NCBI RefSeq assembly: GCF_012641335.1
Contig: NZ_JABAID010000012.1
Coordinates: 1 to 64,000, forward strand
DNA from: Novosphingobium sp. ERN07
GTDB taxonomy: Bacteria > Pseudomonadota > Alphaproteobacteria > Sphingomonadales > Sphingomonadaceae
Reading direction: 5' to 3'
DNA length: 64,000 nucleotides
A program made the position numbers and the translations under genes. Below, in pieces: positions 1 to 64,000 of the stretch. The notes beneath the pieces were generated by a model. The model was not told the origin of the DNA. It made no database searches and saw nothing but the letters and a program-made list of their open reading frames with translations. Numbering within the stretch: position 1 is the first letter of the stretch; each line of letters starts with the position of its first letter.

Positions 1-116
1 GATACGCGCTCTCGCCCGCGCGCCACGCACGGCGCCGCGCCGATCGCGCGACTTGTTTGCGATTTCCCAAGGCGTAACCGTCCGCACTCGCCAGCGGATG
101 CAGCGTAGCGTCATGC

Positions 117-143
117 AAAAAGGGGCCACCGCAGCAGCCCCTC
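117..143 (-). terminator. Probable terminator of clpB
   Basis: On the minus strand a 6-bp stem (AGGGGC/GCCCCT) is followed by a run of T, starting a few bases past the clpB stop. The loop is about 10 nt. It fits a Rho-independent terminator for clpB. I see no gene in 1-148. Confidence 0.55.
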
Positions 144-148
144 TCCGT

Positions 149-2728
149 TCACTCCACCACGAAGCTCAGCGCGCCATCACCCTCGTCGATGCGCACAGTG
201 CTGCCATCCGGCACTTCGCCGCCCAGCAGCTTCTCCGCCAACGGGTCCTGCAGATACCGCTGCACCGCCCGCTTCAAAGGCCGCGCGCCATAGACCGGAT
301 CGTAGCCGACCCGGCCCAGCCAGCGCTTTGCCGCATCGGTCAGGTCCAGCACGATCTTGCGATCTTTCAGCAGCTTGGCCACCCGCGCCACCTGAATGTC
401 CACGATCGGGGCCATGTGCTCCTGACCTAGCCTATGGAACAGGATGATCTCGTCCAAGCGGTTCAGGAACTCCGGCCGGAAGTGGCCGCGCACCACATCC
501 ATCACCTGCGGCTCCACGGTGCCCACGTCCTGCCCCTCTTCCAGATTGGCGAGGTATTGGCTGCCGAGGTTGCTGGTCAGGATGATCAGCGTGTTGGTGA
601 AGTCCACCACGCGGCCCTGCCCATCGGTCAGGCGTCCATCGTCGAGAACCTGCAACAGCACGTTGAACACGTCGGAGTGCGCCTTCTCCACCTCGTCGAA
701 CAGCACGACCTGATAGGGCCGCCTGCGCACCGCTTCGGTAAGAACACCACCTTCATCATAACCAACATAGCCCGGAGGCGCGCCGATCAACCGGCTTACG
801 GAATGCTTCTCCATGAACTCGGACATGTCGATGCGGACCATCGCATTGTCGTCGTCGAACAGGAAGCCCGCCAACGCCTTGGTCAGTTCGGTCTTGCCCA
901 CGCCCGTCGGGCCAAGGAACAGGAAGCTGCCCAGCGGACGGTTCGGGTCTTGCAAGCCAGCACGCGCACGGCGCACCGCCTTGGACACGGCCAGCACCGC
1001 GTCCTTCTGTCCGATCACGCGCTTGCCCAGCACCTCTTCCATCTTGAGCAGCTTCTCGCGCTCGCCTTCCATCATTCGGTCAACCGGCACCCCGGTCCAT
1101 TTGCTGACAACGGCGGCGATGTCGTCGGCGGTCACTTCCTCGCGCAGCATCGCGTTCGCGCTCACGCCCTGCGCCTCGGCAAGCTGCCGCTCCAGATCGG
1201 GAATGCGGCCATAGGCAAGCTCCCCGGCCTTCGCCAGGTCGCCATTGCGCTGCGCCACGTCCAGCTCGCTGCGCGCCGCATCGAGCGCTTCTTTGACCTT
1301 GCCCTCGGCGGCAATCTTGTCGCGCTCGTTCTGCCAGCGCGTCGTCAGCTCCGCCGATTGCTGCTCAAGGTTCGCCAGTTCCTCGCGCAAGGTCGCCAGC
1401 CGGTCCTTCGACGCGGTGTCGGTCTCCTTCGAAAGCGCCATCTCCTCGATCTTCATCTGGATGATGCGCCGGTCGAGTTTCTCGATCTCCTCGGGCTTGC
1501 TTTCCACTTCCATGCGGATGCGGCTCGCTGCCTCGTCCATCAGGTCGATGGCCTTGTCGGGCAGGAAGCGGTCGGAGATGTAGCGGTTGGACAGGGTTGC
1601 GGCCGCGACGATCGCATTGTCGGCAATGCGCACGCCGTGGTGCAGTTCGTACTTGTCCTTGATGCCGCGCAGGATGCTGATCGTGTCCTCTACGGTCGGT
1701 TCGCCCACGAACACAGGCTGGAACCGCCGCTGGAGCGCAGGGTCTTTCTCGACGTACTTCTGGTACTCATCCAGCGTCGTCGCGCCGATGCAGTGCAGTT
1801 CGCCACGCGCCAGCGCGGGCTTGAGCAGGTTGCCCGCATCCATCGCGCCTTCCGATTTACCCGCGCCGATCAGCGTGTGCATCTCGTCGATGAACAGGAT
1901 GATCTGCCCCTCGGCGCCCTTCACCTCGTCAAGCACGGCTTTCAACCGTTCCTCGAACTCGCCGCGATACTTTGCGCCCGCGATCAGGCTGCCCATGTCG
2001 AGCGCCATCAGCGTGCGGTCCCGCAGCGAATCCGGCACGTCGCCATTTGCGATGCGCAGCGCAAGGCCTTCGGCAATCGCGGTCTTGCCCACGCCAGGTT
2101 CACCGATCAGCGCCGGATTGTTCTTGGTGCGGCGGGCAAGGATCTGCACGGTGCGGCGGATTTCCTCGTCGCGGCCAATAACAGGATCGAGCTTGCCCTC
2201 ACGCGCCGCCTCGGTCAGATCGCGAGCATATTTCTTCATCGCGTCATAGGCATTTTCCGCGCTGGCGCTGTCCGCCGTTCGCCCGCCGCGAAGCTGCGTG
2301 ATCGCAGCTTCCAGCGCCTGCGGCGTCACGTTGGCCGCCTTCAATGCCTGCCCGGCAGACGTTGCAGAGGCCAGCGTAAGCGCCACCAGCATCCGCTCCA
2401 CGGTAACGAAACTGTCGTTCGATTTCGCCGCAATCTGCTCAGCCGAATCCAGCACGCGCACGGCGTCGTTGTCCAGACCGGGCGTCTGTTGCGCGCCCGA
2501 ACCTGAAACAGCGGCGATCTTCGCCAGCGCCTTGTCCACTTCGGTCTGCGCCAAAGCAGCATTGCCGCCCGCGCGCTGGATCAGCCCGCTGGCCATGCCT
2601 TCGCTGTCTTCCAGCAAGGCTTTCAGAATATGGTCCGGCGTGATCCGCTGATGGTTCATGCGGATCGCCACGGTCTGCGCGGCTTGCAGAAAGCCCTTGG
2701 CGCGGTCGGTGAATTTTTCGAGGTTCAT
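149..2728 (-). CDS. clpB: ATP-dependent chaperone ClpB (Hsp100)
   Basis: ClpB is a cytosolic hexameric AAA+ disaggregase that works with DnaK/DnaJ/GrpE to rescue aggregated proteins after heat stress. The 859-residue protein has the full family layout. A Clp N-domain covers about 1-145. The first AAA+ module has Walker A GEPGVGKT at 209-216 and Walker B ending in DE at 281-282. A coiled-coil middle domain covers about 400-520, which distinguishes ClpB from ClpA and ClpC. The second AAA+ module has GPTGVGKT near 605 and an LFDEVEKAH Walker B. The length matches the family. The ATG is preceded by AGGAGG at a slightly long spacing of 12 nt. It appears to be monocistronic. Confidence 0.97.
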
Positions 2729-2863
2729 GGTGTTGAACGTCCTCCTGTTGCGCCAGACATGGTGTGGCTTTTTCGCAACACAAGGGCTGCGCCGACGAAA
2801 AAGCTACGACCTTCGACTAGGGTCGTTCCTTGATGGAACGCAATGCGCATTGCCGACCTCCAA

Positions 2864-2885
2864 CCCCTCCCGCCTGCGGGAGGGG
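2864..2885. repeat. Short perfect palindrome (CCCCTCCCGC/GCGGGAGGGG)
   Basis: A perfect 10-bp inverted repeat with a 2-nt centre lies in the 2729-2943 intergenic region between clpB and the M28 peptidase. It belongs to the GC-rich palindromes found in many intergenic gaps of this window. It could form a stem at the end of the peptidase transcript. No other feature is seen in this gap. Confidence 0.6.
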
Positions 2886-2943
2886 AGCGAGACTTACTGA
2901 ACGCAGTGAAGTTAGTCGCAGCGGGGTGGGCTTTGGCGCAACG

Positions 2944-4563
2944 TCACTTCCCTGGATCAGCCGCCTTCGCCGCTCCCGGCGCAAACTCCTTGCCGAAGAA
3001 GCTGCCCGCATACCACTTGGGCCGCTCATCCGCGTTCGCCAGCGCCTGCACGGTGTAGTAGTTCACCTTGGCGAACAGTGCGCCTGCCTCCCAGTCAAAC
3101 GGCAGCTTCATGTCGTCGCTGGGTTTGTGGTAGTGATCCTTCAGGAAATCGCGGAAGGCCTTTTCGCCCGGCCCGGCAAAGCCCGTCATCATGAACACGG
3201 CGGGCACGCCCTGCTGCACGAAGCGGTAGTGATCGGAGCGGGTGAACAGCCCCTCTTCCGGCATCGGATCGGGCGAAAGCGTCAGCCCGGCCTTCTTCGC
3301 AGCTTCGGCCACTGCCGGCCCCATCGTCGAATTTTCGGCACCAAACGCCACCACATCGCTGAACTTGTAGGTCAGGACCGGCATGTCGAAGTTGACGAGG
3401 CCGACTACTTCACCCTTCACCACCGGATTGCGCGCCAGATAGTCTGACCCGATCAGCCCGCCCTCTTCGCCCGTCAGCGCCGCGAAAAGCACCGAGCGGC
3501 GGGGTTTGTCCTGCGCCACCGCACGCGCCACTTCCAGCATCGTCGCCACGCCCGAAGCGTTGTCCATCGCGCCGTTGAACAGCTTGTCATCACCCTTGCC
3601 GTGATCGCCAATGTGATCGAGATGCGCGGTCATGCCCACGAATTCGGCGCTGAGTTTCGGATCGCTCCCCGGCAGCATGGCAACCACGTTTTCGCTCGTC
3701 ACGTCCTTCCACGCGCTGGCGAACGCAAGGCTGGCTTTCGCTTTCAGATCAAAGCCCTTTGGCCGCCCGCCCTTGCGCTCCGCCTCGGCCAGAACTTTGG
3801 CCAGTGGCTTGCCCGCAGCGGCAAAGAGCGGCGCGGCGGCATCGGGGTTCAGCGTAACCGACCCCTTGATCGCGCTCGCCCGGCTGAACGCCTTGCCATC
3901 GGTGCCGACCCAGCCCTTGGCCGGACCATCAGAAATCTCCACGCGGCGCGGCCACGGGCGGCGGGCGGTGTCTTCGGTCGTCGGCACGGCGATCACCGCC
4001 ACCGCGCCGCGTTTCATCGCCATCACCGCCTTTTCGGAATTGAGATGCGCGCCCAGTTCGCTCGGCGTGCCTTTGGGAAAGCCCGTCAACACGACCACGA
4101 TCTTGCCCTTCACATTCAGGCCCTTGTAATCGTCAAAGCCCAGATCGGGGCGGTCGAAGCCGAAGCCTGCAAAAACCAGCGGCGCTTCCACCGCCACCGC
4201 CTTGTCGGTCAGGCTTGGCCGCACCAGAACTTGGGTGGTGTCAGACAGCACCTTTTCCTTGCCGCCGAATGTCAGTGCCAGCTTGGGCGTTCCATCAAGC
4301 CGCGCTTCACGCACGGTCAGCTTTTGGAAGAACGTGCCATCGGGCGCTGCGGGTTTCAGCGCCATCGCGATGAACTGCGACGCCACATAATTTGCCGCGA
4401 TATCATAACCGCGTGTGCCAGTGTCGCGCCCTTCCAGCAGATCGTCGGCAAGGAACGTCACATGCGCACGCACAGCCTGCGCGTTGAAAACCGGTTCCTG
4501 CGCAAAGGCAGGCGCGGCGGTCGAAGCCAGCAGGGCGGTGGAAAGGAACAGCTTGACGTTCAT
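2944..4563 (-). CDS. Exported M28 family metallopeptidase
   Basis: This is a secreted di-zinc aminopeptidase-type peptidase of about 539 residues. The chosen ATG gives a clean signal peptide ending AAPAFA, where the longer frame would not, and a GAGAG element precedes it. A PA-like insert occupies roughly residues 130-290. The M28 metal ligands are present in order: His in AHLDHIG, Asp in DNASGVAT, the catalytic Glu pair in TGEEGG, Asp in NFDMP and a C-terminal His in DHYRF. All catalytic positions look intact. It probably acts in the periplasm on peptides from envelope turnover or uptake. It is transcribed away from the M16 peptidase gene across a 207-bp gap, so the two may share a promoter region. 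The exact substrate cannot be read from sequence. Confidence 0.88.
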   Translation of the reverse strand: MNVKLFLSTALLASTAAPAFAQEPVFNAQAVRAHVTFLADDLLEGRDTGTRGYDIAANYVASQFIAMALKPAAPDGTFFQKLTVREARLDGTPKLALTFGGKEKVLSDTTQVLVRPSLTDKAVAVEAPLVFAGFGFDRPDLGFDDYKGLNVKGKIVVVLTGFPKGTPSELGAHLNSEKAVMAMKRGAVAVIAVPTTEDTARRPWPRRVEISDGPAKGWVGTDGKAFSRASAIKGSVTLNPDAAAPLFAAAGKPLAKVLAEAERKGGRPKGFDLKAKASLAFASAWKDVTSENVVAMLPGSDPKLSAEFVGMTAHLDHIGDHGKGDDKLFNGAMDNASGVATMLEVARAVAQDKPRRSVLFAALTGEEGGLIGSDYLARNPVVKGEVVGLVNFDMPVLTYKFSDVVAFGAENSTMGPAVAEAAKKAGLTLSPDPMPEEGLFTRSDHYRFVQQGVPAVFMMTGFAGPGEKAFRDFLKDHYHKPSDDMKLPFDWEAGALFAKVNYYTVQALANADERPKWYAGSFFGKEFAPGAAKAADPGK

Positions 4564-4770
4564 CGGGTTCTCTCTGTCGTTCGTCGAAAGGAATTGAGCG
4601 GCACCTGCCCGATGGGCACGCGCCCCTTGCACGCGCGATCATGGGCACTAGAAAGTTACCAATCAAACCAAATCTGGGGCACGCCATTCGGGCCACGTTC
4701 AGGCCGAACCCGCTCTGGATTTACGGAACAACGGCAGCTTTCCTGCCAGACTGACAACATCGGGAATTCC

Positions 4771-7629
4771 ATGCAGCGCAAAATCACCGCCAGCCTGATC
4801 GCTCTTTCCGCCGCAACCGCGCTTTCCGCCCCGACATTCGCGCAAGAGGCAAAGCCCGCGCCGCTCTCCGATCTGGTGTCGAAGGTCCAGATTCCCTACG
4901 AAAGCTTCAAGCTGGACAACGGGCTGACCGTGCTGGTCCACACCGATCGCAAGGCTCCGGTGGTGGCGGTATCGATCTGGTACGGCGTGGGGTCCAAGAA
5001 CGAACCCAAGGGCAAAACCGGATTTGCCCACCTCTTCGAACACCTGATGTTCAACGGCACCGAAAACGTGCCGGGCGATTTCTTCACGCCACTGCAGCAG
5101 GTTGGTGCGACCGATGTGAACGGCACGACGTGGTTCGATCGCACCAACTATTTCGAAACGGTGCCCACCGCCGCGCTCGACATGGTGCTGATGATGGAAT
5201 CGGACCGCATGGGCCACCTGCTGGGCGCGGTGACGCAGAAGGTGCTCGATAACCAGCGCGCGGTGGTGCAGAACGAAAAACGGCAGGGGGACAACAACCC
5301 CTATGGCATGGTCGAATACGAACAGCTCGAAAACCTCTACCCTACCGGGCACCCCTATCATCACTCCACCATCGGTTCGATGGCAGACCTCGATTCGGCC
5401 AGCCTTGACGATGTGAAGGGCTGGTTCAACGATCACTATGGCCCGAACAATTCGGTCCTCGTGCTGGCGGGCGATATCGATGCCGCCACCGCAAAGGCCA
5501 AGGTTGCCAAGTGGTTTGGCGATATCAAGCCCGGCCCGGCGGTAAAGCCGGTCAGCGCCCCGGTGCCCACCCTGCCCGCACCATTGGCCAAGACGATCAA
5601 GGATCAGGTTGCCACCACGCGCATCTATCGCATGTGGGCGATCCCCGGCCTCGACAATTCCGATTACCTGCCGCTGGAACTGGCAGGATCGGTGCTGGGC
5701 GGGCTGGCCTCGTCGCGGCTCGACGATGCGCTGGTGCGCCAGCAGAAGGTTGCCGTATCGGTTTCCGCCGATGCGGAAGTCTTTGCCCAAGCCGCGCAGT
5801 TCGTGGTCAAGGCAGATGTGACGCCGGGGCAAGATCCGGCCAAGGTCGCCGCCGCGCTGGACGCTGAAATCGCCAAGTTCATCAAGGAAGGGCCGAGCGC
5901 CGACGAACTGCAGCGTGCCGCCACGACCGAGACCGCAAACCAGATTCGCGGGCTGGAACGCACCGGCGGCTTTAATGGCAAGGCCCCGACGCTGGCCGAG
6001 GGCCTGCTCTACAACGGCGACGCCGCCCATTACCGCACGGAGCTGGAACGCATCGCCGCGATGAAGCCTGCCGATGTCCAGGGCGCAATGGCCAAGTGGC
6101 TGACCCGCCCGGCCTTTGCGCTGACGGTGGAACCCGGTGAGCGGACCGAAGGCGGCGAAGGGCGCGGCGGCTACTACACCGACAACGCCACCGGAATGCG
6201 CCCGGCGTTCTATGCCGATCCGGCCATGCCAATGAAGGGCGCGCCGTCCTCCACCGTGGGCGCGGCGGACCGTTCTAAGCTGCCTGCGGTGGGCGAACTT
6301 GCCCCGCTCGATTTCCCCGCGATCCAGCGCGCCACGCTGAAGAACGGCATCCCGGTCTATTTCGCCAAGCGCAGCGAAGTGCCGACCGTCTCGGTCCGCG
6401 TCAGCTTCGATGCGGGCTATGCCGCCGATCCCAAATCGGCACTGGGCACGCAGTCCCTGCTGCTCAGCCTGATGAACGAAGGCACTGAAAAGCTCGACAG
6501 TTCGGCGCTGGCGCGCGAACGCGAACGGCTGGGGGCGAATATCGCGCTGTCGGCGAACAGCGACATGACCTCGTTCCAGCTTGATGCGCTGTCGCCCAAC
6601 CTTGCCCCTTCGCTGGGCCTGCTGGCCGATGTGGTGCGCCGCCCCGCGCTCAGCCCCGCCGAGCTGGAGCGCGTCCGCACGCAGCAGCTTACCGCGATTT
6701 CGGCGGAGATGAAGGACCCGCAGGCGCTGGCCACCCGCGTGCTGGTGCCCACGCTCTATGGCAGCCATCCTTATGCTTTCCCGTCGAGCGGGCTGGGCGA
6801 TGCCGAGGTGGTGAAGAAGCTGACCCGCGACGATCTGCGCGCTTTCCACGCGCGCTGGTTCCGCCCGGATACGGCGAAGATCTTCGTCGTGGGCGACACC
6901 ACGCTGGATGCGGTGGTGAAGATGCTGGACGACAGCTTCGGCAACTGGCCATCGAACCGCATGGCGCGCCCGGTGAAGGATTTTTCCACCGCGATCCCCA
7001 CACAGAAGGCCCGCGTCATTCTGGTGGACCGCCCCGGATCGCCGCAGTCCTACATCATGGCAGGCAAGGTCATCGACACCAAGGGGACCGACGATAACGT
7101 GGCGCTGGGCACCGCTAACGACATCCTTGGCGGCAACTTCCTTGGCCGCATCAACATGAACCTGCGCGAGGCCAAGGGCTGGACCTATGGCGCCTACAAC
7201 GGCGTAACCGAGCCGCTGGATCGCGCGCGCTTTCAGGTGATCGCCCCTGTCCAGACCGACCGCACGGGCGATTCGCTGGTCGAAATCAAGCGCGAGATCG
7301 ACGAATATGGCACGACCAAGGGCGTGACAGCGGAAGAACTCGACTGGTCAACCAAGGGCAGCGCCCGCGAACTGCCCGGCATGTTCGAAACCAGCGCCAC
7401 CGTACTGGATGGCATGGCCAAGATCGTGAACTTCAAGCGCGCAGACGATTTCTACGAAACGCTTGGCGCACGCTATGGGAAGATGACGGTGGCCGACGTG
7501 GACAAGGCGTTCCGGTCAAAGATCAACAGCGACGGCATGGTCTGGGTCGTTGTGGGCGATGCCGCCAAGGTGAAGCCGCAGCTTGCCGAGTTCGGCCTGC
7601 CGGTGGAAGACGTGGCCGCGCCGAAGTGA
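4771..7629 (+). CDS. Exported M16 (insulinase/pitrilysin) family zinc peptidase, two-domain
   Basis: This is a 952-residue exported M16 peptidase with fused N- and C-terminal halves. The chosen ATG opens a signal peptide ending in APTFAQ. A much longer upstream frame exists but lies antisense to the neighbouring gene. The active half carries the inverted zinc motif HLFEH in GFAHLFEHLMFNGT near residue 90, with the downstream Glu in the expected region. The second half, from about residue 500, keeps the fold (LLLSLMNEGTEK) but lacks HxxEH. It is therefore the usual inactive partner domain closing the peptide chamber. It likely degrades peptides in the periplasm. It faces away from the M28 peptidase, which suggests paired peptide-scavenging functions. 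Confidence 0.92.
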   Translation: MQRKITASLIALSAATALSAPTFAQEAKPAPLSDLVSKVQIPYESFKLDNGLTVLVHTDRKAPVVAVSIWYGVGSKNEPKGKTGFAHLFEHLMFNGTENVPGDFFTPLQQVGATDVNGTTWFDRTNYFETVPTAALDMVLMMESDRMGHLLGAVTQKVLDNQRAVVQNEKRQGDNNPYGMVEYEQLENLYPTGHPYHHSTIGSMADLDSASLDDVKGWFNDHYGPNNSVLVLAGDIDAATAKAKVAKWFGDIKPGPAVKPVSAPVPTLPAPLAKTIKDQVATTRIYRMWAIPGLDNSDYLPLELAGSVLGGLASSRLDDALVRQQKVAVSVSADAEVFAQAAQFVVKADVTPGQDPAKVAAALDAEIAKFIKEGPSADELQRAATTETANQIRGLERTGGFNGKAPTLAEGLLYNGDAAHYRTELERIAAMKPADVQGAMAKWLTRPAFALTVEPGERTEGGEGRGGYYTDNATGMRPAFYADPAMPMKGAPSSTVGAADRSKLPAVGELAPLDFPAIQRATLKNGIPVYFAKRSEVPTVSVRVSFDAGYAADPKSALGTQSLLLSLMNEGTEKLDSSALARERERLGANIALSANSDMTSFQLDALSPNLAPSLGLLADVVRRPALSPAELERVRTQQLTAISAEMKDPQALATRVLVPTLYGSHPYAFPSSGLGDAEVVKKLTRDDLRAFHARWFRPDTAKIFVVGDTTLDAVVKMLDDSFGNWPSNRMARPVKDFSTAIPTQKARVILVDRPGSPQSYIMAGKVIDTKGTDDNVALGTANDILGGNFLGRINMNLREAKGWTYGAYNGVTEPLDRARFQVIAPVQTDRTGDSLVEIKREIDEYGTTKGVTAEELDWSTKGSARELPGMFETSATVLDGMAKIVNFKRADDFYETLGARYGKMTVADVDKAFRSKINSDGMVWVVVGDAAKVKPQLAEFGLPVEDVAAPK

Positions 7630-7639
7630 TGCGCGCTCT

Positions 7640-7663
7640 CCCCCTCCTCTGAAGAGGAGGGGG
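7640..7663. repeat. Palindromic repeat CCCCCTCCTCT/AGAGGAGGGGG
   Basis: A perfect 11-bp inverted repeat with a 2-nt centre begins 10 bp after the M16 peptidase stop. The same unit recurs at 24,970 and twice at 51,763-51,865. It is a dispersed intergenic element that may help end transcription. Confidence 0.65.
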
Positions 7664-7680
7664 CTTCACCTCACCAATTT

Positions 7681-7752
7681 CGTCATTCCCGCGCAGGCGG
7701 GAATCCAGCGCGCAACCGTTGTAACTGGATTCCCGCCTGCGCGGGAATGACG
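7681..7752. repeat. REP-like inverted repeat, two perfect 28-nt arms
   Basis: The left arm (7681-7708) begins CGTCATTCCCGCGCAGGCGG. Its exact reverse complement is at 7725-7752, and the loop is 16 nt. Sequences of this type (GTCATTCCCGC...) are common dispersed elements in sphingomonad genomes. The perfect match between arms suggests a recent or conserved insertion. The rest of the 7630-7831 gap shows nothing else. Confidence 0.85.
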
Positions 7753-7831
7753 AAGGTATGGCGGCAACCCGCCTTGCTATTGACATGTTTGTAGATAAAC
7801 TACCCCCACCACTCACAATGGGAGAGCATCC

Positions 7832-8128
7832 ATGTCAGTCGCAGGCACGTACACTTGCGTAACCCGCACCCCGATGGGCGATCAGACCAGCACGTTTACT
7901 GTCAACGTCGATGGTGACAGCTTCACCGGCAGCAACGCCGGGCAGATGGGATCGATGGAGGTCGAGAACGGCAAGGTCGATGGCAACACGCTGACCTGGC
8001 AGATGAAAATGACCGTGCCGATGCCGATGACGCTCGATTGCACCGCCACCGTCGATGGCGACAAGCTGGACGGCAAGGTGACGGCGGGCATGTTCGGCAC
8101 CTTCCCGATGGAAGGCACGCGCGCCTGA
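7832..8128 (+). CDS. Small conserved hypothetical protein
   Basis: This is a 98-residue protein with no signal peptide and no membrane segment. It consists of alternating polar and hydrophobic strands (GTYTCVTRTPMG, STFTVNVDGDSFTGSN, LDCTATVDGDKLDG), which predicts a small all-beta barrel. It has only two cysteines. I do not recognise its function. The start is supported by GGGAGA 6-7 nt before the ATG, and the gene ends at a strong bidirectional terminator. Confidence 0.7.
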   Translation: MSVAGTYTCVTRTPMGDQTSTFTVNVDGDSFTGSNAGQMGSMEVENGKVDGNTLTWQMKMTVPMPMTLDCTATVDGDKLDGKVTAGMFGTFPMEGTRA

Positions 8129-8146
8129 TTTTGGGCTTCGAATGAT

Positions 8147-8185
8147 AAAAGGGGGAGTAGGCCGAACGCCTGCTCCCCCTTTTTG
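8147..8185. terminator. Bidirectional Rho-independent terminator
   Basis: A long stem (AAAAGGGGGAGTAGGC paired with GCCTGCTCCCCCTTTTT) with a short loop lies between two convergent genes that end at 8128 and 8188. Runs of A and T on either side let it work in both directions. Confidence 0.85.
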
Positions 8186-8187
8186 TA

Positions 8188-9072
8188 TCAGCGTGCCGCA
8201 GGTGTAGTGGCAGCGGCCTGAACGGTCAGGTCCACCACCTTGTCTCGGTCATAGCGCATCACGCCTTCGATCGGCATTACGCGATCGACTTCCAGCCCAA
8301 ACCAGTTGGGCATCCGGTCCACCGGTGTGAAGCGCGCCGCCACGACCATATCGGCAGGGACGCGCGGGTCGCTGAACGCAGCGGGCGCGAAGGCAAGCGA
8401 TGTAGTGCCTTCGGGAAGTTCGAGCGAGTTTTTCGCCCGCGTTTCCTTCGGGCCGCGCAGGGATTCGATCCACGGCAGGCGCATCTTGCCAAGCGAGGTG
8501 ATCTTGCCCGCATCGGCCTTGAACGCCACGGTGCCAAGGCACGCGCAAATCCCGCCGGCAACGCCCATCATCACGCTGCCATAGAACACGTAATCGCCGG
8601 GTTCGACTTCCTGCAAATAAGTCGATGCGCCGCCTTCGGCCTTCGCAACGCGGTTTTGCGGACCGATGTAGACGGGGTGAACCTGTTCATAGCGCGGCCA
8701 TGAGAAGTTTGCCTCGGTCGGTTCCTGCGGCTCGGTCGGGCGCTTGACCGAAGGGGGCGACTTGGCAAACACCGCCATTTCGCGTTCCCAGCTCGCGTGC
8801 TTCTTGACCCACTTTTCGTGTTCCTTGGCCAGTTCCTCGGCACGCTTGGTGGCGTGTTTGGCGGCCTCTTCAGCGTTCGGGCGCTTCATCAGCAGCGGGT
8901 TGACCTGATAGTCCCCCTGCACCGCGATATAGGCCTTGGCAGGGTTCAGCACGACCTGCGGCTTATCGGCCACGGCCTTGTTTTCCCACTTCTCCTTGTC
9001 GTCTGCCGCGTGGGCCGCGAACGGCACGAGGGCGAATGCGCTGATCAGCGCCAGAGCGTTCGAAATCTTCAC
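8188..9072 (-). CDS. Exported hypothetical protein
   Basis: This is a 294-residue protein with a signal peptide (about 1-22, ending AAHA). A charged helical stretch rich in Glu, Lys and Ala at about 70-105 is followed by a Pro/Glu-rich linker and a beta-rich C-terminal domain. The C-terminal domain includes a GDYVFYG-type strand, a Gly-rich MMGVAGGICACLGTVAF segment and later KMRLPWIES. I do not recognise the family. The start codon overlaps the stop of the upstream gene by 4 bp (ATGA), so the two are probably co-translated and work together in the envelope. Confidence 0.7.
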   Translation of the reverse strand: MKISNALALISAFALVPFAAHAADDKEKWENKAVADKPQVVLNPAKAYIAVQGDYQVNPLLMKRPNAEEAAKHATKRAEELAKEHEKWVKKHASWEREMAVFAKSPPSVKRPTEPQEPTEANFSWPRYEQVHPVYIGPQNRVAKAEGGASTYLQEVEPGDYVFYGSVMMGVAGGICACLGTVAFKADAGKITSLGKMRLPWIESLRGPKETRAKNSLELPEGTTSLAFAPAAFSDPRVPADMVVAARFTPVDRMPNWFGLEVDRVMPIEGVMRYDRDKVVDLTVQAAATTPAAR

Positions 9073-9656
9073 AGGCCCAGATCCTTTCCTGCCGGGACGG
9101 GGCCAGACGCCACCTTGGCTTGTTGGGCCAGCAGCTTCTGCCGCTCGGCCTCTTTCACGCCATCAAGCCCTTCCTCGAAATTGAACGGCTCCCACTTTTC
9201 CTTGGCAAGCCCGAAGCGGCCATAACCCTTGTAGTGCATACATTTGCGCATGTTCACGCGGCGCAGGCGGCGCTTTTCGGATGAACCGAAGATCGCGCTC
9301 ATCATCGCGTTGGCGATCAGACCGCCCGCCGCACCTGCCATCGTGTAGGTATAGGGATAGGGCGCGTCCTGATAGCGATAGCCCGAATCCAGACCGCGCG
9401 CCAGATTATCGCATTCGCGGATATCGGTCAGCGCATCGGCAAACGATGTCTCTGCGCGATTGAACACGTAATACTTGTCGAAGTCTTCTTCGATCAGCGG
9501 CGTTGGCGTGAATGCCAGATCGGGCATCGGCACGCTGGCCGGGTCCGGGATCGCGGTCATCACATCGTCGGCGGTGGCTTTCGCGGCGTCCTGCGCACGC
9601 GCAACCCCGCTTGCCGCCAGCGCGGCACAGGCCAGAACGGCCAGCGTTTGCTTCAT
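9069..9656 (-). CDS. Exported hypothetical protein with glycine-zipper-like segment
   Basis: The protein has about 195 residues. The chosen ATG gives a signal peptide (MKQTLAVLACAALAASGVARA) and follows a G-rich ribosome-binding site. A longer frame reaches 9722 but would bury the signal. The mature part contains a small-residue segment (AGAAGGLIANAMMSAIFG) that could insert in or touch a membrane. It is followed by a basic RRLRRVNMRKCM stretch and a KGYGRFGLAKEKW motif. The function is unknown. It is first in a two-gene operon with the exported protein that overlaps its stop. Confidence 0.7.
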   Translation of the reverse strand: MKQTLAVLACAALAASGVARAQDAAKATADDVMTAIPDPASVPMPDLAFTPTPLIEEDFDKYYVFNRAETSFADALTDIRECDNLARGLDSGYRYQDAPYPYTYTMAGAAGGLIANAMMSAIFGSSEKRRLRRVNMRKCMHYKGYGRFGLAKEKWEPFNFEEGLDGVKEAERQKLLAQQAKVASGPVPAGKDLGL

Positions 9657-9759
9657 ATAGGCACCCCCTCGCCACGCTGCATGGTGCAGACGTGACGGGA
9701 GATTACCTAACCAGCGGCGCAAGCCCCGGCAAGATGGTCTTACGCGGCGACCTGTGAAT

Positions 9760-11253
9760 TCAGGACAGCTTCTTCTTCAGCAGTTCGTTGACCACGCCGG
9801 GGTTGGCCTTGCCCTGCATGGCTTTCATCGTCTGGCCGACGAAGAAGCCGAACAGGGCTTCCTTGCCGCCCTTATACTGTTCCACCTTGTCCGCATTGGC
9901 GGCGAGGATGCCGTCGATGGCAGCTTCGATGGCGCCGGTGTCTGACGTCTGCTTCAGGCCTTCGCGTTCGACGATGGCGGCAGCGCCGTCACCCGTCTCC
10001 AGCATCTTTTCCAGCACCTGCTTGGCGATGGAGCCGGAGATCGTGCCATCGGCAATCAGCGCCAGCAGTTCAGCGCCCGCTGCCGGGCTGACCGGCGAAT
10101 TGTCCAGCCCCTTGCCCAGCTTGTTCAGCGCACCGAACAGTTCGGAGATCAGCCAGTTGGCGGCTTGCTTGGCCACCTCTGCCTCCGGCTTCTTCGCCTT
10201 CGCTGCGGTTTCGGCCAGCAGCGCTTCGAACCAGCGCGCGGTTTCCACGTCCGCCGTCAGCACGCCTGCGTTGTAGGCCGAAAGGCCCAGCGCGATTTCA
10301 TAGCGCGTGCGCTTGGCATCGGGCAGTTCCGGCAGGCTCGCGCGGCATTCCTCCAGGAAAGCGTCGTCCAGTTCCAGCGGCAGCAGATCAGGATCGGGGA
10401 AGTAGCGGTAATCGTGCGCATCTTCCTTCGACCGCATCGAGCGCGTTTCGTTGCGATCAGGATCGTAGAGGCGCGTTTCCTGCACCACTGTGCCGCCATC
10501 TTCGATCAATGCGACCTGACGCTTGGCTTCCTGTTCGACCACGGCCATCACGAAGCGGACCGAGTTGACGTTCTTGGTCTCGGTGCGGGTGCCGAATTCA
10601 TCGCCCGGCTTGCGGACCGAGACGTTGACGTCCGCCCGCATCGATCCCTGATCCATGTTGCCATCGCACGAGCCGACGAAGCGCAGGATCGTGCGCAGCT
10701 TTGAAAGATAGGCCCCCGCCTCTGCCGGAGAGCGCATGTCCGGGCGGCTGACGATTTCCATCAGCGCCACGCCCGACCGGTTGAGGTCGACATAGGACAT
10801 GGTGGGGTGCTGATCGTGCATCAGCTTGCCCGCGTCCTGCTCCACATGGATGCGCTCGATCCCGATGGTCTTCACGCTATCGGGGTTCTTGTCATCAAGC
10901 TGGATGTCGATAGCGCCTTCGCCCACGATGGGGTGATAGAGTTGGCTGATCTGGTAGCCCTGCGGAAGATCGGCGTAGAAGTAGTTCTTGCGGTCGAACC
11001 GGCTCCACTTGTTGATCTGCGCATTGATCGCCATGCCGGTGCGCACGGCCTGCCGGATGCACTCGCGGTTGGGCACCGGCAGCATCCCCGGCATTGCCGC
11101 ATCGACAAGGCTGACCTGCGTATTCGGCTCCGCCCCGAACGCGGTGGCCGCGCCGGAAAACAGCTTGGCATTGGTGGTGATCTGCGCATGAACTTCAAGG
11201 CCGATCACGACCTCCCATTCACCAGTTGCGCCCTGAATACGATATTCGCTCAT
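9760..11253 (-). CDS. gatB: Asp/Glu-tRNA amidotransferase subunit B
   Basis: GatB is the kinase/transferase subunit of GatCAB. It phosphorylates misacylated Glu-tRNA(Gln) or Asp-tRNA(Asn) and transfers ammonia delivered by GatA. The 497-residue protein shows the family signature ([12 protein letters not shown]), the [10 protein letters not shown] segment, [14 protein letters not shown], and a C-terminal YqeY-like tail domain (about 350-497) that grips the tRNA. The start begins just after the gatA stop (1-bp gap), replacing a longer in-frame extension that would overlap gatA. It is third in the gatC-gatA-gatB operon. Confidence 0.96.
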
Positions 11254-11254
11254 C

Positions 11255-12739
11255 TTACCACCACTTTGCCGGACGGGCGGAGAACTGTGCGCGCTGTTCG
11301 AGCGCGAGGCTGGCGTTGAGGACGCCCTGTTCGTCAAATGCCTTGCCGATGACTTGCAAGCCTAATGGCAAACCATTGCGGTCCAGCCCTGCCGGGACGG
11401 ACATGGCGGGCAGACCGGCGAGGCTGGCGGGCACCGAGAACACGTCGTTCAGGTACATCTCCAGCGGATCGGCGCTCTTTTCGCCCAGCGCGAAAGCCGA
11501 GGACGGCGCGGTGGGGACGAGGATCACGTCAACCTGCTGGAACGCCTCAGTAAAATCGCGCGCGATCAGCGTGCGGACCTTCTGCGCCTGCGTGTAATAC
11601 GCATCATAGAAGCCTGCCGAGAGCACATAGGTGCCGATCATGATGCGGCGCTTTACTTCCGGGCCGAACCCGGCAGCGCGGGTGGCAGCGTACATGTCCT
11701 GCAGCCCTGCGCCATCGGGCAGATCGCGCAAGCCGTAGCGCACGCCATCGTAGCGGGCGAGGTTCGAGGATGCCTCTGCCGGGGCGATGATGTAATACGT
11801 CGGCAGCGCATACTTGGTGTGCGGTAGGCTGATTTCGACGATTTCTGCACCCGCATCCTTGAGCCATGCGATGCCATCGTCCCACGACTTGGCCACGTCG
11901 GCGTCCATGCCATCCAGCCGGTATTCGCGCGGGATGCCGACCTTCTTGCCCTTCATGTCGGCGTTGAGGCCTGCGGTCCATTCGGGCACCGACAGGTTGA
12001 GGCTGGTCGAATCCTTGGGATCGAACCCGGCCATCGCTTCGAGCATGATCGCGCAGTCGGTCACATCGCGGGCCATCGGGCCTGCCTGATCGAGCGACGA
12101 GGCGAAAGCGACCACGCCCCAGCGCGAGCAGCGGCCATAAGTCGGCTTGATGCCCGAAATGCCGGTGAAGGCGGCGGGCTGGCGGATCGAACCGCCGGTG
12201 TCGGTGCCGGTGGCGGCAGGTGCGATGCGCGCTGCCACGGCAGAGGACGAACCGCCCGACGAGCCGCCGGGGGCCAGTGGCGCGGTGTCATTCGGACGCC
12301 GCCAGGGGGAGATCACGTTGCCGAAAGCGCTGGTTTCGTTCGAGGAGCCCATTGCGAACTGATCGAGGTTCAGCTTGCCCAGCATCCCCGCGCCCGCATC
12401 CCACAGCTTCTGCGAAACGGTGGATTCGTACTGCGGCTTGAAACCTTCGAGGATTTTCGATGCGGCGGTCGTCTGCGTGCCGTGGGTGGCGAACAAGTCC
12501 TTCATGCCGATGGGGACGCCCGCCATCGTGCCAAGCGCCTTTCCAGCGGCGCGGTCCGCATCGACCTTTGCCGCAGCTTCCAGCGCCTTTTCGGGCGTGG
12601 TGACGATGAAGGCGTTCAGCGCGGGCTGCGCCGCTGCAACCGCCGCGTTGAATGCGGTGGCGACTTCGGTGGCGGTGAAATCGCCCTTGGCCACGCCATC
12701 GCGGATGGCGGCAATGCCGAGATCAGTAAGCTGGGTCAT
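11255..12739 (-). CDS. gatA: Asp/Glu-tRNA amidotransferase subunit A
   Basis: GatA is the glutaminase subunit that hydrolyses glutamine and channels ammonia to GatB. The 494-residue protein is a classic amidase-signature enzyme. Its Ser-cisSer-Lys triad is Lys80 (IGMKDLF), Ser160 (GGSSGGSSS) and Ser184 (DTGGSIRQP), with the 24-residue Ser-Ser spacing usual for the family. Its ATG overlaps the gatC stop by one base. Genomes that keep gatCAB usually lack GlnRS and/or AsnRS, which this window cannot show. Confidence 0.97.
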
Positions 12740-13041
12740 TATTCGATCACCTTGGGCACGCCGAAGAAGCCATGTTCGGGCGCGGGCGCATTGGCCAGCA
12801 CCGCATCGCGGATATCGCCGCCGGTCAGCGGATCGGCGTTCACCACGTCATCGCGCAGGCGCTGGGTGTTGGGGATGACGGCGGTCATCGGTTCGACGCC
12901 GGTCACATCGACTTCGCCCAGTTGTTCGACCCAGGCGAGGATGCCGTTCAGTTCGGGAACCATCGCGGTCAGGTCGGCCTCGGTCACCTTGATGCGGGCC
13001 AGCGAGGCGATCTTGGCCACGGTGGCGGTATCTACGGACAT
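12739..13041 (-). CDS. gatC: Asp/Glu-tRNA amidotransferase subunit C
   Basis: GatC is the small belt subunit that wraps the GatA-GatB interface and stabilises the complex. The 100-residue protein has the typical N-terminal helix ([14 protein letters not shown]) and the [12 protein letters not shown] motif, then the conserved VTGVEPM segment and an RDDVV element. It is first in the operon and its stop overlaps the gatA start (TAATG). Confidence 0.96.
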
Positions 13042-13143
13042 GGCGGATACTCTTCACGGGAGAAAAAGGAACGCCGCGCGCTACCAGAGCGCACGGCGTG
13101 CTTCAAGCCGAGGCGGGACCACAAGGCCCCTGCCCGGCAGATA

Positions 13144-13716
13144 TCAGGGTTGCTGTGCGCCCGGCATCGGAGGCATCGGCATACCGCCGGGAGCCGCACC
13201 GGCTCCACCAGCGCCGCCCTGCATCTTCTGCATCTGTTCGAGCATCATGCGCTGCTGTTCCAGTTCAGCCGCGCTCTTGTAATCGATCAGTTCGATTTCG
13301 AACACGAGATCGGAATTGGCGGGAATGACCACTTCGCCAGTCTGCGGGTTGCGCTTTTCGTCTGCGCCGTAGGCCTTCTCCGCCGGGATTTCGAGGACGT
13401 ACTTGCCGCCCTTCTGCATCTTCGACAGGCCTTCGGAGAAGCCGGGGATCACCGTTTCGAGCGGCAGCACCGCGCGTTCACCGCGATCGAACTCCTTGCC
13501 GCTGGCCAGACGGCCGACATAGTTGATCAGCGCAACGTCGGCCTTGGTGGGCGAACCGCCGGTGCCGGCCTTGACCGTTTCGATCTCGATCCCCTGATAG
13601 CGCGTGGCATAGGCAACGCCTGACCCCAGCACGACAGCGGCGATAACGCCAAGCCAGATCTTGCCGACCGAGCCTTTGGCAACCGGCTGAAGCGGAACGC
13701 GGGTGATTTCCGACAT
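13144..13716 (-). CDS. Membrane-anchored FKBP-type peptidyl-prolyl isomerase
   Basis: This is a 190-residue protein with one N-terminal transmembrane helix (about 20-40, WLGVIAAVVLGSGVAYA). An FKBP domain follows at about 55-148 with the recognisable VIPGFSEGLSKMQKGGKYVLEIP and IPANSDLVFEIELI segments. The tail is about 40 residues, rich in Gln, Met, Gly and Pro. The domain should face the periplasm and assist folding of exported proteins. The Met/Pro tail looks disordered. It lies just downstream of rpsU, from which it is separated by a terminator. Confidence 0.92.
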   Translation of the reverse strand: MSEITRVPLQPVAKGSVGKIWLGVIAAVVLGSGVAYATRYQGIEIETVKAGTGGSPTKADVALINYVGRLASGKEFDRGERAVLPLETVIPGFSEGLSKMQKGGKYVLEIPAEKAYGADEKRNPQTGEVVIPANSDLVFEIELIDYKSAAELEQQRMMLEQMQKMQGGAGGAGAAPGGMPMPPMPGAQQP

Positions 13717-13780
13717 GCTTTACCCCCTGAAGCGCGATTCGCCCGAATCGCGCCGGATGATTCGAATGACTGAGCCGTGC

Positions 13781-13817
13781 CCAAGGAAAAGGGCGCCGAT
13801 TTCGGCGCCCTCCTTGG
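13781..13817 (-). terminator. Rho-independent terminator of rpsU
   Basis: On the minus strand GGGCGCC-GAAATC-GGCGCCC is followed by TTTT. An outer CCAAGG/CCTTGG pair extends the stem. It lies about 55 bp past the rpsU stop and before the FKBP gene. Confidence 0.75.
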
Positions 13818-13872
13818 CCCATAAGGGCGCTAACGGCAAGTAGCCAGATGGAGCCTTGCGGCCCCGATCAGC

Positions 13873-14079
13873 TTACTTCGCGCCGTCACGCTCCTGGCGC
13901 TTGCGCTCAAGCTTGCGGGCGCGGCGAACGGCAGCAGCCTTTTCACGAGCGCGCTTTTCCGAGGGCTTTTCGAAGTGGCGACGCAGCTTCATTTCGCGAT
14001 AGACGCCTTCACGCTGCAGCTTCTTCTTCAGCGCGCGAAGAGCTTGGTCAACGTTGTTATCGCGAACGAGAATCTGCAT
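13873..14079 (-). CDS. rpsU: 30S ribosomal protein bS21
   Basis: bS21 is a small, very basic protein of the 30S platform involved in initiation. The 68-residue sequence has the family start ([26 protein letters not shown]) and a long Arg/Lys-rich C-terminal helix ([14 protein letters not shown]) common in alphaproteobacteria. It has its own terminator and faces away from crcB across a 186-bp intergenic region that should carry both promoters. I could not pick convincing -35/-10 boxes there. Confidence 0.97.
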
Positions 14080-14265
14080 AAACCGCTACACCTCAAACTG
14101 TCGGCAAGAGCCCGCAAAATCAGCGGGAGTTGCCCTGATTCTGGAAATACAAAACGCGCCGAATCCGTACAGGACCGGCCCGAACGGGAGCGCCACTAGC
14201 CAAATCGGGCAGCAAAGGCAAGCAAAGTCGTGCATTTCCCGGCCCAAGTGTTTAAGGGGCGGCAG

Positions 14266-14664
14266 ATGAACTCTCCCAATACCCTGACGGCAACCGCCAT
14301 CGTCGCCATTGGCGGCGGCATCGGCGCTATGCTGCGTTATCATGCGGGGCGCGCGGTTACGTCCGTTGCCGGTCCCAATGCGGTGTTTCCGTGGCACACT
14401 TTCCTGATCAATGTGGCGGGCAGCCTGCTGATGGGCCTGCTGGCCGGATGGCTGGCGCGCGAAGGCGGCGGCGAATCGCTGCGCCTGCTGCTGGGCGTCG
14501 GCGTGCTGGGCGGCTTTACCACCTTCTCTGCCTTCAGCCTTGAAACGGCCATGCTGATGCAGCGCGGCCTTTATGGCATGGCAGGAGCCTATGCGCTGGG
14601 TTCGGTGCTGGCAGGCGTGGCCGGGCTGTTCCTTGGTCTTTCATTGATGCGAGGTGCGGCATGA
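14266..14664 (+). CDS. crcB: Fluoride channel Fluc
   Basis: CrcB/Fluc is a dimeric inner-membrane fluoride exporter that protects enolase and pyrophosphatase. The 132-residue protein has four predicted membrane helices, the conserved Asn in FLINVAGS, and the GGFTTFSAFSLE signature with the pore phenylalanines. The ATG follows AAGGGGCGG, and the upstream in-frame extension lacks a ribosome-binding site. It shares an ATGA overlap with rluC. I did not see a fluoride riboswitch in the leader. Confidence 0.93.
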   Translation: MNSPNTLTATAIVAIGGGIGAMLRYHAGRAVTSVAGPNAVFPWHTFLINVAGSLLMGLLAGWLAREGGGESLRLLLGVGVLGGFTTFSAFSLETAMLMQRGLYGMAGAYALGSVLAGVAGLFLGLSLMRGAA

Positions 14665-16040
14665 AGGCTCCTCGCAAGGGACAGGGCGCGCTGTCCGACG
14701 TCAACGTGCGCCAGTTCACCATCGGCAAGGATGATGAAGGCGCGCGGCTGGACCGCTGGTTCAAGCGGCACCTGCCGCAAGTGGGCTTTGCCACCGTATC
14801 GCGCTGGGCGCGCACCGGGCAGATCCGGCTGGATGGCAAGCGTGCCGATGTGGATACGCGGCTGGAAGCGGGGCAAACCCTGCGCGTACCGCCGGGCAAT
14901 GCCACGCCGGTCGGCACCCCCGGCAAGGGCGAGCGTCCGCGCGCGCCATTGACCGAAGAGCAGATCGAGCTGGCCGAATCGATGGTGCTGGAGAAAGACC
15001 GCGCCGCAATCGTGCTGAACAAGCCGCCCGGCCTTGCCACACAGGGCGGCAGTGGCACCTATGAACATGTCGATGGACTGCTGGATGCCTATGCCGCCGA
15101 TGGCGGTCCGCGTCCCCGTCTGGTTCACCGGTTGGACAAGGACACTTCGGGCGTTTTGCTGATCGCCCGCACGCCGGGCAGCGCAGCGTTCTTTTCCAAG
15201 CACTTTTCCGGCCGCTCGGCGCGCAAGATCTATTGGGCGTTGGTGGTGGGCGTACCCGATGTGAAGGACGGCCTGATCGAACTGCCGCTGGCCAAGCAGC
15301 CGGGCACCGGTGGCGAGAAGATGATGGTGGACGAAAGCGGACAGGGCCAGACCGCCCGCAGCCGCTATCGCGTGATCAGCCGCGCAGGCAATGCGGCAGC
15401 ATGGGTGGAACTGCAGCCGCTGACCGGGCGCACGCACCAGTTGCGCGTGCACATGGCAGCCATCGGCCATCCCATCGTGGGAGATGGCAAGTATGGCGGG
15501 CAGGCAGCGTTCCTGACTGGCACGATCAGCCGCAAGATGCACCTGCACGCCCGCCGCTTGCGCATCGAGCATCCCGAAGGCGATCTGATCGATGTGACGG
15601 CGCCCCTGCCCTCGCACTTCGAAGCGAGCATGGCCAGCCTTGGCTTCCATGAAGAAGACGGCGATCTGGAAATCGATCCGATCAAGCCGATCCCCGAAAA
15701 GACCATGCAGAAGCGTGCGGCCAAGGCCCATGCCAAGGAATACCGCAAGGAACGCCGGGGCGAACGGCGCAAACGCGCCGATGGCGAGAAAGGCGCTGGC
15801 AGCGCGGGCCGCAAGCCTACAGGCAAGCGTGCCGGTCCGACCAAGGCTCCTGCCAAGCCGGGGCCGAAGCCTGCAGGCAAGCCTGACGCGAAGGCAGCGG
15901 CACGACCTGCCAAGCCCGCCGGAGTTCGCTTTGGAGCCGCACGCGGGTCCGAGGCGCGCAATGCCGAGGCGCGGTCCACCGGCGGCAGGGCCTCTGCCCG
16001 CAAGCCCGGCACCGGTGCTCCCAAGGGCAAGCCGCGCTGA
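14661..16040 (+). CDS. RluC-type 23S rRNA pseudouridine synthase with long basic tail
   Basis: This enzyme isomerises uridines of 23S rRNA. An S4 RNA-binding domain covers about 20-80. The catalytic domain has Asp159 in HRLDKDTSG and the RTHQLRVH motif near 265. Typical RluC is about 320 residues, but this protein is 459. The extra C-terminal 130 residues are almost only Lys, Arg, Ala, Gly and Pro (repeats such as GKRAGPTKAPAKPGPKP) and should be disordered and nucleic-acid binding. The assignment to RluC rather than RluD rests on overall likeness only. It overlaps crcB by 4 bp and the next gene by 1 bp. Confidence 0.9.
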   Translation: MKAPRKGQGALSDVNVRQFTIGKDDEGARLDRWFKRHLPQVGFATVSRWARTGQIRLDGKRADVDTRLEAGQTLRVPPGNATPVGTPGKGERPRAPLTEEQIELAESMVLEKDRAAIVLNKPPGLATQGGSGTYEHVDGLLDAYAADGGPRPRLVHRLDKDTSGVLLIARTPGSAAFFSKHFSGRSARKIYWALVVGVPDVKDGLIELPLAKQPGTGGEKMMVDESGQGQTARSRYRVISRAGNAAAWVELQPLTGRTHQLRVHMAAIGHPIVGDGKYGGQAAFLTGTISRKMHLHARRLRIEHPEGDLIDVTAPLPSHFEASMASLGFHEEDGDLEIDPIKPIPEKTMQKRAAKAHAKEYRKERRGERRKRADGEKGAGSAGRKPTGKRAGPTKAPAKPGPKPAGKPDAKAAARPAKPAGVRFGAARGSEARNAEARSTGGRASARKPGTGAPKGKPR

Positions 16041-16642
16041 TGCACCCCAACCCGGCGTTCCGTCATGACGACCGCGCGCTGCTGGAAGCGCTGATCGGCG
16101 AGATCGGCTTCGGGATGGTCTTCGCGACCGTCCCTGATGGCCCGCGCGTGGCGCATGTGCCGCTGCTGTCCACTGGAGACGGCGCGGTGCAGTTTCACCT
16201 CGCGCGGGGCAATGCGCTGACCAAGCACCTTGACGGGATGATGGCCCTTGCCGTCCTCAACGGGCCCGACGGCTACGTATCCCCGCGCTGGTATGCCGAT
16301 GCGGCGCAAGTGCCGACGTGGAACTACGTGACGCTGGAACTCGAAGGACGGGTGCGGCAGATGGACCAGGAAGGCCTGCTCGGACTGCTCGAAGCCTCAT
16401 CCAGCCATTACGAAGGGCGCATTTCCGAAGGCACCCCGTGGACGATGGACAAGATGCCCCACGACACGCTGCGCCGGATGATGGGCGGTATCGTAGGCTT
16501 CGAAATGGAAGTGCTGGCGTGGCGGCCTACCTTCAAGCTATCGCAGAACAAGAGTGCCGACGAGCGAGCCCGCGTGGCGGCGGGGCAGGAGGCCCAAGGC
16601 TCTCCTGCGATTGCCGAACTGATGCGGAGGCTGGTGCCGTGA
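16040..16642 (+). CDS. PaiB-like FMN-binding negative transcriptional regulator family protein
   Basis: This 200-residue protein resembles PaiB (Bacillus protease synthase and sporulation regulator), a split-barrel flavin-binding fold. Family features seen are the early HDDRALLEALI segment, PLLSTGDGAVQFHLARGN, the SPRWYADAAQVPTWNYV block and a C-terminal FKLSQNKS-like motif. The family name implies regulation, but the biochemical role in proteobacteria is unclear. It is embedded in the crcB-rluC-HAD-ATP12 run with 1-4 bp overlaps. Confidence 0.85.
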   Translation: MHPNPAFRHDDRALLEALIGEIGFGMVFATVPDGPRVAHVPLLSTGDGAVQFHLARGNALTKHLDGMMALAVLNGPDGYVSPRWYADAAQVPTWNYVTLELEGRVRQMDQEGLLGLLEASSSHYEGRISEGTPWTMDKMPHDTLRRMMGGIVGFEMEVLAWRPTFKLSQNKSADERARVAAGQEAQGSPAIAELMRRLVP

Positions 16643-17295
16643 AACTTGCGATCTTCGATTGCGACGGCACGCTGGTGGACAGCCAGGCCGATATCTGCGC
16701 GGCGATGGATGCGGCGTTCACCGCCGCCGGGCTGATCCCGCCAGAACGCCATGCCACACGCCGCGTCGTGGGCCTTTCGCTGCACGAGGCGATGCGCCAG
16801 TTGCACCCGCAGGGCGAGCATCGCGATCACGCCAGCCTGACCGAGCTTTACAAGGACGCCTTCCGCGCGCGGCGGGCAGCGGGTGCCGTGGGCGAACCGC
16901 TGTATGAAGGCATCGCCACGCTGGTGGCTGACCTTGCCACCGAGGGCTGGCAACTGGCAGTGGCGACGGGCAAATCGGACAAGGGACTGGCCCACTGCCT
17001 CGCCTCGCACGGGCTGACGAAGCACTTCGTGTCATTGCAGACGGCGGACCGGCATCCATCAAAGCCCGATCCGTCGATGATCGAACAGTGCATTGCCGAC
17101 GCAGGCGCGGACCGGCTGCGCACGGTGATGATCGGCGATACCGTCTATGACATCCACATGGCGGTGAACGCGGGCGTCAAGGGCATCGGCGTGGACTGGG
17201 GCTATCACGAAAGCGACGAACTGATCGAAGCCGGGGCGCAGGCCGTGGCGACGAGCATGGCCGAACTGCGCGCGCTGCTGGGAGCCATTGCATGA
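16639..17295 (+). CDS. HAD-superfamily phosphatase (subfamily IA, Gph-like)
   Basis: A GTG start overlaps the upstream stop (GTGA) and gives a 218-residue HAD hydrolase. Motif I is FDCDGTLVDS at residues 6-15, with the nucleophile Asp and the +2 acid. Motif II is VATGKS, motif III is the Lys in HPSKPDP, and motif IV is IGDTVYD. The helical cap between motifs I and II fits the phosphoglycolate phosphatase-like group. The substrate could be phosphoglycolate or another small phosphate ester. Confidence 0.88.
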   Translation: MKLAIFDCDGTLVDSQADICAAMDAAFTAAGLIPPERHATRRVVGLSLHEAMRQLHPQGEHRDHASLTELYKDAFRARRAAGAVGEPLYEGIATLVADLATEGWQLAVATGKSDKGLAHCLASHGLTKHFVSLQTADRHPSKPDPSMIEQCIADAGADRLRTVMIGDTVYDIHMAVNAGVKGIGVDWGYHESDELIEAGAQAVATSMAELRALLGAIA

Positions 17296-17516
17296 GCGAT
17301 CCGGCGGCCGGACGGTTCTTCGCCTTGCAGGCGGTGCGGCTTTCGGGCGCAATCATGGTGCTGCTGGGCGTGATGATCGGGACGGGGCGTGCGCCTTCGT
17401 TCCTTGGCAGCGTGCCGCAGGAAGTGGGTTTTGTGCTGGCCGTGCTGGGCATGGCTGAATTCTTTTACGTGCCGCGCCTGCTCGCGCGGAAATGGCGGAC
17501 GCCGGACGGACAATGA
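17292..17516 (+). CDS. Small membrane protein, conserved in position before ATP12
   Basis: This 74-residue protein has two predicted membrane segments (IMVLLGVMIGTG and VGFVLAVLGMAEFFYV) and a positive C-terminus. It overlaps the HAD gene and the ATP12 gene by 4 bp each (ATGA), so it is clearly translated within the operon. The function is not recognised. The link to ATP12 hints at a role near ATP synthase, which is inference only. Confidence 0.75.
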   Translation: MSDPAAGRFFALQAVRLSGAIMVLLGVMIGTGRAPSFLGSVPQEVGFVLAVLGMAEFFYVPRLLARKWRTPDGQ

Positions 17517-18208
17517 AGCGGTTTTACAAGCATGTAACGGTCGAGGCGGCAGATAGCGGCTTCGGGGTGCGGCTCGATGGGCGAGCGATCAAATCGGTGG
17601 GCGGCAGGCCGCAAGTGGTGCCGACACATGCGCTGGCCGAAGCGCTGGCAGCGGAATGGGCTGAACAGGGGGAGGAGATTGATCCCACCCGCTTCCTCTA
17701 TCGCGACATGGCAGACTACGCTCTGGACGTGGTGGCGCGAGACCCAGCGGGCGTGATTGGCGAAATCCTGCCTTACGCCGAAACCGATACGCTGTGCTAT
17801 CGCGCCGAACCGGACGAGGCTTTTGCCAAGCGGCAACGCCTGATGTGGGAACCTTTGCTGACGGATGCTGAAACACGGCTGGGCGTAAGGTTCGTGCGCG
17901 TTTCTGGCATCATCCACAAGCCACAGCCGCCCGAAACGCTGGCGCGATTGCAGGCGAAACTGGACCGGCTGAACCCGTTCGAACTGGCAGCCCTGCGCAA
18001 CACGGCCAGCCTTGCCGCATCGCTGGTGATCGGGCTGGCCGCGCTCATGCCGGGGGTTGACCTCGACGCGCTGTGGGACGCGGCAAATCTGGAAGAAGAC
18101 TGGCAGGCCGAGCTTTGGGGCAAGGACGAAGAGGCGCTGGACCGGCGTGAAAAGCGCTCTGCTGCTTTTGCGGCGGCGGCGCGGTTTGCGGGAATGGCGC
18201 GAAGTTAG
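17513..18208 (+). CDS. ATP12 family F1-ATPase assembly chaperone
   Basis: ATP12 binds the F1 alpha subunit during ATP synthase assembly in mitochondria. Alphaproteobacteria keep the same family. The 231-residue protein has the family hallmarks: N-terminal RFYKHVTVE, the GVRLDGRAIKS segment, a central AEWAEQGEEIDP motif and RDMADYALD, then the LRNTASLAASLVIGLA helix. It is the last gene of the run and overlaps the small membrane protein gene by 4 bp. Confidence 0.92.
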   Translation: MKRFYKHVTVEAADSGFGVRLDGRAIKSVGGRPQVVPTHALAEALAAEWAEQGEEIDPTRFLYRDMADYALDVVARDPAGVIGEILPYAETDTLCYRAEPDEAFAKRQRLMWEPLLTDAETRLGVRFVRVSGIIHKPQPPETLARLQAKLDRLNPFELAALRNTASLAASLVIGLAALMPGVDLDALWDAANLEEDWQAELWGKDEEALDRREKRSAAFAAAARFAGMARS

Positions 18209-18220
18209 TCACCTACAAAC

Positions 18221-18311
18221 CACTGCACCCCCGCGAAGGCGGGGGCCTCGGTGTTGTCACAGAACATCAGTGTTAACCGACTGAGGCCCCCGCCTTCGCG
18301 GGGGTGCAGTG
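18221..18311. repeat. REP-like inverted repeat, 32-nt arms
   Basis: The left arm (18221-18252) begins CACTGCACCCCCGCGAAGGC. Its reverse complement is at 18280-18311 with one mismatch and a 27-nt loop. It lies between the convergent ATP12 and lipoprotein genes and may also block read-through. The motif resembles the 25,798 element. Confidence 0.85.
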
Positions 18312-18329
18312 ATTATCGGGTTGAGGGGT

Positions 18330-18902
18330 CTACTCCACCCAGTCAGCCACCTGCTTGGCTACGGCATTGGCCGCTTCATTCAGCGCAGGGCCAACGTATT
18401 GCGCTTCCGCTTCGGCCACGGGCACGGTGCTTTCGAAGCGCTTCGTTTCGATCTTTCCGCCTGCTTCCTTGATCGCATCGAGCCGCACCACCGCCATGCG
18501 GCTGCGCGCGTCATAGCCGATGTCGAGCAGGCGACCCGAAAGGTGCTGGCTGCTGGCACCCGGCTCGCCCTCGATCACCAGACGGCTGCCACGCGCGCGG
18601 ATCGTTTCAGCCAGCAGGCGCTGGAACAGACGCGAGGGGCGTTCGATCCACATCGTCTTCTTCAGGTACGCCACATTGGCATCGTCGATCTGCACCGGCA
18701 CGCGCGTAACCGAAAGGCGCGCCTCGGCGGCAGGTTCCATCACCACCAGCGCATTGCCGATCGTGCCAATCGTGCCGCTGCCAACAGCGGGCGCGGCAGT
18801 GGGGGTGAGCGACAGCAGCGTTTCGGGCACCTTCGGGCCAAGGCTGACGCAGCCGGACAGGCTGGCGACACAGGCGGCGGCGATCATTGTGTTGCGGATC
18901 AT
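18330..18902 (-). CDS. ABC-type transport auxiliary lipoprotein (PqiC/MlaA-partner type)
   Basis: This is an outer-membrane-type lipoprotein of about 190 residues. The signal ends in a lipobox (SLSGC). The mature domain resembles the PqiC/DUF330 auxiliary lipoproteins of MCE transport systems (LSGRLLDIGYD, LNEAANAVAKQVADW). The start was chosen at the second of two close ATGs because GAGG sits 8 nt before it. It is the last gene of the permease-ATPase-MCE-lipoprotein operon, so it probably receives or docks lipid from the MCE protein. Confidence 0.82.
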   Translation of the reverse strand: MIRNTMIAAACVASLSGCVSLGPKVPETLLSLTPTAAPAVGSGTIGTIGNALVVMEPAAEARLSVTRVPVQIDDANVAYLKKTMWIERPSRLFQRLLAETIRARGSRLVIEGEPGASSQHLSGRLLDIGYDARSRMAVVRLDAIKEAGGKIETKRFESTVPVAEAEAQYVGPALNEAANAVAKQVADWVE

Positions 18903-18915
18903 GGTCATCGCCTCA

Positions 18916-19875
18916 TCAATCCTTGTAATCAGGCAGCTTCGGACCGCCGACAAAACCGCCGATCCCGCGATCATTCAAACGGTCGGTTACTTCACGCAAG
19001 GACCGCGTGGTGGCCTGCAGGTCGCGAATGGCGGCTTCGGCAGCAGGCAGCGTACGTTCGTTCAATTGGCGGGCGGCGGGACGCGCCTCACCCAGAGTGC
19101 CCTGCAATTCATCCGCCGCGCCTTGCGCCGATTTCAGCGTCTTGCGCAGTTGCTGCGCCAGCCCGTTGCCTTCGTCGTTGAGCATCGAATCTGCCGAGTT
19201 CGTCAGCTTCTCGAACGCAGCCAGCGAGTAGCTCGCCTGACGCAGCGTGGCCTGCAATTCGGCCAGTGTGCGCTTCACATCAGGCGAGGCGTCGGCGAGG
19301 TTGCCTGAAAGCCTGTCAGTGTTGGCGAGAATGTTCTCGATCGACTTCTGGTTCTTGTCAGACAGAACCATCGTCAACCGTTCCGTCAGCGTGGCAAGCC
19401 GTTCGAGCAGGAGCGGCGCGTTGGACAGGATTTCACCCAAGCCAGAGCGCTTGGTCGGTATTACGGGCACGCCTTCGGGGCAGGTCAGGCGCTTGTTTTC
19501 TTTCGGGCATTCAATCGGTGGAGCGCCCTTGTGGGCACCGGTAAGCTGAATCGTGGAAACGCCGGTAAAGCTGCCCTGCACGCTGGCGGTCGTCCCCACG
19601 AGGATCGGCACCTTCTTGTCGACGGCAATGCGCACGCGCACGAATTCGGGATCGCGCTCCCACAATTCGATGTTCTTCACCTGCCCCGAGGGCACGCCGG
19701 AGAACGAAACTTCCGATCCCTTTGCCAGGCCATCGACCGATTGCTTGAAGAAGATGTCGTATTCGTTCAGCTCGCCCTGGTTGAGCCGGGCGATCCAGAC
19801 GGTGAGCAGGGCGGTGGCCGCCAGCAAGGCCAGTGTGACGAGGCCTACCCAGATATGGTTTGCGCGCGTTTCCAT
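18916..19875 (-). CDS. MCE/MlaD family lipid-binding protein
   Basis: This is the periplasmic substrate-binding component of a phospholipid or lipophile transporter, 319 residues long. One N-terminal membrane helix (about 8-28) is followed by an MCE domain (about 40-120; VDGLAKGSEVSFSGVPSG, VPILVGTTASVQ). A long helical region (about 160-310) follows, with heptad-like leucines (LLERLATLTERLTMVL, ADELQGTLGEARP) that can form a tunnel or coiled coil. It is longer than E. coli MlaD (183 aa) and closer to single-MCE proteins with a C-terminal helical tail. It is encoded 9 bp after the ATPase gene. Confidence 0.9.
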   Translation of the reverse strand: METRANHIWVGLVTLALLAATALLTVWIARLNQGELNEYDIFFKQSVDGLAKGSEVSFSGVPSGQVKNIELWERDPEFVRVRIAVDKKVPILVGTTASVQGSFTGVSTIQLTGAHKGAPPIECPKENKRLTCPEGVPVIPTKRSGLGEILSNAPLLLERLATLTERLTMVLSDKNQKSIENILANTDRLSGNLADASPDVKRTLAELQATLRQASYSLAAFEKLTNSADSMLNDEGNGLAQQLRKTLKSAQGAADELQGTLGEARPAARQLNERTLPAAEAAIRDLQATTRSLREVTDRLNDRGIGGFVGGPKLPDYKD

Positions 19876-19884
19876 TGCCTGTCC

Positions 19885-20727
19885 TTATGCCTCATCCGCG
19901 CCGGCCTGCGAAGGCGCGTCTGCGGAAATGCGTGTCTTGACCGCTGCGTGCCGCTCTTGCGCGTCCTGCGCCGCGCGGCCACGCGGGCCATTGAAGTATT
20001 CCTGTATCCACGGATGGTCGAGCGCGAGCAGTTCGGGAATCGTGCCCACCGCGATCACTTTCTTGTCCGCGATCACGGCCACGCGGTCGCAAATCTCGTA
20101 AAGCGTATCGAGATCGTGGGTGATCAGGAATACCGTGAGATCAAGCGTCTGCTGCAATTGCAGGATCAACTGGTCGAAGGCCGCCGCACCGATCGGGTCC
20201 AGTCCGGCAGTGGGCTCATCCAGAAACAGCAGTTCGGGATCGAGTGCCAGCGCGCGGGCCAAGCCGGCGCGCTTTTTCATGCCGCCCGAAAGCTCTGACG
20301 GATACTTGCTCGTCGCCTCGGCAGGCAGGCCCGACAGCAGAACCTTGTAGCGCGCGATTTCGTGGCGAAGATCGTCGCTGATTTCGGGGTAGAATTCGCG
20401 CAGCGGCACTTCGACATTTTCCGCAACGGTCAGCGTCGAGAACAGCGCGCCGCCCTGAAACAGCACGCCCCAGCGGCTGCGGATGTCGATATCGGAATCG
20501 TCCTGCGCATCGGTGATCGTATCGCCCAGCACGTCCACTTCGCCCGCGTCGGGGATCTGCAGCCCGATGATCGTGCGCATCAGCACCGATTTGCCCGTGC
20601 CCGATCCGCCCACGACGCCAAGGATTTCACCTTTGCGCACGTCAAGGTCGAGGCCGTCGTGGATCACGTGCGAACCGAAGACGTTGCGCAAGCCGCGCAC
20701 CCGGATGGGGAATTGCGCCTTCTCCAT
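19885..20727 (-). CDS. ABC transporter ATPase, MlaF-type
   Basis: This 280-residue ATPase has Walker A GGSGTGKS at 40-47, a Q-loop region, signature LSGGM, Walker B LLFLDEPTAGLDP and an H-loop in LITHDLD. It powers the MlaE-type permease. The start is the ATG overlapping the permease stop by one base; the long upstream extension overlaps the permease gene in another frame and is not coding. The C-terminal tail past the H-loop is slightly extended and disordered. Confidence 0.93.
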   Translation of the reverse strand: MEKAQFPIRVRGLRNVFGSHVIHDGLDLDVRKGEILGVVGGSGTGKSVLMRTIIGLQIPDAGEVDVLGDTITDAQDDSDIDIRSRWGVLFQGGALFSTLTVAENVEVPLREFYPEISDDLRHEIARYKVLLSGLPAEATSKYPSELSGGMKKRAGLARALALDPELLFLDEPTAGLDPIGAAAFDQLILQLQQTLDLTVFLITHDLDTLYEICDRVAVIADKKVIAVGTIPELLALDHPWIQEYFNGPRGRAAQDAQERHAAVKTRISADAPSQAGADEA

Positions 20728-21845
20728 CAGCCCCACCCGATTTCGGTGAAGAACACCGCAAAGAAGGCGTCGAGCACGATGACGGTAAAGATTGCCATGA
20801 CCACTGCTGCGGTCGTTCGCGTGCCGACTTCCTCGGCATTGTTCTTCACCTGCATCCCCTGATAGCAGCCCGCCAGCGCCACGATCAGGCCGAACACGGG
20901 CGCTTTGGTAATGCCCACCCACACGTCGTGCAGCGGTACCACTTCCTGAATGCGCGCAAGGAAGGTGAAAAACGGGATGCCCAGCGTGATGCTGGAGAGA
21001 AAAGCGCCGCCGATAATGCCGATAAACGCTGAATAGAAGCCGAGCAGCGGCATCATGAGCATAGTGGCAAGCAGGCGCGGCAGAACCAACGCTTCCATTG
21101 GCGAAACGCCGATGGTGCGCATGGCATCGACCTCTTCGGTCAGCTTCATCGTGCCAAGCTGCGCGGCGAAGGCCGAGCCAGACCGACCCGCGACCATGAT
21201 CGCGGTCATCAACACGCCCAATTCGCGCAAAGTGAGGCGACCGACGAGGTTGACTGTGTAGATTTCGGCCCCGAACTGGCGCAACTGCACTGCGCCCTGT
21301 TGGGCGATGACGATGCCCACCAAGAAGCTCATCAACCCGATGATGGCGAGCGAATTGACGCCGACCAGTTCCATCTGGTGCACCAGCGCCTTCATGCGGA
21401 AGCGGCCCGGATGGCGGATCAGCGTGCCGGATGACTGGATGACCTGCCCGATGAAGCCGAGAACCTGCAGCGCGCCCTTGCCGAGCCCGATCATCACCTC
21501 GCCCACGTGGGCGGGGACGCGGCGCAGCAGCGGCAGGCGCGGGGCGCGCACGTTTTCAGCGTTGGTATCGGCCTTGCTGATGGCATCGACCAGCTTTTGC
21601 GCGGATTCGCTGCAACCGGTGATCTTCGCATCGTGATCGCGCGAAAGCCGCCACACCGTCCATGCGCCGACGGTATCCATGCGGGTGACACCCGACAGAT
21701 CGATTTCCGCGATGGATTCGCTCAAATCACGCAGCCGCGCATCGGTGCGCCCCAGCGAGGATACGGTCATCGGCCCGCTAAACGCGAGCTTCGAGGCCCC
21801 CTCCCCGGTGGCGGGCACAATGGTGAAATCGGTCAGTTCCCGCAT
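20727..21845 (-). CDS. ABC transporter permease, MlaE-type with N-terminal STAS-like domain
   Basis: This is an inner-membrane permease of about 372 residues. The first 110 residues are soluble and STAS-like ([22 protein letters not shown]), so the MlaB-like function is fused to the permease. An MlaE domain with five to six helices follows, containing the conserved [26 protein letters not shown] stretch. The ATG at 21845 is preferred to an in-frame TTG ten codons upstream. It is first in the transporter operon. Fused STAS-MlaE permeases are common in alphaproteobacteria, and this explains the absence of a separate mlaB. Confidence 0.9.
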
Positions 21846-21973
21846 CTTGCCCGCTTCATGGGGTATTTGGTCCAAGGCGACAAGTGCATCACGTGCGCTG
21901 TAACGGTGGAACCGTGTCTACGGTTCCCCGCGGCGCTTGCAGGCAGGCGCGCGGGATGGCAAGGCGCTGCGCC

Positions 21974-24874
21974 ATGACCGAGCAGAATGCAAACGAACTG
22001 GCCAAGACCTTCGAACCCGCCGGGATCGAGGCCAAATGGTATGCCCATTGGGAAAACAACAGCCTGTTCCGCCCCGAACGGCCCGATGCCCAGCCCTATA
22101 CCATCGTCAACCCGCCGCCCAACGTAACTGGCTCCCTCCACATTGGCCACGCGCTCGACAACACATTGCAGGACGTGGTGATCCGCTATGAACGCCTGCG
22201 CGGCAAGGATGCGCTGTGGGTGGTGGGCACCGACCATGCGGGCATCGCCACGCAGATGGTGGTCGAACGCCAGATGGAAGCGCGGCAGGACAAGCGCACC
22301 AACTACACGCGCGAGCAGTTCGTGGACAAGGTGTGGGAGTGGAAGCACGAAAGCGGCGGCACGATCACCGGCCAGCTTCGGCGTCTGGGCTGCTCGATGG
22401 ACTGGTCGCGCGAGCAGTTCACGATGGACCCGCATTTCACCAAGGCCGTGGTGAAGGTCTTCGTCGACCTTTATAACCAAGGCTTGATCTACCGCGACAA
22501 GCGGCTGGTGAACTGGGACCCCAAGCTGAAGACCGCGATTTCCGACCTTGAGGTGGAAACGCGCGAGATGCAGGGCGGCTTCTGGCACTTCAAGTATCCG
22601 CTGGCCGATGGCGTGACCCGCGACGATGGGCTGGATTACATCGAGGTCGCCACCACGCGCCCCGAAACAATGCTGGCCGATATGTGCGTGGCGGTGCATC
22701 CTGAGGATGAACGCTACAAGAGCGTGATCGGCAAGGATATCCTGCAACCGCTGACCGGGCGCCGGTTCAAGGTGGTGGCCGACGAACACGCCGACCCGGA
22801 ACTGGGCAGCGGCGCGGTAAAGATCACGCCGGGACACGATTTCAACGACTTCGAAGTGGGCAAGCGCGCCGGGATCAAGGCGGCGGACATGCTCAACATG
22901 TTCGATGCCGAAGCCAAGGTGGTGCAGACCGCTGACGGGCTGGTGCCCGCCGAGTTCATCGGCATGGATCGCTTCGACGCACGCAAGCTGGTTGTCGAGC
23001 GGATGAAGGAACAGGGCTTCCTGATCCCGCACGTGACCAAGGACAAGGAAGGCAACGAGGTTCTGCACGACGCCGAACCGCGCACCATCCAGACGCCGTT
23101 CGGCGACCGCGGCGGCGTGGTGATCGAACCGTGGCTGACCGACCAGTGGTATGTCGATGCCGAAACGCTGGCCCAGCCTGCGATTGCGGCGGTGCGGTCG
23201 GGCGATATCGAGATCGTCCCGAAGACATGGGAAAAGACGTTCTTCAACTGGATGGAGAACATCCAGCCTTGGTGCGTGAGCCGCCAGCTTTGGTGGGGGC
23301 ATCGGATTCCGGCTTGGTATGGGCCGCGCGCATTCGCTGCTGACGAAAAGCTCTCACCGAATTTTCCAGATTTATCCTACTCAATCTCCCAAGAATTTGC
23401 GACCGCTAACTCGGTTTCTTTGGATGACGCAGCATTCGTCTTTGAGTCTGAGGACGAGGCAATCAAGGCTGCGAAAGCCTACTACAAAGAAAAGCTTGGT
23501 CGAGATGTTGGCGTAGTCCTTTGTGAGAATAAAGTCGAAGCAACTCATTTAGCGCTTTACGAGATTGAGGACGGCGAGAACGTCGTCGCTATCTGGCGAG
23601 ACGGAGACGTCCTCGACACTTGGTTCTCCTCCGCGCTGTGGCCCTTCGCCACGCTCGGCTGGCCGGATGAAAACGCCCCGCTGCTGAAGAAGCACTATCC
23701 CAACGACCTGCTCGTCTCGGGCTTCGACATCCTGTTCTTCTGGGATGCGCGCATGGCGATGCAGGGGCTGCACTTCATGAAGGAAGTGCCCTGGAAGAAG
23801 CTCTACCTCCACGGCCTCGTCCGCGCGGCGGATGGCGCGAAGATGAGCAAGTCGAAGGGCAACGTGGTTGATCCGCTGGGCCTGATCGACAAGTACGGGG
23901 CCGATGCGCTGCGCTTCTTCATGTGCGCGATGGAGAGCCAGGGCCGCGATGTGAAGATGGATGAGCGCCGCGTCGAAGGCTATCGCAACTTCGCCACGAA
24001 GCTGTGGAACGCCGCGCGTTTCTGCCAGAGCAATGGCATCACCGGCAGCACGTCGGTCGCCGCGCCTGCAGCCACATCGGCGGTGAACAAGTGGATCATC
24101 GGCGAGGTCGTGGAAACCGTCGCCGCGCTCGATCAGGCAATGACCGACCTGCGCTTCGATGCGGCGGCGAACACCGTCTATCACTTCGTGTGGGACCAGT
24201 TCTGCGACTGGTACATCGAACTGATCAAGGGCAACTTCGATGCCGAAACCAAGGCCGTGGCTGGCTGGGTGCTCGACCAGATTCTGGTGATGCTGCATCC
24301 GTTCATGCCTTTCGTGACCGAAGAGCTTTGGCACGCTCTTGGCGATCGGGATGACGAACTGATCGTGGCGGCGTGGCCGAAGCCGGAAGCAGCGGTCGAT
24401 CCGGCGGCCAAGCGCGAAGTCGAATGGCTGATTACGCTGGTTTCGAACCTGCGCACCGCCAAGAACGAACTCGGCATTTCGCCGGGGGCGAAGCTGGACG
24501 CCTACCTGCCCGAACCTTCGGCGCAGACACGCGGCATCATCGAAGCGAACCCCGCTGCCATCGAACGTCTGGCGCGGCTCAACGGTATCCGCTTTGAAGC
24601 AGCGCCCGCAGGCGCGGCAATGCAGGTGGGTGCTGGCGATGCCAACATCGTCGTGCCGCTCGAAGGCGTGATTGACATCGCCGCCGAAAAGTCCCGTTTG
24701 GAGAAGGCGCTGGCGGTTTCGCAGAAGGAAGCGAAGTCTTTGGAAGGGCGCTTGAGCAATCCTTCGTTCGTCGAAAAGGCCAAGCCCGAAGCGGTCGAGA
24801 AGGCCCGCGCCGATCACGCCCTGCACGCTGCCGAGGCCGAACGTCTGGCGGCGGCGCTGGCACGGTTGGGGTGA
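21974..24874 (+). CDS. valS: Valine-tRNA ligase, with an atypical low-GC internal segment
   Basis: ValRS charges tRNA(Val) and edits mischarged threonine. The 966-residue class I enzyme has HIGH as [11 protein letters not shown] near residue 55 and the editing (CP1) domain at about 190-340. KMSKS is in [10 protein letters not shown] near 625, followed by the anticodon domain and a C-terminal coiled coil (about 900-966). The chosen ATG replaces an upstream extension with no ribosome-binding site. Between RIPAWYG and VLDTWFSS, about residues 456-546, the sequence is longer than I expect for the family. The DNA there (about 23,340-23,610) is much richer in A/T-ending codons than the flanks, suggesting an exchanged or inserted segment. 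The reading frame stays open. Confidence 0.96.
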
Positions 24875-24891
24875 TCTTCAGCGGCACTTTG

Positions 24892-24997
24892 CTTCCCCTC
24901 CTTTTCAAAGGAAGGGATCGAGGGGTGGTTTTGACCCGCAGGGTCACTTCTGCGCGCCACCACCCCCAAACCCCCTCCTCTGAAGAAGAGGGGGCTT
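24892..24997. repeat. Paired GC-rich inverted repeats between valS and queE
   Basis: The left part (TTCCCCTCCTTTTCAAAGGA...GGGGTGGT) and the right part (CCACCACCCCCAAACCCCCT, then CCTCTGAAGAAGAGGGGG) are imperfect inverted copies. Each arm also holds its own small palindrome. It is the same family as the 7640 and 51,763 elements. It fills most of the 129-bp valS-queE gap. Confidence 0.6.
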
Positions 24998-25003
24998 AAA
25001 GTC

Positions 25004-25747
25004 ATGCTAACGCTCGCCACCGTAAACCCCGGCGAGGCGGAGGTTTTCTCCTCATTACAGGGCGAAGGCCTTGGGCTGGGGCGGCCTTCGGTGTTCATGC
25101 GCCTGAGCCGTTGCAATCTCGCCTGCCGCTGGTGCGACACAGCCTATACCTGGCGCTTTGAAGGCGACAATCGCCCGCACCGCGATGAAGTGGCGTTCGA
25201 GCGGGCGGAAAACCAGATCGCGATGAGCGAGGAGGACGCCGCTGCGCTGATCCTTGCGCACCCCGAAGACCGGCTGGTGATCACCGGGGGCGAGCCTTTG
25301 CTGCAAGGCGCGGCGCTGGCGCGGGTGGTCGCTCTGTTGAAAGCGGCGCGCCCTGCCCTGCATGTGGAGATCGAGACGAACGGGACCGTGGCGGTACACC
25401 CCGCACTCGATCCGCTGATCGACCAGTTCAATGTCAGCCCCAAGCTCAAGCATTCGGGGAACGATGCCGCGCTGGCGCTGGTGCCTGAGCGGCTGGCCGA
25501 ATGGGCGCAGGATGCGCGCGCATGGTTCAAGTTCGTGGTGGCATCACCCGCCGATCTTGCCGAGATTGCCGCGCTGCAGGAGCAGTTTGGTATTGCCAGC
25601 GATCATCTGTTCGTGATGCCCGAAGGCACAGCCAGTGCAATCTTGCGCGAACGGTCGCGCTGGCTGGCCGAAGAGGCGCTGGAGCGCGGCTGGCGCTTTA
25701 CCGACCGGCTGCATATCCATCTTTACGGAGATACGCGGGGGACTTGA
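25004..25747 (+). CDS. queE: 7-carboxy-7-deazaguanine synthase
   Basis: QueE is a radical SAM enzyme that turns 6-carboxytetrahydropterin into 7-carboxy-7-deazaguanine in queuosine biosynthesis. The 247-residue protein has the SAM cluster motif as C37-X3-C41-X2-C44 (RCNLACRWCDT), the substrate-binding EVFSSLQGEG motif before it, and the GGEPLL segment near 100. No other queuosine gene lies next to it here. The C-terminal DRLHIHLYGDTRGT is typical of the family. Confidence 0.94.
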   Translation: MLTLATVNPGEAEVFSSLQGEGLGLGRPSVFMRLSRCNLACRWCDTAYTWRFEGDNRPHRDEVAFERAENQIAMSEEDAAALILAHPEDRLVITGGEPLLQGAALARVVALLKAARPALHVEIETNGTVAVHPALDPLIDQFNVSPKLKHSGNDAALALVPERLAEWAQDARAWFKFVVASPADLAEIAALQEQFGIASDHLFVMPEGTASAILRERSRWLAEEALERGWRFTDRLHIHLYGDTRGT

Positions 25748-25797
25748 TCCCGGTCTCAAATCGCCTGTCCTTAAAAAAGCCTCTTCTAAAAACGAAA

Positions 25798-25894
25798 GCG
25801 CCCCCGCGCAGGCGGGGGCCTCAGTCGGTTTACGCTGCCGTTCCATAACAACACCGAGGCCCCCGCCCCCAAGTTTTCTCAGGCGCGGGGGCGC
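25798..25894. repeat. REP-like inverted repeat with interrupted right arm
   Basis: The left arm is 25,798-25,829 (starting GCGCCCCCGCGCAGGCGGGG). The right arm at 25,853-25,894 matches in two pieces (ACCGAGGCCCCCGCC and GCGCGGGGGCGC), split by about 15 extra bases (CCCAAGTTTTCTCAG). The element lies between the convergent queE and ssb genes and is related to the 18,221 repeat. Confidence 0.75.
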
Positions 25895-25907
25895 AATGTG
25901 GTTTTGC

Positions 25908-26462
25908 TCAGAACGGAATATCGTCGTCCAGATCGTCGCCAAAGCCGCTGCCGCCGCCTTGGTTCCAGCCACCGCCCTGCGATGCGCCACCCGAAGAGGC
26001 ACCGCCACGCGCGCCACCGCCGTAGCTGCCACCGCCAGAACCGCCGCCCGACGAACCACCATCATTCCAGCCACCACCGCCGGACGAACGGCCACCGCCT
26101 GAACCGCCGCCCGCGCCGTCGAGCATGGTCAGCACGCCGCCCATGCCGCCAACCGAGATTTCGGTGGTGTAGCGATCATTGCCCGATTGGTCCTGCCACT
26201 TGCGGGTGCGCAGCTGGCCTTCGATGTAAACCTTGCTGCCTTTGCGCAGAAAGCGTTCGACAACGCCGACAAGGCCATCCGAATTGATCACCACGGAGTG
26301 CCACTCGGTGCGCTCCTTCTTTTCGCCGGTGGCGCGGTCTTTCCAGCTTTCAGACGTGGCGATACGCAGGTTGGCGATGCGGCCGCCGTTCTGGAAGCTC
26401 TTCACTTCCGGGTCGGCACCCAAGTTGCCGACGAGGATGACCTTGTTGACGCTGCCTGCCAT
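25908..26462 (-). CDS. ssb: Single-stranded DNA-binding protein
   Basis: SSB coats single-stranded DNA in replication, repair and recombination. An OB-fold covers about 1-110 ([37 protein letters not shown]). A Gly/Ser-rich flexible linker covers about 115-172. The acidic C-terminal tip DDDIPF recruits partner proteins. Its 184 residues are normal for alphaproteobacteria. The ATG opening MAGSVNKV is the family start; a longer frame begins 18 codons upstream. Confidence 0.97.
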
Positions 26463-26559
26463 CGAATCGTGTCCCTTTTGATCTGGCGGCTTGCCTAGCG
26501 CATCGACCCGCGCCACGGCGAGTCACCGTGGCAGCGTTTCCACAGCCGAAGGCTTCGTT

Positions 26560-28416
26560 TCAGCCCAATCCGGCGGCAGTCGCAGCCCAGAACGTAATCC
26601 CCGCCGCCGCATAGGCCAACGCGAAGAGGTAGGCGAGCATGAAGGCAGGCCATGTCCAGCCATTGGTTTCGCGCCGGGCAACCGCGATGGTCGAAAGGCA
26701 CTGTGGCGCGAACACGAACCATGCGAGGAACGCCAATGCCATCGGCAAGGTCCAGCGCGATTTCAGCTGTTCGCCCAGATCAAGCGCGGCCTGCTCCTCG
26801 TCCTCTGCCCGCACGGCATAAGTCGTGGCGAGCGAACTGACCGCCACTTCGCGCGCGGCCATCGCGGGAATGATGGCAAGGCTCATGTCCCGGTTGAAGC
26901 CGATGGGTTCGAGAACGACCGACAGGCCATTGGCCAGCGTGCCTGCAACCGATGCGTTGATCTGATCCTGCCCCGGTTCGGCACGCGGGAAGTTTAGCAG
27001 AATCCACAGCGCAATGGTGACAGTGAAGATCATCGTCCCCGCACGCCGCAGGAATATCCACGCGCGCTGCCACAAGCCCAGCGCCAGATCCTTCACCGTG
27101 GGAAGCTGATACTTGGGCAATTCCATGATGAAGCCCGAAGCCGCGCCCTTCGTCACCGAGCGCCGCAGCACCAGCGCCACCAGCATCGCACCCAGAATGC
27201 CTGCGACATAGAGGCAGAACAGTACGAGGCCCTGCAAACCGACGCCGGGGCCGACTGCCCGGTTGGGGATGAACGCGGCGATGATCACCGCATAGACCGG
27301 GAGGCGCGCCGAACATGTCATCATCGGGGCGATCAGGATCGTCGTCAGCCGGTCCTTGGGATCGGTGATGCTGCGCGTGGCCATGATGCCGGGAATTGCG
27401 CAGGCGAAGCTGGACAGCAGCGGAATGAAGCTGCGCCCCGAAAGGCCAACGCCTGCCATCATGCGGTCCATCAGGAAGGCCGCGCGAGCCATGTATCCGG
27501 TCGCCTCCATCACGAGGATGAAGAAGAACAGGATCACGATCTGCGGCAGGAACACTACCACCGAGCCGACACCCGCGATAACGCCTTCGGTGAGGAGATC
27601 GCGCAGAAGGCTTTCGGGCAGCGTGGCCTTGGCGAAATCGCCGACTGCACCGACAAGCGCCTCAATGCCATCGGCAAAAGGCGTGGCCCAGGTGAACACC
27701 GCCTGGAACACCACGAAAAGCAGCGCGAACAGGATCGGCGGCCCGGCCCAAGGGTGCAGCAGCAGCTTGTCCATACGCGCATGGATGCGATGCTTCGCGG
27801 TTTCCGAAAGGATCGCCCCTTGCGCCATCTGGTGCGCCAGCATCCGCCGTTCGGGCAGAGTAACGTGCGGGCGCGGCGCGGGATGCGCAGCCTCTGGCCG
27901 TTCGCGCGCTTCGCCAATGGCAGCGGCCAATTCGGTCAGGCCGCGACGGCGCACGGCGACGGTGGGGATCACCGGCACGCCCAGTGCGGTTTGCAGCGCG
28001 GCGGGATCGAGCGTGAGGCCATCGCGCTCTGCCAGATCGACCATGTTGAGCGCAACCACGGTGGGGCAGCCCAGTTCAATCACTTCCTGCGCGAAGACGA
28101 GGTGCTGCTCGAGGTTGGAGCTGTCGAGCACCAGCACGATCACGTCGGGCTTCGCCTGCCCTTCCTGCTCACCCATGATGACCTTGCGGGTCACTTCCTC
28201 GTCCGGGCTGGTGGCATCAAGGCCATAGGAACCGGGCAGATCGACCAGTTCCACCGGCTCACCCGATGGCAGCAGCAGGCGGCCTGCCTTGCGCTCAACG
28301 GTAACGCCGGGATAGTTGGCGATCTTCTGACGCGCACCGGTCAGCGCGTTGAACAGCGCGCTCTTGCCCGCGTTCGGGTTGCCGACCAGCGCGGCGACTG
28401 TCGGCATCCGGCTCAT
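26560..28416 (-). CDS. feoB: Ferrous iron transporter FeoB
   Basis: FeoB is the inner-membrane Fe(II) permease with an N-terminal G-protein domain. The 618-residue protein has G1 GNPNAGKSALFN at 12-23, a G2 threonine in PGVTVE, G3 DLPG and G4 NMVDLAERD. Two Gate domains with many helices follow, including SFACAIPGIMATRSI and MTCSARLPVYAVIIAAF. It is shorter than E. coli FeoB (773 aa), as usual for this lineage. Its ATG overlaps the feoA stop by 4 bp. Confidence 0.96.
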   Translation of the reverse strand: MSRMPTVAALVGNPNAGKSALFNALTGARQKIANYPGVTVERKAGRLLLPSGEPVELVDLPGSYGLDATSPDEEVTRKVIMGEQEGQAKPDVIVLVLDSSNLEQHLVFAQEVIELGCPTVVALNMVDLAERDGLTLDPAALQTALGVPVIPTVAVRRRGLTELAAAIGEARERPEAAHPAPRPHVTLPERRMLAHQMAQGAILSETAKHRIHARMDKLLLHPWAGPPILFALLFVVFQAVFTWATPFADGIEALVGAVGDFAKATLPESLLRDLLTEGVIAGVGSVVVFLPQIVILFFFILVMEATGYMARAAFLMDRMMAGVGLSGRSFIPLLSSFACAIPGIMATRSITDPKDRLTTILIAPMMTCSARLPVYAVIIAAFIPNRAVGPGVGLQGLVLFCLYVAGILGAMLVALVLRRSVTKGAASGFIMELPKYQLPTVKDLALGLWQRAWIFLRRAGTMIFTVTIALWILLNFPRAEPGQDQINASVAGTLANGLSVVLEPIGFNRDMSLAIIPAMAAREVAVSSLATTYAVRAEDEEQAALDLGEQLKSRWTLPMALAFLAWFVFAPQCLSTIAVARRETNGWTWPAFMLAYLFALAYAAAGITFWAATAAGLG

Positions 28417-28670
28417 GCCGCACCCCTTTCGGAAAGCGCCTCAACCGTCATCGCGCGGGCGTGGACCCGACGCAGGGCCACGGTCATGCGGCCAACCTCC
28501 ACCGCCAGCGGATCACGCCCCATGAACACCCCGCGATAGGCAAGGCTGACCCGCGCCCCTTCATCCAGCCCAAGCGCGCGCAGGCGCTGCGCCTCTTCCG
28601 CAACGAGCGCGGACCAATCAACCGACGCGATTCGCGCAGGCGTGTTCAGGGGGAGTTGATCGAGCGTCAC
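28413..28670 (-). CDS. feoA: Ferrous iron transport protein FeoA
   Basis: This is an 85-residue SH3-like cytosolic partner of FeoB. Visible family features are the EAQRLRALGLDEGARVSLAY segment and DPLAVEVGRMTVALRR. It is first in the feoAB operon and overlaps feoB. A possible Fur site lies 30-50 bp upstream. Confidence 0.9.
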   Translation of the reverse strand: MTLDQLPLNTPARIASVDWSALVAEEAQRLRALGLDEGARVSLAYRGVFMGRDPLAVEVGRMTVALRRVHARAMTVEALSERGAA

Positions 28671-28698
28671 CAGTTCCCGCTGCCATAGCGCGGGGGTG

Positions 28699-28717
28699 AT
28701 TGCAAGTCATTCGCAAT
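28699..28717. promoter_or_regulatory. Possible Fur box upstream of feoAB
   Basis: A 19-bp imperfect palindrome (ATTGCAAGTCATTCGCAAT) with a perfect ATTGC/GCAAT outer pair and 7 of 9 arm positions matching lies 29 bp upstream of the feoA start. Its position before an iron-uptake operon fits Fur-type control. The match to a Fur consensus is by eye only. Confidence 0.45.
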
Positions 28718-28750
28718 AGAATTGCTCTGGATCAAAAAGAAGGTTCCGGC

Positions 28751-29404
28751 TCAAGCTGCCGGGTAACGCAACCTTCCCAGCAGGCGCATCAGCGAGAAGG
28801 TCTCGTCGCGCGGCTTGAGCAGCTTGGCTTTGGCCTTTTCGAACTGCATCACGTTCTCGATCCGGCGATCCAGAAACGCGCGCGTTTCTTCATGCCCCTC
28901 GCTGCTGTCCTGCGCGAAATAGGCCAGCGTGGCGGCATAGATCGAGCCGAGCGTCATGCGCTTGGTGTAATGGTTGTAATCGGTCGCCACATCGCCCGCG
29001 AGCCGCCACATCGCATCCGCGCTGGACCAGCCGAGCCGCGTGGCGGCGGGCACGTTCTGCGGCATGGCCATGATGGCCAGCGCGCGACGCAGCGCCTCCT
29101 CCTTGCCCACCAGCGCATCAAGTCGGAACTGCACGAGACGGCGAATACGCTCACGGATCGGCAGGTTACCCAGCTGGCTGGCGGGCAGCGCGGCGGCCAT
29201 ATCGGCATCGATCCGTTCGATCCACGCCGTGATCATCTGCATCGCGCCGCCATCGAAAGCGAATGCGGCCAGCGCCGGATCAACGCCTTCCATTTCGGCG
29301 GCTGCGGTCACAGCCTCGCTCTTCCAGCCATCAAAGGCGGCAGACTCGGCAATGGCCGGAGCAAGGCGGAGGCGCAGGGCTTCGAGCGAGGTATCTTCAG
29401 TCAT
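28751..29404 (-). CDS. COQ9 family ubiquinone biosynthesis protein
   Basis: COQ9 is a lipid-binding TetR-like fold that presents ubiquinone precursors to COQ7. The 217-residue protein shows the usual all-helical pattern: an N-terminal VTAAAEMEGVDPALAAFAF region, a central RLGWSSADAMWRLAGDVATDYNHYTKR segment, the TLGSIYAATLAYFAQDSS motif and a final helix. It is probably co-transcribed after the ankyrin gene (18-bp gap). Confidence 0.9.
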   Translation of the reverse strand: MTEDTSLEALRLRLAPAIAESAAFDGWKSEAVTAAAEMEGVDPALAAFAFDGGAMQMITAWIERIDADMAAALPASQLGNLPIRERIRRLVQFRLDALVGKEEALRRALAIMAMPQNVPAATRLGWSSADAMWRLAGDVATDYNHYTKRMTLGSIYAATLAYFAQDSSEGHEETRAFLDRRIENVMQFEKAKAKLLKPRDETFSLMRLLGRLRYPAA

Positions 29405-29422
29405 ATGCCTACAATGCCCGGC

Positions 29423-30037
29423 TCAGAAAGAAGGTCCATAGGTCTTCTTGGGCGCAGTGCCCTTGGCTTCGGTGGTCGACCGCTCGATTTCGCCAAGCAC
29501 CGCGCTGCCCTTGTCCAGCGTGGCATAATCGCGCGCGGAACGACCGGAATTGTCCGGGCGGTCGGGGTTGGCCCCGGCCTTGATCAGCATCCGCACCAGC
29601 GCCAGATCCTTGCGATGGACCGCACTGATCAGCGGGGTTTCGCCGGTATTGTTCGCCTCATCAATGCGCGCGCCAGACTTGATCAGTTCGTCCACGCCTT
29701 CGATGAAGCCCATTTCACAGGCCAGCACCAGCGGGGTAACACCCCGATTGTCGCGTGCATTCACGTTCGCGCCCTTGGCGATCAGGAACTGCACCCACGT
29801 GAGGTCGCGGCGCGCGGTGACGATGTGCAATCCGGTTTGGCCGGTGGTGTAATCCTTGGTGTTGACGATCTGGGTGCCCGGCTCGTTCAAAGCCTCGGTC
29901 ACCTTGTCGCCCTCTTTCTTGCGAACGGCTTCAAGGAACTTGTAGCTTTCGGAGAACTGGGCCTGCGCAGGAATAGCGGTGGCAGCAGCCAGCAGGATCG
30001 CCACCACGGTCAGCGGCCTGCGGATAATCGAAAGCAT
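29423..30037 (-). CDS. Exported ankyrin-repeat protein
   Basis: This 204-residue protein has a signal peptide (about 1-27, ending AQAQ). Four to five ankyrin repeats follow (about 50-180), including TGQTGLHIVTARRD, RGVTPLVLACEMG, TGETPLISAVHRKD and SGRSARDYA. Such periplasmic ankyrin proteins act in protein-protein contacts, often in redox or envelope stress, but no partner can be named here. It faces away from the SCO1 gene. Confidence 0.85.
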   Translation of the reverse strand: MLSIIRRPLTVVAILLAAATAIPAQAQFSESYKFLEAVRKKEGDKVTEALNEPGTQIVNTKDYTTGQTGLHIVTARRDLTWVQFLIAKGANVNARDNRGVTPLVLACEMGFIEGVDELIKSGARIDEANNTGETPLISAVHRKDLALVRMLIKAGANPDRPDNSGRSARDYATLDKGSAVLGEIERSTTEAKGTAPKKTYGPSF

Positions 30038-30115
30038 TCATTCCTCCTGTTGCGCGCCCCTGCAGCCTTACCGGCCGGATGGACTCGCCTCTTGCAAGGT
30101 CACGGTTAGCAGAGC

Positions 30116-30730
30116 ATGAACCGGCGCGCCATGACCAGCACCTTCAAATCGTTAGCCGTCGCCCTTGCGGCAACCTGCACTTTCGCACTTTCGGCCTGTG
30201 GCGGAAGCGTGGGCGAAAGCCCGCCATTGGAAGGCGCAGCCATTGGCGGCAATTTCACGCTGACCGGCAAAGACGGAAAGCCAGTGAAGTGGAGCGATTT
30301 CAACGGCAAATACCGCATCGTCTATTTCGGTTACACCTTCTGCCCCGACGTTTGCCCGGTCGACATGCAAAACATCGGCCTCGGCGTGCGCCAGCTTGAA
30401 AAGGCGCATCCCGATCTTGCCGGCAAGGTCGTGCCGATCTTCATCACTATCGACCCGCAGCGCGATACGCCCGAAGTGGTCGGTGCCTTTGCCGCGAATT
30501 TCGGGCCGAACGTTATCGGCCTTACCGGGACAGAAACGCAGATTGCCGACGTTGCGAAGAAGTGGGCGGTGTTTTACGCCAAGCGCGATGGCGGCACGCC
30601 CGACGCCTATCTGATGGACCACAGCCGTGGCGTGTTCCTGATGGGTCCGAAGGGGGAACCGATTGCGCTGCTCCCGGCAGACAAGGATGCCAAAGCCGTT
30701 GCCACCGACCTTGAAAAGTGGGTGCATTGA
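30116..30730 (+). CDS. SCO1/SenC family copper chaperone, lipoprotein
   Basis: This thioredoxin-fold protein delivers copper to the CuA site of cytochrome oxidase. The 204-residue protein has a lipoprotein signal ending LSAC, the CxxxC copper motif in TFCPDVCPV and the distant His in MDHSRG, so all three ligands are present. Two close ATGs (30,116 and 30,131) are possible starts; neither has a strong ribosome-binding site. It is followed immediately by the YcgN-like gene. Confidence 0.92.
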   Translation: MNRRAMTSTFKSLAVALAATCTFALSACGGSVGESPPLEGAAIGGNFTLTGKDGKPVKWSDFNGKYRIVYFGYTFCPDVCPVDMQNIGLGVRQLEKAHPDLAGKVVPIFITIDPQRDTPEVVGAFAANFGPNVIGLTGTETQIADVAKKWAVFYAKRDGGTPDAYLMDHSRGVFLMGPKGEPIALLPADKDAKAVATDLEKWVH

Positions 30731-31170
30731 GCGCTGACCGCTTCTGGGAAAGGCCGGTCGAGGCCCTGAGCCGCGAGCAGTGGGAAGCCCTGTGCGATGG
30801 CTGCGGCAAGTGCTGCCTGCACAAGCTGGAAGATGATGCGACCGGCGATGTCTATCACACCAATGTCGCGTGCAAGCTGCTGGACCTGAAGACCGCGCGT
30901 TGCAGCGATTACAAGCACCGGCGCGCTTTCGTGCCCGATTGCCTGCGGTTGACGCCCAAGCTGGCGCGGCAGTTGCCGTGGCTGCCCGATACCTGCGCCT
31001 ATCGCCTGCGCGCCGATGGCGATCCCCTGCCCGAATGGCATTACCTGATCTGCGGTGATCGCGATGCGGTTCATCGCGCAGGCCAATCGGTCGTCGGCAA
31101 GGCCATCAGCGAGGTCGTGGCGGGGCCGCTGGAAGAGCATATCGTGCCAGCGGACCATTTCGATGCGTGA
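30727..31170 (+). CDS. YcgN/YkgJ-type cysteine-cluster protein
   Basis: This is a cytosolic protein of about 147 residues in the UPF0260/YkgJ group. The metal-binding cluster CDGCGKCCLHKL lies near the start, and further cysteines occur in VACKLLDLKTARCSDY, PDCLRL, DTCAYRL and LICGD. Such proteins may bind zinc or an Fe-S cluster; the function is unknown. The start is either TTG at 30,727, sharing TTGA with the SCO1 stop, or GTG at 30,718. The first is chosen because overlapping junctions are the rule here. Confidence 0.85.
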   Translation: MSADRFWERPVEALSREQWEALCDGCGKCCLHKLEDDATGDVYHTNVACKLLDLKTARCSDYKHRRAFVPDCLRLTPKLARQLPWLPDTCAYRLRADGDPLPEWHYLICGDRDAVHRAGQSVVGKAISEVVAGPLEEHIVPADHFDA

Positions 31171-31939
31171 AACACGCGGAATGCTCGATTGGCTGCGCAA
31201 GGCCGATCCGCGCGCCAAGGAAGCGCCAGCGCCCAAGGGCGTATCGCGGCGCATGATCGCCGTGGGCGGGCGCGATCTGCCGCTGGTAATCCGCAAAGTC
31301 GGCCATGCCCGGCGTATGACATTGCGGCTCGCCCCGGATGGCAGCGAAGCGCGCGTGTCCATCCCGGCATGGGGCCGCGTGGGCGATGCCGAAGCCTTTG
31401 CGCGTGATCGGGCGGACTGGTTGGCCGGGCAACTGGAACGTCTGCCAGAAGCGGCGGCTATCGCGCCTGATGCAAGCCTGCTGTTTCGTGGCGAAACGCT
31501 GTTGATCGCCTGGCAGACGTCAGCGCGGCGTAAGCCAGTGATAGAACAGGGGCGCGTGATCGTGGGCGGCCCTGCCGAGGGCCTATCATCCCGGCTGCAA
31601 AAGTGGCTTGAAAGCGAAGCGCTGCGGCAGTGTGCCGAGGATCTGACGCATTATTGCACCCGTGCCGGAGAGCCACTGCCACGGCTTTCGTTGTCACGCG
31701 CCCAGCGGCGCTGGGGCAGTTGCGCTTCGGACGGCACGATCCGCATCAACTGGCGGCTGATCATGGCGCCCGATTTCGTGCGGCGTTCGGTCGTGGCGCA
31801 CGAAGTCGCGCATATGCGGCACTTCGATCACAGCCCGGCTTTCCACGCACATCTTGCAGCGCTTTATGAAGGCCAAATTGACGCGGCGAACCGCTGGCTC
31901 AAGCGGTTCGGGCGCACGCTTTATGCACCATTCGGGTGA
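31163..31939 (+). CDS. YgjP-like zinc metalloprotease (M48-related, DUF45)
   Basis: This is a gluzincin-like protein of about 258 residues. The C-terminal domain has HEVAHMRHFDHSPAFH (HExxH plus a third His) preceded by RRWGSCASDGTIRINWRL, the signature of the YgjP/SprT-like group. The N-terminal 90 residues form a beta-rich domain. The chosen ATG overlaps the YcgN stop region by 8 bp; a second ATG 18 bp later is also possible. Substrates are not known. Confidence 0.85.
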   Translation: MRETRGMLDWLRKADPRAKEAPAPKGVSRRMIAVGGRDLPLVIRKVGHARRMTLRLAPDGSEARVSIPAWGRVGDAEAFARDRADWLAGQLERLPEAAAIAPDASLLFRGETLLIAWQTSARRKPVIEQGRVIVGGPAEGLSSRLQKWLESEALRQCAEDLTHYCTRAGEPLPRLSLSRAQRRWGSCASDGTIRINWRLIMAPDFVRRSVVAHEVAHMRHFDHSPAFHAHLAALYEGQIDAANRWLKRFGRTLYAPFG

Positions 31940-31979
31940 GAACTAGCGAAATGGCCGTCGAACCTCTATCTAGGCGCGC

Positions 31980-32483
31980 ATGAAGGGTTTTTTCCGCAAC
32001 GTCTCCCCGCGCCGCGCCGCCGTCGATCTGTGGGAAGTGCTTGGCGCTCCAAGCGAATACCGTCTGGTCGGCCTGCTAATGGCAGCGGCGGTCACCGGCG
32101 GCGTGTTCTATGTGATGAGCCAGCAGGGCGGCAGGGGTCTGCCCCGCCCGCCTGAGATCATCTATTTCCCCAGCTTCCTCGAAGGCCGCACCGACGCTGA
32201 AATCCTTGCGGAAAACCGCGAAGCCAGCGCCAAGGCCCGTGCTGCCGAGGCTGAAGAGGAAGCCAGCGCTGAGCGCGTGCGCCAGATGTATCGCGCAGTG
32301 GGCAATGCCACCGGGGTCGATGCCGACAAGGCCTATAAAGAAGGCAATGCCGAGCGCGCCGCGATCAAGGCCAAGATCGACGCCGAACGCAAGGCGATCC
32401 TTGACCGCAATCTGGTGAAGAACCCGGTGTTCGAGGCCGAACAAAAGAAGTTCCGGGAAAAGTCCGAAAACACCGGCGAATGA
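31980..32483 (+). CDS. Conserved membrane-anchored hypothetical protein with coiled coil
   Basis: This 167-residue protein has one membrane helix near 30-47 (VGLLMAAAVTGGVFYVM). A proline-rich hinge and a PSFLEGRTDAEILAENREAS motif follow, then a long charged helix (about 75-160). The helix should project into the periplasm. I do not recognise a domain. It overlaps ribD by 4 bp (ATGA). Confidence 0.75.
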   Translation: MKGFFRNVSPRRAAVDLWEVLGAPSEYRLVGLLMAAAVTGGVFYVMSQQGGRGLPRPPEIIYFPSFLEGRTDAEILAENREASAKARAAEAEEEASAERVRQMYRAVGNATGVDADKAYKEGNAERAAIKAKIDAERKAILDRNLVKNPVFEAEQKKFREKSENTGE

Positions 32484-33451
32484 GCGCGGCGGAAGACCAG
32501 CGCTGGCTGAATGCAGCCGCTGCGCTGGCCGCGCGTGGACGCCCGCTGAGCAGGCCGAACCCTGCGGTTGGCGCGGTGATCGTCAAGCACGGCATAGTTG
32601 TCGGGCGCGGGTGGACGCAGGCTGGCGGAAGGCCTCATGCCGAAGCAGGCGCGCTGGCCCAGGCAGGCGCGGCGGCGCAGGGCGCGACGCTCTACGTAAC
32701 GCTGGAACCTTGCGCCCACGCCAGCACGCGCGGGCCTTCGTGCACGTCGCTGGCGCTGGAAAGCGGCCTTGCGCGCGTGGTGATCGGCGTTGAAGACCCT
32801 GACCCGCGCACGGCGGGCAGCGGGATCGCTGCGATGCGGGCGGCAGGCATTGCGGCGGAACTGGCGCCCTGCCCTGCGGCGCGGGAATCGCTGGCGGGCT
32901 ACCTGACGCGCACCGCTTCGGGCCGACCGCACATTACGTTGAAACTCGCAACCTCGCTCGACGGCAAGATCGCGCTGGCGGACGGGTCCAGCCAGTGGAT
33001 CACCGGGCCGGAAGCGCGGGCGCATTGCCATGCGGAACGCGCGCGGGCAGACGCCATCCTTGTGGGCGGCGGCACGTTGCGCTCCGATGCCCCCCGGCTC
33101 GACGTGCGTCTACCGGGGCTGGAACAGCGCAGTCCGCGGCGGTTGGTTCTGACGCGCGGGGACGCACCTGCAGGATGGACGGCGGTTTCAGATATTGCCG
33201 CGCCCGGCGCATTTGGCGATGCGCAGTATCTCTTCGTTGAAGGCGGCGCGCAGGCGGCAGCGGCCTTTCTCGCCGCCGATATGGTTGACAGGCTGCTGAT
33301 CTACCGCGCGCCGATCATCGTCGGGAATGGCCTGCCGTGCATCGCAGACATCGGCTTGGAGTCTTTGGCGCAAACGCACGGGCGCTGGCACAATGTCGAC
33401 AGGCGGACGCTTGGCAGCGATGCGCTGGACGTTTACGAGCGGGTCCGCTGA
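32480..33451 (+). CDS. ribD: Bifunctional riboflavin biosynthesis deaminase/reductase RibD
   Basis: RibD deaminates the pyrimidine intermediate and reduces its ribosyl chain. The N-terminal deaminase (about 1-145) has the zinc motifs HAEAGAL and PCAHASTRGPSC; the usual PCxHxGRTPPC is altered to AST-RG but the zinc ligands remain. The C-terminal reductase (about 150-323) has LKLATSLDGKIA and an NADPH-binding VGGGT motif. The length is 323 residues, slightly short of the E. coli enzyme. It is co-transcribed with ribE. No FMN riboswitch is seen upstream, as the gene starts inside the previous one. Confidence 0.94.
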   Translation: MSAAEDQRWLNAAAALAARGRPLSRPNPAVGAVIVKHGIVVGRGWTQAGGRPHAEAGALAQAGAAAQGATLYVTLEPCAHASTRGPSCTSLALESGLARVVIGVEDPDPRTAGSGIAAMRAAGIAAELAPCPAARESLAGYLTRTASGRPHITLKLATSLDGKIALADGSSQWITGPEARAHCHAERARADAILVGGGTLRSDAPRLDVRLPGLEQRSPRRLVLTRGDAPAGWTAVSDIAAPGAFGDAQYLFVEGGAQAAAAFLAADMVDRLLIYRAPIIVGNGLPCIADIGLESLAQTHGRWHNVDRRTLGSDALDVYERVR

Positions 33452-33462
33452 AGGAGATTTCA

Positions 33463-34086
33463 ATGTTCACCGGGATCGTCACCGAAGTCGGCAATATCCT
33501 CTCGATCGAGGAAATGGGCGACCGTCACATCACCATTTCCTGCGCGATGGACCCCGCAAAGATTGCCATTGGCGCTTCCATCGCCTGTTCGGGCGTGTGC
33601 CTGACGGTGGTCGATAGAGGCGGCGTGGCGGGTGAAGGCTGGTTCGCGGTGGACGTTTCGGGCGAAACGGTCAGCCGCACCGCGCCCGAACAGTGGCAGG
33701 CCGGTGCCCCGCTCAATCTCGAACCCGCGCTCAAGCTGGGCGATGAACTGGGCGGGCATATCGTGACGGGCCATGTCGATGCGGTGGGCGAAGTGGTGGG
33801 AATTTGCCCCGAAGGCGCATCGCTGAAGATCGGCATTTCCGCGCCGAAGGAACTCGCGCCCTATATCGCGGCAAAGGGTTCCATCACCGTCGATGGCGTA
33901 TCGCTGACGGTGAACGAGATTGCCGACCAGCCCGACGGATCATGCCATTTCGCGCTGAACATCATCCCGCACACCGCCGAGGTAACCACGCTGGGAACGC
34001 TCGCGCCGAGGCGGAAGGTCAATCTCGAAATCGACGTGCTGGCGCGTTATCTCAAGCGGATGCAAAGCCTCGCCGCCCAGGGTTGA
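33463..34086 (+). CDS. ribE: Riboflavin synthase alpha chain
   Basis: This enzyme joins two lumazine molecules to form riboflavin and a recyclable pyrimidinedione. The 207-residue protein has two lumazine-binding barrels. The family start is MFTGIVTEVG, the SIACSGVCLTVVD strand is in the first barrel and VDGVSLTVNEI in the second, and GHIVTGHVDAVG lies between. An AAGGAG site 7-8 nt before the ATG fixes the start. ribD ends 11 bp upstream. Confidence 0.96.
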   Translation: MFTGIVTEVGNILSIEEMGDRHITISCAMDPAKIAIGASIACSGVCLTVVDRGGVAGEGWFAVDVSGETVSRTAPEQWQAGAPLNLEPALKLGDELGGHIVTGHVDAVGEVVGICPEGASLKIGISAPKELAPYIAAKGSITVDGVSLTVNEIADQPDGSCHFALNIIPHTAEVTTLGTLAPRRKVNLEIDVLARYLKRMQSLAAQG

Positions 34087-34104
34087 GAGGCATTTTCCGA
34101 ACGA

Positions 34105-34145
34105 CACCTAGATGCACCTAGATGCACCCAGGTGGCACCAAGGTG
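34105..34145. repeat. Four degenerate 10-bp tandem units (CACCTAGATG type)
   Basis: CACCTAGATG occurs twice exactly, followed by CACCCAGGTGG and CACCAAGGTG. It lies between the convergent ribE and hydrolase genes. The later units contain CACC/GGTG pairs that could form a stem. The rest of this 87-bp gap has no other feature. Confidence 0.6.
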
Positions 34146-34173
34146 TTCAAAACGCAGCCAGAATGCCCGTAAA

Positions 34174-34842
34174 TCAGGCGCAACCCAGCACGATCTGCAA
34201 CAACTGTTCCGGCTGATCCGACATCAAATCGTGACTGGCCTCAGCCTCGTGATATTCCCACGCGGGATCGTCCTGCACGGCGTCGGCAAACTTCGCAAAC
34301 GGTGTAGGCTGCCAGCCATTGGCGAAGACATAGATGCGCCGAGGGATTTTCGCTTCCTCGCCGGTGAAGCGCACCGCCTCTACCAGCGTGAGCAACGGAT
34401 GCGGCGATAGGACCGCGCTTTCAAGGCCCGGCAGTGGGGCGACTGCGCCGGGGCTGTGCTTCTGGCTGCCGATATAGTGGTTGTGTTCCCAATCGCCGGT
34501 CAGATCCCAAAGCGACTGGCCATCGCGCGGCAGGAAGGCATCGACATAGACGATGGCGTCTATCCGGCTGCCAAGCCGCGTGGCAACGCCGGTAATCACC
34601 ATGCCGCCCCACGAATGGCCGACCAGCACGAAGCGGTCTAACCCCGCGTCGGCGATCTGGGCGCAGACATCATCGATGTGCGTCGTCAGCGTGATGCCGG
34701 GATGGAACTCTGCCTTGCGACGGCCGAGGCCCGTCAGGTCGGCGGCGAGGACGCGGTGGCCGGCGGCGATGAGATCGGCTTTCAGGCGATCCCATGCAAA
34801 GCTGCCGCCCCATGCGCCGTGGACCAGCACGAAATCGGTCAC
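34174..34842 (-). CDS. Alpha/beta-hydrolase
   Basis: This 222-residue serine hydrolase has the oxyanion HGAWGG motif near residue 8, the nucleophile Ser in GHSWGG near 80, a DAFLP acid region and a catalytic His in EASHDLMSDQPEQL. It resembles the esterase group including plant methyl-ketone/salicylate esterases and MhpC-like enzymes. Its start overlaps the metF stop by 4 bp, so it belongs to the ligM-metF operon. It could hydrolyse an aromatic ester that feeds O-demethylation. Confidence 0.85.
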   Translation of the reverse strand: MTDFVLVHGAWGGSFAWDRLKADLIAAGHRVLAADLTGLGRRKAEFHPGITLTTHIDDVCAQIADAGLDRFVLVGHSWGGMVITGVATRLGSRIDAIVYVDAFLPRDGQSLWDLTGDWEHNHYIGSQKHSPGAVAPLPGLESAVLSPHPLLTLVEAVRFTGEEAKIPRRIYVFANGWQPTPFAKFADAVQDDPAWEYHEAEASHDLMSDQPEQLLQIVLGCA

Positions 34843-35720
34843 TGATTGATGCCGTGCTTCTTATTGTAGCCCTGCAGCCATTCGAGGGTCTTGGTCAGAC
34901 CGCCGAAGGGGTAGAAGTGCAGGCGGACCTTGCCATGTTCGGCGCCAAGGCCGCGCGCGAAGGCATCGACCAGCTTGTCCGGTCCGGCCGTGCCGAGCAG
35001 GTTCGTGACCGAGATACCGTATTTCTTGAGCACCGAGGTGGAGGCACCGACGCCGCAGCGGGCAGCAAAGGCCAGCAGGCGCTTGATCCCGGCGGGCCCC
35101 GGCACGCCGATGCGGACCGGGGCATCGATGCCGCGCGCGCGCAACTCCTTGAGCCAGTTCAGGAAAGCATCGGGATCGAAGCCGAACTGGGTGACGATCA
35201 GCGGGGCCATGCCGCGCGCGGTGATATCGGCCACCTTCTTTTCCAGCACCGCCCAGCATTCAGCTTCGGTCATGTTGGGATGCCCTTCGGGGTGCCCGCC
35301 GATGCCGATGGCCTTGATGCCGCTGCGTTCGAACGCGCCGGTGGCAATCAGCGCAGAGGTATCGAAATAAGGGCCGACCGGTTCGGGCGGATCGCCTGCG
35401 ACGATGAAGCAGCGCTCAACGCCAGCCTGTTCGACCACGGCGCGCAAGTAGCCTTCGAAATCGTCTTCCGATGTGATCCGGCGGGCGGAGAAATGGGGCA
35501 TCGGCTCAAAGCCGAGTTCGCGCACCGCAACTGTGGCCGCAACGCGGGCGGCAACATCCTCACCGGGGAGGAAAGTAATCGCAATTGGGGTTTCAGCCGG
35601 GATGAGCGGGGCAGCATCGCGCAGCGACGCTTCGTCCTTCGCGGTCATCTCAAGCGAGAAACCATCGGTGATCCCGTTGGGCACCTTGTCCCAGTTGGGA
35701 TGGATTTGGGGTGTTGCCAT
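34839..35720 (-). CDS. metF: Methylenetetrahydrofolate reductase
   Basis: MetF reduces 5,10-methylene-THF to 5-methyl-THF. Next to a THF-dependent O-demethylase it can run in the other direction, oxidising the methyl-THF made by LigM, as in the SYK-6 ligM-metF arrangement. The protein has about 293 residues with a TIM-barrel pattern. The active-site Glu is likely in GFSLEMTA near residue 20, followed by FIVAGDPPEP and IGIGGHPEGHP. The ATG has AGGA 8 nt upstream; the longer frame is not supported. It lies 79 bp after ligM. Confidence 0.88.
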   Translation of the reverse strand: MATPQIHPNWDKVPNGITDGFSLEMTAKDEASLRDAAPLIPAETPIAITFLPGEDVAARVAATVAVRELGFEPMPHFSARRITSEDDFEGYLRAVVEQAGVERCFIVAGDPPEPVGPYFDTSALIATGAFERSGIKAIGIGGHPEGHPNMTEAECWAVLEKKVADITARGMAPLIVTQFGFDPDAFLNWLKELRARGIDAPVRIGVPGPAGIKRLLAFAARCGVGASTSVLKKYGISVTNLLGTAGPDKLVDAFARGLGAEHGKVRLHFYPFGGLTKTLEWLQGYNKKHGINQ

Positions 35721-35799
35721 GATCGGGATCCTCATTGAGTCTTGGGCGATCCGCCCGGCCACCTTTGCGGTGATCCGGGCGGAGCCTGTTTGATTGGCC

Positions 35800-37305
<1,506 letters not shown>

Positions 37306-37337
37306 TTATGAGCGCGGCACAAACGGGAGAGATTTTG

Positions 37338-38192
37338 ATGAGCGCATCGCTGATTCTGACGCTATCTTGCGAGGACAAGCCGGGGATCGTCTCGCGCGTG
37401 ACGGGCAATCTATTCGAAGCTGGCGGCAACATCCGTGAAGCCCAGCAGTTTGATGACCCCCTGAGCGGGAAGTTCTTCATGCGCGTGGTCTTCGATCCGG
37501 GCGCGGGATCAGTTGACCAGTTCCGTGCAGCATTTGCGCCTGTTGCGCAGCAATTTTCGATGGAATGGAACCTGCGCGACACATCGGTGAACCGCAAGGT
37601 GGTGCTGATGGTCAGCAAGTTCGACCACTGCCTTGGCGATCTGCTTTATCGCACCCGCATTGGCGAACTGCCGATGGATGTGGTGGCAATTCTGGGCAAC
37701 CACCCCAAGGAAGCGCTGAACATTTCGCTGATCGGTGACATTCCCTATTACCACCTGCCCATCACCAAGGACACCAAGCCGCAACAGGAAGCCGAAGTGA
37801 AGCGCATCGTTACCGAAACGGGCGCGGAACTGGTGGTGCTGGCGCGCTATATGCAGATCCTTTCCGACGATCTGGCTGCGTTCCTTTCGGGTCGCTGCAT
37901 CAATATTCATCATTCCTTCCTGCCCAGCTTCAAGGGTGCCAAGCCCTATCATCAGGCGCACGCACGCGGGGTGAAGATGATCGGTGCGACCGGCCACTAT
38001 GTGACCGCCGACCTCGATGAAGGCCCGATCATCCATCAGGACGTGGAAACGGTGACCCATGCCGACAGCCCGGAAGATCTGGTACGCAAGGGCCGCGATG
38101 TGGAACGCCGCGTGCTGGCCGAAGCAGTGCGACTCCATCTGGAAGACCGCGCGCTGGTGAACGGCAACAAGACTGTTGTGTTCAAAAGCTGA
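37338..38192 (+). CDS. purU: Formyltetrahydrofolate deformylase
   Basis: PurU hydrolyses 10-formyl-THF to formate and THF, restoring the free THF needed by LigM. The 284-residue protein has an N-terminal ACT domain (about 5-85, [21 protein letters not shown]) and a C-terminal formyl-transferase fold with the Asn-His pair in [11 protein letters not shown] and the Asp in [18 protein letters not shown] lies 7 nt before the ATG. It diverges from ligM, which supports a shared C1 role. A hairpin terminator follows. Confidence 0.93.
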
Positions 38193-38217
38193 GCGCTTTG
38201 ATCAGTTGAGATCTGGC

Positions 38218-38251
38218 GGCGGCGGGGGCACCATGCTCCTGCCGCCGTTTT
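38218..38251 (+). terminator. Terminator after purU
   Basis: GGCGGCGGGGGCA and TGCTCCTGCCGCC can pair over 13 positions (two G-U) with a 3-nt loop, followed by G and TTTT. It lies between purU and the VOC gene, so the latter may be poorly co-transcribed. Confidence 0.6.
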
Positions 38252-38268
38252 GCTGCGGGAGAGAGACA

Positions 38269-38670
38269 ATGCACGTCAACGCGCTGGACCACGTCAATAT
38301 CATCACCGACCGTCTCGACGAGACGGCAGAGTTCTATCGCGCCCTGCTGGGGCTGGAGCGGCGCGATGGGCCGCCGCCGCTCACGCCGCAGAACGCGCAG
38401 TGGATGTATGATGCGGGCGGCAAGGCCATCGTTCACATCAACGCCGTGGATTGCCCGCGCGCCTATGACCGCGACGTGCAGCCGGGATCGTTGACCGGGG
38501 CGATCCATCACGTGGCATTGAACTGTTCAGGCTATGATGAAACGCTGCGCCGCATCAGCGCGTTGGGGCTGGATTGCCAGACCAACACAGTAGAGGCCAT
38601 CGGTCTGCGGCAGATATTTACCGCAGACCCCAACAACGTGCTGCTGGAACTGAACTTCTTCGGCGACTAG
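38269..38670 (+). CDS. VOC superfamily (glyoxalase/dioxygenase-fold) protein
   Basis: This 133-residue protein has the paired beta-alpha-beta-beta-beta modules of the vicinal oxygen chelate fold. Candidate metal ligands are His in LDHVNIIT, His in IHHVALN and Glu in VLLELNFF. The size fits a single-subunit glyoxalase-like enzyme or a fosfomycin-resistance-like protein rather than an extradiol dioxygenase. The ATG follows GGGAGAG. Its stop overlaps the stop of the convergent hydrolase gene. The substrate is unknown; the location suggests an aromatic or glutathione adduct. Confidence 0.82.
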   Translation: MHVNALDHVNIITDRLDETAEFYRALLGLERRDGPPPLTPQNAQWMYDAGGKAIVHINAVDCPRAYDRDVQPGSLTGAIHHVALNCSGYDETLRRISALGLDCQTNTVEAIGLRQIFTADPNNVLLELNFFGD

Positions 38671-39404
38671 GCCGGAATCGCACCTTCCAGCGCATCGGCC
38701 AGTTCCATCGGGAAGGACAGATAGGGGCTGTGATCTGCGGGCAGCGTCACTACGTTTGCACCGGGTGAAAAGTGCAGCATTCGGCGCTGGCTGTCGATCG
38801 GGATGGTGCGGTCTTCGGTGCACTCCACATAGGTGCGCGGAAGGCTGCCCCAGCGGTGGGGCGTGACATGGACCTTCTGTGCGCGTGGCGCGTGGGGTTC
38901 GGCCATCAGGCGCGCCATTGCTGCCGCGACCAGATGAGGCGGTGAAAGCTGGGCGAACACCGGCGCAGCATTTGCCGCATCGATCTCTGTCGCCACGCCT
39001 TCATGAACCTTGCGGATGATGCCATCGAAGGCCGGGTTGGCACCTTCAAGCTGCTTGAATTCGGCGCGGCTCATGCCATCGGGCAGCATCATCGCGCAGA
39101 TATAGACCAGTGCATCCACCGCAGCCGGATCGCGCTCTGCCGCCGTGGAGACGACAAGCCCTCCGCGTGAGTGCCCGGCGAGAACCACCGGCCCAACGCC
39201 TTGCGCTTTCAAATCGCGGCAATGCTGCGCAGCAAATTCGCCCCAGCCATCCAGCGTTACAGCGGCCATTTCCGCTGCCGTGCCGCCCATGCCGGGAAGT
39301 GTGGGCGCGACAACCGTGTGGCCCCGCGCACGCAGAATGTCCGCCACCAGATCGAAGCACCAGCCGCCGTGCCACGAACCGTGAATGAGAACGAAACCGG
39401 CCAT
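38667..39404 (-). CDS. Alpha/beta-hydrolase (salicylate-esterase/EstC-like)
   Basis: This 245-residue protein has HGSWHGGWCF (oxyanion region) near residue 8, the nucleophile Ser in AGHSRGG and a C-terminal His in LPADHSPYLS. It belongs to the plant-esterase-like group that includes EstC-type enzymes. Its ATG touches the upstream GST stop. It is the last gene of the long catabolic series and could hydrolyse a lactone, ester or thioester. Confidence 0.85.
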   Translation of the reverse strand: MAGFVLIHGSWHGGWCFDLVADILRARGHTVVAPTLPGMGGTAAEMAAVTLDGWGEFAAQHCRDLKAQGVGPVVLAGHSRGGLVVSTAAERDPAAVDALVYICAMMLPDGMSRAEFKQLEGANPAFDGIIRKVHEGVATEIDAANAAPVFAQLSPPHLVAAAMARLMAEPHAPRAQKVHVTPHRWGSLPRTYVECTEDRTIPIDSQRRMLHFSPGANVVTLPADHSPYLSFPMELADALEGAIPA

Positions 39405-40180
39405 CAGCGGACTTCTCCCGACCAGACCCGGAGACCCGGTGCGGTGCGGTCTTCACCCTTCAGCGCTTCGGCAATGGCTGGGCGGGCGGTCATGCGGTCG
39501 CGCCATTCGCACAGGCGCGGGGCACGTGCGGCGATTTCCATTTCGGGGAACATGCGTTCAACCATGATGCCGCAGTGGGAATAAAAATTGATGTCGGCAA
39601 GGGTATAGGTATCGCCCGCCAGCCAGCGGGTTTGGCCAAGTTGTGCTTCCACTTTGGCGACAGCATATTCGATTTTCGCCGTGGCATTGGCAAGGTCTGC
39701 TTCGGAAAAGCCGGAGCGGGCGGTGGCCCATTTCTTGCGCTGATCGGGCAAGGGAATGCTTTCCAGCAGCTTTTCGAAATCGCCACTTTCGATGTTGCGT
39801 GCGATGACGCCGACCATGCGGTGCCAGCCGTGCATTGAAACGAAGTTCATCACGTGTTCGTCAACGAACTTGTTCCAGTAGCGCATCCGGCTTGCGCCCA
39901 CCGGATCGCGCGGGCGCAGCGGGGCGTCGGCGGGCTGGGCATCGGGGAAGGCGTCTTCCAGATATTCGTTGATGACGGTGGTGTGGGTGATGATCGCACC
40001 ATCATGGTCCAGCACAGGCACCTGACCTTCGGGATTGATGGCGGTGAACCACGGCTGATGCTGTTCGAACTTGTGCAGATCGACATAGATGCTCTCGTAA
40101 GCCAGCCCCTTTTCCTTCAGGGGAATCATAGACTTCAACGAGTTCGCCAGCGGTTCGGCGTGGTAGTATTTCAGGCTCAT
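39404..40180 (-). CDS. LigF-like glutathione S-transferase (beta-etherase family)
   Basis: This 258-residue GST matches LigF-type beta-etherases, as I recall them, in the thioredoxin-like domain: ANSLKSMIPLKEKGL near the start, KFEQHQPWFTAINPEGQVPVL, then the VINEYLEDAFPDA glutathione-site motif. LigF cleaves beta-aryl ethers of lignin dimers using glutathione. The C-terminal helical domain is of similar size. The chosen ATG (MSLKYYH) is 8 codons inside the longest frame. It lies 4 bp after the SDR gene. Whether it is a true beta-etherase or a related glutathione lyase needs activity data. Confidence 0.82.
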   Translation of the reverse strand: MSLKYYHAEPLANSLKSMIPLKEKGLAYESIYVDLHKFEQHQPWFTAINPEGQVPVLDHDGAIITHTTVINEYLEDAFPDAQPADAPLRPRDPVGASRMRYWNKFVDEHVMNFVSMHGWHRMVGVIARNIESGDFEKLLESIPLPDQRKKWATARSGFSEADLANATAKIEYAVAKVEAQLGQTRWLAGDTYTLADINFYSHCGIMVERMFPEMEIAARAPRLCEWRDRMTARPAIAEALKGEDRTAPGLRVWSGEVR

Positions 40181-40184
40181 CGGT

Positions 40185-40934
40185 TCAGACTCGCATTGTG
40201 CCAAGCATGCCGCCGTCCACGGCCCAGCTTTGGCCGGTCACGTGGCTGGCGGCATCGGAAAGAAGGAAGGCGGCGACTTGCGCCAGTTCTTCAGGCTGCC
40301 CGGTGCGGCCCTGCGGGACCGCCTTGGCCATTTGTTGCGCGGCTTGCGGAGGAAGGCCATCGAGCATCGGGGTTTCGATCAGGCCGGGCACGATGCAATT
40401 GCAGCGCACGCCGTGTTCCGCCGCTTCGTTGGCCACTGCGCGCGACAGGCCGAGCACCGCGTGCTTGCTGGCGACATAGCCCGCGTTCATCGGCAAGCCG
40501 CGCTCGCTGGCAAGGCTGCCAGTGACGAGGATCGCACCGGTTGCGCGCTGCTTCATCGCGGGTAATGTGTGCTGGATTGCCCAGAACACGCCTTTCAGGT
40601 TGACCGCCATGACCGCATCGAACGCTTCGTCGGTATAGTCTTCAACGGGCGCGAACATGCCGCCGATCCCGGCGTTGAGGAACAGCCCGTCAATCGGGCC
40701 ATTGGCGGCGACGGCATGATCAAGCGCGGCGTGCAGCGCGGACTTGTTGGCCACATCGGCAGCGGCGAAGGCGGTGTTGCCGCCGAGATCGTGTGCGGCC
40801 TGTTCCAACAGATCGGCGCGGCGGGCAATCAGGGTGACGTTTGCGCCCGCCGCGACGCAGCATTTTGCCGTGGCGCGGCCTATGCCGGTTGAAGCTCCTG
40901 TAATGACAATGTGCTTGCCGGTAAGATCGGTCAC
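40185..40934 (-). CDS. Short-chain dehydrogenase/reductase
   Basis: This is a classical SDR of 249 residues with the cofactor motif TGASTGIG at 12-19, LNAGIGG, the catalytic Ser in LVTGSLAS and the YVASK pair. The GTG start overlaps the preceding stop (GTGA), which fixes it. In this context it could oxidise a benzylic or side-chain alcohol before ether cleavage, as LigD/LigL do in SYK-6. It is shorter than those enzymes and its sequence is generic, so that role is inference. Confidence 0.85.
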   Translation of the reverse strand: MTDLTGKHIVITGASTGIGRATAKCCVAAGANVTLIARRADLLEQAAHDLGGNTAFAAADVANKSALHAALDHAVAANGPIDGLFLNAGIGGMFAPVEDYTDEAFDAVMAVNLKGVFWAIQHTLPAMKQRATGAILVTGSLASERGLPMNAGYVASKHAVLGLSRAVANEAAEHGVRCNCIVPGLIETPMLDGLPPQAAQQMAKAVPQGRTGQPEELAQVAAFLLSDAASHVTGQSWAVDGGMLGTMRV

Positions 40935-41392
40935 GTATCGCTCCGTGCGATGAAGGCGGCCCATACCCGCGCCTCGTTGCTGTCATGCCCTTCGGGCGAC
41001 CACTGGCGCTCCATGATGGCGCGGGCTTCGGCTTCGGGCATCTGGCGATGGTCGCGGTTGAGGCGGTAGAAGAAGGCCGAAACGCGCCAGTTCATGATGC
41101 AATGGACGTGAACGGGCTGTGGGCCGTCCTTCACCGCATCGACGAATGCGGCGAAGTGATCCTCGCCCGGCGCATCGAACGGCACGGGGATGTGGGTATA
41201 GGCGATGCCGTGTGCGGCCAGTTTCTCTCCCTCGCCTGCCAGCGCTTCGGGATGGGTTTCCAGTGCCAGATTGATGACGTGGCGCACGCCAAGATCGGCA
41301 AGGCGCGCCACGTCCTTATCCTCGATCCGGCCAGACGTGGTGGTTTCGGCGTCGAGCCTTTGCCACGCCCGGATATCGACCGGATCGGCCAT
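40931..41392 (-). CDS. Tyrosine-phosphatase-like protein (DUF442/Blh type)
   Basis: This is a 153-residue protein with the dual-specificity phosphatase-like fold. The N-terminal TSGRIEDKDVARLADLGVRHVINL segment is typical, and the putative loop is HVHCIMNWRVSAF, a Cys-X4-Arg arrangement like that of DUF442 proteins rather than the usual Cys-X5-Arg. Catalytic activity is therefore uncertain. It sits between the amidohydrolase (3-bp gap) and the SDR (4-bp overlap), clearly in the catabolic operon, but has no obvious place in the pathway. Confidence 0.75.
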   Translation of the reverse strand: MADPVDIRAWQRLDAETTTSGRIEDKDVARLADLGVRHVINLALETHPEALAGEGEKLAAHGIAYTHIPVPFDAPGEDHFAAFVDAVKDGPQPVHVHCIMNWRVSAFFYRLNRDHRQMPEAEARAIMERQWSPEGHDSNEARVWAAFIARSDT

Positions 41393-41395
41393 CGT

Positions 41396-42268
41396 TCAGG
41401 CTAACCCAAGCAGGCGCGCGGCGTTGTCCTTCATGATGCCGGGCATGACTTCTTCCTTGAAGCCGACCTGCAGCGCCGCATCGATCCACTTTTGCGGGTG
41501 GATCAGCGGGAAGTCGGAGCCGAACAGCATCTTCTTCTTCAGTTGCGTGTTGGCGTACTGGATGATCTGCGGCGCGAAGTATTTAGGCGACCAGCCGGAC
41601 AGATCAATGAACACGTTGTTCTTGTGCAGCGCCATCGACAGGCTTTCATCCACCCACGGCCATGACGGGTGGGCAAGGATGATCTTCATGTCGGGGAAAT
41701 CGACCGCAACGTCATCCACCAGCATGGGCTGGCCGTATTTCAGGCGCATCCCGCCGCCGCCGGGCATACCTGTGCCCATGCCGGAATGGCCGGTGTGGAA
41801 GATGGCAGGTAGACCGTATTCGGCAATGACTTCATAGATCGGATAGCCGACGCGATCTGCCGGGTGGCAGTTCTGGGCGATGCCGTGAAACTTAAAGCCC
41901 TTCACGCCATAGTTCTCGATCAGGTCACGCGCTTCTCGCGCGCCGAACTTGCCCTTGTGCGGGTCGATAGAGGCAAAGGCGATGCAGATGTCGTCGTTCT
42001 TGAGCGCCATTTCAGCGACTTCGTAGTTCGACACGCGCTTGGCCCCCATGCCGCATTCGGCATCGACTGTGAACATGCAGAAAGCGATCTGCTGTTCGCG
42101 GTAAATCTCGACGATTTCGGGCATTTTTGGCCGTTCGCGCGGGGCCTTGAAATAGGTGCTGGCCGCATCGAAGAACTGGCCCATGACCGGATCTTCGGGA
42201 TCGTGGCACGAAATCTCGGCATGGACGTGAACGTCGATGGCCTTGATCTTCGAAAGGTCGATGGGCAC
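41396..42268 (-). CDS. Amidohydrolase-2 family metal-dependent hydrolase or decarboxylase
   Basis: This 290-residue TIM-barrel amidohydrolase has His14 and His16 (DVHVHAE), a HTGH motif at 158-161, an ILAHPSWPWVDE strand and the Asp in GSDFPLIHP. The family includes 5-carboxyvanillate and gamma-resorcylate decarboxylases and the CouO-type hydrolase that splits aryl-beta-ketoacyl-CoA into aromatic acid and acetyl-CoA. The acyl-CoA synthetase upstream makes the CouO-like role the more attractive option, but the fold alone does not decide. The gene lies 79 bp after the aldehyde dehydrogenase. Confidence 0.8.
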   Translation of the reverse strand: MPIDLSKIKAIDVHVHAEISCHDPEDPVMGQFFDAASTYFKAPRERPKMPEIVEIYREQQIAFCMFTVDAECGMGAKRVSNYEVAEMALKNDDICIAFASIDPHKGKFGAREARDLIENYGVKGFKFHGIAQNCHPADRVGYPIYEVIAEYGLPAIFHTGHSGMGTGMPGGGGMRLKYGQPMLVDDVAVDFPDMKIILAHPSWPWVDESLSMALHKNNVFIDLSGWSPKYFAPQIIQYANTQLKKKMLFGSDFPLIHPQKWIDAALQVGFKEEVMPGIMKDNAARLLGLA

Positions 42269-42347
42269 GGAATTGTTCCTTTGTTTGGCAGCGTCAAGCC
42301 AGCCCTGCCGCGATACGGCAGAGCTGGCTTCAGCATTCAGGCGCGGA

Positions 42348-43772
42348 TCAGACCAGCGCGTCCTTCTTGACGGTGATCACCTGCGTGTAGGTGAACTCCT
42401 TCAGGCCTTCGATGCCGTATTCAGCGCCAAAGCCGGACTGCTTGTGACCGCCGAAGGGCGCGAAGGGCGAGAGGTGGAGGAATTCGTTGATCCACACCGT
42501 GCCAGTTTCAAGCTGTTCGGCAATCTTCACGCCGCGTTCCGCGTCCTTGGTCCACACTGCGCCCGCAAGGCCGTAGTCGGAATTGTTGGCGCGTTGGATG
42601 ACTTCCTCTTCGGTCGAGAACTTCATCAGCGGCATGACCGGTCCGAACTGCTCTTCGGCCACGATGCGTGCGTCTTCGGGCGGGTTGTCGAGGATGGTGA
42701 TCGGCACATAATAGCCCGAACCCGAAGGATCGACATCGCCACCGACGAGGAACTTGTAGCCGTTGTCCTTGGCGTCCTGAATCAGTTCGCACACGCGCTC
42801 GAACTGCTTCTTGTTCTGGATGGGGCCAACGCCGGTGCCCTGATTGGCGCCGTCACCAACCGTCACGCCCTTGGCATATTCGGCAATCGCGGCGCTCATC
42901 TCGTCATAGATGTCTTCGTGGATATAGACCCGCTTGGCCGCGACGCAGATCTGGCCGGCGTTGGTGAAGCTGGACCAGAAAAGCTGTTCGGCAACCTTTG
43001 CCACATCGGCATCGGGCAGAACGATGGAAGCGTCGTTACCGCCAAGTTCAAGCGTGATGCGCTTCAGGTCTTTCGAAGCGCCTTCCATGATGCGCTTGCC
43101 GGTGGCGGTCGATCCGGTGAAGGTGATTTTGTCGATATCGGGGTGCGAGGTCATCAACGGCCCCAGCGAATCTTCGCCGGTGATGATGTTGACGACGCCT
43201 GCGGGCACGATGTCCTTGATCAGTTCGGCAAACTTCAGCGTGGTCAGCGGCGTGAACGGCGACGGCTTGAGCACGATGGTGCAGCCCGACAGGATGGCGG
43301 GCGCGATCTTCTGCACGGCCATCAGCACCGGGAAGTTCCACGGCACGATCCCCGCGACAACGCCCACCGGCACGCGGCGCGTGCGGCTGAGGCGCGTATC
43401 GCTATCCTCGTTGATCGTCTCTTCAAGGCTGAGGGTGGACTGCGCGCTCATGATCGCGGCGCTGGCACCGATTTCGTGCTGCGCCTGATGATGCGGCTTG
43501 CCCTGTTCGCTGGTGAGCAGGCGATAGAGTTCGTCGAAGTTCGCTTCGACGGCGGCGGCCATGTTGCGGATGACGGCGCGGCGATCATCCACCGGCGTCT
43601 TCGACCAGGTTTTGAACGCGGTCCGCGCGGCGGCAACCGCACGGTCCAGTTCGGCAGCGCCACAGGCAGGCACGCTGCCGATAACCTGTTCGTTCGCCGG
43701 GTTCACGACATCAAGCGAGGTTGCCGTGGTGACAAGTTCACCATTGATCAGATTGGGATAAAGCTGCGTCAT
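42348..43772 (-). CDS. NAD(P)-dependent aldehyde dehydrogenase
   Basis: This 474-residue ALDH is complete, with Asn146 (PWNFP), Lys169, Glu242 (ELGG) and the catalytic Cys276 (NAGQICVAAKR). It likely oxidises an aromatic aldehyde made by the PQQ alcohol dehydrogenase next door, for example vanilloyl acetaldehyde, coniferaldehyde or vanillin. GGAGAG lies before the ATG, and a perfect palindrome lies 22 bp upstream. Confidence 0.9.
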   Translation of the reverse strand: MTQLYPNLINGELVTTATSLDVVNPANEQVIGSVPACGAAELDRAVAAARTAFKTWSKTPVDDRRAVIRNMAAAVEANFDELYRLLTSEQGKPHHQAQHEIGASAAIMSAQSTLSLEETINEDSDTRLSRTRRVPVGVVAGIVPWNFPVLMAVQKIAPAILSGCTIVLKPSPFTPLTTLKFAELIKDIVPAGVVNIITGEDSLGPLMTSHPDIDKITFTGSTATGKRIMEGASKDLKRITLELGGNDASIVLPDADVAKVAEQLFWSSFTNAGQICVAAKRVYIHEDIYDEMSAAIAEYAKGVTVGDGANQGTGVGPIQNKKQFERVCELIQDAKDNGYKFLVGGDVDPSGSGYYVPITILDNPPEDARIVAEEQFGPVMPLMKFSTEEEVIQRANNSDYGLAGAVWTKDAERGVKIAEQLETGTVWINEFLHLSPFAPFGGHKQSGFGAEYGIEGLKEFTYTQVITVKKDALV

Positions 43773-43793
43773 GATTCTCTCCGAGGGTTATAG

Positions 43794-43812
43794 TTGCTAT
43801 GATTCATAGCAA
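43794..43812. promoter_or_regulatory. Perfect inverted repeat upstream of aldehyde dehydrogenase
   Basis: TTGCTATG-ATT-CATAGCAA is a perfect 8-bp inverted repeat with a 3-nt spacer in the 45-bp gap between the PQQ dehydrogenase stop and the ALDH start. It has the same 19-bp length as the ligM-purU palindrome and related arms. It could be an internal operator or the stem of a processing site. Confidence 0.55.
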
Positions 43813-43817
43813 TCTTG

Positions 43818-45923
43818 TTAGTGCCCTTCCAGTGCCTTGTCCTCGTTGGCACGTTTTATCACGTAATGCCGGATCGATTCGATCTGCTCCTTGGTCATAT
43901 ATTTGCCCCAGCCGATCATGCCGTTGTCGACCAGCGCACCGTCATGCACGACAGTTTGCCACGCACCGGCATCGGCATTCACGCCGCTGTGGCGCAGATC
44001 GGGCAGCAGACCGCCGATGGCTGCATCGCCGTGGCAGACCGTGCAATATTTGCCATAAAGGTAGCTGCCCTGCGCAATCGTGGCAGGAGTGCCAACAGGC
44101 GCAGGCGGATCAAGCGGACGTTCTTCGAACGGCGGCGCATCGGGCAGCTTACCCTTTCCGCCCAGCTTGAACACCAGCAGGCGGCTAATGTTGCGCACCG
44201 GGCCAGACTTGTCGGCCAGCACGCCGGTTGCCAAAGGCCACACGCCACCCCAGCCTGCCAGAACGGCAACGTACTGATCGTTGCCGACCTTGAACGTAAC
44301 AGGCGCGGCGACGACGCCGGTCTGCGCCGGGAACGACCACAGTTCCTTGCCATCCTTGGCGGAATAGGCTGCGAAAGTGCCTTTGGCATTGCCCTGAAAC
44401 AGCAGACCGCCCGCTGTTGCCAGCAGGCCACCGTTCCACGGCCCGGCGAACGGAATGCGCCAGCGTTCCTTCTTTTCTACCGGATCCCACGCGACCACAG
44501 CGCCCGTCGTGGCGGCCTTTGCCGCTTCGCGCGCTTCCTTGATCGCAGGCATCGCACCGGCAGAACTGTCCAGCCCCACGTTGAAGCCAACGGCCTGCGG
44601 CTTCCAGTCTTTTTCAGGGAAATAGGGATAGGCCGCGAATTGCGCCGGGATATAGACCAGACGATTGTTCGGATCAAAGGCCATCGGGTGCCACGAATGC
44701 GCGCCAGCCGCACCGGGTGTGCTGATGAATGGCTTGCCCGTCTTGTCATAGCGCGCTTCGGGATTTTCAATCGGACGGCCATTGGCATCCAGACCCTTGG
44801 CCCAGTTCACCGGGGCATAGGCGTTGCCCGAAATGAACTGCCCGTTGGTGCGGTCCAACACATAGAAGAAGCCGTTCTTGGGCGCCTGCATCAGCACCTT
44901 GCGCGGTTTTCCGTCAATCTGAAGGTCCGCCAGAATGATGTGCTGAGTTGCGGTGAAATCCCACGTTTCGCCGGGGGTTTCCTGAAAATGCCAGGCGTAT
45001 TCGCCGGTCTTGGCCTTGATCGCCACGATGGACGACAGGTAGAGGTTATCGCCACCACCGGGCGAGCGATAAGCCTGATTCCACGGGCTGCCGTTGCCGA
45101 CGCCGATATAGAGCAGATCAAGCTCAGGGTCATAGGCCATCGCATCCCAAACGGTGCCGCCACCGCCCAGCTTCCACCATTCGCCTTTCCAGGTGGCTTC
45201 GGCCTTCTTGAGATATTCCTCGTCGTTCTTCCCCGGCATGTCGGGCACGGTGTAGAACCGCCAGACCTGCTTGCCGGTTTGCGCATCATAGGCCGTAACG
45301 TAGCCACGCACGCCCATTTCCGCGCCGCCATTGCCGATGACGATCAATCCGCCAATCGCACGCGGTGCGCCGGTGATCGTATAGGGCTTGGACTGATCGA
45401 CGGTGACGGTGGACCACACCTGCTTGCCGGTGTTCCGATCCAGTGCAATCAGCCGACCATCAAGCGTGCCGAAATAGAGCTTGTCACCCCATGCGGCCAT
45501 GCCCCGGTTCACCACGTCACAGCAGGCCTTTACCGCGGTTTCGCCCGGCACCTTGGGATCGAATTCCCACAGCAGCTTGCCCGTCAGCGCGTCATAGGCC
45601 TTGGCCTTGGACCACGCGGTGGTGATGTAGATCTTGCCATCGATTACCAGCGGCGTGGCTTCCTGTCCGCGCGCGGTGTCCATATCGGCAGACCATGCAA
45701 GGCCCAACTGGCCGATGTTTTCCGGCGTGATCTGGGTGAGCGGGCTGAAACGCTGTTCGTCATACGTGCGACCATAGGACAGCCAGTTCGCCCCATCGCC
45801 CGCGATGATCTGCTGTGCATTGACGCCGGGATCGGCATTGGCAGCCATCGTGCACGCGGCCAGTGGCAACGCCAGCGCCAGTGTTCCTGCGAGCACGAAT
45901 TGCAACTTGCGGTTCAATCGCAT
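43818..45923 (-). CDS. PQQ-dependent quinohemoprotein alcohol dehydrogenase
   Basis: This 701-residue exported enzyme oxidises primary alcohols with PQQ and passes electrons to its own heme. The ATG inside a GTG-started frame gives a lipoprotein-like signal (LALPLAAC). The eight-bladed propeller has tryptophan-docking repeats (GKLLWEFDPKV, GKQVWRFYTVP, GKELWSFPAQTG) and the adjacent Cys pair in KACCDVVNRG that contacts PQQ. The C-terminal cytochrome c domain has CTVCH at about 627-631. It is located between the acyl-CoA synthetase and the ALDH. PQQ synthesis genes are not in this window. Confidence 0.92.
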   Translation of the reverse strand: MRLNRKLQFVLAGTLALALPLAACTMAANADPGVNAQQIIAGDGANWLSYGRTYDEQRFSPLTQITPENIGQLGLAWSADMDTARGQEATPLVIDGKIYITTAWSKAKAYDALTGKLLWEFDPKVPGETAVKACCDVVNRGMAAWGDKLYFGTLDGRLIALDRNTGKQVWSTVTVDQSKPYTITGAPRAIGGLIVIGNGGAEMGVRGYVTAYDAQTGKQVWRFYTVPDMPGKNDEEYLKKAEATWKGEWWKLGGGGTVWDAMAYDPELDLLYIGVGNGSPWNQAYRSPGGGDNLYLSSIVAIKAKTGEYAWHFQETPGETWDFTATQHIILADLQIDGKPRKVLMQAPKNGFFYVLDRTNGQFISGNAYAPVNWAKGLDANGRPIENPEARYDKTGKPFISTPGAAGAHSWHPMAFDPNNRLVYIPAQFAAYPYFPEKDWKPQAVGFNVGLDSSAGAMPAIKEAREAAKAATTGAVVAWDPVEKKERWRIPFAGPWNGGLLATAGGLLFQGNAKGTFAAYSAKDGKELWSFPAQTGVVAAPVTFKVGNDQYVAVLAGWGGVWPLATGVLADKSGPVRNISRLLVFKLGGKGKLPDAPPFEERPLDPPAPVGTPATIAQGSYLYGKYCTVCHGDAAIGGLLPDLRHSGVNADAGAWQTVVHDGALVDNGMIGWGKYMTKEQIESIRHYVIKRANEDKALEGH

Positions 45924-45958
45924 CTCAAACCCTCTCACCCAGTCCGGTTATCGCCGGA

Positions 45959-47524
45959 TCAATTCACCATGCGGTCGCTGTTGCCCCAGTACGGAGCGCG
46001 CAGCGCCTTCTTGTCCATCTTGCCCGCTGCGGTGCGCGGAATCGAGTCCACAAACTTGACAGATTTCGGCGCTTTGACTCCGCCGAGCCGATCCTTGGTA
46101 TAGGCGATGATCTCAGCCTCGGTGATCCCGTCTGCAACCACCACGGCGTGAACCTGTTCGCCCCACTTTTCATGTGGAATGCCGAATACACAAGCTTCGC
46201 GCACGGCTGCGATCTCGGTCACGGCAGCCTCAACCTCGGCAGTGAAGACGTTGAACCCGCCGGACACGACCATGTCCTTTTTGCGGTCTACAATATAGAG
46301 GTAGCCGTCTTTGTCGAACTTGCCGACATCGCCGGTGTGGTGCCAGCCGAACTTGCGGATTTCGGCGGTTTCCTCAGGCTTTTCAAAGTAGGAATGCGTC
46401 ACCAGCGCACCGCGCACGCAGATCTCACCCGCCTCACCCAGCGGCACTTCGTTGCCATCGTCATCCAGCAGGGCAACCTTGATCGAGCGCGAAGGCTTGC
46501 CGCAGGCGGCCAGCTTTTCGGGCGCTTCCATCGCGAACTTTGCCACATCCTCGGGCGGGAACCATGCAACGATCATCGGGCATTCGACCTGCCCATAGGA
46601 CTGGCACATCGCCGGGCCGAACACTTCGACCGCCTGCCGCAGTTTTTCCGGGCTGCACGGCGAACCGACGAGGATGAAGATGCGCAAGCTGGAGTAGTCA
46701 TGGCTGCCCAGTTCGGGCGAGGCCAGCAACTGGTACAGCGCCGTCGGCGGCAGGTACATGTGCGTGACCTTGTGCTCCGCAATGGTGCGCAGCACGCGCT
46801 CTGCATCGAAGCCGGGCAGGATCACCTGCGTTGCGCCAAGGCTCAGCGTCGAAAGCGCAATCGGCCCCGCCGCATGGGTGATCGGCGCAGAGACAAGCGC
46901 CACCGGATTATCGGTGCGACCGCCCATGCCATCGGCAGCGGTTTCGATCATCGTGCCCCAGCCAAGGTTGGTCACGTTCGCGCCCTTTGAAGGGCCAGTC
47001 GTGCCTCCGGTGGGGAAGATGCCGACCATGTCCATCAGGTTGCCGAAGGCGTCGATTTCCGGCTCGACGAAGTCTGCTTCGGAAACGCCGTCCATGAACT
47101 CTTCAAGGCTGGGGTCATCGCCCATACGCTGATCGAGGCAGACGAAGTGCTGGAGCGTGGGGCACAGGGCCTTGAGCTGCTCCACCTCGTCAGCCTTGGA
47201 CGAATGATAGACCATCCATTTGAGGCGGACGTAGTTGATATAGGCGGCGTTCGCATCAATCGCGTTGCGCGTGTTGACCGGAATCCACTTCCCGTTCGCA
47301 CGCCACATGGCGAGCAGCGCGACCAGCAGCATCCCGTCGTTCGGACCATAAAGACCAAGCAGATCCTGATTTTCGAACCCGCCTTTTTGCAGCGCCGCAG
47401 CGATGCGCACCGAAAGCGCCTTCGTTTCGGCAAACGTCATTGAAAGACCGGTATCGGTATCAACAATCGCAAGGCGCTGCGGGTTGCGATCATGGCCACG
47501 GTCAAAATAGTCGATAGCGCGCAT
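45959..47524 (-). CDS. Acyl-CoA synthetase (AMP-dependent, aryl/acyl-CoA ligase)
   Basis: This 521-residue ANL-family ligase has the P-loop TGGTTGPSKG at 172-181, an SYGQVECP A5-type motif, the adenylate motif HHTGDVGKFDKDGYLYIVDRKKD near 400 and a C-terminal Lys in RTAAGKMDKK. It activates a carboxylic acid as CoA thioester. Its place between beta-etherase-like GSTs and alcohol/aldehyde dehydrogenases suggests a phenylpropanoid-type acid (for example vanilloyl acetate or a cinnamate) as substrate. It starts 3 bp after the GST stop. Confidence 0.9.
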   Translation of the reverse strand: MRAIDYFDRGHDRNPQRLAIVDTDTGLSMTFAETKALSVRIAAALQKGGFENQDLLGLYGPNDGMLLVALLAMWRANGKWIPVNTRNAIDANAAYINYVRLKWMVYHSSKADEVEQLKALCPTLQHFVCLDQRMGDDPSLEEFMDGVSEADFVEPEIDAFGNLMDMVGIFPTGGTTGPSKGANVTNLGWGTMIETAADGMGGRTDNPVALVSAPITHAAGPIALSTLSLGATQVILPGFDAERVLRTIAEHKVTHMYLPPTALYQLLASPELGSHDYSSLRIFILVGSPCSPEKLRQAVEVFGPAMCQSYGQVECPMIVAWFPPEDVAKFAMEAPEKLAACGKPSRSIKVALLDDDGNEVPLGEAGEICVRGALVTHSYFEKPEETAEIRKFGWHHTGDVGKFDKDGYLYIVDRKKDMVVSGGFNVFTAEVEAAVTEIAAVREACVFGIPHEKWGEQVHAVVVADGITEAEIIAYTKDRLGGVKAPKSVKFVDSIPRTAAGKMDKKALRAPYWGNSDRMVN

Positions 47525-47527
47525 TGG

Positions 47528-48313
47528 TTATCCCCAACGGTTGATTTCTGGCCCCGGCGCCCATGCGCGGAGCGGGTCTGGAACAGTGGCGCGGGCAAAA
47601 GCCGCCTGAATGCAGGGCAGCGCAGTGGTGCGTGCCAGCCATGCCTGTGTGCGCGGTGCTGCGGTGAACGCTTGCGGCAAAAGCGGCTCCATCGCGGCAA
47701 GCCACGAGTACGTCACCAGATCGGCAATGGAGAAAGACCCCATCAGCCAATCGCGCCCATCGACCAGTTGCTTTTCACAGCGTTCGACCGCAGCGGCGAC
47801 CTTGGCTTCGCTATCCGCGATCTGCGCGGCATCAATGCGGCCATCGTGCAGCGCCTGCCAGCGTTCGCGCAAATCGTCCGATGCGATACTCGCGGTGATA
47901 TCCGCAAAACCCTCTGCCGGGATGGCCGCAAGGGCCGCCTGCGCACTGGCGACATTGCCCAGCAGCGCCGCGGCGGGCGAAAGCCGCTCGGTGATCTGGC
48001 GGCACCACATCATCATTTCCCAGCGGGCAAAAGCATCAGTCGGCTGCAAGCCCGCGCCCCCGGCTGCTTCATCCAGATACTGCGCGAGGAAGACAGATTC
48101 GGTCATCGCCTCTCCATCTGCCACCAGCACCGGCCCTTCACCCTCAATCCCAAGATCGAGCGCGATTGAGTCCGAAATACCGGGCAGTGCATGACGCTCT
48201 CCCGCCAGCAGATCGATGTGGCGACATTCGATAGCAAGGCCCGATTCCGCCAGCGCCGCCAGGACGGTCAGCGAAGCGCCATTCGGCTCGCCGTGATAGA
48301 GAATGGCGCTCAT
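47528..48313 (-). CDS. Glutathione S-transferase, second member of a beta-etherase-like pair
   Basis: This is a 261-residue GST. The thioredoxin-like domain runs from LYHGEPNGASLTVLAALAESGL to a MTESVFLAQYLDEA glutathione motif, and the all-helical second domain ends in a Pro/Trp-containing tail. Its start overlaps the preceding GST by 4 bp (ATGA), so the two subunits should be made together. N. aromaticivorans has a heterodimeric beta-etherase (BaeA/BaeB) of two adjacent GSTs, and this pair fits that plan. It diverges more from LigF than its partner does. Confidence 0.82.
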   Translation of the reverse strand: MSAILYHGEPNGASLTVLAALAESGLAIECRHIDLLAGERHALPGISDSIALDLGIEGEGPVLVADGEAMTESVFLAQYLDEAAGGAGLQPTDAFARWEMMMWCRQITERLSPAAALLGNVASAQAALAAIPAEGFADITASIASDDLRERWQALHDGRIDAAQIADSEAKVAAAVERCEKQLVDGRDWLMGSFSIADLVTYSWLAAMEPLLPQAFTAAPRTQAWLARTTALPCIQAAFARATVPDPLRAWAPGPEINRWG

Positions 48314-49080
48314 CCTTCGATCTCCGCCATGATCAGGCCATAGCGATGGGCGAGGTCCGTTTTCCCCATCGCCCACGTCTTCTTGACAGCATCGCGGCTG
48401 TAGACACGCTTCAGCCAGCGCATGATGTTCGGCGTCTTGTCCTTGCCCGCCAGATCGGGCTGCGACAGTGGCAGCGAATAGGTGCTGTTGAAGATGTTGA
48501 TATCGGCCAGCGTATATTGGTCAGAGCCGACATAGGGCCGCTTGCCCAGTTCCTCTTCCAGCTTGGCGATGCCCAGCCCCACACGGCGGCGGCTTTCGGC
48601 CATTTCGCTGTCCGAGAAATTGCCGCTGATCGCCTTGCGCCATGCCACGCGGCGTTCAGGCAGTGGAATGCGTTCGATCGCGGCATCGAGTTCTGCCGGG
48701 TCACGTTGGCGCACCATCGGCCCTACGAACACGCTCCACCCGATCATGGAAAAGCTGGGGCCGAGCCACTGGTCCATGAACTTCATCCACCAGCGCACCC
48801 GCCAGCGGTCCTGCGCATCACCGGGCATCAGATCAGGCCCGGCGAACTGGTCGTTCACATATTCCATGATCGCGGTGCTTTCGGTCAGCACGCGCGAACC
48901 GTGGGTCATCGCCGGGATCGTGCCCTGCGAGTTGATCGCGAGGTATTCCGGCTTGTGCTGATCGAACTGCAGCATGTCGATGTAATGGCTGGCAAAGGGC
49001 ACGCCCTTTTCCATCAGCGCCAGCATCGGCTTGCCCGAATTCGCATTCGGCTCCCAGTGATAGAGGGTAACCTCGTCCAT
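48310..49080 (-). CDS. Glutathione S-transferase, first member of a beta-etherase-like pair
   Basis: This is a 256-residue GST related to LigF/BaeA-type beta-etherases: LYHWEPNANSGKPMLALMEKG, then QFDQHKPEYLAINSQGTIPAM and the VLTESTAIMEYVNDQF glutathione site. The helical domain has GWSVFVGPMVRQRDP and YTLADINIFN. The ATG is 18 codons inside the longest frame and follows a purine-rich stretch. It is the first gene of the long catabolic series and a palindrome lies 45 bp upstream. It overlaps the next GST by 4 bp. Confidence 0.82.
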   Translation of the reverse strand: MDEVTLYHWEPNANSGKPMLALMEKGVPFASHYIDMLQFDQHKPEYLAINSQGTIPAMTHGSRVLTESTAIMEYVNDQFAGPDLMPGDAQDRWRVRWWMKFMDQWLGPSFSMIGWSVFVGPMVRQRDPAELDAAIERIPLPERRVAWRKAISGNFSDSEMAESRRRVGLGIAKLEEELGKRPYVGSDQYTLADINIFNSTYSLPLSQPDLAGKDKTPNIMRWLKRVYSRDAVKKTWAMGKTDLAHRYGLIMAEIEG

Positions 49081-49124
49081 CCGCCGCCTTGCCTCTCTCC
49101 CGATTCCGCTTGTCACGGAATTTG

Positions 49125-49141
49125 TTAGTAACACATACTAA
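49125..49141. promoter_or_regulatory. Perfect inverted repeat upstream of the GST-pair operon
   Basis: TTAGTA-ACACA-TACTAA is a perfect 6-bp inverted repeat with a 5-nt spacer, 45-61 bp upstream of the first GST start. It shares ACACATAC with the ligM-purU palindrome. Its location suits an operator. The remaining 49,142-49,325 sequence shows no gene or other clear element. Confidence 0.55.
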
Positions 49142-49325
49142 ATCAGCGGGAGCGCGGGTCAAGCCCGCTCGTCTCGAAAATTCGTGTCATGGCTATGGCG
49201 AATGCGCAGACCAGCGCACCCCGCCGATTTTGCGGGTTTCACGCAGTGCAACGGCGCGGATGGCAAAAGGGGCACGTCCCAAAGAGACGCGCCCCTCAAG
49301 CTTTCTGGACATCCGACGCGAGGGA

Positions 49326-49694
49326 TCAGCGCGCAGTCATGGTCCAGCGGAAGAGATGGTTGCGGCCAGAGAGCGGCGCGGCCACAAGCATTTCTTCCGT
49401 GAGTCGCAAGCCCTGCTCCTCAAGAAGCCCTCTTAGCGCAGTCCAGTCACTCCAGCGAGTGAGGCCCGTCACCCTTTGCGGGGAACCGAGCGCACGCCGT
49501 GCGTTTTCCAGCCCATCGGCCAGATCGATTTGCTGCGCCCCGTGCTGCGTGGCGGCAAAAGCGAGCGATTCCGGTACACGGCTGTCAAACGCCACCAGCG
49601 GCGCATCGCCAAGGCTGGCGGCAAAGGCGGGCGCGGCAACAGCCGTTCCAGCCAACGCGCTGCCTTTCAACATCGAACGGCGGGAAAGGCGCAT
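49326..49694 (-). CDS. Small Tat-type exported protein
   Basis: This 122-residue protein has a Tat-like twin-arginine signal (SRRSMLKGSALAGTAVAAPAFA) and about 95 mature residues without cysteine or membrane segment. The mature part contains LEEQGLRLTEEML and NHLFRWTM. I do not recognise the family. The ATG overlaps the cytochrome gene stop by 1 bp. It is third in the flavoprotein-cytochrome operon, which suggests a periplasmic accessory or maturation factor. Confidence 0.7.
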   Translation of the reverse strand: MRLSRRSMLKGSALAGTAVAAPAFAASLGDAPLVAFDSRVPESLAFAATQHGAQQIDLADGLENARRALGSPQRVTGLTRWSDWTALRGLLEEQGLRLTEEMLVAAPLSGRNHLFRWTMTAR

Positions 49695-50098
49695 CAACCT
49701 GCCTTCCCCAAATAGGCCGCCACGGCATCAAGCTCGGCGTCGGTCAGATCAACCTTGGTCTGCTGCGGCATCGCGCCCTTGCCCATGCGCACCACTGCTT
49801 TCACGTAATCGCGGGTCAGATCGTCACGGTTGGCAAGCAGGCCCTTTTCCGGCGGATTGCCCGCCATCATCTGCTGCTTGGTCAGCAGGTTGGTGCCCAT
49901 GCCACCAACCAAATGACAATAGCCGCACTGCGCCTCGAACACGGTCTTGCCATCGCGGCCCAGCTTCAATCGGTCACCCTCTGGCGCAACCGGGCGCATC
50001 ATGTAGGGCGGCATAGGTGGGGGGCCTCCGGCAGGCGGCGCGGCATAGGCGGCAGCGCCCACGGCAACGAGAGCGGCGGCAATCACGATACGCTTCAT
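49694..50098 (-). CDS. Exported c-type cytochrome
   Basis: This is a 134-residue monoheme cytochrome. A signal peptide (MKRIVIAAALVAVGAAAYA) precedes a heme site CGYCH near residue 55 and a likely axial Met in GKGAMPQQTKVDLTDAELDAVAAYL. The chosen ATG lies 1 bp past the flavoprotein stop. It is the obvious electron acceptor for the adjacent VAO/PCMH-type flavoprotein, as PchC is for PchF in 4-cresol dehydrogenase or EhyA for EhyB in eugenol hydroxylase. Confidence 0.88.
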   Translation of the reverse strand: MKRIVIAAALVAVGAAAYAAPPAGGPPPMPPYMMRPVAPEGDRLKLGRDGKTVFEAQCGYCHLVGGMGTNLLTKQQMMAGNPPEKGLLANRDDLTRDYVKAVVRMGKGAMPQQTKVDLTDAELDAVAAYLGKAG

Positions 50099-50099
50099 A

Positions 50100-51686
50100 T
50101 CAGTTGCCCCCCTTGTAGGCAGAGCCGCGCTTGTCGGCATAGGCCGCAGGCCACACGCCCTGCTTGCCCGGCGCGATGATCCCGTTGGGATCGAGCGCGG
50201 ACTTCACCTTTTCGTCGAAGCGGCGCAGCGCGTGGTTGTTGAAATCGAAGGTTTCCATCACCGGGTCCATCCAGCCCAGATGGGTGCGATATTCCGCATA
50301 ACCCGCCTTGGCCGTCTCGACGATCAGCGCATCGAACAGCTTGCGCATCTTCACGACTTCCTCAGCGTTGTCGCGGTCATACATCAGCATATTGACGTTG
50401 TTGGCAAAGCGCCCGCCGATGGTGAAGCTGGCATAGAAATCGACGTCGAAATCCGCGATGATCTTGCGGCTGCGCGCCATCTGATCCAGCACGTGCTTGC
50501 CCGTGGCGGGCACCACCGGCGAAAAGCCCATGTGCGCCCCGCGCCCGCCGATCCAGTCGGACATCTGCAATGGCACGGCAGACGGCACGCCCATCGTCGT
50601 TTCATACTGCCCGATGGGATCGCCCTGCCGCCACCAGTGCTCTGCAGGTGCGGCATCGAGATGGCGCTTCATCGCCGCCTTCACCACTTCGGCCCGCGCC
50701 TTGACCACCGGTTCCTCACCATAAAGACGTAGTGCGACCTGCCAGTAGCCGAGCTTGTGCTCTTCCAGCAGTTCTTCGACGCGCCATTCGGGAATGGCCG
50801 ATGGCTTGTCCCAGAAGTCCTTGCGCTGGCCTTTCAGCACCATCTTGCCCAGCCACGACGGGATGAACACGTTCTGATCGATCAGGCCGGATATCTTGAG
50901 CGGCGTGATCGTGTCGATCACCCAGCCGATATCCTCAACCTTCGGGATATCCCACACGATTTCCAGCGAGGTTTCCGGCGCAGGCTGCAGCCACACGCCT
51001 GCCTTGGTCACCACGCCAAGGTTCGATTGCGAGAACGCCAAATCCCACGTCGGGCCATAGCTCATCGGGAAGAGGTGCCACGCCGGGTTGTTGTTCATCG
51101 CGCCCATGCCGGTGCGCACCAGATCGCCATCGGGCAGCACCGCCTCGATCCCGCAAAGGTTGCGCGCGTGAAGGCCATAGGGCGTGTAGCCGATGCCGTG
51201 TTCCAGCGCATTGCCCAGCACCGAACCCCAGGCGTTGCCGGGGACCGAAAGCCACAGCGGGGCCTTTTCGCGCTGAATCTGGTCGTAAAGATCAAAGAAG
51301 CCCACGCCCGGTTCGACCACGCAGTACGCCAGCTTGTGATCGAGTTCGAGCACCTTGTTCATCCGGCCGAGGTCCATGACCACGGTGCCTTCCATGCGCG
51401 GCGCGGCAGTGCCATAACCCAGGTTCTTGCCACGCGCGACGGGCCAGAGCGGCACCTTATGCTCGTTCGCCAGCCGCACAATAGCGCGCACTTCGTCCAC
51501 GCTGGCGGGCGCGACGGCGGCAGACGCAGGCCACTCCTCGGTGCTGCCGGGGGCGTATGTATCTGCATAGGCATCGCGATCAGCGTCGGTGTCCATGGCC
51601 CATTCCTTGCCCACGACACCGGCAAATGCGGTCATCGCAGACTGGAACTGCTTGGGGCTGACGCGAGGGGGCAGGTGAAGCTTCAC
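50100..51686 (-). CDS. VAO/PCMH-type FAD-dependent oxidoreductase (phenol side-chain oxidation)
   Basis: This 528-residue flavoprotein is related to vanillyl-alcohol oxidase, eugenol hydroxylase and 4-cresol dehydrogenase. The FAD domain has ARGKNLGYGTAAPR and GSVLGNALEHGIGYTPYG. The C-terminal domain has EYRTHLGWMD, with the Tyr-Arg pair that stabilises the phenolate, and DPNGIIAPGKQGVWP. Compared from memory, the His that binds FAD covalently in VAO is Asn (ANNVN, 50,397-50,402), and the Tyr used by PCMH is Phe. The flavin may therefore be non-covalent. The GTG start with GGAGA 9 nt upstream is preferred. No signal peptide is visible although its cytochrome partner is exported. Confidence 0.86.
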   Translation of the reverse strand: MKLHLPPRVSPKQFQSAMTAFAGVVGKEWAMDTDADRDAYADTYAPGSTEEWPASAAVAPASVDEVRAIVRLANEHKVPLWPVARGKNLGYGTAAPRMEGTVVMDLGRMNKVLELDHKLAYCVVEPGVGFFDLYDQIQREKAPLWLSVPGNAWGSVLGNALEHGIGYTPYGLHARNLCGIEAVLPDGDLVRTGMGAMNNNPAWHLFPMSYGPTWDLAFSQSNLGVVTKAGVWLQPAPETSLEIVWDIPKVEDIGWVIDTITPLKISGLIDQNVFIPSWLGKMVLKGQRKDFWDKPSAIPEWRVEELLEEHKLGYWQVALRLYGEEPVVKARAEVVKAAMKRHLDAAPAEHWWRQGDPIGQYETTMGVPSAVPLQMSDWIGGRGAHMGFSPVVPATGKHVLDQMARSRKIIADFDVDFYASFTIGGRFANNVNMLMYDRDNAEEVVKMRKLFDALIVETAKAGYAEYRTHLGWMDPVMETFDFNNHALRRFDEKVKSALDPNGIIAPGKQGVWPAAYADKRGSAYKGGN

Positions 51687-51712
51687 CGGACGGATTCTCC
51701 CATGTGTTTTTC

Positions 51713-51724
51713 TAACAATTGTTA
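51713..51724. promoter_or_regulatory. Palindrome TAACAATTGTTA upstream of the flavoprotein
   Basis: A perfect 12-bp palindrome lies about 27 bp upstream of the flavoprotein start, in an AT-rich spot that also contains TTATTGTTATG. It may be an operator or part of the promoter. Confidence 0.4.
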
Positions 51725-51762
51725 TTGTTATGCGGTGTGATGAGTTTTTCGTCAAGCACTCT

Positions 51763-51867
51763 CCCCCTCCTCTTCAGAGGAGGGGGCTGGGGGGTGGTGC
51801 TTGCAACCTTGAACAGCGCGCGAACCACACCACCCCCTACCCCCTCCTCTGAAGAGGAGGGGGCTAG
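51763..51867. repeat. Composite inverted repeat with two internal palindromes
   Basis: Each arm contains the CCCCCTCCTCT/AGAGGAGGGGG palindrome plus GGGGTGGT or ACCACCCC. The arms (51,763-51,799 and 51,829-51,867) are near-perfect inverted copies. It is the most complete copy of the element family seen at 7640 and 24,892, and it occupies most of the gap between the flavoprotein and DUF3237 genes. Confidence 0.75.
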
Positions 51868-51875
51868 AATACCGA

Positions 51876-52373
51876 TCACGTCAGCGCGTAATACTTCACG
51901 TAGTTGCCATCAGGCTTGCGCTCGCCCACGCCGATGAAGACGTGGCGGGTCAGCCAGTCATGCTTGCCCTTGCTCGTCTCGAACGTGGGCTGCGCGCGCA
52001 GGTAGTATTCGGCGTGAGGCACCGGTTCGCCCCCGGCAAAGGCCCAGGCGCGCAGCCGGTCCATCGTGCCCGGTTCACGCCCCCACAGAAAGCCCTTGTT
52101 CTGCATGTAGATCAGTGTGCCGTCATCGACTTCCAGCACATAGCGCGCATCGAAGACGGCGGTGTCGTCCGGCCGGAAGAAGGCATAGTCCCCGCCCGAA
52201 TTGGGCACGGCCTTTCCTTTCAGACGCGGGCCTTCAAACTCGCCCTCGTCCACATAGACCGCGCTGCGCATTCCGCCCGATGGCAGATCGGGCACCATCT
52301 GCACGCGGGTGAAGCGCAGGCGGCAGGCGAAGGCAAATTCGAGGCGGGGATTGTCGAGCGTGGAGAAGTCCAT
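51876..52373 (-). CDS. DUF3237 family protein
   Basis: This 165-residue protein has the DUF3237 pattern: LEFAFACRLRF at the start, PSGGMRSAVYVDEGEFEGPRLKGK, a central PNSGGDYAFFRPDDT block and a final GNYVKYYAL strand. The fold is a lipocalin-like beta barrel. The function is unknown, though such genes occur in aromatic-degradation clusters. It is a single gene between two repeats. Confidence 0.85.
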   Translation of the reverse strand: MDFSTLDNPRLEFAFACRLRFTRVQMVPDLPSGGMRSAVYVDEGEFEGPRLKGKAVPNSGGDYAFFRPDDTAVFDARYVLEVDDGTLIYMQNKGFLWGREPGTMDRLRAWAFAGGEPVPHAEYYLRAQPTFETSKGKHDWLTRHVFIGVGERKPDGNYVKYYALT

Positions 52374-52400
52374 TCAGCGGTTCCTTATCTGCCACCCTCC

Positions 52401-52493
52401 CCTCGTCATCCCGGGCTTGACCCGGGAACCCGCTTTCTTTTGCGACATCAGCAGAAGGAAGCTGGACCCCGGGTCAAGCCCGGGGTGACGAGG
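52401..52493. repeat. Inverted repeat of GTCATCCCGGGCTTGACCCGGG type
   Basis: The left arm (CCTCGTCATCCCGGGCTTGACCCGGG from 52,401) and the right arm (about 52,464-52,493) are near-perfect inverted copies of about 30 nt with a loop of about 33 nt. It is a sphingomonad-type REP-like element that fills the gap after the second PQQ dehydrogenase gene. Confidence 0.8.
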
Positions 52494-52517
52494 GTGTTTG
52501 GGGTGTGGCGCAAAGCA

Positions 52518-54707
52518 TCAATAGTTCGACAGGATCGTCAGGCTCGGCCCGTCCAACGGCTTTCCGACCTTCTGCTTTTCCAGCTCATCCTTCCGCGTCT
52601 GTCCTTGCAGATCGATCAGGTAGGCGTGGATCGCATCGGCATCGTCCATTGAAAGGATATCGTTCCAGCGCGGCATGCCGTTCTGCACCAGCAAGCCCTC
52701 CATCACGATCTCGCGGAACATCTCGTGGCTGGCGGGCTGCATCCGGCGTAAGTCCGGTGTGATCGAACGGGGCTGGTTCGCGTGGCAAATCGCGCAATTG
52801 CCGAAGAACAGCCCCTGCCCGCGCGCGATGGTTGCCGCCGTGACACCCGGCGCTTGCGCAGGCGGTGCCGGTGCCACTTCCAGCGCGGGGCGCATGTCAG
52901 GCTTTGGTACTGCGCCACCGCCGATCTTGAACACCAGCAAGCGGTTGGTGTTGTAGCGGTTATAGGCCGCCGAATAGCGGGGCACGAAAGGATAGCCTCC
53001 ACCGCCCCACCCGGCCATGACCGCGATGTATTGCACGCCGCCCACCTCATAGGTCATCGGCGCAGCCATGATCGCGCTGCCGGTGTCGATCTCCTTGATC
53101 AGCCTGCCAGTCTTCGTCTCCCGCACGAAGAGCTTGCCGGTAACTCCACCATATATGGTCAGCCCGCTGGCGGTGGTCAGCACTCCGCCCCGGTCCTGCC
53201 ATCCAGCGGTATCGGCGGCCCAGACCGTCTTGCCCGTAAGCGGATCGATAGCACGGATCTGCGCGCTCGCCGGGTTCTTCAGCGCCTCCGCATAAGCGGG
53301 CGTCTTGCGCACCGCTTCACCGAATGCGGGCGGGAAGCCAGCCAGCGCGGCTTCCACGTCGGGCGTGAAGATCAGCGCGGCATCGTTGTTCAAGGCCCGC
53401 GCCTTGTGTGGCTTCTGCCCCTCGGTCATGAAGATCAGGTTCCCCATGTCCAGCACCGCGCCGACATAGAGGCCCGTGGCCGGATCATAACTGGCGGGAT
53501 GCCAGTTGCGCGCGCCGGTGGTGGCGGGGAACACGATCTTGGGACCGGTGGTATAGTCCGCCGCTTCTGGATCGAGGATCGGGCGGCCCGTCTTGGGATC
53601 AATGCCCTTGGTCCAATTGGTACGCACGATGGGATTGGCGCGCAGCAGCTTTCCGTCGCGCCGGTCAAGGATGTAGAGGAAACCGTTCTTGGGCGCGTGC
53701 AGCACCACCGGGCGATCTTCGCCATCCACTTTCATGCGGGTGAAGATCATCGGCTGCGTGGCGGTGAAATCCCAGTTGTCGCCGGGGGTTTCCTGATAGT
53801 GCCATTTCATCCGCCCGGTCTTGGGGTCAAGCGCGACAAGGCTGGCAAGATAGAGGTTGTCACCGCCTGCGGGTGATCGCTTCGACGTGGCATATGGCCC
53901 GCCGTTGCCCGTGCCGACAATCACCAGCCCGGTTTCAGGATCGAAGGAAATCGCATCCCACGGACTGCCGCCGCCGCCGATATCCCACCGACTGTTCGGG
54001 TCCCACGTTTTCAGCGCGGCTTCCAGTTGTGGCGTTTCCTGCGGCCCCAGCTTGGGATCATGCGGCACCACGTGCCAGCGCCAGCGCAGCTTTCCGGTTT
54101 CCAGATCGAGCGCGGTCACATAGCCTCGCACATCGTATTCCGCGCCGCTCATGCCCACGACCACCACATCGCCCGCAATTTCCGGTGCGCCGGTGGAATT
54201 GTCGCCGCGCTTGCGATCTTCGATGAAATCGGTCTTCCACACCACCGCGCCGGTCTTGGCGTCCAGCGCGTACATCCAGCCATCGAGCGCGGCGACGAAG
54301 ACCTTGCCCCGCGCCACCGCAACACCGCGATTGACCATATCGCAACAGACCGTGCGGTTGACCTGCATGTCCACTTCGGGTTCGAACCGCCAGAGTTCCT
54401 TGCCCGTCGCCGCATCGAAAGCATAGGCGCGGCCCGTGGTGCCGGACGTGTAAAGCACGCCGTCCATCACCACCGACGTTGCTTCCTGCCCGCGCAAGGT
54501 GCCAAGATCGGCCTCCCACGCAAGGCCAAGCTGGCCGACGTTTTCGGCGTTGATTGCGGTCAGGCGGGAGTGGTGCGTCTTGCCGATATCGCCGCCGGGG
54601 CTGGTCCATTCGGAACCCGCGCTCACTTGCGGTGGCGAAGCACCGATAGCGCAGGCGGCGAGCACCAGCGCTCCTGCTGCCAATATCCCCTTTTTGACAA
54701 AGCGCAT
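52518..54707 (-). CDS. PQQ-dependent quinohemoprotein alcohol dehydrogenase (second copy)
   Basis: This 729-residue enzyme has the same layout as the dehydrogenase at 43,818: a lipoprotein-like signal (ALVLAACAIG), a propeller with GKELWRFEPEV and GKLRWRWHVVP blades, the vicinal Cys pair in TVCCDMVNRG, and a C-terminal heme domain with CAICH near residue 638 and a possible axial Met in NGMPRW. It could oxidise the alcohol made by the flavoprotein pathway. The ATG overlaps the stop of the upstream NTF2-like gene by one base. The two copies look like paralogues with clear divergence, not a recent duplication. Confidence 0.92.
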   Translation of the reverse strand: MRFVKKGILAAGALVLAACAIGASPPQVSAGSEWTSPGGDIGKTHHSRLTAINAENVGQLGLAWEADLGTLRGQEATSVVMDGVLYTSGTTGRAYAFDAATGKELWRFEPEVDMQVNRTVCCDMVNRGVAVARGKVFVAALDGWMYALDAKTGAVVWKTDFIEDRKRGDNSTGAPEIAGDVVVVGMSGAEYDVRGYVTALDLETGKLRWRWHVVPHDPKLGPQETPQLEAALKTWDPNSRWDIGGGGSPWDAISFDPETGLVIVGTGNGGPYATSKRSPAGGDNLYLASLVALDPKTGRMKWHYQETPGDNWDFTATQPMIFTRMKVDGEDRPVVLHAPKNGFLYILDRRDGKLLRANPIVRTNWTKGIDPKTGRPILDPEAADYTTGPKIVFPATTGARNWHPASYDPATGLYVGAVLDMGNLIFMTEGQKPHKARALNNDAALIFTPDVEAALAGFPPAFGEAVRKTPAYAEALKNPASAQIRAIDPLTGKTVWAADTAGWQDRGGVLTTASGLTIYGGVTGKLFVRETKTGRLIKEIDTGSAIMAAPMTYEVGGVQYIAVMAGWGGGGYPFVPRYSAAYNRYNTNRLLVFKIGGGAVPKPDMRPALEVAPAPPAQAPGVTAATIARGQGLFFGNCAICHANQPRSITPDLRRMQPASHEMFREIVMEGLLVQNGMPRWNDILSMDDADAIHAYLIDLQGQTRKDELEKQKVGKPLDGPSLTILSNY

Positions 54708-55564
54708 CACAGCGAATCCCAAGGGCTTGGCATCCGGTAAGGCACCGTGATGAAATTCGCCTCGATCTGTTCGATCATGCCGTGATCGATCTTGAACAGT
54801 TCCGAGATATAGAAGCTGTGCGGGCGCAGCACCGGGCTTTTCACCGTGCGTCCATCGGTAAGCTGAAATTCGCGCAAGCAGCCCGAATGGTCGATGAAGC
54901 CGAAGGCCAGCACCAGCCCGCGCTCTTCATCGACCAGCGGAAAGCGGCGAGCGCGCAGATCGTCGTCATAGCGGTAGTTGCCCATGCGGAACTGCTCTTC
55001 GCAGCCCAGCGCGGATACCGGCACGATCTTGGCAAAGTCCGGGTTGCGCGTGGTCTGGACGCCGTTTTCCACGCGGTTGCAATCGGGGTGAAACTTGGTG
55101 TGGATCGTCCCGTCGTTGCGCTGGAGCGTGTCGAAATAGCCGTTGGACAGTCGCACCATCTCTTCGCGGGCAACCGGCGCTTCCGGTTCGCGGTGCAGGA
55201 TCGGCTTGTCCCAGTATCGGCAGTTCTCGAACTTGATCCCGCTGTCAGACTGGCGGACGATCAGCATTTCGCATTCGGCAATCTGGCCTGCTTCGTTCAG
55301 TCCAAGGCGCAGCGTGAAGGCGGATTCCTCAATGGGTTCGATCACCGTGCCGAAGTAGCCTACTTGGCGCGTGCGCGTATCGGCAAAGCGCAACTGGTAA
55401 TCGCCCAGCCGATCGATCGTGCCCCAAACGCCATCACCGATTTCCAGCATGACGTTGTTCTCGCTGTGATTCGCACCTTGCGCCCAATCGAGCGAATGCG
55501 GATCGCGGGCGTTCAGCGCGGCCAGAAAGCGGTCCAGAACGGCATAAAGCTCGGCGCGGGTCAT
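54707..55564 (-). CDS. Two-domain NTF2/SnoaL-like protein
   Basis: This protein has about 285 residues. The N-terminal half (LYAVLDRFLAALNARDPHSLDW, then NVMLEIGDGVWGTIDRLGDY) and the C-terminal half (ending DHGMIEQIEANFITVPY) both show NTF2-like features. The chosen ATG has GGGAGA just upstream; two earlier ATGs are possible. Catalytic residues cannot be assigned. It heads a two-gene unit with the second PQQ dehydrogenase and may isomerise, dehydrate or bind an aromatic intermediate. Confidence 0.78.
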   Translation of the reverse strand: MTRAELYAVLDRFLAALNARDPHSLDWAQGANHSENNVMLEIGDGVWGTIDRLGDYQLRFADTRTRQVGYFGTVIEPIEESAFTLRLGLNEAGQIAECEMLIVRQSDSGIKFENCRYWDKPILHREPEAPVAREEMVRLSNGYFDTLQRNDGTIHTKFHPDCNRVENGVQTTRNPDFAKIVPVSALGCEEQFRMGNYRYDDDLRARRFPLVDEERGLVLAFGFIDHSGCLREFQLTDGRTVKSPVLRPHSFYISELFKIDHGMIEQIEANFITVPYRMPSPWDSL

Positions 55565-55655
55565 CACTTCTCCCAAACTTGTCATTGAGGCTTTGACGGC
55601 CTTCTCATCGCAAGGCATACTCTACCAAATGTTATAAATAAAGGGGAGAGAACGC

Positions 55656-56045
55656 ATGGCGCGGACCGCGCAGGAACAGGCCAATCACGATCTGGTGCTG
55701 GAGATGAATCGCAACGTCCTGATCGCGATGGATAGCAGCGCGGTGGACCGGTACATCGCGCCCGGTTACGTCCAGCATTCCTCCTTGGCCGAACCTTCTG
55801 TAGCAGCTTTGAAGGGCTTTCTGGATCGCGTGCGCGCGGAATCGCCCGATGCCACGCAGACCATCCACCGCAGCTTCGTCGATGGCGATCACGTGATTAC
55901 CCATACGCAAGTAGTGCGCTGGCCGGGCGATGCTGGCCTCGCCGTGGTCGACATCTTCCGCGTGGAAGACGGCCTGATTGTAGAACACTGGGACGTGATT
56001 CAGGACGTGCCGGAAAACCCGGTAAACCCCAACAGCATGTTTTGA
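55656..56045 (+). CDS. SnoaL-like (NTF2-fold) protein
   Basis: This 129-residue protein is of the SnoaL/DUF4440-like group. It has an N-terminal amphipathic helix, YIAPGYVQHSSLAEPS, THTQVVRWPGDAGLAVVDIFRVEDGLIVEHWDVIQ, and the PNSMF end typical of the family. GGGGAGAG lies upstream. It is first in a plus-strand operon with a second SnoaL-like gene and an SDR, divergent from the two-domain NTF2 gene. The substrate is unknown. Confidence 0.85.
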   Translation: MARTAQEQANHDLVLEMNRNVLIAMDSSAVDRYIAPGYVQHSSLAEPSVAALKGFLDRVRAESPDATQTIHRSFVDGDHVITHTQVVRWPGDAGLAVVDIFRVEDGLIVEHWDVIQDVPENPVNPNSMF

Positions 56046-56058
56046 AGGGAGAGAAACG

Positions 56059-56511
56059 ATGCGCCTTTTCACCACCGCAATCGCCTTCGCGCTGACCGCC
56101 AGCGCAGCGCAGGCCGAGGAATGCAAGCTGACGCCGAAAGAGGTCGTCAGCCAGTTCATGGACGAGTTCTACATGCAGAAGAAGGTGCGCTCCTCCTTCG
56201 AAAAGTGGGTCGATCCCGGCTATATCCAGCACAACCCCTTTGCAGCCACCGGGCGCGATGCGGCGATTGCCTTTCTCGAACCGTTCGTGGCGAACAACCC
56301 TACGCAGAAAACCAAGATCCACCGGATCATCGCTGACGGCAACCTCGTCGCCGTGCATAGCCACGGGTGGAACGAAACGGGTGATGCGGCGGCCAAGCGC
56401 GGGTTTGCCGTGGTCGATATCTTCCGTGTGGAAGGGTGTAAGGTGATGGAGCACTGGGACGTGCTGTCTCCGGTGCCGGAAGCTTCGGCCAACACCAACA
56501 CGATGTTCTGA
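56059..56511 (+). CDS. Exported SnoaL-like protein
   Basis: This 150-residue protein has a signal peptide (MRLFTTAIAFALTASAAQA) and a mature SnoaL-like domain sharing VDIFRVEGCKVMEHWDVLSPVPE and the NTNTMF end with the cytosolic copy 14 bp upstream. The pair looks like a duplication with one copy redirected to the periplasm. GGGAGAG precedes the ATG. Confidence 0.85.
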   Translation: MRLFTTAIAFALTASAAQAEECKLTPKEVVSQFMDEFYMQKKVRSSFEKWVDPGYIQHNPFAATGRDAAIAFLEPFVANNPTQKTKIHRIIADGNLVAVHSHGWNETGDAAAKRGFAVVDIFRVEGCKVMEHWDVLSPVPEASANTNTMF

Positions 56512-56514
56512 CCG

Positions 56515-57258
56515 GTGAAGCGGTTCGACAACACGTGCGTGGCGATCCTTGGCGGCACCGCCGGGATCGGCCTCGCCGCCGCGCGCATGTTCGCAGCTGA
56601 AGGGGCTAAGCTGGCGATCACCGGGCGTAATACCGACGCTCTGCGCGAGATTGCGGAGGAACTGGACGCCATCTGCATCCGCTCTGACATCGGAATCCTG
56701 AACGACACAGAGAACGCCCTGAACGACACCAAGGAGGCTTTAGGCGGCATCGATGTGCTGTTCGTGAACGCTGGCGTGGGCGGTTTTGCGATGGTGCCCG
56801 ACGTCACGCCGGAGTTCTGGGACAATATCCACACGGTCAACTTGCGCGGTGCGTTCTTCGCCATCCAGAAGGCCCTGCCGATGATGCGCGATGGCGGATC
56901 GATCATCATCACCGGCTCCATCGGATCGATGGCGGCCGTGCCCGGCAATGTCGCCTATGCCGCCGCGAAGGCCGGTTTGCGGGCGATGGCGCGCATCGTG
57001 GGCAAGGAACTTCTGCCCCGCCGCATCCGCGTCAACATGGTCAGCCCCGGCCCGACCGACACCGAAATTTTCAAGCGCGATGCCAGCGACGCGGAAATTC
57101 AGGGGATGCGCGACATGCTCTCATCCGTCGTCCCCATCGGGCGCATGGGCACGAGCGAGGAAGTGGCGCGCGCGGTTCTGTTCCTCGCCAGCGAGGAAGC
57201 CAGTTTTATCAATGGAATAGACTTGTGCGTCGATGGCGGCTGCATCGAACTGGGGTAA
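56515..57258 (+). CDS. Short-chain dehydrogenase/reductase
   Basis: This is a 247-residue classical SDR with a GTG start 3 bp after the SnoaL stop. It has the cofactor motif GGTAGIGLAAARM, VNAGVGG, the catalytic Ser in ITGSIGS and YAAAKAG. The C-terminus has the usual INGIDLCVDGG. It is the last gene of the SnoaL operon and probably acts on the same intermediate. Confidence 0.88.
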   Translation: MKRFDNTCVAILGGTAGIGLAAARMFAAEGAKLAITGRNTDALREIAEELDAICIRSDIGILNDTENALNDTKEALGGIDVLFVNAGVGGFAMVPDVTPEFWDNIHTVNLRGAFFAIQKALPMMRDGGSIIITGSIGSMAAVPGNVAYAAAKAGLRAMARIVGKELLPRRIRVNMVSPGPTDTEIFKRDASDAEIQGMRDMLSSVVPIGRMGTSEEVARAVLFLASEEASFINGIDLCVDGGCIELG

Positions 57259-57468
57259 TTACGGCTGCGGCCCTGTCTGCGCGGCGCCGGCCAGCGTGCT
57301 GCCGCTCTTGTCGGGCAGGGTCCAGATGATCAGGTTCATCAGCATGACGCCCGCCAGCGTCAGCATCAACACAGGACGCTTGCGCTCTCCCCGCCGGAAC
57401 AGGAACGCCGCGCCTGCAACAAGGGCGATGGCGGCGAGCATCAGCAGGGAGAGCGCAGTATCGAGCAT
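57259..57468 (-). CDS. Small two-helix membrane protein
   Basis: This 69-residue protein has two hydrophobic segments (LSLLMLAAIALVAGAAFLF and LMLTLAGVMLMNLIIW) separated by RRGERKR. Its stop directly abuts the SDR stop. I do not recognise the family. Confidence 0.65.
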   Translation of the reverse strand: MLDTALSLLMLAAIALVAGAAFLFRRGERKRPVLMLTLAGVMLMNLIIWTLPDKSGSTLAGAAQTGPQP

Positions 57469-57477
57469 CAGGGGCCG

Positions 57478-57837
57478 TTAGCTGCCGAAAATGCCCTTGG
57501 CCATACCGGCAAGGTCGTTCAGCGGATTGCCATCGCCGTCCTTGTCGAGAAAAGCCGTGACCTTGCTCAACGCACCCGGGTTCTGGCCGAGCATCGACGC
57601 AAAGTTGCCCAGTGAGCCTTCTCCGCCGATGTGGCCGACAATTTCCTGCAGCTTCGAGGCATCAAGGCCCGTGTTTGCCGCTGCCGTTTCAATCGTGTCG
57701 CCCTTTGACTGATGGCCGGCCGCCAGTGCCGCAATGGCGTTTTCAGCCATGTCGGGATCGATACCGACCTTGGCCGCGAGGTTCTTCACATCGACGTTTC
57801 CGGCCACCTGGCCAAGGATCGAATCAAACAGGCTCAT
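57478..57837 (-). CDS. DUF937/YidB-like protein
   Basis: This 119-residue soluble protein starts MSLFDSILGQ and continues LAAKVGIDPDMAENAIAALAAG and SLGNFASMLGQNP. It ends with an acidic DKDGDGNPLNDLAGMAKGIFG loop that looks like a calcium-binding motif. The pattern fits DUF937/YidB-type proteins. The start is set at the inner ATG; an upstream extension lacks support. Confidence 0.75.
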   Translation of the reverse strand: MSLFDSILGQVAGNVDVKNLAAKVGIDPDMAENAIAALAAGHQSKGDTIETAAANTGLDASKLQEIVGHIGGEGSLGNFASMLGQNPGALSKVTAFLDKDGDGNPLNDLAGMAKGIFGS

Positions 57838-57921
57838 TGCAGTTCCCTCCAAAGCGGAAGGCTGCAGCTTAGCGGCGACCTGTGCGTTTGCCAGCAAGGG
57901 ATGGGGCCAAACCGGTCCGCT

Positions 57922-58362
57922 TCAGGCCTGCTCGCACAGCGCCTGCAACTGGTCGGCGCAGGCGTTCCAGCCTGCCTCGAAACCCATTTCGGCGTGGTTG
58001 TTCATCGCCTCTTCGGTCCAGTGCCGGGCGCTGGCAGTGTAGCGGGTGCCCTCACCTTCGGGCGCGATTTCCCAGATGCCGATCATGAAGGGGCCGGAAG
58101 GCTGAAAATCAGCCGTCACGGCATCGGTCGTGACAAAGCGCCGCCCTTCTTCCCAGGCCAGAAAAATGCCTTCCTGTGGCATTTCCTCGCCATCAGGACC
58201 GTGCATCACCATCGCGCTACGGCCGCCCGGGCGGCGATCCTGTTCGATCATGGTGATCCACCACGGTTTGGGGCACCACCATTCCTCCTGCCGATTGGCA
58301 AGGACGTCCCACACCTTTTCAGGCGAGGCGGCGATGTAGCGGGTGATCGAAAGCTCGTTCAT
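57922..58362 (-). CDS. SRPBCC/AHSA1-like domain protein
   Basis: This 146-residue START-like protein has ITRYIAASPEKVWDVLANRQEEWW at the start, GGRSAMVMHGPDG, and a C-terminal helix (MNNHAEMGFEAGWNACADQLQAL). The family binds hydrophobic ligands and is often encoded with PhnB-type and DUF1428 genes. AGGA lies 8 nt before the ATG. It is last in the tetR-headed operon. Confidence 0.85.
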   Translation of the reverse strand: MNELSITRYIAASPEKVWDVLANRQEEWWCPKPWWITMIEQDRRPGGRSAMVMHGPDGEEMPQEGIFLAWEEGRRFVTTDAVTADFQPSGPFMIGIWEIAPEGEGTRYTASARHWTEEAMNNHAEMGFEAGWNACADQLQALCEQA

Positions 58363-58381
58363 CTTCAAAAATCCTGTCGGC

Positions 58382-59038
58382 TCAATCGCGATCGGGCGCG
58401 CCAAGCGGGAAGTAGTGGCGGAAGCGGCGTGCATCTTCGACACAGCGCGCAACAGGCGGCATGGCCAGAAGCTGCGCGCGCCATCCGCGCAACCGTGGGC
58501 AATCTTCGGGAATGGGCGTGACCCAATCGGCATAGAACAACGCCGGTGCCGCAGCGCATTCGATCAGGCTAACACTATCGGGCATGGCATAGGTGGCCAG
58601 CCAGCCTTCGATCCAGCGATAGGCCCGCGTTACCCTTTCATCCACCCGCGCCTGCGTTTCCGGCGAGACGGAGCCGGTGCTGATCGCTTCGTCCACACAC
58701 TCCTGCATTGCGTTCATCACGTAGTTGTCAAACACGCGGTCGATCATGCGCGTGCGGATCGCCGCGTCAGGATCGGCAGGTATCAGCGGCGCTGCGCCGG
58801 GGTGGTGCAGCGCAAGATGCTCTATGATCGGGCTGGTTTCGAACACCTCGCGGCTACCATCCACCAACAACGGAAACTTGCCCATCGGGCTGACCTGCTG
58901 GACGCGGGCATAGGCCGTTGCCTGATCCGGGTTTTCCCCATCAAGGCTGTGGAACGTGAAATGCGTGCCGTTGGCATAGAGCGCTATCAGCACTTTCCAC
59001 GTGTAGGACGAGAAGGGGTGACCATAAAGCTCGAGCAT
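58382..59038 (-). CDS. Glutathione S-transferase
   Basis: This 218-residue GST has LYGHPFSSYTWKVLIALYANG, a cis-Pro in MGKFPLL and ETSPIIEHLA as the glutathione site, then a helical domain with YRWIEGWLA. It resembles the short general GSTs more than LigF. The ATG overlaps the upstream PhnB-like stop by one base; a GTG one codon earlier is possible. It is part of the tetR operon. Confidence 0.85.
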   Translation of the reverse strand: MLELYGHPFSSYTWKVLIALYANGTHFTFHSLDGENPDQATAYARVQQVSPMGKFPLLVDGSREVFETSPIIEHLALHHPGAAPLIPADPDAAIRTRMIDRVFDNYVMNAMQECVDEAISTGSVSPETQARVDERVTRAYRWIEGWLATYAMPDSVSLIECAAAPALFYADWVTPIPEDCPRLRGWRAQLLAMPPVARCVEDARRFRHYFPLGAPDRD

Positions 59039-59532
59039 CACCCTTCCCCTCGCATCGCGGCTTCAATGGCAGCATGATCAATCTTGCGCATCGTCATCAT
59101 CGCCGCAAAAACGCGTGCGCGCACGTCAGGATCGCGATCGGCCATGCCGGTCGTCAGCACGCGCGGCGTGATCTGCCAGTTCACGCCCCACTTGTCCTTG
59201 CACCAGCCACACGCGCTTTCCGCCCCGCCATTGCCGACGATGGCATCCCAGTAGCGGTCGGTTTCTTCTTGCGTATCGGTCGCCACCTGAAACGAGAACG
59301 CCTCGGTATGGGGGAACTGCGGGCCGCCGTTCAGCCCGATGCACGGCGCACCCAGCACGGTGAATTGAACCGTCAGCACCGTCCCCGCAGCGCCGCCGGG
59401 AAAGTCACCCGGCGCGCGGTGGATGGCATCAAGGCTGCTGTCGGGAAACGTCGCGGCATAGAAGCGCGCCGCCTCTTCGGCATCGCCATTGTACCAGAGG
59501 CACAAGGTCAGCGGGGGGACTGTCGCGGTCAT
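59038..59532 (-). CDS. PhnB/3-demethylubiquinone-methyltransferase-like VOC protein
   Basis: This 164-residue protein has the PhnB-type VOC pattern: LCLWYNGDAEEAARFYAATFPDS, VLTVQFTVLGAPCIGLNGG and CGWCKDKWGVNWQITPRVL. The family name comes from weak similarity and does not prove methyltransferase activity. It overlaps the next VOC gene by 4 bp. Confidence 0.88.
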   Translation of the reverse strand: MTATVPPLTLCLWYNGDAEEAARFYAATFPDSSLDAIHRAPGDFPGGAAGTVLTVQFTVLGAPCIGLNGGPQFPHTEAFSFQVATDTQEETDRYWDAIVGNGGAESACGWCKDKWGVNWQITPRVLTTGMADRDPDVRARVFAAMMTMRKIDHAAIEAAMRGEG

Positions 59533-60326
59533 GCGTCTTCTCCCTTGGGGCCGACAACGCCGAAGACGGCTCCATCAGGATCGGTGGCGACGATGATCCA
59601 GTCACCGCCAGGCACCTCGTGCGGTCCCATCATGACGGTGCCGCCCGCCGCCTCGATCGCAGATTTTGCCGCAAACGTGGACGGAACCCCGAAATAGACC
59701 AGCCATGACGGTGGCCTTGCCTTATCCATCTGGGGCATGATCGCGCCGAGTACATGCCCATCGAAATCGATGAAGTCGTAGTTGCCCATTTCGCCCATCG
59801 GCATGGAACTGTTGAATTCAAAGCCGAAATGCCGAGCATAAAAGGCCTTCGCTCCTTCTGCATCGCTGGTGGGCAGCTCGTTCCAGCGCACGTGCTGCAC
59901 GCCGTCGGCTTTGAATGCATCGCTCTTTGCATCGGGACGGTCCGCAGGTGGGCGCGGCTGCATCAGGTAGAACGGCGCCCCTTGCGGATCGGTGACCATA
60001 GCAAAGCTGCCCTCGGCAATATCCGTCCGGGGCATCAGCACTTTGCCGCCATCGGCCTGCAAAGCCCCCAAACCGGCATCGATATCGGCAACCGCAAAAT
60101 AGGGCACCCAGACCGGGCGGGCACCGCCTGCCCGCATCTGGTCCGTCAATTGCAACGCACCTCCGGTCGTGCCGCCATCGCTGCGCAGGATCATGCGATA
60201 ATCCATCGGCGATTGCGGATCGGATTTGGAAAGGCGCCAGCCGATGACCTTGCCGTAGAAATCGGAGGCCACCGCGAGATTGCCGGTCATCAGTTCATAC
60301 CAGCAGAATGGAACGGGGCGGCTCAC
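59529..60326 (-). CDS. VOC family protein with two glyoxalase domains
   Basis: This 265-residue protein has two tandem VOC domains: about 5-125 (FCWYELMTGNLAVASDFYGKVIGW, YFAVADIDAGLGALQADGG) and 140-260 (HVRWNELPTSDAEGAKAFYARHFGF, PHEVPGGDWIIVATDPDG). It is similar to the hydroxylase-like CFP30-type proteins of actinobacteria. The 4-bp overlaps on both sides place it in the tetR operon. Confidence 0.88.
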   Translation of the reverse strand: MSRPVPFCWYELMTGNLAVASDFYGKVIGWRLSKSDPQSPMDYRMILRSDGGTTGGALQLTDQMRAGGARPVWVPYFAVADIDAGLGALQADGGKVLMPRTDIAEGSFAMVTDPQGAPFYLMQPRPPADRPDAKSDAFKADGVQHVRWNELPTSDAEGAKAFYARHFGFEFNSSMPMGEMGNYDFIDFDGHVLGAIMPQMDKARPPSWLVYFGVPSTFAAKSAIEAAGGTVMMGPHEVPGGDWIIVATDPDGAVFGVVGPKGEDA

Positions 60327-60688
60327 CGGTCCGCTCCCAGAGAAAGGAACGTGTTGAAACCGCCCACGATCATGCGAGTGCCATCGAACGGCATCTCCAT
60401 CGGCTTGGCCATTTCAGACATCAGTTTTTCCATCGCAGCATGAGCCGCATCGCGGCGCGCCTTGTCCGGCCATTCGGCCCAGCTGAACACGATGACCTCG
60501 TCGGCGGTTGCCTCGGTAGCGCGATAGAAATCGGTGCGCTTGCCGTGCTTCACATCGTCACCCCAGGCTTCGACCACGCGCAGCGCGCCATGCTCGATCA
60601 TGATCGCGTCAAACTGGCGGGCGACTTCCTCGTACTTCTCACGGTTGGCGGTAGGGACCGCCAGAACGAACCCATCGATATAGGACAT
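60323..60688 (-). CDS. DUF1428 family protein
   Basis: This 121-residue ferredoxin-like fold protein has the DUF1428 start (MSYIDGFVLAVP), GDDVKHGKRTDF, VIFSWAEWPDKARRDAAHAAMEKL and the MPFDGTRMIVGGF end. The function is unknown. It is the first structural gene after tetR (6-bp gap). Confidence 0.92.
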   Translation of the reverse strand: MSYIDGFVLAVPTANREKYEEVARQFDAIMIEHGALRVVEAWGDDVKHGKRTDFYRATEATADEVIVFSWAEWPDKARRDAAHAAMEKLMSEMAKPMEMPFDGTRMIVGGFNTFLSLGADR

Positions 60689-60694
60689 GACAAC

Positions 60695-61345
60695 TTACTC
60701 CTCTCTGGCTTCCCTCCCGAACAACATCGCGAAATAGCGCCGCAAGTGCACAAGCTGCTCGCGTGCAACAGTGGCTGCGCTCTCCTCTGGTTGTGTCTTG
60801 GCCAGCACGAATGCACCCTGAATCACGGCCTGAACATGCCGCGCCAGACTTGCCCCTGTCGTGCCCGAAACGCCGCATCGTGCCACGGCTGCGTCAAGAT
60901 CCGCCTCAAGCGCGCGGGCATTGCCCATGATGCTTGCTTCGGCGGCCACGCGGATGGCGGCGCTGGATCGGAATGCCTCCTGAACCAGTGTGCCGGCAAC
61001 GCAACTGAAGGCTTCGGGCGGCCCACCGATGAGGGCAATGCGCAGATCGAGATAGCCCAGAACGCGGTCCACCGGATCGGGCAAGGCATGGAACGGCGCT
61101 TCAGCAAAGAAGGCGGCAGTGCTGACCGACCAATAGTCTGCCGCCGCCACGCCCAGCGCTTCTTTCGAGGCGAAGTGGTGGAAGAACGCGCCCTTGGTCA
61201 CCCCTGCTTCGGCGCAAAGTTGATCGACCGAAGTCGCCGCAAAACCGTTTGAACGAATCAGCTTTACCGCCGCTTCCAGCAGTTTCTCCCGCGCGGTCAC
61301 CGCCGGGGGGCGAAAGGAGCGATTCGGGATCACTTGAATATGCAT
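60695..61345 (-). CDS. TetR family transcriptional regulator
   Basis: This is a 216-residue regulator. The N-terminal helix-turn-helix (about 38-57, TSVDQLCAEAGVTKGAFFHHF) is typical and the larger ligand-binding domain is variable. A 22-bp palindrome covers its start codon, which suggests it represses itself and the five downstream genes. The natural ligand is unknown; the operon content (GST, glyoxalase-like) suggests an electrophile. The ATG at 61,345 could be replaced by a GTG four codons later. Confidence 0.9.
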   Translation of the reverse strand: MHIQVIPNRSFRPPAVTAREKLLEAAVKLIRSNGFAATSVDQLCAEAGVTKGAFFHHFASKEALGVAAADYWSVSTAAFFAEAPFHALPDPVDRVLGYLDLRIALIGGPPEAFSCVAGTLVQEAFRSSAAIRVAAEASIMGNARALEADLDAAVARCGVSGTTGASLARHVQAVIQGAFVLAKTQPEESAATVAREQLVHLRRYFAMLFGREAREE

Positions 61346-61363
61346 ACCGACCAGTTGGTATGC
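61342..61363. promoter_or_regulatory. Probable TetR operator at the tetR start
   Basis: GCATACC...GGTATGC is a perfect 7-bp outer inverted repeat; over 11 positions per arm 9 match. It overlaps the start codon of tetR, as expected for autorepression. Confidence 0.6.
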
Positions 61364-61421
61364 TGCAAGGGCGGAGCGATGGATCGAGGCGGCGCATGGG
61401 TGTGCCGCCTCTCACCTCACG

Positions 61422-62069
61422 CTACATCGCCATGATCCGCTGCGCGATCGGCGCTTCCTTTTCGGCCACAGCGGCCCACGCCGGACGCGCCGCCACGCGG
61501 TGATACCACGCCGCCGTTTTCGGGCGTGCCTGCGCATCGACCCCGTGGCTGACATAGGCCAGCGTGCGAAACATCGAGGCAACGGCGATATCGCCAATGC
61601 TGATGCTTTCGCCCAGCAGCCAGCCTTCATCGGGAACCACGCTTTCGAACCAGTCGATCCAGCGGGGCAGTTCAGCTTCGCCCTGCAAGGCAATGGCTTC
61701 GTCCCCGCCGACCTTGAGAAGTTTTGGGCCGACAAGGCGGTTGAACAGGATTTTCAGCCCGGTTGCTCCCAGCACCGTATCGGCAAATTCATCCCAGAAC
61801 ACGGCCTTGCCGCGCAGCTTCGGATCATCGGGGATCAGCTTGGGTTCGGGGTACTGCCCATCCAGATAGAAGGCGATGGCCGTCGAATCGGCGAGCGTGA
61901 AGCCTTGGTCATTGATCGCCGGAATCTTGCCAAGTGGGCTGACGCCGAGAAATTCGGGATCGCTGCTTCCGGGTCCGCCGCGTGCCAATTCCCAGGAAAT
62001 TCCCTTTTCCGTAGCGATCACCGCCACCTTGCGGACGAACGGCGAAAGCAGCGCACCGTAGAGCTTCAT
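61422..62069 (-). CDS. Glutathione S-transferase
   Basis: This 215-residue GST has [21 protein letters not shown], a cis-Pro in LGKIPAI and [16 protein letters not shown] as the glutathione motif, then the helical domain with [12 protein letters not shown]. It is a general soluble GST, transcribed alone. It diverges from cobS across 79 bp. Confidence 0.87.
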
Positions 62070-62148
62070 CGAAAATCTCCCACTCCATTGGACAGGTTCT
62101 TGGAAACCTTATTGCAGCGCCGCGCCCGCGCGTATAGGCGGGGCGGTG

Positions 62149-63129
62149 ATGAGCGAACTTCCGAACAGCCACGCGACGACGCTGCTCGCCGCGCCCGACA
62201 CGCAAATCGATGTCCGTGAGACTTTCGGCATCGATATCGACATGAAAGTCCCCGCGTTCAGCCGCGCAGACGAGCGCGTGCCCGACGTGGACCCGACCTA
62301 TGTGTTCGATCCCGACACCACGCTGGCGATTCTTGCAGGCTTTGCCTACAACCGCCGCGTGATGGTGCAGGGCTATCACGGCACTGGCAAATCGACGCAC
62401 ATCGAACAGGTTGCGGCACGGCTCAACTGGCCCTGCATCCGCATCAACCTCGATGCGCACATCAGCCGCATCGATCTGGTCGGCCGCGATGCCATCGTTT
62501 TGCGCGATGGCTTACAGGTGACCGAATTCCGTGAAGGCCTGCTGCCGTGGGCGCTGCAGACGCCGACCGCGCTGGTGTTCGACGAATACGATGCGGGCCG
62601 ACCGGACGTGATGTTCGTGATCCAGCGCGTGCTGGAAACCGAAGGCAAGCTGACGCTGCTCGACCAGAACCGCGTGATCCGCCCGAACCCGCACTTCCGC
62701 CTGTTCGCAACGGCCAACACCGTGGGTCTGGGTGATACCAGCGGGCTGTATCACGGCACGCAGGCGATCAACCAGGGCCAGATGGACCGCTGGAACCTCG
62801 TCGTCGCGCTGAACTATCTGGCGCAGGAAACCGAGGTCGAGATCGTCACCAAGAAGGTGCCGGATCTGAACCCGCAGACCGTAGCCGACATGGTGCGCGT
62901 GGCCAACCTCACGCGGCAGGGCTTCATCAACGGCGATATCTCCACCGTGATGAGCCCGCGCACGGTCATTTCGTGGGCGCAGAACAGCCAGATCTTCAAC
63001 GATGTGGGCTTCGCCTTCCGCCTTTCGTTCCTGAACAAATGCGACGAGACGGAGCGCGTGCTGGTGGCGGAATACTACCAGCGGGTGTTCGGCAAGGACT
63101 TGCCCGAAAGCGTCGCGCACCGGGGGTAA
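62149..63129 (+). CDS. cobS: CobS-type AAA+ ATPase (cobaltochelatase subunit family)
   Basis: CobS is the AAA+ motor that works with CobT and CobN to insert cobalt in aerobic cobalamin synthesis. The 326-residue protein has the Walker [14 protein letters not shown] near residue 80, the Walker B VFDEYDAG, a sensor-1 FATANTVG, and the whole CobS length. The ATG is one codon after a GTG. Only a terminator and an unrelated convergent gene follow, so cobT is not adjacent. It may serve a CobT gene elsewhere, or a different partner as a MoxR-like ATPase. Confidence 0.9.
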
Positions 63130-63149
63130 GCCCCTCAGGCGCTGAAATT

Positions 63150-63182
63150 GAAAAGGCCCCCGCAATTGCGAGGGCCTTTTTC
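63150..63182. terminator. Bidirectional terminator
   Basis: AAAAGGCCCCCGC and GCGAGGGCCTTTTT pair around AATT, with A and T runs on both sides. It is placed between the convergent cobS and dehydrogenase genes. Confidence 0.85.
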
Positions 63183-63188
63183 GTTGGA

Positions 63189-64000
63189 TCACCCGTTCGG
63201 TGTGATCAGATACTTCTCGCACGTGCGCCGTGCATTGTAATCCAGCGCTGCATCGCGGGTCAGCGCCTGCTCCAGCGTTACGCGCGCCTTATAGTTGCTG
63301 GCAAAGGTGGTCGTCAGTTCGGCCATCACCCGGCGGCGCATCTTGTCGACCACTTCGGCCCCCAGCTTGCCCATCCACGGTGCGAGCAGCCAGCCCGACA
63401 CATCCCAGCTGAAGCCGAAGTTGCGCGTCAGCACCGTGGGCGAAAGATCGAGCGCGCCATAGATGAAAGCATGTTTGGGACTGTTGGAGCCATACCGGCT
63501 ACAGGCTGCGCCCGAATTGGCCACCTGCTCCATCACCGTCATGATCTGACTGACGAGTTTGCCGCCGCCGATGGCATCGAACGCCATCGTCGCTTTGGTG
63601 GCCGCGACGGCAGCGGTCAGGTCCTGAAGGAACGTCTCCTTCGAACTATCGACGACATGTTCCGCGCCCAGCCCTTTGAGGATCGCCAATTGCGCATCAT
63701 TGCGCACCACGTTGACCAAAGGGATGCCATCAGCCTGACAGATCTTTACCAGCATCTGCCCAAGGTTCGATGCTGCGGCGGTATGCACCAGCGCGCTGTG
63801 CCCCAAGTGACGCATGGTCTCGGTAAAGCTGAGCGCGGTCAGCGGATTGACGAATGCCGAAGCCCCCTGCTCTGCCGTTATGCCGTCAGCCAGTTCCAGG
63901 CACATCGCGGCATCGGCCACCGCCAGCGTCGCATACATGCCGCCGGGAAAGCAGGTCACACGCTTGCCCAGCAAGGCCTGTGCTTCCGGCGCATCCCCCG
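63189..64000 (-). CDS. Zinc/quinone-type (MDR) dehydrogenase, partial
   Basis: This is the C-terminal 270 or so residues of a medium-chain dehydrogenase/quinone oxidoreductase-like protein. The frame stays open to the window edge, so the N-terminus is missing. The cofactor domain (LVHTAAASNLGQMLVKICQ) replaces the usual GxGxxG with AAASNLG, typical of NADPH-quinone-reductase-like members. AFDAIGGG and a C-terminal helical tail follow. The substrate is unknown. Confidence 0.8.
   Translation of the reverse strand, partial: GDAPEAQALLGKRVTCFPGGMYATLAVADAAMCLELADGITAEQGASAFVNPLTALSFTETMRHLGHSALVHTAAASNLGQMLVKICQADGIPLVNVVRNDAQLAILKGLGAEHVVDSSKETFLQDLTAAVAATKATMAFDAIGGGKLVSQIMTVMEQVANSGAACSRYGSNSPKHAFIYGALDLSPTVLTRNFGFSWDVSGWLLAPWMGKLGAEVVDKMRRRVMAELTTTFASNYKARVTLEQALTRDAALDYNARRTCEKYLITPNG

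Follow-up and report, generated by a model that had tools for sequence, protein, structure and literature searches.

The row of ten genes at positions 38667-49134 on the minus strand of the window (the whole stretch of 64,000 nucleotides analysed here) is probably, with a confidence only somewhat above even, a lignin side-chain operon with a BaeAB beta-etherase at its head and a CoA-dependent 'retro-Claisen' ending. The single strand and the tight intergenic gaps (-67 to +79 bp) fit an operon, and the row order recurs in named relatives, so that the arrangement is not due to chance. All gene families listed by the initial annotation were present in the row with strong Pfam/NCBIfam support (Table 1), and the ligM, MetF-like and purU genes that it had placed beside the row were found directly downstream. 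The phosphatase-like gene was absent from its list.

By order and family, the row is a known lignin island, collinear with Saro_2860-2877 of Novosphingobium aromaticivorans. The eighteen locus tags matched eighteen window genes in identical order, and each of the 11 tags that has been named or tested in the literature fell on a window gene of the right family. The island of N. aromaticivorans DSM 12444 includes metF, ligM, desC, desD/NaLigF2, baeB, baeA, pinV, pinW and pinX. For the six middle genes no published pathway role was found except for Saro_2869 (DC-L) and Saro_2870 (DC-A assay). Also the PinV/PinW/PinX pattern was present in the families of the window genes, the first two of which overlap at 50100-50140; PinX is a DUF3237 protein.

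Table 1. Genes of the row and its flanks in the window, with the evidence for each assignment.
Feature	Position	Strand	Evidence
MetF-like methylenetetrahydrofolate reductase	34839-35843	-	PF02219 1.5e-08, above cut-off
LigM vanillate/3-O-methylgallate O-demethylase	35800-37266	-	NF047885 886.6 bits, cut-off 580
PurU-like formyltetrahydrofolate hydrolase	37215-38192	+	PF00551 and PF01842
Alpha/beta hydrolase at DesC (Saro_2864) position	38667-39404	-	PF12697 2.8e-28; collinearity
GST C at DesD/NaLigF2 (Saro_2865) position	39404-40204	-	PDB LigF E 3.4e-55; collinearity
Short-chain dehydrogenase (SDR), possible hydroxyacyl dehydrogenase	40185-40964	-	PF13561 2.1e-60
DSP/PTP-like phosphatase-fold protein	40931-41392	-	PF04273 3.7e-06
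Amidohydrolase, CouO/HpeF-type beta-ketoacyl-CoA hydrolase subfamily	41396-42268	-	PF04909 5.7e-44
Aldehyde dehydrogenase (ALDH), Saro_2869 position	42348-43772	-	PF00171 8.5e-161
Type II quinohaemoprotein alcohol dehydrogenase (PQQ1), predicted lipoprotein	43818-45938	-	TIGR03075 above cut-off; PF01011 and PF13442
AMP-forming acyl-CoA synthetase (ACS), proposed vanilloyl-acetate CoA ligase	45959-47524	-	PF00501 4e-61, PF13193
GST B, BaeB-type partner	47528-48376	-	67 bp overlap with BaeA gene; position after BaeA
GST A, BaeA-type catalytic subunit of heterodimeric beta-etherase	48310-49134	-	Best PDB match LigF, E 1.7e-42
Small protein, twin-arginine-like start, Saro_2874 position	49329-49694 (ends approximate)	-	52% identical (E 7.7e-32) to the protein in this position at another locus
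Cytochrome c, PinV position	49694-50140	-	PF13442 9.4e-16; signal-peptide-like start
VAO/PCMH-family flavoprotein, PinW position	50100-51755	-	PDB VAO/eugenol-oxidase family, best E 8.7e-130
DUF3237 protein, PinX position	51876-52373	-	PF11578 3.9e-38

The GST genes

The pair of GSTs at the upstream end corresponds to BaeA/BaeB, a beta-etherase that cleaves beta(R)-MPHPV only as a heterodimer; cleavage by the window pair is predicted from sequence. The gene order with its overlap is the one expected of BaeAB, and BaeB directly followed BaeA in 64 of 65 loci, overlapping or abutting it within 4 nt in 60 of these 64; at the remaining locus BaeB was found by tblastn. The Asn-Ser motif of BaeA was invariant in all 95 sequences compared, and BaeB had Pro or Ala at the catalytic Asn position with Ser retained in 88 of 88, the window being included and some genomes counted twice in both sets. 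According to PMC6369299, BaeA has the catalytic Asn-Ser and BaeB the Ser without the Asn; the overlap, the LigF best match and the Asn-Ser pattern together match this system. Membership of BaeAB would call for more than 50% identity to a validated BaeA and BaeB; with the proteins of a Sphingobium xenophagum locus, which may be the assayed ones, identities of 69 and 55% were obtained for window GST A (to the BaeA-like protein) and GST B, respectively.

The beta-etherase claim of the initial annotation is supported for this pair; the third GST, in which the Asn-Ser motif was likewise invariant (62/62), lies at the DesD position. It is followed near ligM by an alpha/beta hydrolase, as expected by family and order for Saro_2864-2865, and DesD (= NaLigF2) and DesC are assigned to syringate ring fission. 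For the SDR, the best PDB matches were general SDRs.

The PQQ and aldehyde dehydrogenases

PQQ1 has the PQQ propeller and C-terminal cytochrome c expected of a type II quinohaemoprotein alcohol dehydrogenase, and it matched PDB entry 1kv9 (E 2.5e-228) over query residues 48-701. Its lipobox (LAAC) predicts a periplasmic lipoprotein, whereas glutathione and CoA chemistry is cytosolic. PqqC was not found in this genome; it was above the cut-off in six of 298 family genomes, none of them with BaeA. PqqE was below its cut-off here, one that no control genome passes either. In N. aromaticivorans the alcohol oxidation of hydroxypropiovanillone is carried out by the GMC enzyme HpvY (PMC11837543), and Saro_2870, assayed with PQQ, is absent from the list of enzymes active on DC-A. 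Given the predicted location, the failure to find PqqC and the use of HpvY, this step is the least secure of the route, and the proposal that the PQQ enzyme oxidises the terminal alcohol loses ground.

The same points make unlikely a full linear route in which the PQQ dehydrogenase, the ALDH, the CoA ligase and the amidohydrolase act in turn on hydroxypropiovanillone and all feed LigM, even though PQQ1 was present in 50 of the 65 BaeA loci and the PQQ-ALDH-amidohydrolase neighbourhood recurs without BaeAB. Of the 13 DesD loci lacking BaeA, 10 had PQQ1 and 10 an ALDH of one lineage or the other; of the 13 loci lacking both DesD and BaeA, 4 had PQQ1 and 5 such an ALDH. The ALDH in this slot was in other loci a different one, about 40% identical; Saro_2869 oxidises the aldehyde DC-L in vitro. 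The possible reading of all the genes as a single ordered route, put forward by the initial annotation, is likewise not supported in view of the GST and hydrolase at the desD and desC positions.

The amidohydrolase and the acyl-CoA synthetase

The best new evidence of the analysis is that the amidohydrolase, judged by its sequence, is a member of the beta-ketoacyl-CoA hydrolase subfamily of CouO/HpeF type. It shares conserved motifs and 49-62% identity with non-sphingomonad members in fcs-ech-SDR and hpe-like operons: 52% with a Rhizobium protein whose annotation reads '4-hydroxyphenyl-beta-ketoacyl-CoA hydrolase' and whose gene cluster also encodes feruloyl-CoA synthase, hydroxyacyl-CoA dehydrogenase, enoyl-CoA hydratase and MarR, and 60 and 55% with proteins of two carboxylase-HAD-CoA-ligase clusters of the acetovanillone/Hpe make-up. 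Two Rhodococcus plasmid homologues were 49-50% identical to it; CouO itself is a protein of RHA1 (WP_011597356.1). In the tree the subfamily formed one group at 100/100, separate from three other PF04909 proteins. K126, H128, H158, H200 and D252 were invariant in all 45 aligned amidohydrolases, and the alignment showed conserved metal and pocket residues common to the window protein and the hca/hpe-operon members. Subfamily members are encoded in operons for ferulate and acetovanillone, in which vanilloylacetyl-CoA is the substrate. The earlier suggestion that the acid is activated and then split to a vanillate-type acid gains real support, since enzymes of this kind are credited with just such a split following a CoA ligase; all substrates and the sequence of reaction steps we infer.

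A structural model (mean pLDDT 87.3) gave, after the uncharacterised 3irs, mostly decarboxylases as best folds, LigW structures included, which would suit a LigW-kind non-oxidative aromatic acid decarboxylase in a row handling carboxylated dimers or 5-carboxy acids. This is very improbable, since the fold matches had 11-18% identity and a query TM of about 0.6-0.7, against 49-62% sequence identity to the hydrolase group, and LigW was absent from the PDB sequence search at 1e-5.

Among the 298 sampled family genomes, with genome relatedness ignored and the best 5 ACS and best 8 GST candidates per genome scored, ACS (E <= 1e-180) was found in 12, the amidohydrolase in 49 and BaeA in 22. All 12 ACS genomes also carried the amidohydrolase, at a distance of up to 8 kb in six, of 20-23 kb in three and on separate contigs in three; 11 of them had BaeA. 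All 22 BaeA genomes had the amidohydrolase, and 37 of the 49 amidohydrolase genomes had no ACS among the candidates scored. Of the named BaeA loci, 65 had 8 kb or more available downstream; among these the amidohydrolase was present in 57 and ACS in 38, the latter being absent downstream in 27; in 37 of 64 it came immediately after BaeB. Other ligases or routes must therefore serve where ACS is missing. Among the CoA ligases beside other amidohydrolase-family members that matched ACS at all, identity was only 26-28%, and the complete ligase of one Hpe-like locus gave no match at E 1e-15 over half length.

The ligase, SDR and amidohydrolase might instead shorten hydroxycinnamate-like or 3-hydroxy-arylpropanoate acids by CoA-dependent beta-oxidation, with the etherase a mere neighbour. 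Besides the SDR of the window, this is favoured by the CoA ligase, crotonase and SDR found at 12 of 20 examined amidohydrolase loci outside the family, in other Pseudomonadota, and by a ferB-type hydratase(-lyase) beside the amidohydrolase in 5 of the 13 family loci that lack DesD, four with an NDP-forming CoA ligase (the family test covering one cluster member). The ferB-type neighbourhoods mean that the amidohydrolase substrate need not derive from beta-ethers; the loci with CoA ligase, crotonase and SDR count for the preferred reading as well. We nevertheless hold this explanation to be rather unlikely: the domain search detected no enoyl-CoA hydratase in the ten genes, and ACS keeps company with BaeA in the genomes and loci counted above.

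The proposed route and known systems

In the preferred reading, a lignin side-chain operon, the BaeAB beta-etherase and later steps would release a hydroxypropanone, which HpvY or a similar alcohol oxidase, or PQQ1 if PQQ is available, would convert to the aldehyde. The window ALDH is a candidate for the next oxidation, to an aroyl acetate, here vanilloyl acetate. The CoA synthetase would then form vanilloylacetyl-CoA, the amidohydrolase would hydrolyse it to vanillate and acetyl-CoA, and LigM would demethylate the vanillate, while the GST-hydrolase pair at the DesD/DesC positions would act in the syringyl branch once the ring has been opened.

A beta-keto acid cleavage enzyme of PF05853, the family to which VceA presumably belongs, was not found in this genome. 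Homologues of VceA and VceB were not found in N. aromaticivorans (PMC11837543, 2025), and the ligase and hydrolase could fill the step from vanilloyl acetate to vanillate and acetyl-CoA there, one that was recently described as missing. The window and its relatives offer two concrete candidates for this gap in a lignin-conversion organism that is genetically tractable. The bond attacked by the beta-etherase, an enzyme of a known kind, is the commonest in lignin; the route would release the side chain as acetyl-CoA and could be transferred to other hosts. The apparent absence of PQQ synthesis suggests that there may be silent oxidation steps in laboratory cultures. It is possible, although we rate it clearly below an even chance, that non-SYK-6-type sphingomonads end beta-aryl-ether catabolism with a hydrolytic retro-Claisen pair of the Saro_2871/Saro_2868 type that depends on ATP and CoA and is encoded by the baeAB operon, and that they use PQQ from neighbouring microbes for the periplasmic oxidation of some of the alcohol intermediates. 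If so, the speed of lignin-dimer breakdown would depend on the microbial community through PQQ supply.

The Hpe acetovanillone pathway likewise has an AMP-forming CoA synthetase and a CouO-type hydrolase, proposed to yield vanillate and acetyl-CoA: hydroxyphenyl-beta-ketopropionate is the compound on which HpeE and HpeF (the latter at 95% to CouO) are suggested to act (PMC9618137). Since a ligase and hydrolase are already proposed there for the same keto acid, the CoA-ligase route is new in its tie to the beta-ether operon and not, as first suggested, in its chemistry. In contrast to Hpe, the window row lacks a kinase, a biotin carboxylase and an HAD phosphatase, and its keto acid would arise from beta-ether cleavage and alcohol oxidation. 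The beta-oxidative hydroxycinnamate deacetylation of Cou and Atu1415-1421 shares with the window an amidohydrolase-superfamily last step (CouO), whose product is an aromatic acid, and the Agrobacterium cluster includes a vanillate O-demethylase, as is found near the window row; the latter lacks their enoyl-CoA hydratase and adds the etherase, the PQQ enzyme and the ALDH. The SYK-6 route (HpvZ, ALDH, VceA, VceB) has the same start, hydroxypropiovanillone, and the same end, vanillate, as the one proposed here, in which an ATP-dependent ligase and a CouO-type hydrolase would replace VceA and VceB.

Gene row, flanks and collinearity

The row has ten genes, all in one direction and separated by -67 to +79 bp. 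It opens with two GST genes that overlap, followed by genes for an AMP-forming CoA synthetase (ACS), a quinohaemoprotein PQQ dehydrogenase (PQQ1), an aldehyde dehydrogenase (ALDH) and a PF04909 amidohydrolase; after these come genes for a phosphatase-like protein, an SDR, the third GST and an alpha/beta hydrolase. Downstream of the row are genes for LigM (above its curated cut-off), a MetF-like protein and PurU. On the upstream side there are genes for a small protein whose start is twin-arginine-like, a cytochrome c, a flavoprotein of the vanillyl-alcohol-oxidase family and a DUF3237 protein. These family matches confirm the gene content that the initial annotation had given for the series and for its ligM, metF-like and purU neighbours.

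Positions of the features in the window and in two loci of relatives
Feature	Positions	Strand	Remark
Whole row	38667–49134	minus	ten genes
Alpha/beta hydrolase	38667–39404	minus	desC position
Third GST	39404–40204	minus	desD position
SDR	40185–40964	minus	
Phosphatase-like gene	40931–41392	minus	
Amidohydrolase	41396–42268	minus	PF04909
ALDH	42348–43772	minus	first lineage
PQQ1	43818–45938	minus	type II quinohaemoprotein
ACS	45959–47524	minus	AMP-forming
Second PQQ dehydrogenase	52518–54722		
Second PQQ dehydrogenase with 303-aa protein	52518–55618		
ALDH in locus L079	16072–17634		second lineage
Methionine-synthase-like gene in locus L059	4862–5917		

From the MetF-like to the DUF3237 gene there are eighteen genes, and they follow the order of the eighteen tags Saro_2860–2877 of Novosphingobium aromaticivorans DSM 12444; the right family was found at all 11 named tags. 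These are metF 2860, ligM 2861, desD 2865, pinV 2875, pinW 2876 and pinX 2877 (table in PMC12997858), desC 2864 (PMC8091115), an ALDH 2869 and a PQQ enzyme 2870 (PMC11323797), and BaeB 2872 and BaeA 2873 (PMC6369299). Judged from these published tags the island is collinear, by order and family, with the DSM 12444 region.

The initial annotation had read the genes in order as a possible beta-ether side-chain route. Such a linear ten-gene pathway was rejected because the third GST and the alpha/beta hydrolase occupy the desD and desC positions and because the module splits up in relatives. The third GST is LigF-like (E 3.4e-55), and this end of the row probably serves a branch for syringyl ring fission rather than the side chain.

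The upstream GST pair bears the marks of BaeAB. In addition to the gene overlap, LigF is the best solved structure for both the BaeA-like (E 1.7e-42) and the BaeB-like protein (E 1.5e-13), and an Asn-Ser pair is kept in 95 of 95 BaeA-like sequences, the BaeB-like ones retaining the Ser with the Asn substituted (88 of 88; some genomes counted twice). Asn14 of BaeA is required, and BaeB is predicted to be without such a residue, according to PMC6369299.

For the SDR, considered as a C-alpha dehydrogenase, the PDB sequence matches were general only. The phosphatase-like gene, dual-specificity-phosphatase-like, is also present at 17 of 65 BaeA loci (the BaeA locus set covers 80 of 143 relatives, 65 of these with 8 kb downstream); in its HCIMNWR motif the Cys and the Arg stand closer together than in the usual HCx5R signature. 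Genes for another PQQ dehydrogenase and for a protein of 303 aa lengthen the PinX/W/V side, a pair found again at several Novosphingobium loci; the 303-aa protein had no Pfam match at 1e-5.

The amidohydrolase and its settings

A Rhizobium plasmid homologue of the amidohydrolase (52% identity) is annotated '4-hydroxyphenyl-beta-ketoacyl-CoA hydrolase' and has feruloyl-CoA synthase, hydroxyacyl-CoA dehydrogenase, enoyl-CoA hydratase and MarR genes as neighbours. Homologues in Pseudomonas putida (60%) and Rhizobium leguminosarum (55%) lie in clusters that also encode parts of a biotin carboxylase, an acetoacetate-CoA ligase and a HAD hydrolase, the same make-up as in the Hpe acetovanillone pathway. 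These Hpe-like clusters (L210, L214) are plasmid-borne, in strains YC-AE1 and BT01 of the two species. PMC9618137 proposes that HpeE and HpeF together activate the product of carboxylation and release acetyl-CoA, and HpeF is 95% identical to CouO, an amidohydrolase-superfamily enzyme that catalyses the final step to the aromatic acid (PMC4737184). The keto acid of the CouO/HpeF-type step is vanilloyl acetate. It reportedly builds up in a couO mutant.

The 45 amidohydrolase members compared formed a single group in the tree (support 100/100), from which three other PF04909 proteins were separate, and all 45 share Lys126, His128, His158, His200 and Asp252, the last at a predicted metal-ligand position. 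A fold search with the predicted model gave no decisive outcome.

Of 298 Sphingomonadaceae genomes sampled, 63 had amidohydrolase matches at E 1e-20. In 49 of them the match is a close orthologue, with an identity of 67% or more, though two of these orthologues are fragmentary because the contig stops there. With scoring confined to the top 5 to 8 candidates of each genome, the close orthologue was present in 22/22 BaeA, 35/35 DesD (E 1e-70) and 12/12 ACS genomes (E 1e-180), with hypergeometric values that ignore relatedness among genomes; ACS was not found among the best-scoring candidates in 37 of the 49 genomes with the close orthologue. BaeA and the amidohydrolase are at most 8 kb apart in 19 of 22 genomes and on separate contigs in the other three, and for ACS the distance is at most 8 kb in six of 12, 20–23 kb in three and another contig in three.

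Three settings were distinguished. In regions of 40 other genomes the gene lies behind BaeAB (14/14, genomes chosen for that) or in rows with a PQQ enzyme, ALDH, SDR and DesD and without BaeAB, and in five of 13 genomes without DesD it accompanies a p-hydroxycinnamoyl-CoA hydratase/lyase-family cluster (family call tested on one member). Outside the family, 12 of the 20 loci examined have a CoA ligase, crotonase and SDR together beside it. Several loci (L121, L124, L126, L130 and most of L132–L144) lack BaeAB and ACS but still have the PQQ dehydrogenase, ALDH and amidohydrolase in a row, in many cases joined by SDR and DesD, so that this block is independent of the etherase. Genes in the loci were called by a codon-usage score, which missed some, e.g. 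BaeB in L041. The methionine-synthase-like protein of L059 adjoins many amidohydrolase rows (PF01717 on one member); its cluster was found in 20 of the 40 family-genome regions and nine of the 80 relatives' named loci, and it is perhaps a methyl-tetrahydrofolate sink for O-demethylation.

PQQ enzymes and the aldehyde dehydrogenase slot

PQQ1 (1kv9 match) carries a lipobox and is therefore probably periplasmic. Glutathione and CoA chemistry is cytosolic, whereas PQQ1 probably is not, and this makes it the weak link of the route. The genome, rated 100% complete, has seven open frames that reach E 2e-20 or better against the model for PQQ dehydrogenases, two of them inside the window. PqqC was not found in the genome, in a first search in which no control genome was positive either; because PqqC passes the cut-off in six of the 298 family genomes, its absence is informative. 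None of these six has BaeA; two more genomes fall below the cut-off, one (G234) with BaeA. For PqqE, the genome and each of the 14 controls had matches, but all of them stayed under the cut-off; this adds little since no control passes. The organism looks like a consumer rather than a maker of PQQ, and its PQQ enzymes may depend on external PQQ. PQQ1 could act on alcohols ahead of uptake rather than between etherase and ligase.

The slot between the PQQ enzyme and the amidohydrolase holds two ALDH lineages, about 40% identical, as if the step rather than the gene were kept. At the Saro_2869 position, the DSM 12444 ALDH has in vitro activity toward another lignin aldehyde (PMC11323797).

A proposed CoA-dependent ending

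In N. aromaticivorans, HpvY oxidises beta-hydroxypropiovanillone and its product is likely oxidised on to vanilloyl acetate, and VceA and VceB homologues were not found, according to PMC11837543. The CoA ligase and the CouO/HpeF-type hydrolase of the baeAB operon would fill this gap, by carrying out the step left without VceA and VceB. No literature linking Saro_2866–2868 or 2871 to the vanilloyl acetate step was found in a search that covered few subscription journals. HpvY and HpvZ homologues were indistinguishable among the 13 GMC-family matches of the genome. ACS is 26–28% identical, where matched, to ligases beside other amidohydrolase-family members, and 27 of the 65 named BaeA loci have no ACS downstream.

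A VceA-like enzyme in place of ACS was considered, as c14, a cluster of beta-keto acid cleavage enzymes (PF05853 found on one member), occurs near some BaeA loci. ACS only was found in 31 of the 65 loci, both in eight, c14 only in eight and neither in 18; as c14 occurs both with and without ACS, there is no pattern of exclusion and the replacement was rejected.

The proposed ending by CoA ligase and CouO/HpeF-type hydrolase, like the etherase, is of a known kind; what would be new is the pairing of the two, in a position that would settle a question left open in print.
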